Source: Selaginella tamariscina
Taxonomy: Eukaryota; Streptophyta; Lycopodiopsida; Selaginellales; Selaginellaceae
NCBI GenBank assembly: GCA_003024785.1
Contig: PUQB01000016.1
Span: 834,501-898,500 of the forward strand
Reading direction: 5' to 3'
DNA length: 64,000 bases
In this document: piece by piece, positions 1 through 64,000 of the stretch
Layout of the letters: each line of letters opens with the position of its first letter
Numbering within the stretch: position 1 is the stretch's first letter
Translations under genes and position numbers: made by a program
The notes under the pieces: generated by a model
Seen by the model: only the letters and a program-made list of their open reading frames with translations
What the model was told of the DNA's origin: nothing
The model's database searches: none

Positions 1-895
1 AAGCATTGAGTTCCACATCACAGAGTCCCTGTGGGGAGCGATATCGAACAGACTCTTTGCTTCCTGTAGATATCCGTACTGGGCATACGCAGTGATCATT
101 GCGGTCCACGAAACAAGATCTAGGCTCGGCATCCGATCGAACAGGATCCTGGCCTCGTCAAGACGCCCGTGTCGGGCGTATCCGGACAATAAAGCCGTAC
201 AGGCCACCGTGTTGCTGCCCTCGTTCATCGTATCGAGCAGTACCTTCGCTTTCTGTAGATCTCCCTTCTGGGCGTATGCCCGGACCCATGATACCACAAG
301 CACAAGATCACATTCCGGCATTGTTCTGAACAGTTGTTCGGCTTCTTCCAGGTTCCCGTCCTCAACGTAAGCCAGTAAAATGGTACTCCACGATACCAAG
401 TTCCTCTCAGGCATCGCTTCAAAGAGTTCCCGGGCATCCTGCAATGCCCGTTCTGGGCATACGCCTTAACCATGCTTGTCCAAGTGACTATATTCCATTG
501 TGGCATTCTATAGAAGACGTCCCCTGCTTCATTGGGAAGGCGAGCCTGTGCATATGCGTTTATCATAGTCGTCCATGAAACCAATTCTTCTCAGGCGATG
601 CCTCAAACACGCTTCTTGCCTCCTCCAGTTGCCCATTCTGGGCAAATGCAGATAGCATGATGTTCCAGCTATAGACATTCGGATTCTCGATCTTTTCGAA
701 AACATGGTATGCCTCCTCAAGCTGGTTTACCTTCCCGTATGCCTCTATAAGTAAGTTGCAGAGATATCTATCCCTTGTGTTTAAAACTCGATCGTGAAGA
801 TGCCAGATCTTACCCAAGCTGTTTGCCTGTCTAAGCTCGTCTGCTAGTAAGCTGTTCATATATAAACATCTCATTTTCACGCTCTTGTTATGCAT
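1..895 (-). pseudogene. PLS-type PPR protein, frameshifted, runs off the window edge
   Basis: Reading leftwards from an ATG near 895, this encodes tandem pentatricopeptide motifs of about 31-36 residues with the signature 'SWNxMLSAFAQNGQLEEARSVF', repeated as 'AYAQxGxLxEAxxLFdxMP'. Such proteins bind organellar RNA sequence-specifically in mitochondria or plastids. Three reading frames are needed: one from 895 to about 585, a second to about 450, and a third to position 1. Both breaks can be repaired by one extra base, as shown by the related copy at 9.33-9.69 kb, which keeps a C at the second break ('GGGCATCTGCAG') that is missing here. No C-terminal E, E+ or DYW domain is visible because the gene leaves the window. 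It may be a pseudogene, or a real gene with sequence errors. The PPR family assignment is secure; the target RNA is unknown. Confidence 0.8.
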
Positions 896-964
896 TACGT
901 CACTATACGTTTATAAACACTAGGAATATACTACGAATCTAGCCGGCCCTAAATTGAAACCTAG

Positions 965-2231
965 ATGGAAGCGGAGGACGAAGCTTGGGAAGCCGAGGAA
1001 GGAGCGGGAATGCTGTGACATTAGGGTTCGTGAGGCAGCCATGTATTGGATTCAATTCCTATCCACCAAAGCGGGTGGAGCACCGGTGCGTGCGTGCGTG
1101 TGTGTGTGTGGAGAGAGAGAGAAGTACTGAATTTATCATTTTCACTATACAGGCATGGCTGGATACATGCAACTTGCCTCCGATGGAGGACGCTTGCTGG
1201 GTTTTGTCAGGAGCCTCTCCAATTCCTGCTCCAGGTAAATCTTAAACCCCATAGAGATATATCCTAAACCATATTTCTACATGCAGCGTTATTTACCTCT
1301 GAATGATGGCCTTCCCAAGAGCTCTCTTTGTTTTTATGTGCCCAAGTATGGCGTGCTTGAAAGCACACCAAACGGATCAGAAGAACGGTCGAGCCGGTAG
1401 CAAAAGGTGTGTGCGTGTGTATCTATCAAACAGCACTTAACTCTTATACTTTCGACAGCATAAAGGTTTTCCGAGCGCATCTAGACAAGCAGAACCCGTT
1501 GGAAGGCGAGCCTCTGAGAAGAGGAGGTATGTAGTTTTGTGGGAGGGAGGGAGACCATTGAAGCAAACACGCTGTTATTGTCTAGTGGATCTTTGCAGCT
1601 GGTGCAGAACATGGAGAGGAGATAAACGGTGTGGGAGCTGTAGGAAAGTGTCGTACTGTTCCCGCAAGCACCAAGTAAATGTGTGTTCTTTCATATTCTA
1701 TTAACAATGATGTTTCTAACAGGTTGAGCACTGGCGTGCTGGTCATTCCTTCATGTGTAAACTGGGGCATCTAATGAATCGTTAACAAGAGGTTATGGCC
1801 AGAACTAGAAATCTACAGTGATGTTGAGGAAGACGACGATGATGAAGATGGAGGCAAATCCCTCGAGATTGTTCCAGCATATAAGGAACCGGAGCCCGAG
1901 GGTTTTGAAGAGGTATCAACTTTGTGCATACTACAATGTAGGTGGATATCTTACACTGACATTATCTATGAAACTTAGGCGTCAAAGGGGCAGCAGTTTT
2001 GGGCGGCTTTCCAAGCACGCATACAAAGAGCTCCGGATCAAGTCGTAAGGTTGTTCTTTACGAGTGTTTTCATCTCCTACTGGTACTTACTATCTCTTTT
2101 GCTTTAGATATTCTAGAGAATCGACACCTCTATGGATGAGACTGGACGGACAGCCTGAGTCGGCTGATATCTTACCCTGCCATGTTTGTGGAGGACCTCG
2201 TGTTTTTGAGTTCCAGGTATAGAGCTTTCAC

Positions 2232-2264
<33 letters not shown>

Positions 2265-2430
2265 CAGGGAGGGTGATTTGCAGGTTATGTCCCAATTGCT
2301 GTATTTCTTCGGTGTCGAAAACGAGATAGACTCTTTAGACTGGGGCACGATAGCTATTTATACGTGTCAAAGTTCGTGCCGAGTTGAAGGTTACACAGAA
2401 GAGCTCGCATGGGTTCAACCCACTCCATAA
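965..2430 (+). CDS. PDCD2: PDCD2-like protein (MYND zinc finger plus PDCD2_C domain)
   Basis: About nine exons give a protein collinear with plant PDCD2: 'VTLGFV', 'STKAGGAP', 'AWLDTCNLP', 'GFCQEPLQFLLQ', 'LFVFMCPSMACL', then 'KVFRAHLDKQNP'. A MYND finger follows (about 1586-1674, 'LCSWCRTWRGDKRCGSCRK' then 'YCSRKHQ' and 'HWRAGH'). After an acidic linker comes the PDCD2_C domain ('KGQQFWAAFQARIQRAPDQVVRY', given here in two parts of the family pattern, then 'LPCHVCGGPRVFEFQ'), and the end is 'LLYFFGVENEIDSLDWGTI', stop 2428-2430. PDCD2 proteins are ribosomal-protein chaperones needed for 40S maturation (family knowledge). Splice borders fit GT-AG, for example 1234/1235, 1405/1406, 1674/1675 and 2218/2219. 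One-base frameshifts are needed near the start (965-1014), near 1060, near 1180 and near 1785, so the N-terminal half is not openly readable as given. The start ATG at 965 is tentative. Confidence 0.85.
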
Positions 2431-3042
2431 GTTGTGGTATCATTTTACAAATAGCTAAATACAACTATTTATTTCATTTATGATGTATCTACAAGCTCTT
2501 TAGATTACTAAGCTCCACGTATTGGGCATATACAGTGATCCATAGACACACATACATATGCAGGTTTCCATGGGCTAGCCAAGCGTGTGCATAGGCGTTT
2601 ACTGTAGATGCTAGAGAGAGGATTGTTAGTATCATATAGGTGTATATAGATTAGTACATATATACACATGCATATAAGTTTATATATATCGGATATCCCT
2701 GCACGATGCATCATATATACACAGAAGTGAAAATGGAGCCTAAGAAAAACAAATGCGCAATACATCAATATATATATAAAAACAACAAAAGGAGTACAAG
2801 TCATCACATACACAAACATGTACACACATACACAATACTTACGGAAATGGGGTGAAAAAATATTTAAGAGAGGTGCAGTAACAATGAAAGAGATACCCTA
2901 TATACATGTGTGAAAACACGTATCATACATACATGTGTATATATACATGTCTTCCATTGTATATATATGTATAAATATGTATGCGTGCATGAAGTGGCCA
3001 GAGAATATTCTCTTCTAGGGTCTTCTTGCCCTAGCGAGCAGA
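2431..3042. other. Intergenic spacer between PDCD2-like and PSMD5-like genes
   Basis: AT-rich DNA with ATATAC/ACACAT microsatellite. No coding homology was seen. It should hold the 3' end of the PDCD2-like gene and the promoter and leader of the next gene. Confidence 0.6.
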
Positions 3043-4015
3043 ATGGGCATGGATGTCGGAATGATGGAGATCGACAGTGTGGATGTTGGCCTTCTTTGCT
3101 ACAGCAGCTTCTCATCTAGCATCATATCCTGGTATGGGTGCGTCCGCGCGTTTGTATGTGTGCGTCCGCGCGTTTTGTATGCGTGCGTATGTGTTGTTCT
3201 CTCTCGTTGTGCTCATTTTTAATTTTCTTTCAGGAACTCCAACTGATAGCTCTGTAAAGGAGTTTTTGTCCAACTACCCATTTCCAATACTGTTCAGGTA
3301 AGGATGTAGCTTTACATATTGATGTGAATATACAATGCACATACGTCCATACATATGCATGTGTGATGAAAGTTGTAATTATATATGTTTATATTTATTG
3401 TGAATTTTTTGTTTGGTTTTTAGTGCTCTGTCAAGGCAGGCAGAGTCCCAGAATTTGTACAAACACTCACTGAAGCCTTAGAGAAAATTCTGCAGTCGAA
3501 CTTTGGAAGTGGCATGCTCGTGGAAGTCCTGGTATGTTGTTGAGCTCGTGTTAACACGCACAGACACATGTATGTATGTATATACATGTGTGCGGTGTTA
3601 CTATCATTTTATTTTAAGTCTTATGTCGTTCTTGTTTTTGCAAAGCCTTATGCAAGTCTTGGTTTAAGTGCGGACTCTCCACTAATTCGGAGGCTTGCGT
3701 GCAATTCTGTAAGTTTGCAATTATGAACACACCACACACATGTATGTTTATAGTTGCATGTTGGGTTGTTATTGCACTGATAATGTTTACTTATGTAGAT
3801 TGGCAAGTTTCTTGAAATGGTGATCCGAGTTCCGCTCAAGCAGCAGCAAGCTTTGAGATTGCTCGTCCTCTATTGAGCGGTTTATGCGATGAGTGGTATA
3901 CTTGTGTGTGTGTGTGATCATATAACAAATGAAATTGTTGTAGGGCTCGAGTGTGGCGAAAACAGCTGGGGATGCATTGGTTAACTTAGCGAAGTCACCT
4001 CTTGGACTGGTAAAA

Positions 4016-4050
<35 letters not shown>

Positions 4051-4080
4051 CTCTCTTAATATATAATATTATATATATAT

Positions 4081-4118
<38 letters not shown>

Positions 4119-5058
4119 CATACATACATACTTACTTCACACCATATATATATGTGGGTGTGGGTGTAGGTGTAGGTGTGTTGGTGTCTGTGTATGTATA
4201 TGTATACACACACACATAACTATTTCTGTTTTTGTTTGGTTTAGGAGTTAATTTTCACAGGAGGTGCCAGTGGTGGCAATTATAGCTTAAAGCATATTGC
4301 AACACACGGTTCAGCTCTTGTACGTTTATATCATACTATCTATAATATATCACCACATTAAAATTCGTAAATATTACTAGGTTCGAATCCGAGCACTGTC
4401 TTTGACAGCACGTATATTTGGTACATCGGAACAAGCAGCACTTGTTGTCGAAAACTCGGGTATTCTATCTGTTTTGGAAAGGGAGCTTTCGAATGCAAAT
4501 GATACACTAGCCCAGATTAACGCTGTTGAGATCCTATGTGAGGTATACATTATCTATATGCTTAATATACTTGCGTATATGGATATTATAATGTGTATAT
4601 ATTATTATTCTAATGATTTTTATATTTTTATTTTCTTATTGCTTTTTAGCTTGCAGAGACGCCTACAGGTGCGAAACTATTACTCACTGGTAACTTCGTG
4701 AAGCAACTTATTTCTTTGATAAGGTATATCCTTATAACTAATAATTTAGTAGTAACATGTTTGATAATATAAGTAAATTAGTTAACAATTCAATAATCAG
4801 TTTGCCTTTAGTAGCATTCTAATGTTTAGTTGTGTCATTGTATTAAATTATCATACATATTGCATTAAAATGGTAGTATTATCATGAAGTACAAGTGGTT
4901 TGTATTTAAGTGATGACCTTTTTCTTTTACACAGGAACTCTGAAGTCGATCCTATAGTCCGTTCACGTTCCATGCTAGTTGGGTCCCGACTGATTAGATC
5001 AGTTTCCGAGCCTGGTAACTACATATATACATGCGTTTATATATGTATATCTATAGGA

Positions 5059-5089
<31 letters not shown>

Positions 5090-6190
5090 AAACTTATGCT
5101 ATGCACCCACATGCATATATTTATGTAGATACTAATATTTTACTATATTTCTAATGAATACTAATCATATCTAACGGACCAATAAGTTAAATAAGAAAAT
5201 TTGCAATATGATGTGCTAAATTTGTGTAATAGACGCCCTTGAAATTATTCACGCAATTGATGAATGCTTGAAGCGCTTGGAGGAGTTTGAAGGTCGTGAT
5301 AGAAGCGAGAATGAGGCTGCTCTGGACGCCCTTGGCCAGATCGGCTCATGTAAGTAAATTGTGCGTGCGTGTGTTCAAACGCACGAATCATTTCAACCCG
5401 TATACATGTGTACATAAATAGACATGAATATAATTTCTATGTGTGCATTATATATACTATACACATGAAATGTAGATGAGCAATACGCATACACAATGTT
5501 GTGTGTATCCATAATGTAAAGTATACATATGATCCGCATGGTAATATTGTATATGAATGCATACAACAAGATAACGATAAAAACCGGTATTTATTTCTCT
5601 GAGTACAGTCTCATATGGTGCTCAAACCATTTTAGAAGGCACAACACCACCGGCTCGACATGTATCCATGCAGCTATTAATGGCCAGGGGGATACTCTCC
5701 ATCTGGTACTTGTTATACTAGTATGTATACATACATTTACCTTCATACACTACTTAATTACTTCATGCATATATAACACATATATTTGTTTACATGGTTG
5801 TGTTTGCAGACAGCGATTCATGCTCTTGCTTCAATATCAGGCTCAGAAAGGGAGGATATTCTTTTGAACGAGCAATCAGAAAACTCTTTAAGGAACCTCA
5901 TATTTGATGCTGTCCATTCATCTTCACGTAGCACATTATCGGTATATGCAGTTAGTCAATAATAGTTGTGTGTGTGTGTGTGTGTGTGGTTTCATGCATG
6001 TGTTATTATATTCATTCCACACTGGACTTTTTAGTTTCAGTATTTAACCATGTTATAAATATTAAATCATTATATGTTATAACATACATGCTTTATCAAT
6101 TAATGATACATACTATACTAATATATTTGTGATTTCAGAACAAGGTCTTGCTTCTACTTCGACAGACTTCGGAACTGCGGCTAGCGGTAA

Positions 6191-6221
<31 letters not shown>

Positions 6222-6721
6222 TATATGTGCTACACAGGTGTATAGGCTTGTGGTTCCATTAGTATCCAGGCCATGGTTTCTTTGGGAGGTTAGCTTAAAC
6301 AATGCCTTGCTGGATTTTATTGTCGACCCTCGCACTGAATCGTCTAAGGAAGGTAAGTTCATTGATATGAATACATACACATTATACGTATATATAGGTA
6401 TATATAGCACACACACGTTTTATACACATTGAAACATATAACACACACACAGCCTGAGTGTTGGATGTGTAAAACTGTTTTGCAGCTATGGAGTGGCGGC
6501 ATGCGTGCTGTATAGCTCTATGCACTGGGTTAGCCTCTGCTGCTCAACGAGGAGAGGCAGTTAGTGCTGACATTATGGAGAAGGTAATACATTAAATAAT
6601 AATCATTTTCATATTCTAACTTATATATTCGCAGTTAAATGAGGCTGTTCGGAGAGGTCCATACCTTTCTAAGGAAGCTAGTGAGGCTGTTCCCATAATA
6701 GCCACTGAGGAACGCTTCTAA
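3043..6721 (+). CDS. PSMD5: 26S proteasome assembly chaperone PSMD5/S5b-like ARM-repeat protein
   Basis: More than a dozen short exons encode an all-helical ARM/HEAT protein that follows plant PSMD5-like proteins from end to end. The N-terminal part reads 'TAASHLASYPG', 'DSSVKEFLSNYPFPILF', 'VQTLTEALEKILQSNFGSG' and 'PYASLGLSADSPLIRRLAC'. The middle reads 'RIRALSLTARIFGTSEQAA', 'INAVEILCELAETPTGAKLL' and 'DALGQIGS'. The C-terminus reads 'VYRLVVPLVSRPWFLWEV', 'EWRHACCIALCTGL' and 'AVRRGPYLSKEASEAVP', ending 'ATEERF' with TAA at 6719-6721. The '(T)EERF' terminus is typical of the family. In animals and yeast this protein escorts the Rpt1-Rpt2 base module during proteasome assembly (family knowledge). 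One-base frameshifts are needed near 3075, between the ATG at 3043 and the conserved frame, and near 3835, where the conserved reading 'AQAAASFEIARPLLSGLCDE' lies in another frame. Several introns begin with or contain (GT)n(GA)n tracts. Confidence 0.85.
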
Positions 6722-7135
6722 TCTCGCGGTGTACGCGTGCGTGTGACACGTGGCACTTATAATATATGAACTAAAGCCGTGTGTTATTCTTTGACTTCAC
6801 ATGCTCTATATAAATACAGAGATGCTATGTGTAATATATACTCTTTTATATATAAAAAGAGGTTAAAATGTGAGTTAAAATATGTATTTAATTAATTGAT
6901 ATGGTCTACTTAAAGGCGCGTTTGTTGGGATGGAGATCTCAGCCACAGTTCCTTTATAGGCAAAGGGGAAAAAGTCATGAGTTTCTTATTGCTCATTTTA
7001 ATAAATAAATAAATAACACCTTTTTTTTCAATGTTCATGACTTCCCACCAAACACACACATCCCCAACTACTCTCCAGAATCCCGTCTCAAACACCAATT
7101 GAAGAATTATTATAAGTAAAGAATACCAATGTGTA
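6722..7135. other. Convergent 3' intergenic spacer with a possible small MITE
   Basis: Downstream of both the PSMD5-like gene and the RALF gene, which are transcribed toward each other. A stretch of about 180 bp (6915-7096) starts with 'GGCGCGTTTGTTGGGAT' and ends with the inverted, imperfect counterpart '...ATCCCGTCTCAAACACC' (as read from 7078). This resembles a short inverted-repeat transposon. The target duplication is unclear, so the MITE idea is weak. A TAAA repeat and a T8 run lie inside. Confidence 0.35.
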
Positions 7136-7536
7136 TCAGCTCGTGTCTCGGGCGCAGCGGGTAATTTTTGAACATCCTCTTTGTGTGGGATTCGCCGGTC
7201 CGGTCGCTCTCTTGCAATTGTTTGTGTAGTAAGAGCGACCGGAACCGGCTGGACATGGAACGCTATCTCTCTGAAGTGGAAATATCATATATAACACACA
7301 TACACACACGCACACGCACACACATACGCTTAAGGAACCGTAGCTGATGTACTGCTTGCTCTGCTGCTGGAGGAGCCTCCTGAGCATAATTGAGCTCAGC
7401 TGAAACTCGTCTTCTCCGCTGCATTCCCTACGCTGCCCCCCTCGCAGGTGTGAACGTTTATGACCTTGAGTGCGTCGGTACGCAACAACAACAAGAGGAC
7501 GGAGAGACAAGTAACTCCCCACAGGAACTGGCCCAT
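7136..7536 (-). CDS. RALF: RALF (rapid alkalinization factor) peptide precursor, with one intron
   Basis: The ATG at 7536-7534 begins 'MGQFLWGVTCLSVLLLLLRT', a clear signal peptide. After a short pro-region comes a dibasic site ('LRRLLQ', comparable to the RRxL site cut by subtilase S1P). The mature region follows: 'YISYGSL', 'SVPCPAGSGRSYYTNNC' and 'NPTQRGCSKITRCARD', stop 7136-7138. The YISY motif and four cysteines in CxnC...CxnC spacing define RALF, a secreted ligand of FERONIA-type receptor kinases (family knowledge). Exon 1 is 7328-7536, intron 7271-7327 (57 bp, GT-AG, phase 0, splitting YISYGSLS from RDSVPC), exon 2 7136-7270. The signal-peptide frame and mature frame differ by one base. 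The C6 tract at 7436-7441 lies between them and is the likely indel site. RALF genes of seed plants are mostly intronless, so the intron is notable. Confidence 0.88.
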
Positions 7537-7614
7537 CTTATGGAACCCTAGACTGACTTTTTCTTTGTTTTTAACATATATGTGACTGTTATATAGTCCT
7601 TTACGGCACGATGG
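7537..7614. promoter_or_regulatory. Short divergent promoter between RALF and PPR genes
   Basis: Only 78 bp separate the RALF start codon (-) from the PPR start codon (+). The region is AT-rich ('TTTTTCTTTGTTTTTAACAT', 'TGTTATATAG'). The two leaders and core promoters must overlap or extend into each other's coding region. Inferred from geometry only. Confidence 0.4.
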
Positions 7615-9327
7615 ATGAACAGTAGCACAGCAGCGGCAGCAAGGAGGGTGCTGGCCGGCAACAGGTTGATCGACATGTACGGAAGGTACGGGAGTGTAGG
7701 TGACGCAGAGAGTGCCTTCCAGGGGATCGAGCAGCCGAATCTGTACTCTTGGAATCTCTTGTTGGCGGCATATGCCCGGAATGGGCATCTGCATTCGGCG
7801 AGGGAGATCTTTGTACGGATGCCATTGAGAAGTGTGGTTTCGTGGAATGTATTGATATCTGGGTGTTCACAGCAAGGGGAGTATGACCAAGCGAGGGAGT
7901 TCTTCGACAGGATGGCGCAGCGGGACGTCGTGAGTTGGAACGCACTGGAGCAGATGTTCGTCTCTAGTGGGCAGATCGAGGGAGCGAAGTGGGTTTTCGA
8001 TTCCATGCCGGAGAGGAGCTTTCTGTCGTGGAATGTGGCTATCTCCGGATATGCCCAGAACGGGGAACTGCATACCGCGCGGTTAGCTTTCAATCTTATG
8101 CCGTATCGGACGATTCTCACGTACAACTCGATGATGAAGGGATGCATTTCGAGTGAGGAATCGAAGGGTGTGTGAATCTCTTCAATGAGATGCCGGAGAG
8201 AAACGCAGGCTCGTGGAACTCGCTTCTTACTGCATATGCCCAGTTTCGGCATTACGAGATGTTTGAGTTGATGTGGAGTAAAATGCCGCAGTGGGAGACT
8301 GTGTCATGGAATGCAAGGATACAGTCGTTGTTAACATGTGGGCACCTGGAGAGAGCCAAGTGGGAGTTCAATCTGATGCCCCAGAGGGATATAGTGACTT
8401 GGAACTCCTTGTGTAACGCATATGCCCGGTTTGGGTATTACAGGACTGTGAAAACACTCTTTATACGATGCCCAGTTGGGATATGTGTCATGGAATTGCC
8501 TCTTACAATCTACTGCTTGGAATGAGGATCCATGTGAAGCTAGGAGTCTGTTTGAGTACATGCCCTTTCGGGATGCTACATCGTGGAACTCCTTGCTTGC
8601 AGCAAATGCCCAGAACGGGTATTTGCGGGAGACCGAGGTGCTGTTTAGAAAGTGTCCGAGTTGGAGTGTTATTGCTTGCACCACGATGATTGCTGCGTTT
8701 GCAAAGGAAGGACTTCTTGAAAGAGCTTGTTTGTTCTTCAACCTGCTGCCTCATAGAGATCTCACTGTCTGGACAGCGTTCATCTCTGCATATGCCCAGA
8801 ACGGGCATTGCCAGGAGGCTCTGGTTCTTTTCCAAGACATGCAACTGGAAGGACTGGGGATTAACTGGGTGACGCTTATGGTGATAATGAACGCGTGTGC
8901 TCAGGAAGGATTTGTGAAAGAAGGAAGAGAATGTTTTATATCCATGGTTTGCGATTACTGTTTAGTTCCGATGCTGGAACATTATAACTGCATTGTGGAC
9001 ATGTTAGCGCGCTCCAAACATCTGGAACAAGCCGAAGAGCTTATTATGACTATGCCGTATCTGCCTAACAACATAACGTGGACCGCGTTACTCGGTGCGT
9101 GCAGAATACACGGGAATGTGGAACAAGCGGCAAAAGTTACTGAGGACGTACTTAGGCTGGATCCGTCCGACCCTGTGCCTTATATTTTGCTACTGAATAT
9201 ATATAAGGAAGCCGGTCGAACCGAAGATGCAACGATGGTTAAGAGAGTTATGATTGAGCGTGGAGTGGTTAAGCGTGTTCCTGGTTTTGCATCTATATCT
9301 TCTTCAAGTGGTTTTGATGCATGTTAA
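7615..9327 (+). CDS. PLS-class PPR protein with E/E+-like C-terminus, two frameshifts
   Basis: Long intronless PPR gene starting 'MNSSTAAAARRVLAGN', followed by 'RLIDMYGRYGSVGDAESAF' and about a dozen motifs of the 'YSWNLLLAAYARNGHLHSAR' type. The end is a classical E-type region: 'VTLMVIMNACAQEGFVKEG', 'HYNCIVDMLARSKHLEQAEE', 'NNITWTALLGACRIHGNVEQ', 'ILLNIYKEAGR' and 'MIERGVVKRVPGFASI', TAA at 9325-9327. No DYW cytidine-deaminase domain follows. E-type PLS proteins usually act in organellar RNA editing or processing (family knowledge). The frame changes near 8170 (at 'AAGGGTGTGTGA') and again near 8470. The spaced PPR motifs continue in register on both sides, so these look like small indels rather than true ends. 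No organellar transit peptide is obvious at the chosen start. Confidence 0.82.
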
Positions 9328-9752
9328 AGCTTACGAGCAGACGAGCTTAGAGTCAAACAGCATATGGTATCTGCATGATCGAGTTTTAAACACAGGGGAT
9401 AGATATCTCTGCAACTTGCTTATAGAGCATGAGGGAAGGTATACTAACTTCAGGAGGCATACCATGTCTTTGAAAGGATTGGTGGGCAACTCGAGTACGC
9501 AAGAAGCATGTTTGAGGATCGCCTGAGAAGAATGTGGTTCATGGACGATATGATAAACGCATATGCACAGGCTCGCCTCTCCAATGAAGCAGGGGACGTC
9601 TTCTATAGAATGCACAATGGAATATAGTCACTTGGACAAGCATGGTTAAGACGTATGCCCAGAACGGGCATCTGCAGGTCAAGTATGCTGCCTGTATATG
9701 ACCAATACAGGTATATACAGGTAGCAAAGAGTCTCTTTGATATGGCTCCACA
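9328..9752 (+). pseudogene. Decayed inverted duplicate of the PPR gene at 1-895
   Basis: Immediately after the PPR stop, bases 9330-9690 match the reverse complement of about 860-447 ('GCAGACGAGCTTAGA', 'CGATCGAGTTTTAAACACA', 'GATAGATATCTCTGCAACTT'). Bases 9711-9752 match about 90-45 ('ACAGGTAGCAAAGAGTCT' versus 'ACAGGAAGCAAAGAGTCT'). One repeat of about 50 bp is missing inside, and about 350 bp is missing before the last block. Frames are broken, so it is a relic. It supplies useful outgroup bases for judging the frameshifts in the first gene. Confidence 0.8.
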
Positions 9753-12700
9753 TATACAGAAAGAAGAACAATTATATATGTTATGCGGTTTGGGGAAAAT
9801 ATAAATTACATATGATTTAAAATATTTAACTTATATAAACAAATCACAATTTACAAAAGAGGAACAATTATATATATAATAGGTTTGAGAAAATATACAA
9901 TAGATCACATATGGTTTAAGATATTTAACTTATATAAAACAAGGCTTGTACATGAATTATAATGTCTTTATAATTTAATAAGCTTTTCACATAAACACAC
10001 ACATGTATATCTACATGAGTATGCATAGATACATAGATATGCATATGTACATAGGATAAAGACATGTATGTTTATATATGTTTGCAATACATATGCATGT
10101 GTGTAATATATTACTTTATATCGAAGACATTATATAGAGTGGTTTTAATAAATGTACTGCTTGGCAGTAGACCACAATTACAATAAGTCTTATAATGTAT
10201 GTATATAGAAAATACATATATATATATACTAATTGATGGGTTTAATTCTTTAACCTAGTTATTATGTTTCGATCGGGTGAATTTATTTCTAAATTGAATT
10301 TGTAAGGTAACCTACGTATTTATTACAAATTTTTATTTAAATGTTATCTTAACCTACTGAATTTATTTTTAAACTAGATTCTTATTAGTACTTACTAATC
10401 CCATATTTATGGTCCGATTTAATGACGTACGCATGCGTGCACACGCAACACACTCACTCACTAAGAACACACTGTATACATATATATAAACACTCTTTCC
10501 CAAATTGAATCCTTGGCGTTGACTCCCAGAACATTGGCTGTTCGATTCACGTTGGGTTCATTTATTTATTCAATAATGTACACGTATATTCATTCGAAGA
10601 GTACATGTTTGCCTTGTAGAGGCACGAACATACACGTACACGTGCATATTTTCTTGAACAAGACAAAATAATATATATATATATATATAGAGAGAAGAGA
10701 GAGAGAGAGAGAAGAGAGATTCATTCTATGTATATTTGTCCATACATACATCAGTGGCTTGACCAATATACGTTTGCAGATGCACACACATAAACATACA
10801 CAAACATACACCCTGTGTACACACATTCAACTGTTTTGTATATACAAATAGCACGCCACAGAAATGTGTATGTGTCGATACGCACATACATAGATACATA
10901 CACATAGATAGATAGATTATATAACTTTATTATTATAAATTATACATATAATAAAATATTAAAATTTATATTCATAACGTTATAATTTCATATAATAATT
11001 ATAATTTCTTAGTATAAAATCTATAAAATATGAAATAAAATAGAAAATATGAAAAAGTAATGAAATGTTCTTGCTAGTATTTTATTTATTTATAAGAAAA
11101 AGAAATAATACAATTAATTAAATACATAAAAAATGTACAGCAAATTGAATGAAATAAATAAAATTGATTAAATATAAATATTTAATATATAAAATTAAAA
11201 TGAAATAAAATAGATGAAGAAAAATAAATCAAGAAATGTTAATATAATTTTTTAATTAACTATATTATATTGCAATATTTATATGTTTAATTAATTTTAT
11301 TTGGAGCTAAATACCATGAACTACAAACTAATTATAAATTTTTTATGTATTTGTTTTATAAATATATTGATATTGGAGTGCATGAAGTTTTTTTCAGGGT
11401 TAAGAATGTATTTCTAAGAATTTCAGGGATATATAATATATATGAACATTCCATAATTTTAATTAATTTTAAACCATCTAATGTTTGATATAACATTTAA
11501 AATAGACACATACAATTATTAAATATGTCATTTTTTTATTCATATAAAATATTTTAATGTAGTGTTAACTGTTTATTTTCGGATTACCGGTACACACGCA
11601 CAATTCCGGCCGGCTATATTTAATTCCTTTATTTATTCATAGACAATGTCTTGAGTACACGATAATATTAATATATTTTAAATTTTACACTAGAATAGAT
11701 TTTGCATTTAAATAATATTAGTATACAATTACGTACATGATGAAAGAATATGTTTAATTGAATGTTATTTAAGGCATCTAAGTAGCATATACTTTTAGAT
11801 TTGATTTCAACTTTTATCACGTTAAAATATAATATTAATAGAATTTATATATTAAATTTTCTATTAATTATCATTTGTATATATTTATATATATCAGTAT
11901 AAAATATACTTATAGTTTAATAATATGTATATTTGTATATCATATGTTGAGATCAAATTATTACTAGTATCTTTCTTAGAAAATAATAACATATAACATA
12001 CAAAAATTCAAATTGTAACAGTATTATCTAGATTCATTTTACCACGTGGATATATATATGCATGTGTTTAAGAAAGAAAAGCTTAATTTTAAATAAAAAA
12101 TGTGCACGAACATGATACACATGTTGAACAAAACTTAAACCATCGATTAAAAACATATTCTTAATATATTATTTTAATTGTAAAATTTATGATTGAAATA
12201 ACAAAGGATATCCTAAATATACTTCACTATCAATATGATTAGGACATACTAATTTTTATTCACATGCAAGTTAATATAATATCATAGTAATATCTTATAT
12301 TTAAAGGAACTTGATATTGATGATAAATATTTTACATATTTTAATTGAATTTTTTTTTAATTATATAATATAATAGTGTGCGTTGAATTGCTTAAGTTTT
12401 AAATCATATGTTAAATAAATAAATGTACAAATAATAATTCGTCTGTTTGGTTGAGACATTGCTACGCAGATTTCTGATTTTTTCTAATTTAAATGAAACT
12501 CCTTTACCAAATGAAATAATGTATTTTTTTAAGTTATATAAAGAACCTAAGGTATACAATTAAACAAGATACATTCAAATCTATATAATATACAAAAATT
12601 ATACTTTACACTTTAGCAATTTTTTTAAAGTTTCACACGCATTACATACACTGGTAATATTTCAGATTTTAAAATTTATAAAAATAAAATTTTGTTTTAT

Positions 12701-15118
12701 AAGAATACTATACAATCCAATGTTATTTAAATTATTATAATTTATACTAAATTAAATGATAAAAATAGTTATTTCACATGTATTAATTAGGCAAGCTAAA
12801 CCTTATTACCTTACCACCTTACAATACATTATTTTTAAGGACATAATAAATAATTTTAAAATCCATTTGTTTACTTCATGTTGGATGGTCATTAGTGGCT
12901 TAAGTTAGTTATAACTTAAATATTAAAAGACACTAAGATTCTTCATGTCATATGTTAGTTCCACTATGTTAAAGATCTTTTTTTATATAAGATTATTAAT
13001 TATTAAAATGTTCAAATGCTAGTTCAAGTGTTTAACTTTGAAAACCATTTTAATAGGTATGATATTGAATTTTACATAATCTATATTCCTTATTAAAATT
13101 AATAATTTGCAATATATGTATAGTTATATAAATAGTGTATGCATATGTATCTTTGCTAGTTTTATGTTTTCCTTTTTCTTTATTCTTATATACATATTTA
13201 TATTTGAATTTAATAAATCATTTTACTATTTACTAAATGACTTACTTTTTCAATTTTTAAAATTAATAACATAACAATTTAATAAATCCATATTAAAATA
13301 TAACATTTATATTAACTTAAAATTATTTAAATTGAATTAAGATAACACTTTCATCTAAATAAAAAATATTTATTTTCTAATTCAATTAATTGTGAAATAT
13401 CTTTAATTTTAATTCTAAAAACTAATGCATTTTTTATATTAATAACATTTATTATCTTGATCATTGATTAATTTTGAAGTTCATAATTTAACTAGCAAGT
13501 TGTTAAACACTTTCATATATATCTTAAGTAATGAAAACATGTGTGTTGTTAATGTGAGAACTCATTTAACACTTATCATCGAAGTATAATGTTCACTTTC
13601 ACGTTTTAAAGATACTTCTTTTATTATAATAAAGTCATGTATCAAGAATTTTGTTAAAAAAGTGATACTAAATGTAAAGGAATAATCAATTTTTTATTTA
13701 CTTAATTTTGAGATTGACAAAATTATGACTAAGACAAGACAAAACTGATTACTTATAATGTCATATTTTCTCTACTATTTCACTAATAGTCAATCAAGAA
13801 TTTATATTAATAAAATCAAAATGCACAATTAGTTCTTTAAGAAATGTAAGGTGATAAATTTGTGTTTATTTCATTTATTTACTACATATTTATAATTATG
13901 TGCTACAACCTAGCCAAATACTGCATATGACCGGTGAAATAAATCAATTAATATTTGAGTTCATTTATGAAAATATTAAATAATTAAGAGACCTTGTAAA
14001 TTTATTAAAAAGTTTAACAATTAGAAATGTTTTTTTAAAGTGATAAACTCAGAGCTTACATATGTTTATTATTAAAAGAAAGAAAGAGGCCTAAGCTAAT
14101 CCAAACAATATAAGTTTAAAATATAATTATATACTGTTGTATAAATTAGTGGGTTATATATTAAATATTATGTTTAAATTTAATGTTAGTGTGTTTCTCA
14201 TATTCATGTAGTGTGGGAGGCATTCAAACAAATGAAACCTTTTTTATTTCCTCTAATTTTTATACATTAATATTGATCCAAAAATACATAAATTATTAAG
14301 GAACTTTTATTTTAATAGATTTATAATTTTATTAAAATCTGGTCTACTGCTTATATAAATTATTAAGTGTGTATTTGTTATTGTTTCATATGTAAGTTGT
14401 TAATTGTTATGTGAATGTTATTAGGAACTTTAAAATTTATATGATGTAATATATACAATATATGGTTAGATTTTACTAATTTTAATTTTATTTAAAAAAT
14501 ATGAAGATTATAATATTTTAATAATATCTTATATTTGTTTAATTAACAATGACAAAATATATTCTAGAAATATGCTATAATTAAATGGTTTATAAATTTA
14601 ATAATATTATTTAAATTTATTTCAATCTTAAATTTCATTTAGAATTGTAATTATAATTAATATTCTTAACAATTATAACAATAAAAAAATTCAGTAATAT
14701 TTTTTGATAAACTTAGATGCCGCAATGCATCTTAAGGATAGCAATGTCTTAAATTTTATTTATTTACATATGTATGTTGTTTATTTAAACTATGTGTTAA
14801 ACTTTGAATTTTTTAAATATCTTATTACATGTACATAGTCTATACTATTTTTAAACATATAATTAAATTATGTTCTTGAAGTTTTAATATAAATATGCAA
14901 TTTGAGATGGTTTTACTTGTTAGACATTAACTGGGAATGGTTTAGAGATTGCCAGTTGATTAAGTGGCTCTTATCAAATATACCAAGGATGTTTTTTTGT
15001 GTGTGCATATATCATATATATGAATAAAACTAAAGACTATTTAATTATGTAAAATTATAAAATTAAAAACAAAAGATTATATAAATTTTATATTCAAATG
15101 ATTTAATTTTTTTAATAC
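9753..15118. other. 5.4 kb AT-rich intergenic DNA without recognised genes
   Basis: Long A/T-dominated DNA with scattered TA, GT and GA microsatellites (for example around 10670-10720). All open frames are short and of low complexity. I saw no domain, RNA gene, long inverted repeat or LTR in it. Confidence 0.6.
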
Positions 15119-16591
15119 TTAGAAGAGGAAATAGTTCTTGGCCAGGGGCAGCTTATCTGCAGGCTCACACACCAATGGAACACCATCTGCAGTCACTGCA
15201 TAGCTCTCTGGATCCACTTCAATTCTCGGTATTGCACTGTTTAGTTTCATATCTGCTTTCCCCAAGTTCCGCACATTCTTAACTGCTTCCACCCTCTTCC
15301 GTAATCCATATTCTTTCTCTACTAATAACTCCTTGGCCACCTTAAAATAATTAATATAATTAGCATAAGTTTTATAAACTTACTGTTTAATTTAAATAAA
15401 GAAATAAATTATTTATAGTAGCTTACCTTGCTCACAAATGCAAGGGATGAAGAAGAACTCGCTTTGCCATAACCGGCAAACATTGGTCTCATCAACACCT
15501 AAAGTTCAACCATTAGCATCATAATCGTATGTATATTTATATGCACGTGTGTATGTGTATATGTGTGTGTGTGTGGGTGTGTATTCTTATAATATATATA
15601 GTTACCGGTTCCGGGGTAGGAATGCTGGCATTTGCATCACCCATTTGTGCCCATGCTACATGGCCGCCCTTTATTACGAGCTCTGGCTTTGCTCCAAAGA
15701 AACCAGGTCGCCACAGAACTAAATCTGCAAATTTACCAACCTACATAAAAAAAATAACGTAAACACACACACACACACACACAATGTGTATTTGATATAA
15801 GCACTTGCCTCAATAGAACCAATAATATGAGAGAAACCATGAGCAATAGCTGGGTTGATAGTGTACTTAGCAATAAATCGTTTAATGCGTAAATTATCAT
15901 TTCCAGTATCCTTGTCCTCTGGTAAGGGTCCTCGTTGCTGCTTCATTTTGTGGGCAGTTTGCCACGTCCTTGTAATCACTAAGATAATCATATACTAAAT
16001 AAGCACACACACACACGCACACACGCACCTCGCCAATTCTCCCCATGGCTTGAGAGTCTGAGGACATCATGCTTATAGCTCCCATGTCATGGAGGATATC
16101 CTCAGCTGCAATGGTTTCGCCTCGAATACGTGACTCCGCAAAAGCAACGTCTTCCGGTATGTTTTTGTCCAAATGGTGACACACAATCTACCAAAATACC
16201 ACAAGTGTGTGTGTGTGAGAGAGAGAGAGAAAGAGTTATTGGACACAAGTATACACATACCAACATATCCAGGTGCTCATCAATAGTGTTCTTTGTGAAA
16301 GGTCTTGTAGGGTTTGTAGACGAAGGTAAGACATTAGGGAGACCACACACTTTGATTATATCGGGAGCATGCCCTCCTCCTGCACCCTCACTGCAGGAAT
16401 ACCAGTTAAATATTTAACTTGCTCTGTTAAATATTCCGTTAAATACTGTAAACTAACCTGTGATAAGTGTGTATCGTCCTGTTCTTGAAGGCGGCTACAG
16501 AGTGCTCAAACACCCTGACTCATTTAACGTATCAGTGTGTATGGTCACCTTAAAAACCCGTTACACTTATTAAACATGTATTTCTACCACG

Positions 16592-16657
<66 letters not shown>

Positions 16658-16933
16658 CACACATGCAATATATGTTCATAATGCACTCGTACATACATAC
16701 ACACGCACATGCAGTTACACACACAACACACCACACACACACATATATATATATATACACGGACGCAGATAACTTACCTGAACGTCAAAATTATCTGCAA
16801 CATCGAGACAATTATCAATAGCGGCGGGTGTAGTACCCCAGTCCTCATGAAGCTTCAAACCAATAGCTCCTGCTTTGATGATGTCATCTAGACCCTCCAC
16901 TTTAGCTGAATTCCCCTGCTCATAACAAACTTA

Positions 16934-16983
<50 letters not shown>

Positions 16984-17558
16984 ACCTTGCCAGTAAAGCC
17001 AAAGTTTAAAGGTATATCATCAGTTGCACGGAGCATCAACCTCATGTGGTCAGGTGCAGGAGTACAGGTGGTTGCACATGTTCCGTGTGCAGGTCCTGTT
17101 CCTCCTCCAACTAAGGTTGTTAATCCACTTGCAATCGCCTCCTGTGCAAGCTGAGGACATATGAAATGCACATGGGAGTCTATACCTCCAGCAGTGAGTA
17201 TCATCCCCTCCCCGCTACAACCTCCGTATTAACCTGCACAACGTGTGCGTGTGTGGGCTGCAATATGTATATGTGTGTGTGTGTGTGTTGTATTTAAGCT
17301 TACCCCAACAATCATGCCTTGCGAAACACCATGCATGACATCTGGATTGCCTGCTTTTCCTATACCACTAATGTACCCATTTTTAATACCAATATCCGCC
17401 TTATAAATACCCGTATAATCTATAACTAGGGCATTTGTCACCACCGTATCAAGAGTCTCCTCTGCTCTGTAGCCTGTTGCTTGCCCCATTCCATCACGAA
17501 TCACTTTGCCTCCTCCAAACTTGCATTCATCCCCATATACAGCATAATCCTGTTTAAA

Positions 17559-17638
<80 letters not shown>

Positions 17639-18312
17639 ATTTACACACACATATACACGTACCTTCTCCACTTTTGCATATAAATCAGTATCTCCTAACT
17701 TGATTTTGTCACCTGTAGTGGGACCAAATATGTTGACATATGTCTCACGAGAAATCGAGGAGTTATCTTCACCAGCCACCATCTCACTGAAGTATTAGTA
17801 CATGTAACAATCAGTCATAACTAACAATTTTAACAACATCTACATACATATATGTATATATGCATGTGTATATGTATGTGTATGTGAATGCATCTAAAAC
17901 ACATGATTACACACTTACACTGCATCATGGTGTGGTTTATGTCCAAAACCTTTTAGAATGAGTGCTTCTAAAACGACTGGAAGTTGGGAATGATCAACAG
18001 GACCTTCCGCAACCAGTTACCACCGCGGATGATCTTGTTACCCGCAATGCTTACCAGAGTAACAGTCTTACTTTCCCCAGGCTAAACAAATAAACAAATT
18101 CAGTTTTAAATAAATATAAATATAATTACTTCACAGTTTACCTCGAAGCGAACAGCAGTTCCTGCAAGTATGTTAAGACGCATACCATACGCTTTCTCTC
18201 TATCGAATACAAGGTAAGGATTGGTTTCAATAAAGTGGTAATGGCTGCCAACCTGGAAAATTAATATACATTGTCTGTGTGTATGTGGATGTGTAAACAC
18301 ATACCTTCCCTC

Positions 18313-18362
<50 letters not shown>

Positions 18363-18784
18363 CTACTTGTATAGGTCTATCGGCAATGTTGGAAACAGAT
18401 AACTTTATGACATTCCTCTGTGCATTGATAATTATATTCCCAGATCCCAAAATGATACTTCCAGGTGCTGTTTGGGGCTGAAGAGGAGGAAAAACATCCA
18501 AACTGGGAACTAAAATAAAAACCATTAGTGTGTGTGTGTGCGTGTGTGTGTATACCTGGTAGAAATGATCCATGTAATGCTAGCTGAAGGTCACCGTCTT
18601 CTTTAACAATCGGATGATGCACAGTTACAAGTTTAGTTCCATCTGCAAAAGTCCCCTCCACCTACATGTACGTTTATCATTTCTAATAATGCTATAATTA
18701 AGTTTTTCCCTTATTACCTGAACCATCTCCAAAAGATGGGCAACTTCAGGTAGAACTTGCCTCCTGTATATCAAAATACAGGTA

Positions 18785-18821
<37 letters not shown>

Positions 18822-19111
18822 ACACACACACACACACACACATGGATATATTGCAAGCTGACCTTCCCAGTAACTGTCTTCCCAGATCCATAAGTTCAGC
18901 AACAGTTTTGCCATCTCTAATAAACTCTAAAACCTGTTTAATTAACGAGGACTAATTAAGACATAAAACTAAACAAAACACTTGCCTGCGTAGCAATCAA
19001 AGCCACAGATTCAGGGTAGTTCAGTGGCAGCCCGCGAGCAAGCCTCTTCTGTGCAAGGAATCCAGTTTGATGGAGTATGAGCTTATCAATCTCTTTTGGT
19101 CCCAACTTCAT
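15119..19111 (-). CDS. URE: Urease, single-chain plant type (gamma-beta-alpha fusion)
   Basis: Hydrolyses urea to ammonia and carbamate with a nickel pair; cytosolic in plants. Start ATG at 19111-19109 gives '[20 protein letters not shown]' (gamma), then '[20 protein letters not shown]', the beta region ('[13 protein letters not shown]', '[20 protein letters not shown]'), and alpha ('[20 protein letters not shown]'). Active-site parts are all present: '[13 protein letters not shown]' (Ni ligands), '[12 protein letters not shown]' (carbamylated Lys), '[11 protein letters not shown]', '[15 protein letters not shown]', flap '[20 protein letters not shown]' and '[14 protein letters not shown]'. 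It ends '[10 protein letters not shown]', TAA 15121-15119. About 17 introns, many starting with GT/GA microsatellite. Three conserved blocks need one extra base each: near 18019 ('[15 protein letters not shown]'), at the G4 run 17210-17213 ('[12 protein letters not shown]'), and near 16515 ('SGxxEHSVAAF'). Nickel insertion proteins are not in the window. Confidence 0.93.
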
Positions 19112-19358
19112 TGTTGAAGAGCCTCCAAACCCTTATGAGATGATTATTCTTTTTATACAATTTTACATTGATCATGTGATTTAACTGTGCATGTACTTTG
19201 ACATCTAACAGTGAATGATTTTTATATAGTCTGAGTTTCTATTTGCATTGCGTGATGATGACTACATATCAGCTCTTGAAAATCCTCTAGATAATGTATA
19301 TATGATGTTTACATTTACAATATTGAGTGTTGGTCATATTCACTTTGACTTCGAAGAT

Positions 19359-19712
19359 GTGCGTGCGTGTGCGTGTGCGTGTGCGTGGAGAGAGAGATTG
19401 GTTAACACCCAACAGTGTTTACGGGCGGATCATAGATGATTAAATATTATGACACACAAACATGCATACATATGCATATACGTACATACCTACATATACG
19501 TGTATATGTGTAACATTTACTATATAGCATTGACTTCACAAATAACAAATGTACTTTGTGTATGTGTGCGTGTGTGTGGAGAGAGAGATTGGTTAACAAA
19601 CCCAGCAGTTGTTTACGGGCGGATTGGTTATATATATATAATTGACATACATATGCATATACATACACACCTACGTATACGCGTATATACATATACGCGT
19701 GTATGTGTACGA
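19359..19712. repeat. Two-copy 191-bp tandem duplication upstream of urease
   Basis: The block with 'GAGAGAGAGATTGGTTAACA' at 19388 recurs at 19579. Both are followed by a near copy of 'GTTTACGGGCGGAT' and by an 'ACATATGCATATAC...' purine/pyrimidine alternation with CGTATAC motifs. The copies have diverged by several substitutions and small indels. Confidence 0.8.
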
Positions 19713-19958
19713 AATTTTAATATGACAAGGTTGTCCATACCTGGACTGGCAGGATTTAACTCATTGAGTTGATGGCTTTGCGTGGGTTGACAAAAACAAA
19801 TCCAAAAATTGCCGCCATTGTCTGTCGGGATCCGATGATTGAAGACAGCTAAAACCTTAAAGTATCCTTAGAATATTCTAATGATCCTGCGAATATTCTT
19901 GTTACCCTAACCAACCGATTAGGCAGGTCCCTTTGACCTAAAACCCAAGCATAGGTGC

Positions 19959-20037
19959 CACGTGGCAGCTGCAGCATGTCACGGTCATGAAGTGACGTGC
20001 GTTGTTGGACCGTGCGTGCTTGATTGACGGGACGTCA
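19959..20037 (+). promoter_or_regulatory. ACGT-core cluster (G-box and TGACG motifs) upstream of the TGA gene
   Basis: A G-box CACGTG at 19959-19964 sits in 'TGCCACGTGGCA'. TGACG motifs occur at 19993-19997 and 20025-20029, and a reverse CGTCA at 20033-20037. TGACG is the core bound by TGA bZIP factors (as-1 element; established), and the downstream gene encodes such a factor. Binding is inferred from motif match only. Confidence 0.5.
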
Positions 20038-20256
20038 CGCCCGTCCGTCCGACGTGCATGGCCCCTCCGTACGCTTGCTTCCTTTAATTAATGTCGCCCT
20101 TCCGTACCGCTTTCTCTTTGGTCAATTTGTCGGGTTTTCAAAATGTTACGTATCATTTCCCAGGCGAATATTCGCAATCCATTTAGACAGTATATTCCCA
20201 ACGTTTCGTTTCCTGCCACCTCTATGAGACATGATGCATGATCCTTCCCATCACGC

Positions 20257-20957
20257 ATGCATCATGACATCACCACGTGGCGTGAGATTGACCCTCGGAT
20301 CTGGACCACACCAGACCAGGTAAACGGAGACGTGTATTATCCATCAGCCAGTAAAGGTAAGAAACGCAAGGGTAAATATATTAGTCAGTTTTTACATTTA
20401 CTGCTCCTTTATTACCACAATTTTGTTCAACAGAGTGTGCTTATGGCTATGGCGGACGAATGAGCACAAGGGTTTATATGTAGGGCAAAATGAATCCTCC
20501 GTAGCGCAATAATCTGTGTTAAATCCGTGTTAAATTTGAAAAAAATCCGAGCTTTTTTTCATTAGCAACACTGTGCAATCTTCTCCGCATTGCAATGGAG
20601 CTCGGATGATGTAGAAAATGCGGCAATTACATGGAGCAGCTTCTGTAAGTGAAAATGAAAAAATTGGGTTTTTTTTTCTTCTTCCATGTGTGAAAATTTA
20701 TTAATTTCAACAGAGATGCCATTTGTAGGAGTTCTAATAGCTGCGCAAAGGTTTATGATCCATTCAGTTACCAAGGTGGGTATCTTAATTTGTTTTCATC
20801 ACAAATTTTCTGCTTAATAATATATACATATGTATTCATTAGGATCCGTTTTGAGCCAGTCAACTGATATCAGCTTAGACAGCTCGAGCAAGGTAAGAAA
20901 AGTCTAACGCATCAAGTGTTACATATATACATACATATGTGTGTTGTGTTTTAGTTT

Positions 20958-20992
<35 letters not shown>

Positions 20993-22680
20993 CATCTGTA
21001 TAACTTTTCAGGTGGAACCACACTTTAGCAATCGTTCTGAAGACTCTCTTATGGCTGAGAGCAGCCCACAAAAGGGGAACTCTACAGATGATGGCGATCA
21101 AAAGGTTATATATGCATCTGTAAATGAACATGTACATATACGTGTTATATATCATATATATTTCTGAGAGCAGCTCACAAAAGAGGAACTCTACGTATGA
21201 TGGCGATCAAAAGGTTATATATACATATAGATATGGACATACGCACATATAAATATATTTGTAATTAAAGCAGTAAGCTAAAGTTGTATGTTTGCAGTCC
21301 GAAGACGGTCTTCCAACACCATCAGGGTCTAATAAGAATCTTGACTCAAAGGTATTGTGATTGATATATATATATAAGTAAGTATAGAGCAATCATTATA
21401 TGAACGATATGGGATCTAATAATTGTAATAGATAAGCTCAGTATGTTTTTCTTACGTAGACACTTCGAAGACTAGCACAAAACCGGGAAGCAGCACGTAA
21501 GAGTCGCTTGAGAAAGAAGGTTAGTACAGACACGTATAGGTATATGTGTGCGTGATTGCGTATGTAAGTGTGTTTGTATACGTCTCTCTCTCTCTCTATA
21601 TATATGTGTGTGTGTACACATTTAATGAGTTTTGACATTCATGATACAGGCTTACGTGCAACAGTTGGAATCCAGTAGAATTAAATTGAACCAGCTTGAG
21701 CAGGAGCTTCAACGAGCAAGGCAACAGGTATATATTGTCTCTCTTAACCTGTGTATATACGAATATACATTTATACAATCTATATATTGTTTAGTGTGTC
21801 TGTTGTTTATGTATGTGCTGCAAGACTATAATAGCGTATTTACGTACTTTCGAATCATATACACGCACCAACGTACAATATACATATTCTCTGGTTGTAT
21901 GTAATACATAAATGCTTACATATACAAAGGAGATAAGACCACTTGCATTGTGCATTAATGTGTGTATGTCCATGTAGGCCTATGTCTGTATGAAGTGTTA
22001 GCTTTAACCAAGTTATATTAATCATAATAGAAGGCAAATGTGAAACATGCCGTGCGGAGACCTTTTGCAGGGATTTTATCTTGGCGGGTATAATGGTGAT
22101 CAAGGCCACTCAGCGGGAAGCAGCGGTAAGCAATCTTGTCTTTATATGTATACACACACGCACTTACCCAAAGAAATATTCACTTGCATATTGTCAATAT
22201 TGTCGTTTATCATAATCTTATAAAGTTTCCAGTGTGTGTTTGACCTGTTATTTGTTTACATGTATAACATACAATACCTCCACTAATGTATATTTATTTA
22301 AAGGGGCGGCCGCATTCGACATGGAATATGGAAGATGGCTAGAGGAGCATCAACGTCAAATGACGGAGTTAAGAACGTCACTACAGGTCCCATAGGCATT
22401 ATTCGGATATACCGGATTATTATATTAACTTGTTATTTGTAGGCTCATGTTTCTGACGACGAGTTACGGGTCCTTGTTGACGCCGTTATGTCTCATTATG
22501 ATGAGATATTCCGTTTGAAGACGGCGGCTGCCAAGTCTGATGTTTTTCACCTTGTTTCTGGTATGTGGAAAACTCCAGCTGAACGATGCTTCATGTGGAT
22601 GGGTGGATTTCGTCCTTCCGAGCTACTTAAGGTAATTATATGTATAGGCACATTGCGCGTGTAGCAAAATTTATGAATCT

Positions 22681-22732
<52 letters not shown>

Positions 22733-23769
22733 ATATATTATATATATATATATATATATATCAAGTTTGATGAAATATGCAGATACTTATACCTCAGCTT
22801 GAGCCGTTGACGGAGCAGCAGCTATTAGGAATATGTAACTTACAACAGTCGTCACAACAGGCAGAAGATGCACTCTCTCAAGGCATGGAGGCACTTCAGC
22901 AGTCCCTTGCAGATACACTCGCTACAGGTTCTCTAGGTGCTACATCCAATGTTGCTAATTACATGGGACAGATGGCCATGGCCATGGGCAGACTTGGTAC
23001 ACTCGAAAACTTCGTACGTCAGGTACGTCTATATAATGTGTACGTGTATCTACATGTGTATACTATGTGTATATATTTGTATACTCAACGTTTCCTTAAA
23101 CTATTTCTATTTTCTTTCTAAACGGGGTTCAAATAATAAGGAAGCTATGTTATTGAATTATTGTTTAGTATTATACACATTTATCAAGAGACATTCACAC
23201 ACCCACACATTAAACAGCGTATGTTAGTACCGATATTTAAGATTAACATGATCGGTATATATTTGTTTGTGCGTTATTAAATGAATGAAATATATTACAA
23301 TACTGGTATTCTTCTGAGTAAGTGAGTTTTTAGCTTTTAGTTTTAAATACACACGCACGCCGGCTGCCCGCGTGCATAGGATCTTTGTATATACTGTGTA
23401 AGATTATCAATATAATATTTGCTTTCATAATGGAATATATTACTGTTTTCTGTATGTTATAACTACTGCTGCATGTTATAACTACTGCTGCGCAGAAAAG
23501 TCTCGTTATCACGACGATATGCATATGTATATGTACGTACGTGTGTAATGCTATTGGTCTCCAGAATTGTTTTATATTTATGCATATATTATTTTATTAT
23601 AAAGATTATTTTTCTCTTGCAGGCAGATAATCTTAGGCATCAGACACTGCAGCAAATGCACAGAATATTAACAACGCGTCAGGCAGCGAGGGCCTTTCTA
23701 GCGATCGGGGATTACTTTGGAAGATTAAGAGCACTAAGCTCGTTATGGGCGGCAAGGCCTAGAGAATAG
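20257..23769 (+). CDS. TGA: TGA-type bZIP transcription factor with DOG1 domain
   Basis: Thirteen or so exons encode a clade-II-like TGA factor. An N-terminal variable region ('VYDPFSYQ', 'LSQSTDISLDSSSKVEP') leads to the bZIP basic region 'TLRRLAQNREAARKSRLRKK' (about 21460-21520) and the leucine zipper 'AYVQQLESSRIKLNQLEQEL' (about 21651-21727). The DOG1 domain follows: 'YGRWLEEHQRQMTELRTSLQ', 'MSHYDEIFRLKTAAAKSDVF', 'GMWKTPAERCFMWMGGFRPS', 'PLTEQQLLGICNLQQSSQQA', 'YMGQMAMAMGRLGTLENFVR' and 'RALSSLWAARPRE', stop 23767-23769. These factors bind TGACG and recruit NPR1-type coactivators in salicylate and detoxification responses (family knowledge). No frameshift was seen from 20714 onward. The first two exons (ATG 20257, exon to 20356, then about 20434) are less certain. 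The last intron (23023-23622) is 600 bp. Confidence 0.92.
21055..21222 (+). repeat. 109-bp tandem duplication of an exon end and its splice donor in the TGA gene
   Basis: The exon tail 'CTGAGAGCAGCCCACAAAAG' plus 'GATGGCGATCAAAAG|GTTATATAT' (21055-21116) is repeated at 21164-21222 inside the following intron, with three or four substitutions. The second copy keeps a GT donor at 21214. Using it would include a stop codon, so the first donor (21105) is probably the functional one. Confidence 0.8.
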
Positions 23770-24194
23770 CCTTATAAACAATATTATTAAGTGAGCGCTA
23801 ATCAGAGATTAGTAACCTAGTCACGGGTTGCGTGCCTTTGTACACCTTTCACCTTTTGTAAATAACCTTACGTACATGTCACCATCGTACGGTTGGTATC
23901 GTTTTCCAGATAAGTTACACCTTTTTGCATATATGTCGCGATCGGACGGCCGTGATGGCTTGTACGGGCTAAACGCGATTGGACGGTCAGGATCTTTCTG
24001 TACGGGCGTAGTTTATGACACACTGGGGTCGGTACGGATTTAGTTATGGCGTTTTAGGGTTCATTTGAAATGGTTTTTGCGGGAAGGCGGAAGGTATGGC
24101 GATGGCGTACTAGGGTTGTCCGTAGCGGGGAGGGAATGTGCGGAGGTATAGTGCTGTTCGGTCCGGGGGAATGTGCAGAGATGTTGTGGGAGCG
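23770..24194. other. Spacer between TGA and KH-RING genes
   Basis: Contains the TGA 3' end and probably the promoter and leader of the next gene. The GC-richer part is 23880-24194. An upstream in-frame extension of the next reading frame reaches 24138, but the plausible start is ATG 24195. Confidence 0.5.
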
Positions 24195-24647
24195 ATGGAT
24201 TCTTCTAGCAATGCAGGAGCAGCGGGATGGTCTGTTGCGAGCGGTACCCCGTCACTGAAGAAGCTGAAGAGGGAGGCGGCACAGCGCCGCAAGGCGCATG
24301 CTAGATCGCTCAAGCTTCGATCTGAAGAACAGGAGAGATTGCAGCGCCTGGTAATGTGTTCACTGTATAATCTCCGCATTCTGGCTATACACATACATGC
24401 ATTTAATGTGTCACACAATTATACTCTGCAGATACTCAATAACAGGAATGCAAACCTCTTAGATGTTATTTATTTTGTTATCAGGCTGGCTGGGTTTTAA
24501 ATCAGATTACAGTGCGAAAGATATAGTAGTAAATATATATGAATTTAATTATATATATAAGTTAAATACAAATGTTAATTTAGCTATATGCATCTCTATC
24601 ACATACATAGATACGACATTTTACATAGTTTAAGTGAGAGAATGTTC

Positions 24648-24681
<34 letters not shown>

Positions 24682-27073
24682 CTAACTATGCATATTTAAC
24701 ACAGTGGTAATGTACTATAACACATGCGGAATATGGGCTGTATACCTAGTGATTTATACATAGAAGTAATAATTTCTCCTTGAAGCCATCAAAGCAATCT
24801 ACATTATAAATAAGGTTTACTAGTTCGTTGATACGAAGTTTTGATAGCATTTTCTTTAGTTTCCCGCTGTAGTTAATTCGTATGTACATGATTTGAGCAA
24901 ATGCAGCTACTTCATAATGTTGGAACATTTTGTAAGCTACTAGGACTAGAATCTACGTTGTGCGTGTGTGTGTTCTGAATTATTTAGCTTGTATATATTG
25001 TAGGAGATTGATGCATTGGTTGAGCAACAGAGATTGCAACGCCTGGAGAGGCAGCAGAGGAAGGAAGACACCGAGAGGCTGGTTCGCAAAACATCAAACT
25101 TAACCTTGGATCACAGCAAGAATCCCAGCCCCAATGACGATAAGCTCAAACACAACACAATTACCCAAATCAACGCCACACAGCAGTCACAAGCACACCA
25201 AGATGATAGCAAGAAGCTCTCTACGTCTTCTAACCACGAAGCTTGGCCAACTCCGAAAGACACACAGACATCAACTAAAGCAGGAACAAAACAGTTTAGC
25301 AACAGTAGCACTAGCACTAGCACTGTCACCCCTTCTGCTGCTCAACTCCAGCAGCAGAAGCAGGAACAGATGAGGGTAATCATTGAGAACCGTAGAAAGC
25401 TTGCCAGAGGTCCCCGATCAGGGAACATGCTACTGGACATAGGTAACACAAGCTCTTTCAACTCATCTTCTTCAGTCCTCCCCTCTGAAGACCATCGAGT
25501 TGTGAGTACGGTACCAGGCGGCTGGAACGCAGGCTTTGATGAGGGTCACTCTTCTGGCAGCCGGTTTTGTGATTGGTGCTCGTGGGATATCGGCACGGTT
25601 GATTGGACAGATAACCGGAGCGATAATCCAGTCGTGGACTGAGCCACAAGCTTGCAGAGAGTTCATGCAGCGTACCAATAAGGCTCTTCAGGATACAGGG
25701 GAAGAAGTCTGTGGTACAAGCAGCTGTGTCACTCGTGGAGCAAGCTGTTGCCAAGTACAAGGAGCTGTGTGAGTGCAAGAGGAGAGGTGAATTTGTCCAG
25801 AGGGAGCACGTCATCAATGGGGTTGAGTTCTATTACCAGCCACCACCTAGGAAGGCCTTTGTTGCTCCTGAGTCTCCAAAGAGCGGGTTGAAGGAGGAGC
25901 CGCCACCACCACCACCACCGGTTACTGCTACAGTATCAGTGGCAGATGTCCCTCTTGCAAGCTCTCTGGCTTTCCCCACACACCACGTATGTTAAGGCAT
26001 CTTCAGCAGAACAAGCCGCTGCTGCTGCTGCTCAGGAGAAGTCTGTCAAGAGCTGCTCACAGAGCAGTAACTCGGCCGAGCAGGTGAATATTACATATAC
26101 TGCTGAGGTAGACGGCAGAGTTGAGAGGTCGGCCTGGAGTAACATTAACACCAGTGTACCAGAACAGAGCCACCATGTTTTCCAGGTGGAGTCTAGCTTG
26201 TTCAGCGTGTTTGGGAACGGTGGTTGCCACTTCCGATTGCACAGGACTGTGAGGCTCCACCGTTTGTCAAGTCTGCTGTTTCAGTACTCCATTTGATTTC
26301 CCCACGTATGATTTCTTCAGGGACTTTTTGCCTCAGCAACCTGTGCAGCAGCCGAGGGATGGATATAATCCTTTGCGAGCATCAGTTGCATACTCACGCT
26401 CCTCCTCAGCAGCAGAAGGATGAGCTGTGTGTCGTTTGTGTTGAGCGCCCCCCTGCTACTCACCTTGTGGTACGTGCGTGCGTGTGTGTTGCGTATCTGT
26501 ACATTGGTAGTGTATGTGATTTGTATCTGTGTCTGTACTTCGCTTCTTCTCACACACTTCCGTCTGCGTGCAGTTGTTCATTTGTCTTTGTCAAGTGCAT
26601 ATGTTGTTTGTGTGTTGTGTGGCTTTCCATATGTGTGCAACCACTTTAAAAACGTAACAGATAACCAACAACGTGCGTGTGTTGTGTGGCTTCCCATATT
26701 TGCGACCATCTCTTTCTCTCTATCTCTCTCTCTCACACGCACACACGCACACGCACCCAGACACATACACACACGTTCACTATTCTTACTACTTGTTTGT
26801 TGAATGTACATGTCTTCGTGTTTAATTAATCAATCATGTTATATATTTCTGCATACATATATTATATATATTTATAATGTTTTTTGTGTAGGCTTGCGGG
26901 CATGTATCCTTGTGTTCATCATGTGTGCAAGGAGTTGGGAATGTCCCGTTTGTCAAGAGAAGGTTGTTGGTTGGGCAAGCGTTAAAGGGTTCCACACAAA
27001 GTGCAATTTGAGAGGGGTTTATTTATTTTACTTATTGTTTTTGTTATATATTTTGTTTGTGTACATTTATTGA
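24195..27073 (+). CDS. KH-domain plus C-terminal RING-HC protein (MEX3-like layout), frameshifted
   Basis: Exon 1 (24195-24350) starts 'MDSSSNAGAAGWSVASGTPS' and is rich in basic and charged helices. Exon 2 (25004-26469) carries 'IDALVEQQRLQRLERQQRK' (coiled coil), a long Ser/Thr/Gln-rich stretch, then a KH-like unit: 'GFVIGARGISARLIGQITGA' with a GxxG loop (GARG), followed by 'REFMQRTNKALQ' and 'VSLVEQAVAKYKELCECKRR'. After a proline run comes 'YDFFRDFLPQQP'. The end is a split RING: 'DELCVVCVERPPATHLV' in exon 2, 'ACGHVSLCSSCVQ' plus 'WECPVCQEKVVG' in exon 3 (26892 on), consistent with C3HC4. RING suggests an E3 ubiquitin ligase; KH suggests RNA binding. Frames change near 25540, 25705, 25985, 26215 and 26935, so the protein is not openly readable. 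The exact 3' end is uncertain; 27073 is the stop of the RING frame. Confidence 0.6.
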
Positions 27074-28618
27074 AGTTTTCAAAGTACCATCAAACTTCAA
27101 TTTAAACTCAAAAGAAAAGTTTAATTTTTAATTCATGATACTTTTCAATATCAAATAATGGCATTTACTTATTTATAATATTTATGACAATTTATTATAA
27201 TAATTTTAAATTTATTATTAAGCTTAATTAATTTCAATTAATAGGTATATATGAAAATTTATTAAACTCATTTATTAAAACATTCTAAAATATTTTAAAT
27301 TAAAGTATTTAATGTGCTAATCTATGCTTTTATATATAAAGACATAGTTATATTTTTTAACTTAAATCATTGTAAAAGATAATTTCTTATTATATGATCA
27401 TAATAGCACTAGTCCACACGGGAGACAGGACCACCATCTTTTGAAAAGTCGTACAGTACGACTCGTACTTCCAGTCTTATATATATATTAATACATTATA
27501 TATTGTTTAGTAGACTAGTAAACATACACCTTATATAAGTACATATACATATAATAAGTACGCTGATGCACACGCGCACACGCACACGCACACGCACAGT
27601 TTGTACTTCGCTAATACACACTACAATGTTTGTGATTTGAATCATGGTCTATTATGTCAAGCTTTACCATATTGCCTCACATAGAAGAACGATGTTTTGT
27701 CTATGGGCAACGAAAGAGACGTGCGCGTACACACACACGCACGCCAGTGTCAAAGTTGACAACAACCACGTTTGATTCATATGCTTTTCATACGACACGA
27801 TCCTTTTAAATGTCAGAGCATCTTGAATGGATGTACCTGAGCAAAGCCGTATGTATATTGTTCTAAATAGGACCACCCCTTTTGATAAGTCGTATAAATA
27901 CTTTTGATGTAATACCGTATAATTGTCCGTAGTATACGACTCTCCTACATACTATTATCTAATACAAGTGGAAAGAGTCATAACATAATGCGTTGAACTC
28001 ACGACTGGGTACAAATCTACATGATAATCATACAACTGGCCACCAAAGGGACCACACAACGCACACGCCTACACACACGCACGCATGTATACCATCTGGG
28101 TACAATAGTACTTACATAGTCATATATGTAAATATACACAGATATATGTATATGGTGGCTTGAAACAAGGCACCTGCTTGCTGAAAAGTTATATAAAAAA
28201 AAAGCATATATACATGTAGGTGTGTAAGAAGACAAACCTGGATATATCAATCAATGCATTGGTTGGTATAGTGTGTGCAAGTTAACACATCAAGTTGCGT
28301 CGTGATAACAGCTAATGTTCTCCACCAAACTTTGGGCAAATTATGACGTGCCACATTATTATGTATATAATACACACATGTATAGTGTATAGTCAATAGT
28401 TACACCTCGATTATGACAGTGATTATCTTGTTAATCTTATTAAACAATACATGTCGTACATATTGTCCTCCTAATTCAAGGTTGTCTCCTTAACTGTGTT
28501 CCTAGCCGTTAAACACACGTATAGTATACGTATATATATGCGTGCTATGTATGTATATATACTCATAATTGTTATAGAAGCTTTTTATTAAATAAAAGAA
28601 GGCTTACAAAAGGTAGGA
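27074..28618. other. Intergenic DNA without recognised genes
   Basis: AT-rich first, then stretches with CACACG repeats. The motif 'GGACCACC.TCTTTTGAAAAGTCGTA' and a related 'GGACCACCCCTTTTGATAAG' appear near 27429 and 27870. They suggest an old local duplication, not a gene. Confidence 0.5.
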
Positions 28619-28671
28619 ATGATCTTCCGTGGAAAAGCCAACATTGCAAGAACAATGAGGAAAGTGCTAGC

Positions 28672-28710
28672 CACGTGGCAGTTTGCCAACGGCTACGTGC
28701 CGCAGACGTG
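28672..28710 (+). promoter_or_regulatory. Cluster of three ACGTG boxes upstream of the RING-H2 gene
   Basis: CACGTG (28672-28677, inside 'GCCACGTGGC'), TACGTG (28694-28699) and GACGTG (28705-28710) occur within 39 bp, about 350 bp before the start codon. Paired ACGT elements of this kind act as ABA- or stress-response sites in plants (established). Function here is inferred. Confidence 0.45.
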
Positions 28711-29062
28711 GCATTTCGTAATTGGTTCAGCCGGCGGTGCTCAGTGTGCCTCCAAGAGCCTAGGGCTTCTTTTTGGCCCCCCATTTTTTTTTTTGCCGTT
28801 CTCCATTTTCTTCGCCACTGTTCTTGGAGGGATTCTTCGACAATACAGGTCTGATCGGTTCGAGGATGCTACTACAGAGGTGTATGATCACGCACGCTGT
28901 TGTATTGCTGCGGATAAGCTCAATCGCGTTTGATTTCTTTCAAAACAGGCATTTTTCTTGTGTTTTTCCATAGCGATCTGATCCTTTGAGCCGCATTTCT
29001 AAGGTGTGTTCTTGGAGGAAGAAAACTGAGATTTCGGTAATCCGGTTGATCAGGTCGAAGAA

Positions 29063-30737
29063 ATGGACAGGCATTCCGTGCTGCATTTATCATCCTCGGC
29101 ACCAGCACTGATTGTGGACATGGCACCGTTATTGGGCACGATCGACGAAGGAAGACGAACAGGTAGGAGCAGAATCCAGGGGGCCGCCAGATTCCTCCGC
29201 CAGATGGGGAGCGGGAGGATGATGCAAGAGTCCTCCATGCTCGTCCGTGAGGCGGCCGCCGAGCAGCTTGAGGAAAGACAGAGCGACTGGGCGTATTCTA
29301 AACCTGTGGTAGTTCTGGACCTGATTTGGAACCTTGCATTTGTACTGGTTGCTTTGGTTGTTCTCATTATCAGCCAGGACGAGCAGCCTTGCACGCCCCT
29401 CCGCATTTGGGTTCTTGGGTATGCGTTGCAGTGTCTTCTTCATATGTCCTGTGTTGTTTGTGAGTATCAGAGACGGTGCCATCGCAGACAACACGAGAAT
29501 GATGAAGAAGACTCCGAAGTAGAACACATCAGGTACACTGTGCGTGCGTGCGTGCGTGTGTGTGTGTGTGAGAGAGAGAGTGAATGGTGTTTCTTATGCA
29601 GCCTAGCCAAAAGATTAGAATCAGCAAACACCATGTTTTCATTTGTATGGTGGGTAGTTGGATTTTACTGGATCGCTGCCGGGAGCGAGGCACTTGCACA
29701 ACGTTCTCCTCGAGTTTATTGGTAATTGCTCCGTCGACGTTGTGTATATGTATGTGTGTGTTGAGAGTCCTACACATATACACGCACGCACACGCACTCC
29801 TGACATTGTAATTGTAACAGGTTATGTATTGTATTTTTGGCATTTGATGTGTTTTTCGTGGTCTTCTGCGTTGCATTGGCATGTATGATCGGGATTGCGG
29901 TCTGCTGCTGCCTACCATGTATCATTGCTATTCTTTATGCTGTTGTGGATCAGGTAAGACTCTATTTTCCAGCATTATATATGTTAGGTATCGTGTATAT
30001 ATTATATGACTTTAATAGCTATATCTTATGTATGATATATATTTTTTATATGCCTTGACCAGGAAGGGGCCTCGGAAGAAGACATAAATATGCTAACAAA
30101 GATGAGGGTTTAGACGGACGAGATTGCACTCTAAGTCGGACGATGACAAGACACCGGCTGCTGGTGGTGTCATGTGCTCGCCGGATACTTTATCACAACG
30201 CGTGCTTTTAGCAGAAGATGCGGTAATCATGCAAACCAAATAAAAATCCATACACATACATACATTATTTTAGTTAGAAAACAGCTTTATAGATAAGCTA
30301 CTCTAGATTCTCCGTATATTTAAACTAGATATAGGCAACACATACTCGCCATCTCTCTCGTGCCTATCTGTACTATCAAACACGTTTTATTAAAGAAATT
30401 CATTATTAGATTAAACTATGATGGTCATGTACACTAAACTTGAAATTGTGTTGACCAATTATACATATTTCTTTATTACATAAATGTATGTATTGGTACA
30501 TATATACTTATGTTTATAATAATGCAATTAAGTTGATTAAGAGGTTTTATCTTACAGGAGTGCTGTATATGTCTCTCTTCCTATGAAGACGAAGCAGACT
30601 TACGAGAGTTGCCATGTGGCCACCACTTCCATGGATCGTGTATAATCAAGTGGTTACGGATCAATGCTACGTGTCCTTTGTGTAAGTACGACATAATCCG
30701 AGGGTCAAGCAGCAGCCGTGGGGAAGATGAGGTATGA
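29063..30737 (+). CDS. Membrane RING-H2 E3 ubiquitin ligase (At4g11680/At1g63170-like)
   Basis: The start '[20 protein letters not shown]' is followed by a cytosolic segment and membrane helices '[20 protein letters not shown]' and '[20 protein letters not shown]', then '[19 protein letters not shown]', '[20 protein letters not shown]' and '[20 protein letters not shown]'. The C-terminal RING-H2 is '[20 protein letters not shown]' then '[20 protein letters not shown]' and a final Cys. The zinc ligands C-x2-C...C-x-H-x2-H-x2-C...C-x2-C are complete. Exons: about 29063-29531, 29602-29724, 29821-29953, 30062-30225 and 30558-30737 (stop 30735-30737). Within exon 4 the frame closes at 'KMRV*'; reading GG instead of GGG near 30106 restores the usual acidic linker ('[13 protein letters not shown]' to 'LLAEDA'). 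The family marks endomembrane or plasma-membrane proteins with ubiquitin; substrates are unknown. Confidence 0.88.
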
Positions 30738-31332
30738 GAGATTAAGTCCATTTTTCCATAAGTTATTGAGGGAGTTCCAGCTCTTTGTGCTGGTTTTTCC
30801 TGTACCTTAGCTACACATACTTCCTGTACAGTAGTTAGGAGAAGGTTGAAGTATGCCTTCCACACTCGAAACAGGCCGTTGAGAGACTGGTATGTTGTTT
30901 TACCTGATGCAATCTGATAGTCTTGTCTACCTGTATGTGTGTATGTATGTATATATATGTTCTTTCACCATTGGCTATGGATATGTGTGTGTAGCAAGAG
31001 ACAGAAGTGAAGATTGCAATCTGTGTATATGCATTTGTACGGATGTATGATCTCTCTCTCTATCTATCTATCTTATATCTATGTATATATATGTATGTAT
31101 GTATGTATGTATGCATGCATCGGATGAAGTTAAGTTTGTCTGTCTGTAACTGTACTATACCCTGTTTATACCAGGTTGGTGTTTGTTCACGGGTTATTTT
31201 GTTATAGGTGCCTCTTTATAGCTGCACTGCATACACCGGTGTTACAGAATAGTATTTGTTCACGGGTCAATGGCGTACTTGTTTCTGTGTTTGTTTGCAC
31301 GTTTGATTAGTTCACGGGTCAATGTTGTATTT

Positions 31333-31381
<49 letters not shown>

Positions 31382-34300
31382 ATTGACGTGACTTTAATTC
31401 CGTGTGTGTGCACTTAACTATGAGCTTAGTTAAATTTAAAACTTCTTAACATAACTATACATTCATGGTAAATCTTAAAGGTTTGTGGACAAATATGTTA
31501 TGATAATGTCATTATGTCAATAATGATTTTCCTTATTTTGGTTTTCTTAACTCCTAAATATAATAAAAGATTGTTCTTATTTTAAAATATAAATGTGTTA
31601 TTAAAAGTAATTTAACAACTTCAATTATTATTGAAAAAAGTTATGGAAGTGTTATGTGCACATGTAAAAAATTGGATTATTGCATTTAATACTTTTTATT
31701 TATTTTTATAATGAAGTTCTTGTGAAATTAATGTGATAAAATAAGTGTTGTGCTCCTGTTTTATTAGTTTACACATAAGGTATATCCTTGTATAAGAGTT
31801 TTACATTTTCTTAATTATGTCATAATATGTACAAACAAGTATATATAATATAATTATACATGTTTATAAGTAATAATAAAATAAAATATGTATTTATTTA
31901 TATTTTAATGTGTATATATAAACATTATTATTTAATAATATATAGTATTTTCATGATAAGTAATAAAAGATTAAACCACTATAATTATTAAATATAAAGA
32001 AAGACTACATTTTATATACATGTAATATTTGTATTTGTTTGTAAATACACAAAAGGAATTAATAAGTAAACAATTATAAAATATTATTTTATAAATTAAT
32101 TACAATATCAAAAGACTAGTGCAGTGTACATCAATATTTTGAAATATATATGTGAGTGTGTGTATGTTCTTTTTAGGTTGTTTACATATTTTTTTAATTA
32201 TTTATACAGAACAATTAAGAATAAAGAGATAACTTGTGAAGCTCAACATATTCTATAATAAATAAAATATTTAAATAAAGAATTATCAAGAACATTACAT
32301 ATCAATAGTTTATTTAATATGGACTTTTGAGTTTATTAAAATAATGGTTAAATGATAAAACTTATTCCTTTATGTTTTTAACACGATGGCCAAAAAAAAT
32401 TATAATTCATAACAAAATTTAATACTCAAGCTTAAATCAACACTATTAATTACTTGATTATGATAACATTTGTTTATAATATTTGGGTATGGTTATGTTA
32501 TATTTTACCTTAATTGTATAATGTTTTTATGTTTCTAAATTGCTTTATTGAAATTATAAGTTATAATATGAATATTCAACAAAATCACAATAATTAATTA
32601 GTTTATTTTTTAAAATGCATTTTTTTGGGAACCATTTAAAAATATATTATTATTATTTAATATAAATTATTCTGAAATTAGCATATTGTGAAGATCATTG
32701 TTATAATAAAATTTAATTAATAAAAGACTCATTTTAATTAATAGTTCATCATAAATATTAATAGTTAATTTCATATAATGAATTTCACAATAATTTAGAA
32801 ATCAATTTCTTAAACAATTAATATCAATTTATATTAAAACAAGAACATTTTTAAAATTTTACATATAATTTATATATAAAAATGACTCGATAGTTCTTTG
32901 CTTACATTTTTAACATTTTAATTAACCTTCATATCCAACTTTGATATTTGTATTAATGTTTAAAGAGTTTACACAAAATTTTATGTCTTTTAAAGATTTT
33001 ACATTCTTGGAAGCTTATGTAAATATTTTTGATAATAACAAAATATAAAATGATTATACATAATAAAAAAAAGAAATGGTTTTAAAAATTATAAATCAAT
33101 TATTATAATGAAATCAAAAAAGGTTAAATGAATATTTAATTGGATTGATTGTAAGTATATTCAAAATTTAATAAAAAAAAGTAAGTATTAAACTCTTAAA
33201 GATAAGTAAAAAATAAAATTTAATAAAGAATTTATAAAGTTTAAATGAGAATGAGTTATAATAAAAAAGAATTATAAAAATAATAAGTACTTGGAGGATG
33301 ATTTTGAGACGGTCAAACAGGTTATAATTAAGATACATAAGGAAAAATTCATATTAAATATTACATTCTTATGTACTTACTTTATATTATAAAATATTTA
33401 ATTTTAAAGTATTTAGGTAGGTTGGTACTGATTAAAGAATGTATAATAAAAATAAATCCTTCAATAATTAAAAGCAATGCTAATTTCCATATTAAAATCT
33501 TTTCACACTCTAATATAAAGTAAAAAAAACTATTATATCATAATATATTTATTATGCCTTTTAAAGAATTTTAAAGTAAAATAAAATATCAACTTAAAAA
33601 ACCCTTTAACAACACATCATTATTTAATTTACTTATTTATTTATTATTATGATCTTCATGTAGAATGTCTTTTATTATCATTTTAAGTCATTAATAATAT
33701 TAAAGTGATGGATTAAAGTGCGAAAGAAGAAAATTAAAAAAAAAAAAATTAATAATTTATGTGTTGGTAAATTTTTTTATATTATTTAAGATGCCATTTT
33801 CAAAATTTATTTTTTTTTATCAAAATTATTAATTTTATTTTAAAAATTAATTATATTAAATTAAATTAATTTATGTGTATAAACAACTCAATAATTCTCT
33901 CTTGCTTACCTTCTTAAATTCTTATTAATTTTTATAATTCAATCTTGACACATCTTTGTATTAATATTTGAAAATTCCATAAATTAAATAAAAGTGTCTT
34001 GTTTATATAAATTTTTATGTTTCACACAAGATTTTACATTATTTAAGGCATGTGTAAAAACTTTTAATAATAATATAATATAAAGTCATCACATATAATA
34101 ATAAAAATGAAAAAAAGTTTTGAGAGTAATAAATCAATTATTACAAAGGAGGTATAGTTACTTAAAATACACTTAAATTAAAGAAGGCTAAGCAAATTAG
34201 TTGGAATATATAGTTAATTATAAACATATTAAAAGCTTAATAAAAGAGTAAGTGTTAAAATTTTAAAGATAAGTAAAAAATGAAACTTAAGTAAGCCTAA

Positions 34301-34555
34301 ATTTAGATTAAAAAGAAGAATTATAAAAGTAATTAATATTATAATTAAGATGAAGAGGGAAAAATTATATATATATATTGCACTTATAATTATGTTTCAT
34401 TGAGAAGCCAAATCTTACCTTCATATAAATTATGTAATTTAGGGTTTGAGGGAAAGTTTACTCAAACTATATGACACATATTTTTTAAATTAAACTTTTA
34501 TTTATGAATTAAAGTTTATTTTTCCTTTGTATACATAAAAACTTTACAAAAGAAT
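30738..34555. other. 3' region and 3.2 kb AT-rich DNA without recognised genes
   Basis: 30738-31380 holds the RING gene 3' end, a GTAT/TCTA microsatellite field, a (CT)n(CA)n tract at 31335-31380 and three copies of 'GTTCACGGGT' (about 31186, 31258 and 31310). From 31400 on the DNA is strongly AT-rich with no gene seen. Confidence 0.55.
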
Positions 34556-36131
34556 ATAGAACCTAACATCAATGTATCATGAAATGATATTATCTAAATT
34601 GAAGTGTTTACATGAAGTTTAAGTAAAACTTTAAAGTTATGTTTTTAAAAACTTATGAACTTTTATATGTTGTAAAACTTAATATAAAACATTAAAAACA
34701 CTTGAAAACTAATAAAGTTTTTAAACACATTTTCTAATAAATAAATAACTACACTTTTAAACTTTGTTTAATAATCATGATATTAATAATAAATACTTTC
34801 ATATATTTCATAAATATTTTATAAATAATTTCATAAATAAATTTAATTAATCTCTTAGTATATGGAAATTAAAAATTTTCATTATTAATTTGGAATATTA
34901 TATTTGATATGCTAATTAATATATATGGATATGCTATATCCTAAAAATATTTAGTTAAAATATGTGCACATTTTAGCTGACTCTATATTTAATCTAGGGT
35001 TCTATCACTTAACCTATGTTTGAACATAATTTATCTCAGAATTAATGTTTTGGATCCAATTCATCTTAAGTGAGTATAGAACATGACTTAATTGAGATCT
35101 TAAGGGAGGAGTTATAGGCAAGTTATTTGTAAGCATTGGTTATAAAGATTGTGTATAAAGGGACATGTTATGGATTTCTTCACCAATAAAAGCCTATGTA
35201 TCAGTTCAAAGAGTGTAATATGTAAGTGCACTTCTTCCCTTTGTCAATTTTATGTATCTTATATGCATTGTACACACACCTTTCTCCGTGTATCTTAATA
35301 AAGAGACAATTTGCATATCAAGGTGCATTCATGTTTTATATTTTGGTTGATGGTCAATGCTTGTGAATGTGTTGTGTGATGTTTTTAGTGTTATTTAGAT
35401 AGGCAACACTGTGAGGCATCTTTGTGAGACTGTATGAGTGGAAATTACAAATTTAGATTAAGAATGTGATTTTAATGCACTCATCTAACTCAACTTTTAG
35501 TATAGGAATTGATAAATCGGATTGTAAACACATAATTTTGATAAAATTTTGTTAACTCTCTTGTTGGTTGTGCATGTGGAGCCTAGACAAGGAACTAGCA
35601 GATGTGGCTCATGCAATGATGTAAATTGTGACCTGGTGTGGCCATTTGGGACTCTCTACTACAGCTCAACAATGGTTTCATTATTACTGAGCATGGAGAT
35701 TTGGTGAGGACAGCATCATTGAAGTAGTTTTGTGGTTGTTGGTGACTTTTGGTGAATGCACTTCATTAAAGAAGGTTAGGATGTAGTTTAGAAATTGATG
35801 GTTATACTCATTAATCATCCATTTGTAATTGTTTCTTTGTTAGGATATGTGGAGAAAAGGAAGGATTGCTTTGATGTAGTGTTATTATTATGATTACTAA
35901 ACAAAATTTAAAGGTGTTTTTTTATTTATTAGAAAATGTACTCAAAGATTTAAGAATTTTTAATGTTTCTATGTTAAATTTTACAACATGTAAAAGTTAA
36001 TAAGTTATAGAAAAAAATTAATTTTAAAACTTTATTAAGTTTATTTTAAAATTTTATATGAAAACTTCATGAAAAACTTCACCTTGGATAATATCATTTT
36101 GTATGATACATTAACATAAAGTTCAATAATG
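34556..36131. mobile_element. 1.6-kb element with about 200-bp terminal inverted repeats
   Basis: The segment about 34556-34755 ('AATGTATCATGAAATGATAT', 'TATGTTGTAAAACTTAATAT', 'CATTTTCTAATAAATAAATA') reappears in reverse complement at about 35915-36131, with scattered mismatches. The interior (34760-35910) is noncoding as far as I can see. It contains a TATA-like 'GTATAAAGGGACATG' at about 35152 and AATAAA signals. Long TIRs without a transposase fit a non-autonomous Mutator-like or foldback element. Exact ends and target duplication were not resolved. Confidence 0.5.
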
Positions 36132-37403
36132 TCAGAATTTTAACCCGAAGGGCCAACATGTGGCTGCCAAGTGGCCATTCAGTGTTATCACCCTGTGTGA
36201 ACAGTGCTAAGTTTCCAAGATAACCCTAAGAATCTAACTCAAAGGCCCAATTAGGTAGAAGACTTAGAGTTCTACCCTAAGTCCCTTATAATGACTATCC
36301 CTTGAACCCTAAAGGATAACCCGAGTAGACTTTAGAATCTTGTCGCAATATACTTAGACAGGCTCATGCCCTAACCCCACAAAGGAGATGTGTTTCACAC
36401 ATAACCCCGTGACAGAGCCAAGGCATAGTCACTTACCCTTGAGGAATCACCCTCATTCGGGAATACAACCCCTTTTAGGGCGACAAGGGGTACCTTGAAC
36501 CACGGCTAACCCCTAAGGTTAGAGTGGCCAGTATACCTTAGACCTAGGGCTAGTACTTAGTGAGGACAGAGTGTGCACCATAGGTGGACACGAGTGTTCT
36601 GTTAAGCAAACTTCCTAAGGCTAGGTTTGGATAACCTTAAATACATGACCGTGCAAGTGCTTCGCGAAAGGGCTCCTGCTAACAAGCTTAGGTTGTTCAA
36701 CTCTTGTATTCCAAGGGAACACTCCCTAGCCAAGTGTGCCAAAGCACACCTAGTTATGAGACCTAACCTCCCTCGGGCTGATGCCCAAGGCTTAACACCC
36801 TAGTGCGAGCACAAGCATGCATGTTTGCCAGAGTATCCACCCCTTGGCGATAAACCCAAGACACAACCCCAAAGGGCATGCCTCGGACATTGTATTGCAT
36901 GACGTCTAGCCTAGTGTTACATCTTCATGTGACACAATGTGGGCTATCATGCCATAGCCCTTAGGTTCAAGAGTTGCACCAAATGCCACAAACGTGACTC
37001 CTAAATGCCAACTCTAAAACCCTCAGTGAATCCTTAAGAACTAGGCATGAATATGTCAAACAAGATCCCATGCCCACAGTTGAACAAGGACACAAATGTG
37101 CCTTGCTTGGCCGTGAGTGCTACACCTAGCTTGATGTGGAGGAGAGGGCTGGAGACAAGCCTCAAGCTCTACCTCTTGGAAAATGCATTCTGACAAGACC
37201 TCCCATGCATAGATTCGCCAACGTTAAGAGTAAGCTACCCCGAAGGTGGGACGTACCCCTGTCATCTGGAAGTTAGGGCAGCACAACAGAGGGTTGTGCC
37301 TTAATGACACAAGCTAGAACTTGCACCAGGAGAGAAGTAACGAGCTCAGTCATGAACCCAGGAACCCTCACTCCTATATACTCTACCTTATTTATGTGAT
37401 GGA
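36132..37403. other. Unclassified GC-balanced repeat-like block
   Basis: Base composition changes abruptly from AT-rich to balanced at about 36130 ('TGTCAGAATTTTAACCCGAA'). No long reading frame exists. Short CCTAAG/CCCTAA words recur often. It could be an LTR or other transposon noncoding part; no partner copy is in the window. Confidence 0.35.
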
Positions 37404-37422
37404 CCCCCCCCCCCCCCCCCCC
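37404..37422. repeat. Poly-C tract (19 C)
   Basis: Nineteen uninterrupted cytosines just beyond the 3' end of the DUF7869-like gene. Length is likely variable or error-prone; on the other strand it is a G19 run. Confidence 0.9.
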
Positions 37423-37479
37423 TCTTTGTTTTCCTACATGAGTAAGTGGGCTGGCACGGAAATGCCAGCCCTTAGAGAA

Positions 37480-40400
37480 ATAAGGATAGGGAACCCCTAG
37501 GGTTTGTCCAACAAAGTGTGAGGTTTGCACTTCCACATCACTACTGGCTTCTATGTCGTCTATGCTTAGTGATGTCATTTCAATCTCCTCTCCACCTTGT
37601 TTTAGGCCAAAAAGGGTGTTGCAATTTTGTACTTGTGACAGTAGGTTCTTCTAACTCTCGGACAACAGTCTCCCAATAGTCAACCACATGTTTATATAGT
37701 TCTGAGTAACCAGTTGCCTTATTAAAATTCTTTGGCATCGATTTTTGAACCCATGCCACATATTTTTTGATGCCATCAAACATACTTGAATTCGAACGGG
37801 TACGATTAATAAAAAACGCCGTTTAAAATGCGCGTATAATACGGCGTTTAAACACCAAGAATATTTTTAAAAAAAACCTAAAGAATATGCTTCTTTTTTA
37901 CTTAGGATTAGGGTCCATGTAAAATCAGGGTTCGCGGGATCCGGAAGCGCTGAGGTAAGTCCGGGATGGGGGAGGAAGGCAACCATGCTGGAGCTAGGCT
38001 CATGTTCTGAAACTGAGGCCGACATCTGAAACAAGCCACGGCGTGAGTCCATGGAAGTGTAAGTATTGCTCGAATACTTACACTGGCGGCTGAATGAGTT
38101 CGCGCTCACTTGGGGGTGTGAAAGGAAGGAATGTAGAGATTTGTACAGGACAGGTGCCACTGGAGGTGGTGAACAAGGCTCGGGCATCTTTTAATCGTGT
38201 GGAGCTATATTATATTAAACCTATATTATATTATGTTAAACTTTTTAGTAACAGTTAATTATTTTTTAATTATATTAAAACTGAAAACCATTATACCCGT
38301 TCAAAAAAAGCTAAACGGGTATTAAACGTTCGATACCCGTTCGAATCCGGTTGCGTTTGAATGTTCGGATGCAAGTATGCCATCAATAATAACTTTTGTT
38401 CCTTGAGCTGAGCACTCTATGGAATAGGGTCTAGTTGTCCTTCTGGGAGAAGTGGCTTTCCATCCTCTCCACTTTTGAAGAGCATTAAGCCTCTTTCGGT
38501 AACCACTTGCTCTGATGGCCGTAACTTGTACTGCATAATAGGTATACCATCTCGTATGGAGAAAAAGAATTGTAGCGGCACAAGGTGACCAACTAAAGAA
38601 TCACTCCCTTCTTTTATATACTCCTTGAGAAATTTTTTGAAGTCTGGCACCTCAGTCACAAGCAAAGCACAACTTTTTTTGGAGATGCAATTTTCAAAAA
38701 GATTCATCATATGCGGTAAGGTAAGTGCACTTGTCCTTTTTGTAGAGTTGGAGACCTTGCTGAAGAACGCATCAATATCTTCATGAGTGTGACCAACCAT
38801 AAGGAAACTGAGCGTGATTGTTCAAACACACCTTTGGCAACAAGCATTGACAAGTATGCTAGCACATATCTAGAAAATAAAAGTAAGTATGAGCTTGAGA
38901 AACCCTTAAGTAAAATGATTTACCTATTTTTGTTCTCGCCTGCACAATTATCCATCTGTAAAAGCAAATGACGAGGAAGCTTATTTGATGTTGAGGACAC
39001 ATGTACACTATTTGAGCTAGATCCCTCCACTGAACCTGAACTCTCAACAGGGCCATCTGTTTTTTGTGCAGGTTGCTGACAATGCCTCTCATATTCCCAA
39101 GTAGCCTCAAGTGCAGACGTGTTCATGAGAGCATTATGTAAAGGTTGAAGGTGTTGTTTCTTCACTTTGAGATCACTGATAGGACTTGTCTGTGAGTGGG
39201 CTTCAAGGTTTCTGAAACACATGGCTAACGACCCAATAGTGAAATTGGAGTCGCTAGACCAATGTGGAAGTGAAAAGTGTCCATATGACTCACAACCGTG
39301 TCCATGTGTTAGCACATGTCAATGAAATCGGAAGTTTCATGACATTTCCAAGGCACTTTGGTGTTGCAAGAGCTTTGGAATGCTGGTCTTTGAATGATCC
39401 ATCTTGTCATGGATCAAGCACAGGTACTCTGATGGGCGTGACACAGAAAGCATGGTGTGCATAGTACTGAGACCGGCAAGTTTGTTGTGCAATCATGTGG
39501 GCCTCCATCTTCTTTGAATGGCAGTGATCTCCACCAAGGTTTTTGCACAAGCCTCTGCAGCCTTCAATGATGTACAAGTGTCACACTTGGAAAAGCTAGA
39601 GTGTTTTGCAATCTCCACATCCTTAAAATGAGTATTCCATATGTTGTTGAAGGTACCAGTGCAGATTGCTTGGAGCCCCATCAAACTGAGGCACTTGTTC
39701 ACATGTTCACACAGCTTCAATTGAGTGTAGATTGAAGGCAAAACCTTGAGATTTTCCCTGACCCCTGCATTTGTGGTTCGGCATTTGTGAGGCATCCTGT
39801 CTGCATTTGCTTCCACAAAAGCCTTGAGTATCTCTATGGCTGCCATAATGTGAGAGCGGGTTTTGACCAAGCAGTGTTCCCATGAACTGAGGTTCGCGCT
39901 CCATCTAGCCACTCATCCCTCCGACGGTAGAACGTGGTCTTTGGGATCCCGTATATACTACCAAGCTTTGAAGCAGATGGCCACCTTATTAAATACCATG
40001 GATGTACTCTGATAACCTGTGTCCGAGGCCATTCCATCAATACACCCAGTTAGTGCAGCATATACAAACTCATGCCTTTGCTTTTGGGTGAGCATACGAA
40101 AGACATGTCTACATTGGGTAATTTCATTCCGGTCTGCCATCTGACAATACTTCTTCTTGCAGCAGTAATCATGGAAATGCTCGTAACACTTTCGGAAGAT
40201 GTAGGATCCATCTTACCCTCTTGCTGAAACTTGCAGGGAAGATCTGCAACCCATGAATCGCCTTTTTCTTACAATAGGACCAATGCAAGGAACCTCTTCA
40301 AATATGGTTGTTTTTCCGGGTTGTTATTATTGAAATCCAACCCAGAATATGTGAACCATCTTGCCGTCTTAATTCAGATGTTGCCACCTCACGAGGGATC

Positions 40401-40830
40401 CAGATGCAATGTGCCATTAGGTGAAACCTCTGTCACAACTACACCCACGAATCAGCCCTAGTTTCTCTTCTGACACTGCTTCCATTGGATTTATAGCTGT
40501 TGATGTGTCTCCCCAACCTCAATCTCATGAAGAAAGAGAATCACCTCATCCATCATAGCAGGCAAGCCATCATCTGGTAAACTCATGCTACTATTTATTT
40601 GTGACTCTGCATATTCTGTTAGCCTTGACTTCATCCAAATTCCACAATACAGGAGAACCCTCCTCAAATTCCATTCTTGGAACCTCAACATGCTTGTAAA
40701 TGGTGTTCACCCATACGTACACACAAGATCCTTGGGCAATATTGCGACATGATGCATTATCATCTCGATCTTCCACAGTTCCAGTGCCAACTATCTCGTT
40801 GTTCCGAAGAAACATACTTTATCTCCATTA
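37480..40830 (-). pseudogene. DUF7869-type transposon-like gene, copy 1 (interrupted by a hAT-like insertion)
   Basis: From 40830 leftwards the pieces run in this order: 'VYVWVNTIYKHVEVPRMEFE'; 'CCKKKC' region and 'NEITQCRHVFRMLTQKQRHE'; 'VAICFKAW', 'SIYGIPKTTFYRRRDEWLDG'; 'HSSFSKCDTCTSLK'; 'ESYGHFSLPHWSSDSNFTIG'; 'LLQMDNCAGENKNR', an intron (38885-38932, on the minus strand), 'YVLAYL'; 'VGHTHEDIDAFFSKVSNSTK'; 'MQYKLRPSEQVVTERG'; 'GIKKYVAWVQKSMPKN' and 'HPFWPKTRW'. 'DNCxxENKN' and 'GHTHEDID' are hallmarks of DUF7869 proteins, which spread with eukaryotic transposons and have a presumed RNase-H-like fold (family knowledge, from memory). Several one-base frameshifts and a 599-bp insertion make this copy nonfunctional as given. 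Confidence 0.7.
37781..38379. mobile_element. 599-bp non-autonomous hAT-like element inside DUF7869 copy 1
   Basis: Ends are inverted: 'CATACTTGAATTCGAAC' at 37781 and 'GTTCGGATGCAAGTATG' at 38363-38379 (outer eight bases perfect, the rest near). Flanks are CCATCAAA (37773-37780) and CCATCAAT (38380-38387), an 8-bp target duplication with one change. The uninterrupted second gene copy (about 56382) shows the empty-site arrangement. Subterminal repeats of 'AACGGGTA'/'TACCCGTT' occur at both ends, as in hAT elements. An internal minus-strand open frame (37867-38187) resembles nothing I know. Confidence 0.75.
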
Positions 40831-40987
40831 TTAAACATATTGTCTTGCACATAAATAATTGTGTTATCTATGATATTTGTTTATGCAATATTTCTAAGAA
40901 ATCTGAACTGCAGTTACTTAATAATATGCATGTGCAATAATACATAATTATGTATAAGGATAATATCTCATGCTTGATTAATATAAT

Positions 40988-41745
40988 TGATGGGTGGGAT
41001 TAATCCCGCCCACGATCCCTCCGACGAGGAACGGTGGGTGGGATTAATCCCGCTGTGAACTCCCTCCGACGAGGAAGAAGCAGCGGAATTAATCCCACCA
41101 AAACTCCCTCCGACGGGAAGAGGCGGCATGATTAATCCCACCAAAACTCCTCCGACGAGGAAGAGGCGGCATGATTAAATCCCATCAACTCCTCCGACGA
41201 GGAAGAGGCGGTCGCAACACCCTTCCATGAGAAGAGTCAGCGGGATTAATCCCGCCCACAACTCTCACGACGGGGAATAGGTGGTGGGATTAATCTCCTC
41301 CACAACTTTCAACGGGAAATAGGTGGTGGGATTAATCCACCTATAATTATTTTCGAAGCTATGATTTCAAAGAGATCGCGAGGGGGTAGCGGGATTAATC
41401 TCACCGATGCTTTTCTATGTTCGAAATTGATTGACAGGATAAAATCCTGCCACAAATCTTTAAAACAGGGAAGTGGTGGCGAGATTAATCCCGCCACCCC
41501 TTCTCTGCCTCTTAGAATGGTGGCAGGATTAATCCCGCCGACAACTCTTTTTAATAAATTTAGGTCTTTATAATTGAGAGAGTTATCGGTGGGATTAATC
41601 CACCAGTCTTTTTCAGAGGTGAAGAAACATTGCTCGGACTAATTCTGCCATAGTTATCAAAAAATAGTAGCGGGATTAATCCTGCACTCTTCTAAGAGGC
41701 GAAAAAGAAATGGCTAGATTAATCCCCTGCCCCGGCTAACCGAGA
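40988..41745. repeat. Palindromic satellite array A (GGCGGGATTAATCCCGCC family)
   Basis: About fifteen units, 42-70 bp apart, each centred on 'GGATTAATCC' with GC-rich complementary flanks. The left part has a regular unit carrying 'CTCCGACGAGGAAGAGGCGG' between palindromes; the right part is more divergent. It abuts the 5' side of DUF7869 copy 1. Confidence 0.85.
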
Positions 41746-42346
41746 ATATTAAGTAAGAAGGATGTTTAAACGAGATAAATCCCTAATAGAATATAATGTA
41801 ATCCTAATGCATTCCTAAACCCCTAAATTTTAATTTTAAGAGAGAATGTAAGAGAGTGAATCTTTATAAGTATATCTAATTTTGTTTATAATACTTGTAA
41901 ACGGCACTTCCCAGGCGCTGCAGAGGGCGCTCGTGGCGACCCACCTCTCTCTATGCTTTCTTATAAACAATAGCACCCAATTTAATCACTCCTGAGTTGA
42001 TCACTATCAAGAAAAAAGAAGATCTAAAGAGTGAAAATTATATAAATAAAGAAACCCTTGCCAAGGAAAGAACCAGATCTGAATTTGAGTGGGAAATTAA
42101 ATGCATTTTCAATTTACATGTCAGACTGACAATACTTATATCAGAAATTCAAAAATTTTAAATAATAAAAGATAAATTTAAGATGAGTTAACACAAATAA
42201 CCAACACTTTGACATATATATTCTCCAATTCCAATGAGTGTTAAAAATTACATTTAATGTAATTCAAGTGATTCAAGCTGTTTAATATTACGAAATTTTA
42301 ATAATTATCTACATTCTTATATTCAAGTATATTTTAAGTTTAATTA

Positions 42347-42389
<43 letters not shown>

Positions 42390-43130
42390 TTATACAATAA
42401 ATAAATTGATATATTATTCTGTCTCATTTAAAATATATTCATAGTTATTTATTTATTATATTCTTAATTACTCGAGTATTAATTTACATTTCCTATTATT
42501 AATGGTATTCTTTATTATTTTCTTAATATTCAAAGAATATTCCAATATTAAACCTGATTATCATAATTAAATTAGTCTTATTCTTAATTATTTCAGTAAT
42601 TATTTTCATTTGTATATATTTAATGGATTCTAATTAATTTCTTATTATTTAAGAATATTCCTATGTTAAACCTTCTTTCAATATAATTAATATTATATTA
42701 AATATAATACTATATATATAGATAAAATGATATATTATTATGTATAATTTAAAATATGTTCATAATGTGTATATTAATATCATTTTTCTTAATTACTTGA
42801 GTAATTAATCTACATTTCTTTATATTAATGGGATATTCTTTATTATTTTCTTATTATTCCAAGAATATTCCAATATTAAACATGATTATCATAATTAATT
42901 TAGTTAATTATTTCAGTACTATTTACATTTATATATATTAATGGGATTTTCTCAATTAATTTCTTATTATTTTAAGAAATTCCAATGTTAAACCTTATTA
43001 TCAATATTAAATTAATATATATTATTAAAACTACTATATGGCTATATATTAGATAAATCATATATTATTATGTATAATTTAAAATATGTTCATAGTGTGT
43101 TTATTAATATTATTTTTCTTAATTATTCGA
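41746..43130. other. AT-rich spacer with a degenerate tandem repeat
   Basis: No gene. A (TA)n tract lies near 42350-42388. From about 42470 to 43100 a unit of roughly 165-190 bp repeats ('TTTACATTT', 'TTCTTATTATT.AAGAATATT', 'CCAATATTAAACCT.ATTATC'). Confidence 0.6.
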
Positions 43131-43720
43131 TGTTTGTTTTGTACACATAATATGTACTGTCTCTTCTCTCATACATACACACCATGCATGATCCAAATAT
43201 GTATTGATGTTACAATATATGTATTATGTATGTATGTCTGTTTATAATATGTGTATGTATATATGTGTATTAATATATGCAATGTGTATAAAATTAATTT
43301 TTTACACTCCTCTTTTCTCGTACATACACATCATGCATGATCCATCCTAAATCCTAAACCCTAAACCCTAAACCTTATGTAACACATTGAATTTACACAT
43401 GTAATATGTTTGTATGTCTGCGTGTATACATGTGTGTATGTATATATTGTTACTAATATATGCAATGTGTATGAATTTAATTTGTTAACACTCTTTCTCT
43501 TCCCTCATAACACACACGCATGCATGATTCAATATAATATGTACTGTCTCTCTTGTCTCAAACACACACCATGCATGATCCATAATATGTATTGTCTCTC
43601 TTCTCTCATACATACACACTATGCATAATCCATAATATGTAGTCTATCTCTCATCTCAAACATACACATCATACATAATATTACAATATTATATACTAAT
43701 ATGTTGTATGTATATGTGTA
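43130..43720. repeat. Tandem repeat of about 50 bp with an interstitial telomere-like run
   Basis: Units contain 'TGTCTCTCTTCTCTCATACA' followed by 'CACACCATGCATGATCC' and 'ATAATATGTA'. They recur near 43150, 43310, 43490, 43545, 43585 and 43640. At 43346-43374 there is 'CCTAAACCCTAAACCC', the plant telomere heptamer in about four imperfect copies. Confidence 0.75.
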
Positions 43721-44029
43721 TAATAGTATGTGTATATATATGTATTACTATATACATGAAAATTTAACACTCTCATAGACACACACATGTTAAACCCTGC
43801 ATGATTTATATTTTTGGGGTGTATGTGATACACCCACGCACATAAATTTAAAATTATGATAATATAATGAAAGAATATTTGTTTAAGGGTGAATCTATAT
43901 TTTTTTTTTTTTAGGGTTTAAGTATATTCTTAGAAGGAATATTTGATTATATTCTATTCCTTTTAGGGTTTAGGTATATTCTTAGGGTTTCAAGAAAAGC
44001 GGCAACTGTGAAATCTCCCTCTCTCTCAC

Positions 44030-44184
44030 ACATAGGTGAGATCTTTCTCTCTCTCTCTCACACGCACACTCCTGTGTTTATTTTATTATTTTTATTCACA
44101 TATACATTTATATGTGTGTATCTTAATAATAAAATTTATTTATCTATCTCTCGCACACACACGCACACTCCTATACATATACAT

Positions 44185-44222
<38 letters not shown>

Positions 44223-44320
44223 CACACACACATATATATACATATACATATATATGTGTGTGTGTGTCTCTATAATTTTAATTATTTATCTATCTCTTGC
44301 ACACACACGCACTCATGTAT

Positions 44321-44366
<46 letters not shown>

Positions 44367-44549
44367 TGTGTGTGTGTTTGTTTGTTTATCTGTATGATTT
44401 TATTTGTTTCGCTCACACACTCATATACACGATATACATATACACACATATATTATGTGTACCATTATCTGTATAATTTTATTTATTTATCTATCTCTCG
44501 CACACACACGCACACTCTTGTATATACATATACATATACATATATATAC

Positions 44550-44583
<34 letters not shown>

Positions 44584-44709
44584 CTGTATAATTTAATTTA
44601 TTTAGCACACACACCCGATATACATATATATACATATATATATGCGTGTTTATCTGTATAATCTAATTTATTTTGCACACACACGCACACACATGATATA
44701 CATATCCAT

Positions 44710-44763
<54 letters not shown>

Positions 44764-44850
44764 TGTATTTTATAATCTTATTGATTTTTCTATTTCTGGC
44801 ACACACGCACACTCCCATATATACATATACATATATATATATATATGACC
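44030..44850. repeat. Compound microsatellite field, about 110-130-bp higher-order repeat
   Basis: Six or so units of 'TTTATTTATCTATCTCTCGC' plus (CA)n, (TA)n and (TG)n are repeated head to tail. Long open frames here are only low-complexity reading of these repeats. Confidence 0.85.
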
Positions 44851-44854
44851 AAAG

Positions 44855-45725
44855 GGCGGCGGGATTAATCCCACCGCTATTTAGTTAGCCTCGCGAGCGA
44901 CAGGATTAATCCCGCTGCTCATCCGTTACCTCATGAGCGGTGGGATTAATCCCACTGCCCAGGCCCTTCATGTAGGTCATGAGCAGCGGAATTAATCCCG
45001 CCGCCCTTCACGCAGGCTATTTGGTTAGCCTCATGAGTGGCAGGATTAATCCCGCCGCCCATGAGGCTAATCAAAGAGCGGCGGGATTAATCCTTCCGCC
45101 CATGGCCTACATGAAGGGCCTGGGCGGTGGGATTAATCCCTCCGCACACACATGCCCTATGCAGAAGGTGGCGGGATTAATCTCGCCACTCATGGCCTAC
45201 ATGAAGGGCCTGAGCAGCGGTATTAATCCGCTGCCCATGGCCTGCCTAGCTGGCGGGATTAATCCTGCCGCCTTCCGCACAGGGCATGGGTGTGCGGCAG
45301 GATTAATCCCGCTAGCTAAACCTTCATGCAGGCCACGGGTGGCGGAATTAATCTCGCCGACCTTTTATGCTTGGTATCGGGATTAATCCCGCCAACTGCC
45401 TTAATCCATATGAGATTGTCGTGGGCGGGATTAATCCCGTCCACTAAGGGTGGCGTGATTAATCCTGCCACCCTTCTCTTTTTTCTTCATTGGTGAGTCG
45501 AATCAATCCTGACCATCTCTATCTAAGACGGAGAACGGTTACTGCATACCAATTGAGGGGACTGAGAAGGGTGGCAAGATTAATTCCACCATCCCTTCCA
45601 TGGTGGGCGAGATTAATCCCGCCACCCTTCTCTTTTCCCTGAATGGATGTGCCAAATAAATCCCGACCAGTTCTCTCTAAGACCGAGAAGATGGCGAGAT
45701 AAATCTCGCTCCACCTTCTATGTGA
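44855..45725. repeat. Palindromic satellite array B (GGCGGGATTAATCCCGCC family)
   Basis: About eighteen units at 35-60-bp spacing. Consensus core 'GGCGGGATTAATCCCGCC'. Linkers often read 'CATGGCCTACATGAAGGGCC'. Flank variants such as GGTGGG/CCCACT, GTGGCG/CGCCAC and CAGCGG/CCGCTG tend to stay complementary across the dyad. Confidence 0.88.
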
Positions 45726-45795
45726 ATATATATGTATTAGTATATATAAGTTGCATATCTCATTTTATTTACTTCTATTATTTTACCATATGTGA

Positions 45796-45881
45796 AACTG
45801 TCCAAAGCTCACATTGTGGTGGTTCTAAAACCAAATGTTATCTGTCTTTTGCACTATCACAAACGTGAGCTTTGGACAGTT
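45796..45881. repeat. Perfect 17-bp inverted repeat (hairpin, 52-nt loop)
   Basis: AACTGTCCAAAGCTCAC at 45796-45812 and its exact reverse complement GTGAGCTTTGGACAGTT at 45865-45881. It lies just upstream of an intron-bearing gene fragment. Could be a small-RNA hairpin, a foldback remnant or a short TIR pair. Confidence 0.8.
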
Positions 45882-46009
45882 AATCCGTCCACTTCTTCTG
45901 AGACAAAGCAGGGTGTATGTGAATTTATCAGTGTATTATTTTTGTATATTCGGGTTTATACAAGTGTGTGTGCGTTTTTATATGATTTGTATTCATAGTG
46001 TATTATTGT

Positions 46010-47560
46010 GCAGAAGGACGATTTGATCAAACAAGGAGATTCAGTCATTAGTATGGAGTCGTCGTCAAATTCTGGGTAAGAATTATAATAAAATCTGTTA
46101 TACTCGGATATGTGCTTGAAGAACTAATCATTTTTATTCAGATGTGGAATTGAGGTGACATTGAAGACGAGAGCAGAGAAGAGATGGGCAGGGGATTCTG
46201 GAATCAACTTGGCATATTTCAAAATAAACGGGAAGCGCATTGGAGCAACCATGGTTGCTGTCAAACTAACCTCTGTCACATTGCATGGACAAGCAAAACA
46301 ATGGAAAGTAGATTTACTAGTCAAGCACCAAAGCAGTCTGCGAACCCAGATTGGACGATGCTCGACACGTATGCCTTGTTCCATCCAATGTCACGTTCTC
46401 GGATCCAGAGGTCGCCAGTTACAACATTAATCTCGGGTGGTCTTGTCGACTTGTGGATAATATGTTCACGTGTTCACTAATGATGTTGACCGTGGAGTTC
46501 TTCTTCAACTCAACGAAAGCCCATCTATGGAGGGGATCCAATTAGATGTCTACTTCGAAGATCTTCAGACTCATCGAGTAGGTGTATTCTCAACAGAGAT
46601 TGCTTCACAATATAGAACATCCACAAGTGGAGCAATCGTCCCTTCACAGAAGAACACAGCGACATCATTAGGGAGATTGAGAGGGTGGCTCGGTCCCAGG
46701 TTCTTTTACAGATCACGTTCAATTTGCTTAGGAATTTTTAGAAATGGAAGAGTGTGCCGAGAACATTAGAAGCTGCAGTCGGGGATCACACATGTTGATT
46801 TGGATCGTAGAAGAAAATCATCAGTCGTTTTGTCAGTTGCACCTGTGGCATCCCATGCTGCAATAAGCCACAAGGAAATGATGTTGGATATAGGATTTAT
46901 GAGTGTAGGGTTAAGTATTGCAGCGTCAACCCAAACTTCAATTACAGGCCACTTAACTAGGAACGTGTAGCTGAGCTCATGAGAAGATGAAGGACGCAAT
47001 TCTTACACCGTTCCACATAATGCTGTTTTGTGCCCATACTACGAAAGAAAGAAAGGCGCTGACAAAGTGTGGGTGACAACACCAGAAAATCACGAAGATT
47101 CAACGGAGAATAGAAAATCAATCAAGTACAAGAATCTCAATTAGTTCTAGTGGCCAACACAATAACGGCACCCAACGACTTCTTGATGAAACAACAAAGG
47201 AACGATGGCAACAAAACTTTTCAAGCATACCCGTGAAAAGCTGATAAAAAGATGGCATTTTTAGCTAAGCCAAATTTCATAATCGAGTAGTACCATAAGT
47301 TATCGGTGGAATGGGACGCTGCCGACACCAACCACTACAACAGTAAAATATGGGAGAAGTTCAGACACACGTGATTTGTGTGGGAACATTTTTAGGTGAC
47401 CACAAAGAGCTACTGCAGGGAATACACAATGTGCGAACTATCAGGTAAGCAAATTGTCTGGGCGGGATTATCTTGCCGGTATATTAATTTATCTTTTTTT
47501 TTCATAGAGTTGAAGAAATTGTAGCAGTTGATTTTGCCCAGGTGGGCAGGAAGGAAACAT
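46010..47560 (+). pseudogene. Unrecognised intron-bearing protein, frameshifted
   Basis: An acceptor at 46011/46012 is followed by 'DLIKQGDSVISMESSS', a donor at 46076 and an acceptor at 46141. The next part is 'CGIEVTLKTRAEKRWAGDSG', 'INLAYFKINGKRIGATMVAV' and 'KLTSVTLHGQAKQWKVDLLV'. Further collinear pieces in other frames include 'FSDPEVASYNINLGWSCRLV', 'DVDRGVLLQLNESPSMEGIQ', 'LDVYFEDLQTHRVGVF' and, near 47010-47120, 'HNAVLCPYYERKKGADKVWV'. I do not recognise the family. It runs into the left palindrome arm and may be the 5' part of the same transcription unit. Confidence 0.4.
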
Positions 47561-47759
47561 TCTTTTTGATGATGTTGATTTCATGTTCTGAGGATAAGAT
47601 CTTTGCCAAATGATTGGGGATTATGGAATCCTTTACTAAAGGAACACTAAAGAAGAAATAGACAAGTGAAGGGGAGCCCTCGGAGAAGTTTGCAAAGAAA
47701 CCCAGTAAGACACCGAAGGCTAAGTCTGTTCAATTTATAAAGGATGTAGATAATGATTT

Positions 47760-49150
47760 CAAGCTCACATGGTTGAAGCCTTTAAATGGAACAACGATGG
47801 AGGAGATGAAAGTCTTGGCTAATTTGGTGATTAATGGCAAACTATAGATTAACATTAGCAGCCCCACCTCTCCTTTTCATGTCAAGGCAATGGAATTGAA
47901 GACGGTTAGGCACTTCAAGGAGTGGTTGGGAATACACTGTCACAAACTGGGTTGGACCTCAACCTCAACATACGAAGAGGTCAGCAAATATTTGCATGTG
48001 ACAAATGATGATATGTTTGTCCAATGGGTGAATCAATCGGAATATCTGGGCAAGAATCTATTGCACGCCAACGCCAAAAAGGAGAACATTACAATGACGC
48101 CTTCTCTTATGGCAATCCTTAAGTAGCGGAGAACCGAGTTGAACCTTATAAAGGAGGATGCTACGAATCATAACAATCCCTACAGATGTTTGTTGTTGGA
48201 TTGGAGACTTTATGGGGTAACATCACTGCTTGTAGGAAATCGTTTCAATTGTTCGTGATGAATCGGCGGGTGTCAAAAAATCCTTCGACAGATAGGACAT
48301 TAGAGGATTTAGTGGAGAAACTTATCCGTGCAAGCATGTACAAAGAAGGTATTTATTATTGAATTCATGCTTGCACTCTTCACTGATACCTACGTTTTCA
48401 TGTATTTATTTTTAATTCTTACTCATGTCACCGATACTTTTGCCTTCGCCTTTGCTAAGAAGAATAGACATCATTGGATAGGATTTTATATGAATGATAC
48501 TAATCCCAAGTGCATTGATACGGTTGTTCACTTGGTTATTAGGAATGCACCAAACAATTTCAAACTTCTAAATGACTGGCCAAGCATCTATTTGCACTCC
48601 AACGGGCATGAACCTCCATCTAATACACCGATAGCTGAGAGGGACGTATTCGGCAATGTATGTTATCCAAACATCACAAGTCAAGCGGCACGGAGCATCA
48701 TCAACTTGATTAAGGGTCCTCATAGTGATGCATGGGTTTTTGACTACTGCACTAGGGGGTCTGTCTTGAAGGAGTGTTACCTTCGGGATACATGTGTGTT
48801 TGCCGTTAAAAGGATATAAGACCATGGTTGAGGACATGAACAAGTGGATAGAGAGGTTCTCAATTGACTACCCCAACAAACCCATACAGGAGTATTTAGG
48901 AAAGTTCCCTCCCAAGAAGTGCGATAACTCTGAAGACGAATCTGGTTCAATGTCGGAGTCTGAGGACGATCTTCAATTAGATATTAGACTAGAAGTTATC
49001 TCGAGGAGTACAGAACATTCACATACTCCATTACCTATGGAAACATCAACAGAAGATACAAAAGATTATGAACGATTTAATAAGTGGCTTAGACCTTCTT
49101 TGCCTCACTCAGAAGGTAATAGCGAAGAAGAATTATTAATGAGTTCTTAG
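47760..49150 (+). pseudogene. Degraded gene with beta-class DNA-methyltransferase-like region (left arm)
   Basis: Pieces in order: 'FKLTWLKPLNGTTMEEM'; 'HFKEWLGIHCHKLGWTSTST' with 'YEEVSKYLHVTNDD'; 'PYRCLLLDWRLYGVT' (in the place where such enzymes carry a DPPY-like motif IV); 'LFVMNRRVSKNPSTDRTLED'; 'FAFAFAKKNRHHWIGFYMND'; 'ERDVFGNVCYPNITSQAARS' and 'IINLIKGPHSDAWVFDYCTR' plus 'GSVLKECYLRDTCVFAV' (resembling motif X followed by motif I, 'VLDpfaGsGs'). The order IV-X-I fits class beta. A highly acidic tail follows ('SEDESGSMSESEDD', about 48920-48980). In-frame stops (for example 48124) and frameshifts make it nonfunctional. The methyltransferase reading is an inference from motif spacing, not a confirmed homology. 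Confidence 0.4.
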
Positions 49151-49404
49151 AGTGACGAATAGTTGTAAATGAGTGTAACATAAGACATTTTTGTATATTT
49201 CATTTATATTTGTACAGAAAATAAATTCTCAAGGATTAAAGAAGCTTTTAGTTCAAACATGGGTCACACATTAACAAGGTAAATAATATACCTTGATAAT
49301 TATAAGGCTAGCTAACTATCATTTTGCAAATGTAATGAAATAGTTGAGAACATGGATTTTCAGCATTGCCATGAGGTAAGAGAGGGGTTTGGCGAAAATT
49401 TCTT

Positions 49405-50290
49405 GTGCCACATGTCAGAATGACAGAGTTCATGCAGGAAATAGATAATAATGCAGCTCAAAACATCGTTACCATGGGGACCACTTTAATTTTTCATCAC
49501 CATTTATTGGCTTTAGTTCCTAAATCACTTTCTTCAGTGCCTATAATATCTGAATCTTGTAAGGATGATATACAATTAAATGATAAAGGAATAAGTAACG
49601 ATTAGTGTCAATAGATAAATGTGAAAGGGACCAAACAAGTGAGTTGCAAAGCATTCAAGAGGTAACACTACCCCATGTTACTCATGACCATATTGTGTTG
49701 TTGGATGTCAATAGTGTTCTGCTTCATCGACAAAGGCCCGAGGATAGAAAAGAAATCAAACAAGGAGATTTCATTCCTTGTCATGGTAAATTTTCGATAT
49801 GATATCATTTTTCATTCAGGGTTGGACCGTCTCTTTCAAAAGTTTAAAAAGATGGGTGCACTTGTGGGGATTTAGTCATGCATGCAGATTCACAACTTGA
49901 CACCGCTGCTGAATTTGCTTAAGAAACATAGTACTATTGCAGAAGAGATGATTCGTAAAAATTGGATTTTTGACCAGCGAATATGTTATAAACCTCTCGA
50001 ATTTCACAATATAAGAAAGGAAAGCAAGCCATACTTCTTCAAGAATGAAAGATTAATTGGGCTTCATGGGGAGATCAATCAATGAAGAACACACATATCT
50101 TAGTGGTAGACGACTCTCCTTAGAAAACTATGCTTAACCAAAACATTACTTGTATTCATCCAATCACTTTCGACCCATATTCTGATACTAATACCATGGA
50201 TGAGCTAGTGAACTACTTGGATACGTGCCTCAGAAAGAAGAATCTTGAAAACTTTTGTGAGCAGTATCCACCTATATCAAACATTTCCTA
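49405..50290 (+). pseudogene. FCP1/NIF-like HAD phosphatase remnant (left arm)
   Basis: 'DHIVLLDVNSVLLHR' (HAD motif I, DxN variant instead of DxDxT), then 'HSGLDRLFQKFKKMGALVGI' (the 'RPGLxxFL...xVGIWS' segment), 'IAEEMIRKNWIFDQRICYKP' with 'KPYFFKNERL' (Lys motif), and, across a frame break, 'THILVVDDSP' equivalents near 50100 and 'MDELVNYLDTCLRKKNLENF'. The DD-S-P motif is clear in the mirror copy. Plant FCP1-like proteins with 'DxNG' at motif I are known (family knowledge). Stops and frameshifts interrupt it. Confidence 0.6.
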
Positions 50291-51470
50291 AGCTTTTCTT
50301 TCTCGTGATTTTGAGTTTTATAAAATGAAGGATAGCAATCGGGCGCTTTACATATTATTCTTAAGGAAATCATTTTTTAGATGAGCCTTTATGCAGACCT
50401 GGTCTTATCACATCTTATGTATTAACAAGGATGCAACTCCAACTGCATTCGTAAGAGTGTTATGTAGTGGCAACAACATTAAAATATTGACCAAAATAAT
50501 TCAGATTTAGACAAAATGAGGAGATTTTCTCTGTATGTTAGGAAGAAAGTATTTATAAATAAATTAACATGTTGATAAAAATGATTTCATTTGTAATTAT
50601 GTTTGATAGTATTTTTTTATTATTGTAAACTATTTTTAGAACGAAGAATCATATGAATATTCTAAGATATTTTAGGAATATTCCTTACTAAGTAAGGTTA
50701 TTGAAGGATTAATTATTAATTAATTAATATTTAAGGCTTAATTACATATTAATTAAATAATTAATTAATAATTAAAACTTAAGTATTAATTAGTAATTTA
50801 TTTTATATTCCCATTTTCACGTATCATGCCCATTTTAATTACAACGTGCATATATAAATGTATATATGCATGTTGTAACTAAAATGGGTATAATACATGA
50901 AAATATAAATATAAAATAAATTACTAATTAATACTTAAGTTTTAATTATTAATTAATTATTTAATTAATATATAATTAAACCTTAAATATTAATTAATTA
51001 ATAAATTAATCCTTCATTAACCTTACTTAGTAAGGAATATGTTTAAAATATCTTAGAATATTCATATTATTCTTTGTTGTAAAAATAATTTACAATAATT
51101 AAAAAATACTATCAAACATAATTACGAATGAAATCATTTCCTTATCAACCTGTTAATCTATTTGTAAATACTTTCCTCTTTAACCATACAAAGAAATCTC
51201 CTTATTTTATCTAAGTCATCACTTTCCGGATTAATCAAATCATTTATGTCAATATCTTTATATTGTTGTCAACACTCTCACGAATGCAGTTAGGAGTTAC
51301 CATCCTTGTTAATACATAAGTTGTGATAAGAACAGGAGTGCACAAAGGCTTATTTAAAACATGACGTTCCTTAAGAATAATATTGTAAAGCACTCGGTTG
51401 CTCTCCTTCAATTATAAAATTTAAAATCACAATAAAGAAAAGCTTCAAAATATGTTTGATATGGTGGATA

Positions 51471-52281
51471 TTACTCACAAAAGTTTTTAAGATTCTTCTT
51501 TCTAAGGCATGTATCTAAGTAGTTCACTAGCTCATCCATGGTATTAATATCAGAATATGGGTCGAAAGTGATTGGATGGATACAAGCAATGTTTGGGTCG
51601 AGCATAACTTTTTGAGGAGAGTCATCTACCACTAAGATATGTGTGTTCTTCATTATCCTTAACTGATTGATCTCCCAATAAAGTCTAATTAATTTTTCAT
51701 TCTTGAAGAAATATGGCTTCTTTCCTTTCTTATATCGTAAAATTTGAGAGGTTTAAACATATTCGCTAGTCAAAAATTTAATCTTTATAAATCACCTCTT
51801 TTGCAACACTACAATATTTCTTAAACAAATTCAGCAATGGTGTAAGTTGTGAATCTGCATGCATGACCAAATCCCCACAAGTGCACCCATCTCCTTAAGC
51901 TTTTTGAAAGAGATGGTCCAACCTCGGGCGAAAAATGATATCATGTCGAAATTTACTATGATAAGGAATGAAGCAAAACACCATTGACATCCAGCAACAC
52001 AATATGACCATGGGTAACAAAGGGTAGCGTTGTTGCAACTCACTTGTTTGGTCCCTTTCACATTTATCTGTTGACACTATATTGTTGCCTATCCCTTTAT
52101 CATTTACTTGTACATCATCCTTACAAGATTCAGATATTGTAGGCACTAAAGAAAGTGATTTAGGAACTGAAGCCAATATAAATGGTGATGAAAAAATTGA
52201 AGTGGTCCCCATGGTAACGATGTTTTGAGCTGCATTATTATCCATTTTCTGCATGAACTCTGTCATTCTGACATGTGGCAC
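51471..52281 (-). pseudogene. FCP1/NIF-like HAD phosphatase remnant (right arm)
   Basis: Mirror copy. 'NTHILVVDDSPQKVMLDPNI' and 'NTMDELVNYLDTCLRKKNLK' (51471-51653) show the late HAD motif DDSPxK. Upstream pieces 'HVRMTEFMQKMDNNAAQNIV' and 'LVPTISESCKDDVQVNDKGI' lie at 51895-52281. Motif I is frameshifted here. Confidence 0.6.
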
Positions 52282-52532
52282 AAGAAATTTTTGCCAAACC
52301 CCTCTCTTACCTCATGGCAATGCTGAAAATCCATGTTCTCAATTGTTTCATTACATCTGCAAAATGATAGTTAGCTGGCCTTATAATTATCAAGGTATAT
52401 TTACCTTCTTAATGTGTAACCCATGTTTGAATTAAAAGCTTCTTTAATCCTTGAGAATTTATTTTCTGTACAAATATAAATGTAATATGCAAAAATGCCT
52501 TACGTTACACTCATTTACAACTATTCGTCACT

Positions 52533-53963
52533 TTAAGAATTCATTAATAATTCTTCTTCCCTATTACCTTCTAAGTGAGGCGAATAAGGTCTAAGCTGCT
52601 TGGTAGATCGTTTATGATCTTCCGTATCTTCTGTTGATATTTCCATAAGTAATGGAGTATGTGAATGTTCTGTATTCCTCGAGATAACTTCCGGTCTAAT
52701 ATCTGATTGAAGATCGTCCTCAGACTCCGACATTGAACCAGATTCCTCATCAGAGCTATCGCACTTCTCAGGAGGGAACTTTCCCAAATACTCCTATATA
52801 GGTTTGTTGGGGTAGTTAGTTGAGAACCTCTTTATCCACTTGTTCAAGTCTTCAAGCATGGTCTTATTCTTTTTCAATGGCAAACATACATGTATCCCGA
52901 AGGTAACACTCCTTCAAGACGGATCCCCTAGTGCAGTAGTCAAAAACCCATGCATCACTGTGAGGACCCTTGATCAAGTTGATGATGCTTCGTGCAGCCT
53001 GACTTGTAACGTTTGGATAACGTACATTGCCAAATATGTCCCTCCATCGGTGTATCAAATGGAGGTTCAGGCTCGTTTGAGTACAAACAGATGCATGGCC
53101 AGTCATTTGGAAGTTTGAAATTGTTTGGCGCATTTTAACAACCAAGTGAACAACTGTATTAATACACTTGGGATCAACATTGTTCATATAAAATCTAGTC
53201 CAACGATGTCTATTCTTCTTAACGAAGATGAAGGCAAAAGTATCAGTGACATGAGCAAGAATCAATAAATAAATACCTAAGAACCTAGGTATTAGTTAAG
53301 AGTGCAAAAATTCAATAATAAATACCTTCTATATACATGCTTGCATGGCTAAGTTTCTCCACTAGATCCTCTAGTGCCCTATCTGATGAAGGATTTTTTG
53401 ACACCCGACGATCCATCACGAACATTTGAAACGGTTTCCTACAAGCAGTGATGTTACCCCATAAAGTCTTCGAATCCGAACAAACATCTATAGGGCTTGT
53501 CATAATTCGTAGCATCCTCCTTTATAAGGTTCAACTCGGTTCTTTACTGCTGAAGGATTATCATAAGAGAAGGCGTCATCATGATGTTCTCCTTTTTAAT
53601 GTTGGCATGCAATAGATTCTTGCCCAAATCTTTCAACTAGTTCACCCATTGGACAAGCATATCATCGTCTGTCACATGCAAATATTTGCTGACCTCTTCA
53701 TATGTTAAAGCCAAGGTCCAACCCAGTTTGTGACAGTGTATTCCTAACCACTCCTTAAAGTGCATAACCATCTTCAGCTCTATTGCCTTGAGATGAAAAG
53801 GAGAGGTGGGGCTGCTATTATTAATATGTAGTTTGCCATTAACCATCAAATCAACCAAGACTTCCATCTCCTCCATCGTTGTTCTATTTAAAGGCTTCAA
53901 CCATGTGAGCTTGAAATCGTTGTCTACATCCTTTGCAAATTGAATAGACTTAGCCTTTGCCAT
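52533..53963 (-). pseudogene. Methyltransferase-like gene remnant (right arm)
   Basis: Mirror copy with better-kept parts: 'AKSIQFAKDVDNDFKLTWLK', 'TMEEMEVLVDLMVNGKLHIN', 'HFKEWLGIHCHKLGWTLALT', 'LFVMDRRVSKNPSSDRALED' family residues (53312-53515), 'DAWVFDYCTRGSVLKECYLR' with 'DTCMFAIEKE' (52864-53265), and the acidic tail 'SDEESGSMSESEDDLQSD' (52533-52787). The terminal 'AIEKE' matches the 'E' that follows motif I in many methyltransferases. The motif IV region is frameshifted differently from the left arm. Confidence 0.4.
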
Positions 53964-54033
53964 CTTACTGAGTTTCTTTGCAGACTTCTTCGAGGCTCCC
54001 CTTCACTTGTTTGCTTCTTCTTTAGTGTTTCTA

Positions 54034-56745
54034 GGATTATGTGTACGTATGGGTGAACACCATTTGCAAACATGTTGAGGTTCCTAGAATGGAATTTGAA
54101 GAGGGTTCTCATGTATTGTGGAATGTGGATGAAATCAAGGCTGACATAGAATATGCAGAGTCACAAACAAATAGTAATACGAGTTCACCAGATAATGACT
54201 TGCCTGTTGTGATGGATGAGGTAATTCTCTTTCTTCATGAGATCAAGGCATCATCACAGCTAGAAATCCAATGGAAGCCATATCAGAAGAGAAACTAGGG
54301 GCCTACTTCGTGGTGTAGTTGTGACAGAGGTTTCACCTAATGGCACATTGCATCTTGGATCCCTCGTGAGATGGCAAACATCTGAATTAAGACAGCGAGA
54401 TGGTTCAACATATTCAAAATTGAATTTCAATAATAACAACCTGGAAGGACAACCCATATTTGAAGAGATTCTTTGCATTAATCTTATAGTAAGAAAAAGG
54501 CGATTCATGGGTTGTAGATCTGCCTCTACAAGTTCCAGCAAGAGGGTCAAGATGGATTCTACATCTTCAGCAAGCGTTGCTAGCATTTCCACGGTTGATT
54601 GTTGCAAGAAGAAGTGTTGTCAGATGGCAAACCAGAATGAAAATACCCAATGTAGACATGCCTTTTGTATGCTCACCCAAAAGCAAATGCATGAATTTGT
54701 ATATACTGCACTAACTGGGTGTATTGATGGAATGGCCTTGGACACATGTTATTAGAGTACATCCATGGTATTTAATAAGGTGGCCATCTGCTTCAAAGCT
54801 TGGTACACTATATACGGGATCCCAAAAGCCACGTTCTACCGTCGGAGGGATGAGTGGCTAGATGGAGTGCGCACCTCAGTACATGGGAACACTCGCCTAG
54901 TCAAAACCCATTCTCACATTGTGGTAACCATAGAGATACTCAAAGCTTTTGTGGAAGCAAATGTAGACAAGATGCCTCACAAATGCCGAACCACAAATGT
55001 AGGGGTCAAAGAAAATCTCAAGGTTTTGCCTTCAATCTACACTTAATTGAAGCTGTGTGAACATGTGAACAAGTGCCTCAGTTTAATGGGGCTCAAAACA
55101 ATTTGCACTGGTACCTTCAACAACATATGGAATACTCATTTTAAAGATGTGTAAATTGCAAAACACTCTAGCTTTTCCAAGTGTGACACTTATACATCAT
55201 TGAAGGATGCAGAGGCTTATGCAAAAACCTTGGTGGAAATCATTGTCATTCAAAAGAAAATGGAAACCCACATGATTGCACAACAAACTTGCCGGTCTTA
55301 GTACTATGCACACCGCATGCTTTCTATGTCACGCTCATTAGAATACCTGTGCTTGATCCATGACAAGATGGATCATTTAAAGACCAACATTCCAAGGCTC
55401 GTTGCAACACCAAAATGCCTTGGAAATGTCATGAAACTTCCGATTTCATTGACATGTGTGCTAACACATGGACATGGTTGTGAATCATATGGACACTTTT
55501 CACTTCCAAATTGGTCTAGCAACTCCAATTTCACTATTGGGTCGTTGGCCATGTGTTTCAGAAACCTTGAAGCCCACTCACAAACAAGTTCTATGAATGA
55601 TCTCAAAGTGAAGAAATAACAGTTTCAACCTTTACATAATGCTCTCATGAACACGTCTGCACTTAAGGCTACTTGGGAATATGAGAGGCATTGTCAGCAG
55701 CTTGCACAAAAAACAAATGGTCCTGTTGAGAGTTCTGGTTCAATAGAGGGATTTAACTCAAATAGTGTACATGTGTCCTCAACATCAAATAAGATTTCTC
55801 GTCATTTGCTTTTACAGATGAATTGTGCATACGAGAACAAAAATAGGTAAATCATTTTATTTAAGGGTTTCTCAAGCTCATACTTACTTTTATTTTCTAA
55901 ATATGTACTAGCATACTTGTTAATGCTTATTGTCAAAGGTGTGTTTGAGACAATCATGCTCAATTTCCTTATGGTTAGTCACACTCATGAAGATATTAAT
56001 GTGTTCTTCAGCAAGGTCTCCAACTCTACAAAAAGGACATGTGCACTTACCTTACTGCATATGATGAATCTGTTTGAAAATTGCACCTTAAAAAAAAGTT
56101 GTGTTTTGCTTGTGACTGAGGTGTCAACTTTAAAAAGTTTCTTAAGGAGTATATCAAAGAGGGGAGCGATTCTTTAGTCAGTCACCTTGTGCCACTACAA
56201 TTCTTTTTCTCCATAAGAGATGATATACTTATTATGTAGTACAAGTTACGGCCATCAGAACATGAGTGGTTACCGAAATAGGGCTTAATGCTCTTAAAAA
56301 ATGGAGAGGATGGAAAGTCACTTCTCCCATAAGGACAACTTCATTGAGTGCCCAACTCAAGGAACAAAAGATTATTATTGATAGCATCAAAAAATATGTG
56401 GCATGGGTTCAAAAATCGATGCCAAAAAATTCTAATAAGGCAACTGGTTACTCAAAACTATATAAGCATATGGTTGACTATTGAAAGACTATTGTTCGAG
56501 AGTTAAAAGGGCCTATTATCACAAGTACAAAATTGCAACACCCTTTTTGGCCTAAAACAAGGTGGCGAGAGGAGATTGAAATGACATCAATGAGCACAAA
56601 CGACATAAAAGCCAGTAGTGATGTGAAAGTGCAAACCCCACACATTATTAAACAAACGAACCAAAAACCTAAACCATACTTTAATTGTTACAAGGATCTT
56701 CAAAAAACTGATGATTGTCCTCATTATTCCAGATGTGTCATATAA
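54034..56745 (+). pseudogene. DUF7869-type transposon-like gene, copy 2 (5'-truncated)
   Basis: Collinear with copy 1 in opposite orientation: 'VYVWVNTICKHVEVPRMEFE' relation at 54041, 'CCKKKCCQMANQNENTQCRH', 'SIYGIPKATFYRRRDEWLDG'-like (54765-54870), 'ESYGHFSLPNWSSNSNFTIG', 'LLQMNCAYENKNR', 'VSHTHEDINVFFSKVSNSTK', 'IKKYVAWVQKSMPKNSNKAT' and 'HPFWPKTRWREEIEM'. Compared with copy 1, the Asp codon before NCA is deleted and HEDID reads HEDIN, so the two best candidate acidic catalytic positions are lost. Many stops and frameshifts. The 5' end is cut at the palindrome junction. Confidence 0.7.
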
Positions 56746-59573
56746 TCAACCTATTTAGATGAGTAAAATTATCGACATACTTGAAGTTATCATAAAAAAT
56801 AATATGATTAAGGTTGCATGGTTCAAACCATAAAAAAAGGCGATACGAGAAGAAGAGCAAAAGATATAATGGATGCCTAGAGAAAACATAGTCTCCCAAT
56901 TAAAATGTTTTGTTAATTATGACTTTATCAACGCTTCTTAAACATCCACCTATATCGAATGTATTTAACATTTATAAAACTGCAAGAAAATGTATGTTTT
57001 TTAAAGCTTAAAGCAATTACAAAATTATAAAATATAATATATTTAATATTCATAATTATATAAACTCTTTAATAATTGTACCAAATTGTTTACTTAACTA
57101 TATCAATTTATAAAAAGATATGCAAGATTGACTATATAGAATTTTGTATATTATATATATATTATTACTAGTACAAATGTTTAATTAATGTTATATTTAA
57201 ATATTAATATTTTAATAACAACATCAATATTTATATAATGTACCTCTCATGCTCTTTAATAATTTATATTAGGCCCATACAATCTTAAATATGATATATA
57301 TATAACTTAATACCTTCTACTTTTATAATGTTATGAATGCTATAGTTTATTAAAGAGTCAATTACAAAAATAAAATATTCTAAAGAATATTTGTTTTCAA
57401 ACATATATTTTAAAGAATATTCTTTCTTTAAACATATATTATTCTAAAGAATATTCTTTTAATATTAGAAAATACTAATTAAATAACTAAAATTACTAAT
57501 TATTAAGAAATGGGACTATAGACATTTTCATTTTAATTACAACTTATATGTATTATGTATGCATGTGTACAAGCATACATCATATATAACCCCAAATATG
57601 AATGTATAAAATAAAATAAAACTATAAAAGTTATAATAAAATGAGTAATAAGTGTTCATTATAAATTTTATAATATATGTTCTTTTATAAAGTATAATGT
57701 TTTCTTTAATTGTGTTAAGAAATATACTTATTTCATTAATTAAAAATTATATATTGGCAAAGTGATAAGTTTGTTTCTAAAATTTTAATAAATTGTTTCA
57801 CATTTAAATTATGCTTAAACATTATAGTTATACATTATTTAAAATAAGTAATATCTTATTTCCAAGGTAATATAGTACATGGATAGTTTAGAGTTTTATT
57901 GTAGTTTTAAACTTAAAAAATTAAAATTATCTATTAAAATGATTTGAATTTAATCTTAAACTTTATTAACTTTCAAAAGAAGGAATATATTAGTAATAAC
58001 CCGTGTGTAAGATAAATATATAATATATAATTTGAATATGTGTTTTAATTAAATAATTTAATATATTTCGACTTCAACTTTTTTAAAAATAAAATAAAAT
58101 TAGAGTATGAATAAAAAACGTGTTTAGTGTCCTTAAAGTTTTAAAAATACATATAATTATAAAAAATTTATTTCCATCAAATATATCTTAAAGTCATAAA
58201 AATTTATTTCTATATATAACATATAATACCTCCATATAAAGATTGTAGTAATAATAATAATTATTATTATTATAAGAAAATATTGACATGGTAAAGTGGT
58301 AAATGTGATTGTTTAATTTAATTTTTATTATTGTATATAATTTAAAATTTATTTTATTTTTTACCCTTATTTTAATTAATTAAACAAACACAAATTAAAA
58401 ATGCACTTTTAATGAGCCTAAATTAAAAGTTAATTCTTTTTTATTATAATAACAAAGCTAAATCAATTATGCAAGCCATATGTTTTGATTCACTTTTGAA
58501 TTTAAATAGGAATTATTTGTTTTAATTATTTATATAATTTTGGTAAAGATAAATGATTTACATATAATGAAGCACATGAAAAATACACATCAAAAACTTA
58601 ATCTTATTTTTTTATGTTTGATCTTTAATGTTATATTACTTATTGATTTATCAATATAATGACAAAACTTGTTTAATATTCCAAGGGTTAATGAGATGGC
58701 AAAATTATTTATATGGCTAATAATATATATAAATTATAAATAAATACTAAAATTATGTTGTACAATTACAAAACTTATTTAATATTCTAGGGATTAATAA
58801 TAGGGTAAACTTATTTATATGGCAACCAATATATAAAATTATTTATAATTACTAAGTTACATCACATAAATTACATGATTCACTTGATAATTATTATTAA
58901 ACAATTTCTTAATATTATCACTAAAAATCATATTCTTCTTAAGTTATAAAATTATTATAACTAATTATTCATGTGTTACATGTTTACTGTGGTATAATAC
59001 AAATTTAATTGATGCATTAGTAATGTCTCTATGTTTGGTTAAATCACTTGTGTAGATAAACAAGGATAACATTATTTTTAGTTTCTGAAAAATTATAATT
59101 GAGTAACAAGTGGTATAGTCTAAGGTATTCATTTATTAAATTTTATAAATAATTATTTCAAATAGTCTAGAAAATATATAATTCTTTAATGCATTTTACA
59201 TATTCAATCTCAATATATTTCTAAATTGCATGTTATATTATCGGCAGTGCATAATATATAATATTAAAAATTATATACTTTGAAATATATTAAAAAGACA
59301 TTATTGATTTTAAAATTCATCTTTCAACATAAATTTCACTAATGCAATATTAAAATTAAAAAGAAAATATAAAATTTATAAATTCGCATTACATTTGAAT
59401 TAAGAATAATAGCATTATTGTTGTATTTTATGTTAATCTTTTCTCCTAATGAATTTAATGTTTTTGGTTTTAGTTTTGTCTTAATTTCTTATTTGTTAAT
59501 GTCACCTTTTTTTTATCTTAATTACAATATTGTATTTATTCATGATTTAAATTTTTTTTTAAGAATGTATTGT
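56746..59573. other. 2.8 kb AT-rich intergenic DNA
   Basis: No gene, RNA or clear repeat unit recognised. 'AAAGAATATT' recurs several times around 57380-57470. Confidence 0.55.
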
Positions 59574-59775
59574 AAGATACTGTATATTATGTAACGTAAT
59601 GTATATACGCATGTGTATATACACACATGCATGTGACACATGGGTGGTGATCTGGCCGCCATGTGTCAGCGCCACGTGTCGCATGTGTGCCACGTGGCAG
59701 GAGGTCTCCTGTATATAAGCAGGGTTTTTGTAGCTTAATGGATCTGACATTTTTAATATATATCGCTCTTTCATT
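59574..59775 (+). repeat. Candidate 5' LTR (or its 3' part) of the Ty3/gypsy element
   Basis: Composition changes sharply from AT-rich at about 59574 ('TGTAAGATACTG'). The block contains two G-box-type sites ('GCCACGTGTCG', 'GCCACGTGGCA'), a TATA box 'TGTATATAAGCAGG' at about 59710, and a CA end before 'TTGGTGGAGAAG', which could be a primer-binding site. The 3' LTR is outside the window, so this cannot be confirmed here. Confidence 0.35.
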
Positions 59776-59837
59776 GGTGGAGAAGTTGGGTATTCCTTTC
59801 TTCCGCCTTTTCCTTTTCGTTTTTCATGACGAAAATA

Positions 59838-61028
59838 TGGAGACGGCGTTTAGCATTATTGCTACTGCTATTGATGCACAAACTAAGTTGTTGGAGCGCT
59901 TTGTTGAGGGTCCGTCCTCCTCTTCCCCGTTGAGCCTCATGCCGGGGGATCTGCTTCTAGTACTCCTTCATCTTCTTCACAGGCCACAAATCCGAGGGTT
60001 CGACCCCGATCTTTTTGTGGTGATCCGGGAGATGATGTATACCACTGGTTTGATCATTTCCAAGTCATTGTTCGTTACCATGGTTGGGATGAGGCCCGTG
60101 CTCTCAGAGAATTCCCTACATGTTTGGAAGGCCTGCGCTCAAGTGGTATAATGGATTGGCTGCGGAGATTCAAGCCAATAGTAATCGGTTAACGGAATGC
60201 CTCAAACGTACGTTTGGCAAAGTTGAGGATTCAGATGATGCTTTCCAACAACTGCATGCGATACGACAACATCCTGGTGAGTCTGTTATGCGGTTCAGTA
60301 TTAGGTTCGGGGATTTAGTTCGGCGTGCATATCCTAACATGCCTGAGCCTATTAAGCTCGGTATGTTATGGCCAACTATGCGACCCGAACTTGTTCGATT
60401 CGTTCGGGCTCTTCGTCCTACCACATTGGAGGAAGCTTTTGCACTAGCTCAACGTTTTGAGTTGGTGCCTGGTGAGGGCCGTGTTCCCCTTGGGTTACCT
60501 GCTCCTCTTGTTCAGCGTGCTGATCCAATGGAGGTTGATGCTGCTGCATATGTGCCCGCACGGCAAGCCTTTCGTGGTCGACCTCGGGGCCCACCCCGTG
60601 GACCACCTCCACGAAATCGTCCTGCACCTGCTCCAGTACCTGCCCGTGGTGGTCAAAATCCACGGATTCGTGACAGGAGGAATCGGAACAATGCAGGTCG
60701 ACCCAATCAAGTTCATTGTTGGGCCTGTTGGGCACCTGGACATACTTGGCGGGCATGCGATGTGTATCCTGATTGGCGTCCACCACATCCAGGCTGGCGA
60801 CCATATGTTCCGGATGGTGTGCCTGTGGCGGCCATTATGGCTATGATGAGCTTCCAGATGACGAAGCCTCTCTTGCAGGTGGATCTGTTGCGGAAAACCA
60901 GTAATCGTACGGGCGACGGAGGGATCCCGTGCGATGGAGACTTCACCTCCATGTTTTTTGCTATGCATATCAAGGTTTGCAAGTTCCACCAGATCATCCA
61001 GTTTTCACATTTTCTGCACGGTGAATGA
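59838..61028 (+). CDS. Ty3/gypsy gag (frameshifted)
   Basis: The ATG at 59838 gives 'METAFSIIATAIDAQTKLLE'. After one frame change, 'DDVYHWFDHFQVIVRYHGWD' is typical of the retrotransposon gag capsid fold. Then, from about 60125, 'KWYNGLAAEIQANSNRLTEC' and 'RQHPGESVMRFSIRFGDLVR'. A basic, proline-rich stretch precedes one zinc knuckle, 'CWACWAPGHTWRAC' (CX2CX4HX4C). Gag assembles particles that package the element RNA. Two frame changes (about 59990 and 60130) break it. Confidence 0.8.
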
Positions 61029-64000
61029 TCTTTCAGTCACAGTGCTTGTGGATACAGGATCCAGTATGTCTTCCATAACTGCTTCTCTAGCGCATCGGTG
61101 CTCATTACCCTTAAGACGTGCAGATAAGGTCTTGCACATTTTATATGGTAATGGGCAGTCTCGTGCAGTATCACAGTACACCACTTTGACTACGCTGGTT
61201 ATGGGTGCCAACTGTAAGTTTCCCTCTGGGTCTCTTAGGGTTGTCCCTTCCCAGGTCTTTGACATCATTCTGGGATGTGATTGGTTAAAGCAGTCGAAAG
61301 GTACATGTGATTTTTCACTCTCTCCTCCTGTATTACGCTTGGAGTCTGTGTCTTTGCAGTCTGTTCCTTTACGTCCAGAGAAGCTTGTTGCTGTTTGTAT
61401 CACGCATACAGCTCCTTTGATTCCGGTCTTGGGGTGGTGTTCATCTCAACAGGTTCAAATGCCGGATCCGTCACCTGAGTGTCGAGCACACTGCATCGAA
61501 CAACTTAAGAAACAGTATGCAAGTTTGTTCAAATTTGATCTGTCCCAAGGTGCACGTGTGAAGACTCGACACTGTATACCCACCGGCAATGCAAAGCCTT
61601 TCAAAGTCCCGGTTCGACGCAGGTCACCAAAGGAGTTATCAGCCATGCGAACAGCTGTTACTGATATGATTGGTAAACGAGTGTGTCGTCCGTCACGGAG
61701 TCCATGGGCATGTGAACCTCATTTGGTTCCCAAGCCTGATGGATCTCTCCGATTTTGTGTGGATTACCGACCTCTTAACGATGTTACCATCAAAGATGTC
61801 TATCCACTTCCGAACTCTGCCGATCTATTAGATCGTTTGGGTCAGAGTCGATGGTTTACTAAGTTGGATTTGGCATCAGGATATTGGCAGGTTCCTATGG
61901 CTGAGGAGGATATTCCAAAAACGGCCTTCCGGACACCATTTGGTCTTTACGAGTTTTTGGTCATGCCTTTTGGATTGACTTCAGCTCCTGCCACCTTTCA
62001 ACGCATGATGGATGAGCTTCTTTCCGATATGCCTGATATCACTGCCGATTTTATCGACGATGTGCTCATTCATGGGTCTGGTTCTTGGGAGGATCACATT
62101 CGTGATGTACGGCGCGTTCTTGATCGATTTCGAGAAGTTGGCCTGAAGTTGAAACTTGAAAAGTGTGTGTTTGGTTCGACCGACACCACTTACTTGGGTT
62201 ACCGTATATCTCGAGAGGGTTTACAGGTGGATCCAATGAAGTTGCGAGCTGTTCGAGAGTTCCCTCGTCCCCGTACAGTACAGGAAGTCCAGCGTTTCTT
62301 GGGCACGGTGCAGTACTTGGGTCGATTCATCGATCATCTCACTGATCGAACTGCCCCTCTTCGGGAGTTAGTTCGTCCACAGGTATCTTTCAGGTGGACT
62401 CGCAGGTGTCAGCAGGCATTTGACCAGTTAAAAGAGTTCCTGACAACTCCACCATTGCTTCAATACCCAGATTTTACTCGTCCGTTCATTTTACGAGTAG
62501 ATGCCTCAGATGTTGGTATTGGTGGTGTATTGATGCAAACTGATGCTGTGGATTCTTCAATTCGACACCCGGTGGCTTACATTAGTCGAGTACTCACGCC
62601 GGCTGAGCGGAATTATTCCACTACTGAAAAAGAATGCCTTGCTGCTGTTTGGGGTTTTGAACGACTTCATGCCTACTTACATGGGAGTGAAACACTTTTG
62701 GAGTGTGATCATGCTGCTGTCACTTCCTTATTAAAACGGAAGAATTAGTGGGTCGTGTAGCCAGATGGGCATTACGTCTCCAGTATATAACTTTAAGGTG
62801 GTGCACAGGCCTGGGCGAACAATGGTGGATGCGGATGCACTTTCTCGAGCACCCCTTTCTGATTCCACTTTGCCTGCTCATGCAGTCGCTGCAGCATTCG
62901 GTTTGATACAAGCCCCTCAGGTATTCGATGCCGACTTACCATCCTTGGAACAGTGGCAGGATGCCAAAAACATGAACCATGGACGAGGCAATTACGGATG
63001 CGTTTGCAAATCCTCTTCCGAACCTCGGTTTCGACAATATCATGCTCAGTTTCGACTTCAGGATGGTTTATTGTATTTTATTGGGACAAATCCAGAGACA
63101 GATGGCGTTGGCTGTGCCCTCTACATATGTTCCACACCTTCTTCGAGCATATCATGATTCACCTATTGTTGGAGGTCATCTTGGTCACCAACGAGTGTTG
63201 GAGAAGCTCGCAGATCCTTTTATTGGCCCAGCATGCGTGGTGATGTGATCAGGTATATTCAAAGCTTCCCATTTGTCAAACTCGGAATTCCTCTACGACT
63301 CGGGCCATGGGGTGTTAATCCATCAATGTCTCTCGCCCTTTTGAGTTAATTGCAGTGGATTTAATGGGACCTTTTCCACGTTCTTCTCAAGGTAACCAGT
63401 ACATCATTGTTGTATCTGATTATTTAACTCGTGGGTGGAGGTTGGTGCTCTTCCGGATGCAACTGCCATGTCAACAGCTTTGTTTTGTTCGATAATGTGG
63501 TTTTGCAGCATTCTTGTCCAGAGCGGATGTTATCAGATAATGGCCCCGCTTTCATTGCAGAGGTATTCCGAGTGTTGTGTGAGAGGTTAGGGGTAAAACA
63601 TCATTTGCCTCTCCATATCATCCACAAACTGATGGTTTGGTGGAGCGATTGAATCGGACCTTCAAGGGTATGATCTCGAAGTATGTGAACTTCAATCACA
63701 CGACTGGGATTGGTATTTGCGATGTTGAGATTTGCTTATGTAACAGGCATTCAGAGTTCGATTGGTATCTCTCCATTCAAGGCATTGTATGGATATGATC
63801 CTAAGTTGCCTAGTGAATTGGGGTTATCATCGAATCTGCCACGTGCCGAGGATGCAAAATGTGGGCTCGACATTTGGATGCTGTTTACCTCTTCTGCGTG
63901 CAGAGTCTGCTGAACATCTTGGTCGAGCTCAAATACAGCAATCTTCTTACAATGCACGACATCAAATTCCACCAGACTATGCTGACGGTGACTTAGTACT
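60934..64000 (+). mobile_element. Ty3/gypsy pol: protease, RT, RNase H, integrase (cut by window end)
   Basis: Pol overlaps the gag end in another frame. Protease: 'VTVLVDTGSSMSSITA' (DTGS). RT: 'WACEPHLVPKPDGSLRFCVD', 'WFTKLDLASGYWQV', 'FGLTSAPATFQRMM' and catalytic 'FIDDVLI'. RNase H: 'FILRVDASDVGIGGVLMQ' and 'YSTTEKECLAAVWGFERLHA'. The uninterrupted frame stops at 62748. The linker 'VHRPGRTMVDADALSRAP' and integrase follow in other frames: zinc-binding 'HDSPIVGGHLGHQRV', the core with Asp in 'AVDLMGPFPRSSQG', Asp in 'LSDNGPAFIAEVF' and the Glu in 'VERLNRTFKGM' (about 63640-63665). The gene order PR-RT-RH-IN identifies Ty3/gypsy. No chromodomain is seen before the window ends. Frameshifts near 62735, 62785, 63100, 63240 and beyond suggest an inactive copy. 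Confidence 0.9.

Follow-up and report, generated by a model that had tools for sequence, protein, structure and literature searches.

Introduction

The closest described counterparts of the arrays analysed here are the VANC-target repeats of VANDAL transposons, which are Mutator-like elements of Arabidopsis. According to the main texts of two reports (PMC5735166, PMC10398659), the repeats of the VANC21 motif YAGTATTAY all share one orientation, and the arrays grow and shrink from one close copy to another. A feature proper to the VANDAL VANC system is that an element protein binds the motif and removes DNA methylation. Galileo and Foldback-like elements, as presented in the text of PMC3688188, carry transposase binding sites in internally repetitive long terminal inverted repeats, and multiple sites in tandem repeats are proposed there to raise specificity. 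IS481EU, as described in the text of PMC10045372, belongs to a different superfamily from the present element.

Here we analysed a repeat in Selaginella tamariscina that resembles the VANDAL case in two respects: a dense short motif occupies noncoding regions, upstream ones included, of a multi-gene DNA transposon, and its arrays expand and contract between close copies. Unlike VANC21, the motif is an 18–20-bp palindrome with linkers in both orientations, and the term “palindrom-” does not occur in the main texts of the two VANDAL reports. A DUF7869 protein is present instead of a Mutator transposase, and no VANC relative was recognized. As in Galileo, multiple (here predicted) sites for an element protein are repeated in tandem; unlike in Galileo, the arrays lie about 3.8 and 5.2 kb from the element ends in the copy holding L010. 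Judged by title or abstract, the literature searched does not describe this element; Repbase and subscription papers, which may list it, fall outside that scope. The name DUF7869 is absent from the openly accessible literature searched, and the string GGGATTAATCCC occurs there only in an unrelated context, as judged by title and abstract.

Results

Two palindrome arrays lie upstream of divergent transposon genes

The window, by which we mean the whole 64,000-nucleotide stretch analysed, contains two arrays of the palindrome GGCGGGATTAATCCCGCC, located at 40993–41729 (array A) and 44858–45710 (array B); neither is assigned a strand. Array A is decayed and shows a spacing of 42–45 bp in 8 of its 13 intervals. 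Array B consists of the same palindromes and is the stretch in which the initial annotation recognized a palindromic satellite. With at most one mismatch, GGATTAATCC matched the window 29 times compared with 2.3 times in shuffles, and 28 of the 29 matches fall inside the two arrays. Young units have the perfect palindrome GGCGGGATTAATCCCGCC, which in many cases reaches 20–24 bp. In the genome search that the annotation had proposed, run at up to three mismatches, the whole genome (300.7 Mb) holds 70,550 palindrome matches, against 11 for the reversed pattern. Dividing these sites by 29–46 units per copy gives an estimate, rather than a direct count, of ~1,500–2,400 array-bearing copies, with sites counted at up to three mismatches and units at up to four.

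The main clusters comprise 8 to 28 palindromes each. An identical core separates unrelated linkers of about 11–108 bp, and the unit spacings are irregular (18–142 bp, with 200 intervals at 44–46 bp). A plain tandem satellite, with head-to-tail units of one sequence, was rejected because the linkers are unrelated and several linker classes occur in both orientations. The palindromes and their two arrays are real, but they are not a free satellite: they are located upstream of two divergent genes of a ~14.8-kb DNA transposon. Among 341 sites in the 222 kb examined, four were listed as isolated; one of these results from trimming, and the remaining three represent a single homologous site. This isolated palindrome (two mismatches; L015:6848, L013:115 and L011:499) lies within the right gene, ~1.76 kb from array B. 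Near its position in the window, the best match carries seven mismatches.

Architecture, genes and ends of the element

Eight loci (L009–L013, L018, L026 and the window), seven of which were picked at array matches or contig starts and hence non-randomly, carry A and B arrays around an AT-rich centre. In the window, this centre spans 41800–44850 (no strand), with GC contents of 0.175, 0.262 and 0.327 in kilobases 42–45. Four copies of the plant telomere-type unit CCTAAAC are found within it at 43346–43374.

The left gene (38417–40818, minus strand) is decayed and interrupted, and array A lies ~175 bp upstream of its outermost open frame (40591–40818). It matches DUF7869 at 38417–38821 and 38920–39318, and two window segments scored 73.3 and 41.4 bits against Pfam PF25273 (cut-off 26; E values of 2.6e-20 and 1.5e-10). 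The encoded protein is probably the transposase. Across the genome, a first look gave 4,249 DUF7869 candidates, of which the 150 scored yielded 300 matches. No DUF7869 was found in 14 control genomes, which says little because the one identified among them is a cyanobacterium. In Pfam, the left-gene segments match DUF7869 and no Mutator model; without a Mutator transposase, the element does not qualify as a VANDAL member.

The right gene (46053–50378, plus strand), downstream of array B, is likewise decayed and interrupted, and its first ATG is placed by inference near 46053. At 46811–47500 it resembles an uncharacterised stretch of copy L015, and its part at 49375–50378 is NIF/FCP1-phosphatase-like. 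The Pfam match to NIF is that of copy L015 (PF03031, 2.4e-07), the second part alone scoring below the cut-off; window stretches 49375–50378 and 51357–52311 are relatives of the L015 segment (L015:8736–9753). An NIF/FCP1-type phosphatase domain in the second gene was seen in all six right-hand stretches of sufficient length, including L062, L063 and L066. This domain is possibly a captured host gene turned element part. In both proteins, only DUF7869 and NIF scored above the Pfam cut-off and no DNA-binding domain was recognized; no recombinase domain was present in the segments scanned. The second stretch of the right gene looks ParB-like by eye only and has no such Pfam match. The three segments searched against solved structures returned no relatives.

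Both element ends were found for two of the three copies tried, C1:796443–811238 (14,796 bp) and C3:98771–113613 (14,843 bp), and both carry the terminal inverted repeats TGCAAGTTGTAAC and TGCACGTTGTAAC at their ends. For the third copy (L012), the left end was found and the right end is absent from the stretch examined. The right-end terminal match extends over only about 26 bp. In the copy holding L010, the arrays lie about 3.8 and 5.2 kb from the ends, which rules out arrays of subterminal transposase sites. In the window, a terminal-repeat search located the right terminal inverted repeat of copy 1, the array-bearing copy, at 50825–50850 (minus strand); its left end was not found, and homology with other copies ends near 37503. 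Copy 2 (50867–57545, plus strand; ends at 50867–50888 and 57477–57545) is inverted relative to copy 1. It retains parts of both genes and lacks the arrays, the AT-rich centre and the start of the right gene (join at 54032/54037). The facing ends of the two copies, 16 bp apart, form an AT-rich near-palindrome of ~360 bp (50680–51040).

The flanks of the two full copies share nothing beyond TGCA. Of 12 clean ends of the element family, 11 carry this tetranucleotide, the exception being the end at 57545. In L018 it is split off, and a related element in L028 has two ends that lack it. TGCA may belong to the element end or be a fixed target. The two L028 ends, which start with GTTGTAAY without TGCA, are ~230 bp apart (L028:5553–5781) and perhaps delimit a miniature non-autonomous relative. 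We also considered whether other DUF7869 copies carry different palindromes; three further copies, chosen for their differing domain matches, carry the same one, and among them there was no sign of a VANDAL-like replacement of the motif from family to family. Elsewhere in the window, 60120–62748 contains Ty3-type retrotransposon frames (protease, reverse transcriptase and RNase H above the cut-off, a gag-like match just below it), and 7615–9327 contains a pentatricopeptide-repeat gene with an E motif in two reading frames. The PsaF protein encoded in this genome is closest to PDB entry 9lut, followed by 8htu and 6l35, both from moss, so that the host is probably a bryophyte or some other early-branching land plant.

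The two arms change independently except at the tenth pair

The initial annotation proposed that the arms of the palindrome co-vary. Its five quoted flank pairs and the altered core near 45690 are all present in the sequence. For at least two of the five examples, the consensus of the unit family is itself a long palindrome: that at 45421 is the KD unit GTGGGCGGGATTAATCCCGCCCAC (consensus from 10 distinct haplotypes) and that at 45449 is the DI unit GGGTGGCGGGATTAATCCCGCCACCC (consensus from 7). The core near 45690 shows a real double change, G to A at position 5 in both arms; across the window units, position 5 has one such double change against 1.3 expected.

Scoring the observed against shuffled pairing for 38 units of both arrays (up to three core mismatches, kinship among units uncorrected) revealed no excess at dyad positions 1–5 (0.826 vs 0.834 shuffled) or 6–9 (0.533 vs 0.536). 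Position 10 was paired in 20 of the 38 units, compared with 12.1 in shuffles (p=0.004), and positions 10–13 pooled gave 0.428 vs 0.349 (p=0.017).

Relatedness was corrected for by grouping homologous units by their flanking linkers in 40 arrays, comprising the window and fetched copies. Units with up to two core mismatches were taken, which places the window unit at 45697 outside the test; L040 yielded no units. We used 31 of 109 groups, each from a named linker class (neither x nor X) and with no fewer than five distinct haplotypes, representing 351 distinct haplotypes. At positions 1–9, there were 43 double deviations vs 44.8 expected, of which 21 were paired vs 22.2 expected (p=0.65). At position 10, paired double changes numbered 18 vs 11.6 (p=0.024), and at positions 11–14 merely 15 vs 27.3. 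Among 53 group consensuses, pairing clearly exceeded the permuted level at position 10 alone (0.62 vs 0.38, p=0.0005; position 11, p=0.10). In the 32 groups where one or both linkers fall outside the common classes, pairing at position 10 was 0.44 vs 0.31, which is not significant (p=0.10).

A third test, also corrected for relatedness, sorted 387 near-perfect units into 105 flank clusters, 87 of them non-mirrored, with permutation within array type. Position 10 was paired in 51 of the 87 clusters vs 37.0 expected (p<1/3000), and positions 11–15 showed no excess. The coupling held under stricter clustering (32 of 53 vs 23.1, p=0.0023) and in clusters without A at position 10 (44 of 58 vs 37.0, p=0.004). 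A run that included mirrored clusters gave the same coupling, which persists after their removal. An apparent coupling at position 16 (42 of 109 vs 32.0, p=0.026, with mirrored clusters) disappeared upon that removal. Inversion junctions were rejected as a source of paired flanks, mirrored clusters being in no clear excess (18 vs 12.2, sd 3.0).

An uncorrected test on 418 units also gave signals at positions 7, 8 and 16, the last in the linker, which were discarded. The signal at position 7 (z 6.3) vanished in the homologous groups (2 paired double changes vs 4.3). This position lies in a CpG, and we infer that unequal copy age could decay both arms together. The three tests agree. The description that fits the site best is therefore a palindrome of 20 bp, of which the 18-bp core is conserved, whereas the outermost pair varies but is coupled. 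Co-variation is thus absent over most of the palindrome, where the arms change independently, and present at its tenth pair. Such independence is the outcome that the initial annotation had named as refuting its proposal, which is thereby refuted for most of the palindrome.

Core conservation and linker rearrangement

Because arm changes are independent at positions 1–9, it is the sequence that is conserved rather than pairing as such. Divergence was compared in 19 array-B and 11 array-A sequences, after removal of duplicates, L015 and the second L017 array. Core A/T columns diverged by 0.022 vs 0.071 in linkers (p<1/5000), and core G/C columns outside CpG by 0.124 vs 0.175 (p=0.029). Within the arms, positions 6–9 were slower than linkers for G/C (0.121, p=0.023) but not for A/T (0.098 vs 0.071). 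CpG columns diverged fast, by 0.20 in arms and 0.25 in linkers, as expected of methylated, dead copies. Besides selection, homogenisation within arrays could lie behind part of the core conservation.

Of 759 linkers, 303 were assigned to five trimmed seed classes, each present in both orientations: 75 forward, 30 reverse and 11 ambiguous in class A; 74, 20 and 0 in class B; 36, 4 and 7 in class C; 18, 10 and 0 in class D; and 15, 3 and 0 in class E. Classes F, G and I–P occur in one orientation only, and several of them adjoin genes. Single arrays contain six pairs of trimmed linkers that are exact inverses of each other (one each in L009, L010, L011 and L018, and two in L012). The inverse linkers of L018 are neighbours, and the same inverse pair recurs in L009 and L010 with six and three other linkers in between. 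At one slot where L009 and L010 carry another sequence, L012 has a nearby linker copied in inverse orientation. Between close copies, linkers switch at palindrome borders, and unit number and linker orientation also differ. Since a palindrome reads the same after inversion, recombination between any two of them can take place in both orientations, which explains the mixed linker orientations without a special enzyme.

Discussion

The reading we favour, with reasonable though incomplete confidence, is that the arrays are dimeric binding sites for an element-encoded protein, either a regulator or the transposase. From the arrangement of sites and genes, a dimeric DUF7869 protein or right-gene product would bind the 18–20-bp dyad-symmetric sites in the two facing upstream regions of the ~14.8-kb transposon, probably cooperatively, and would control element transcription or silencing and possibly transposition too. 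Dense identical dyads directly upstream of both genes, conserved in sequence and renewed by recombination, are expected of binding sites for a dimeric protein. Among the origins that the initial annotation had offered, a dimer site fits best because conservation of the core extends to its individual bases and unrelated linkers have this core in common. Our confidence falls from the proposal that a protein may bind, through its being element-encoded, to its action on silencing or transcription. The paired flanks would then reflect a palindromic consensus, the coupled tenth base pair and perhaps the use of palindromes as homology anchors, at which linkers would be inverted, duplicated or deleted. 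After insertion, copies would decay independently on both arms, fastest at CpG.

The arrays could instead be a neutral internal minisatellite that expands, contracts and inverts, with the palindrome only a homology anchor and no protein bound. Cluster sizes of 8 to 28 units and the variation of unit number and linker orientation among close copies agree with this, but unrelated linkers are divided, at irregular intervals, by one identical 18-bp sequence, change is slower in the core than in the linkers and the arrays lie upstream of both genes, so that we consider it unlikely. That last position would equally suit a host transcription factor driving the two promoters from an enhancer motif borrowed by the element. 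We regard this as rather improbable, since no site lay outside the element in the 222 kb, where the three truly isolated sites are one in-element site; the test is weak because most of that sample was chosen around arrays.

Selection for a hairpin or cruciform, or gene conversion between arms, would keep flanks complementary, and the coupled tenth pair, with its excess of paired double changes, is what either would produce. Selection on pairing alone also predicts an excess of compensated stem changes, and apart from position 10 none was found at positions 1–9 in the 351 haplotypes, in the 53 group consensuses or in the window, nor are positions 11–15 coupled. The core is therefore conserved as sequence, and we hold these origins, both raised by the initial annotation, to be very improbable. 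As to its idea of a recombination site, linkers are inverted within single arrays and swapped between close copies, with borders at palindromes, as a shufflon-like, programmed site-specific recombination would have it. The same pattern would, however, arise from homologous recombination or conversion of the ordinary kind between 18-bp palindromes, the scanned segments hold no recombinase domain and mirrored-flank clusters are not clearly in excess; with no sign of site specificity, we consider such a system the least credible of the explanations.

Returning to dimeric binding sites, a more specific and decidedly tentative version is that a DUF7869 transposon independently evolved VANC-like anti-silencing or self-activation. 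A dimeric element protein, perhaps the phosphatase-bearing right-gene product, would read arrays of palindromes; as these sites are self-inverse, recombination would keep renewing the arrays in either orientation.

By these results, what had looked like an enigmatic satellite is probably the control region of a highly abundant plant DNA transposon, one of whose genes encodes a protein of DUF7869 (PF25273), a Pfam family without an assigned function. A further lesson is that the arms of decayed palindromes can seem to covary largely because they share a palindromic consensus and then decay independently. If the sites bind an element protein, the marking of a transposon's copies by site arrays would extend beyond the Mutator-like elements, and the cause of the very fast turnover of such arrays could be tested directly.
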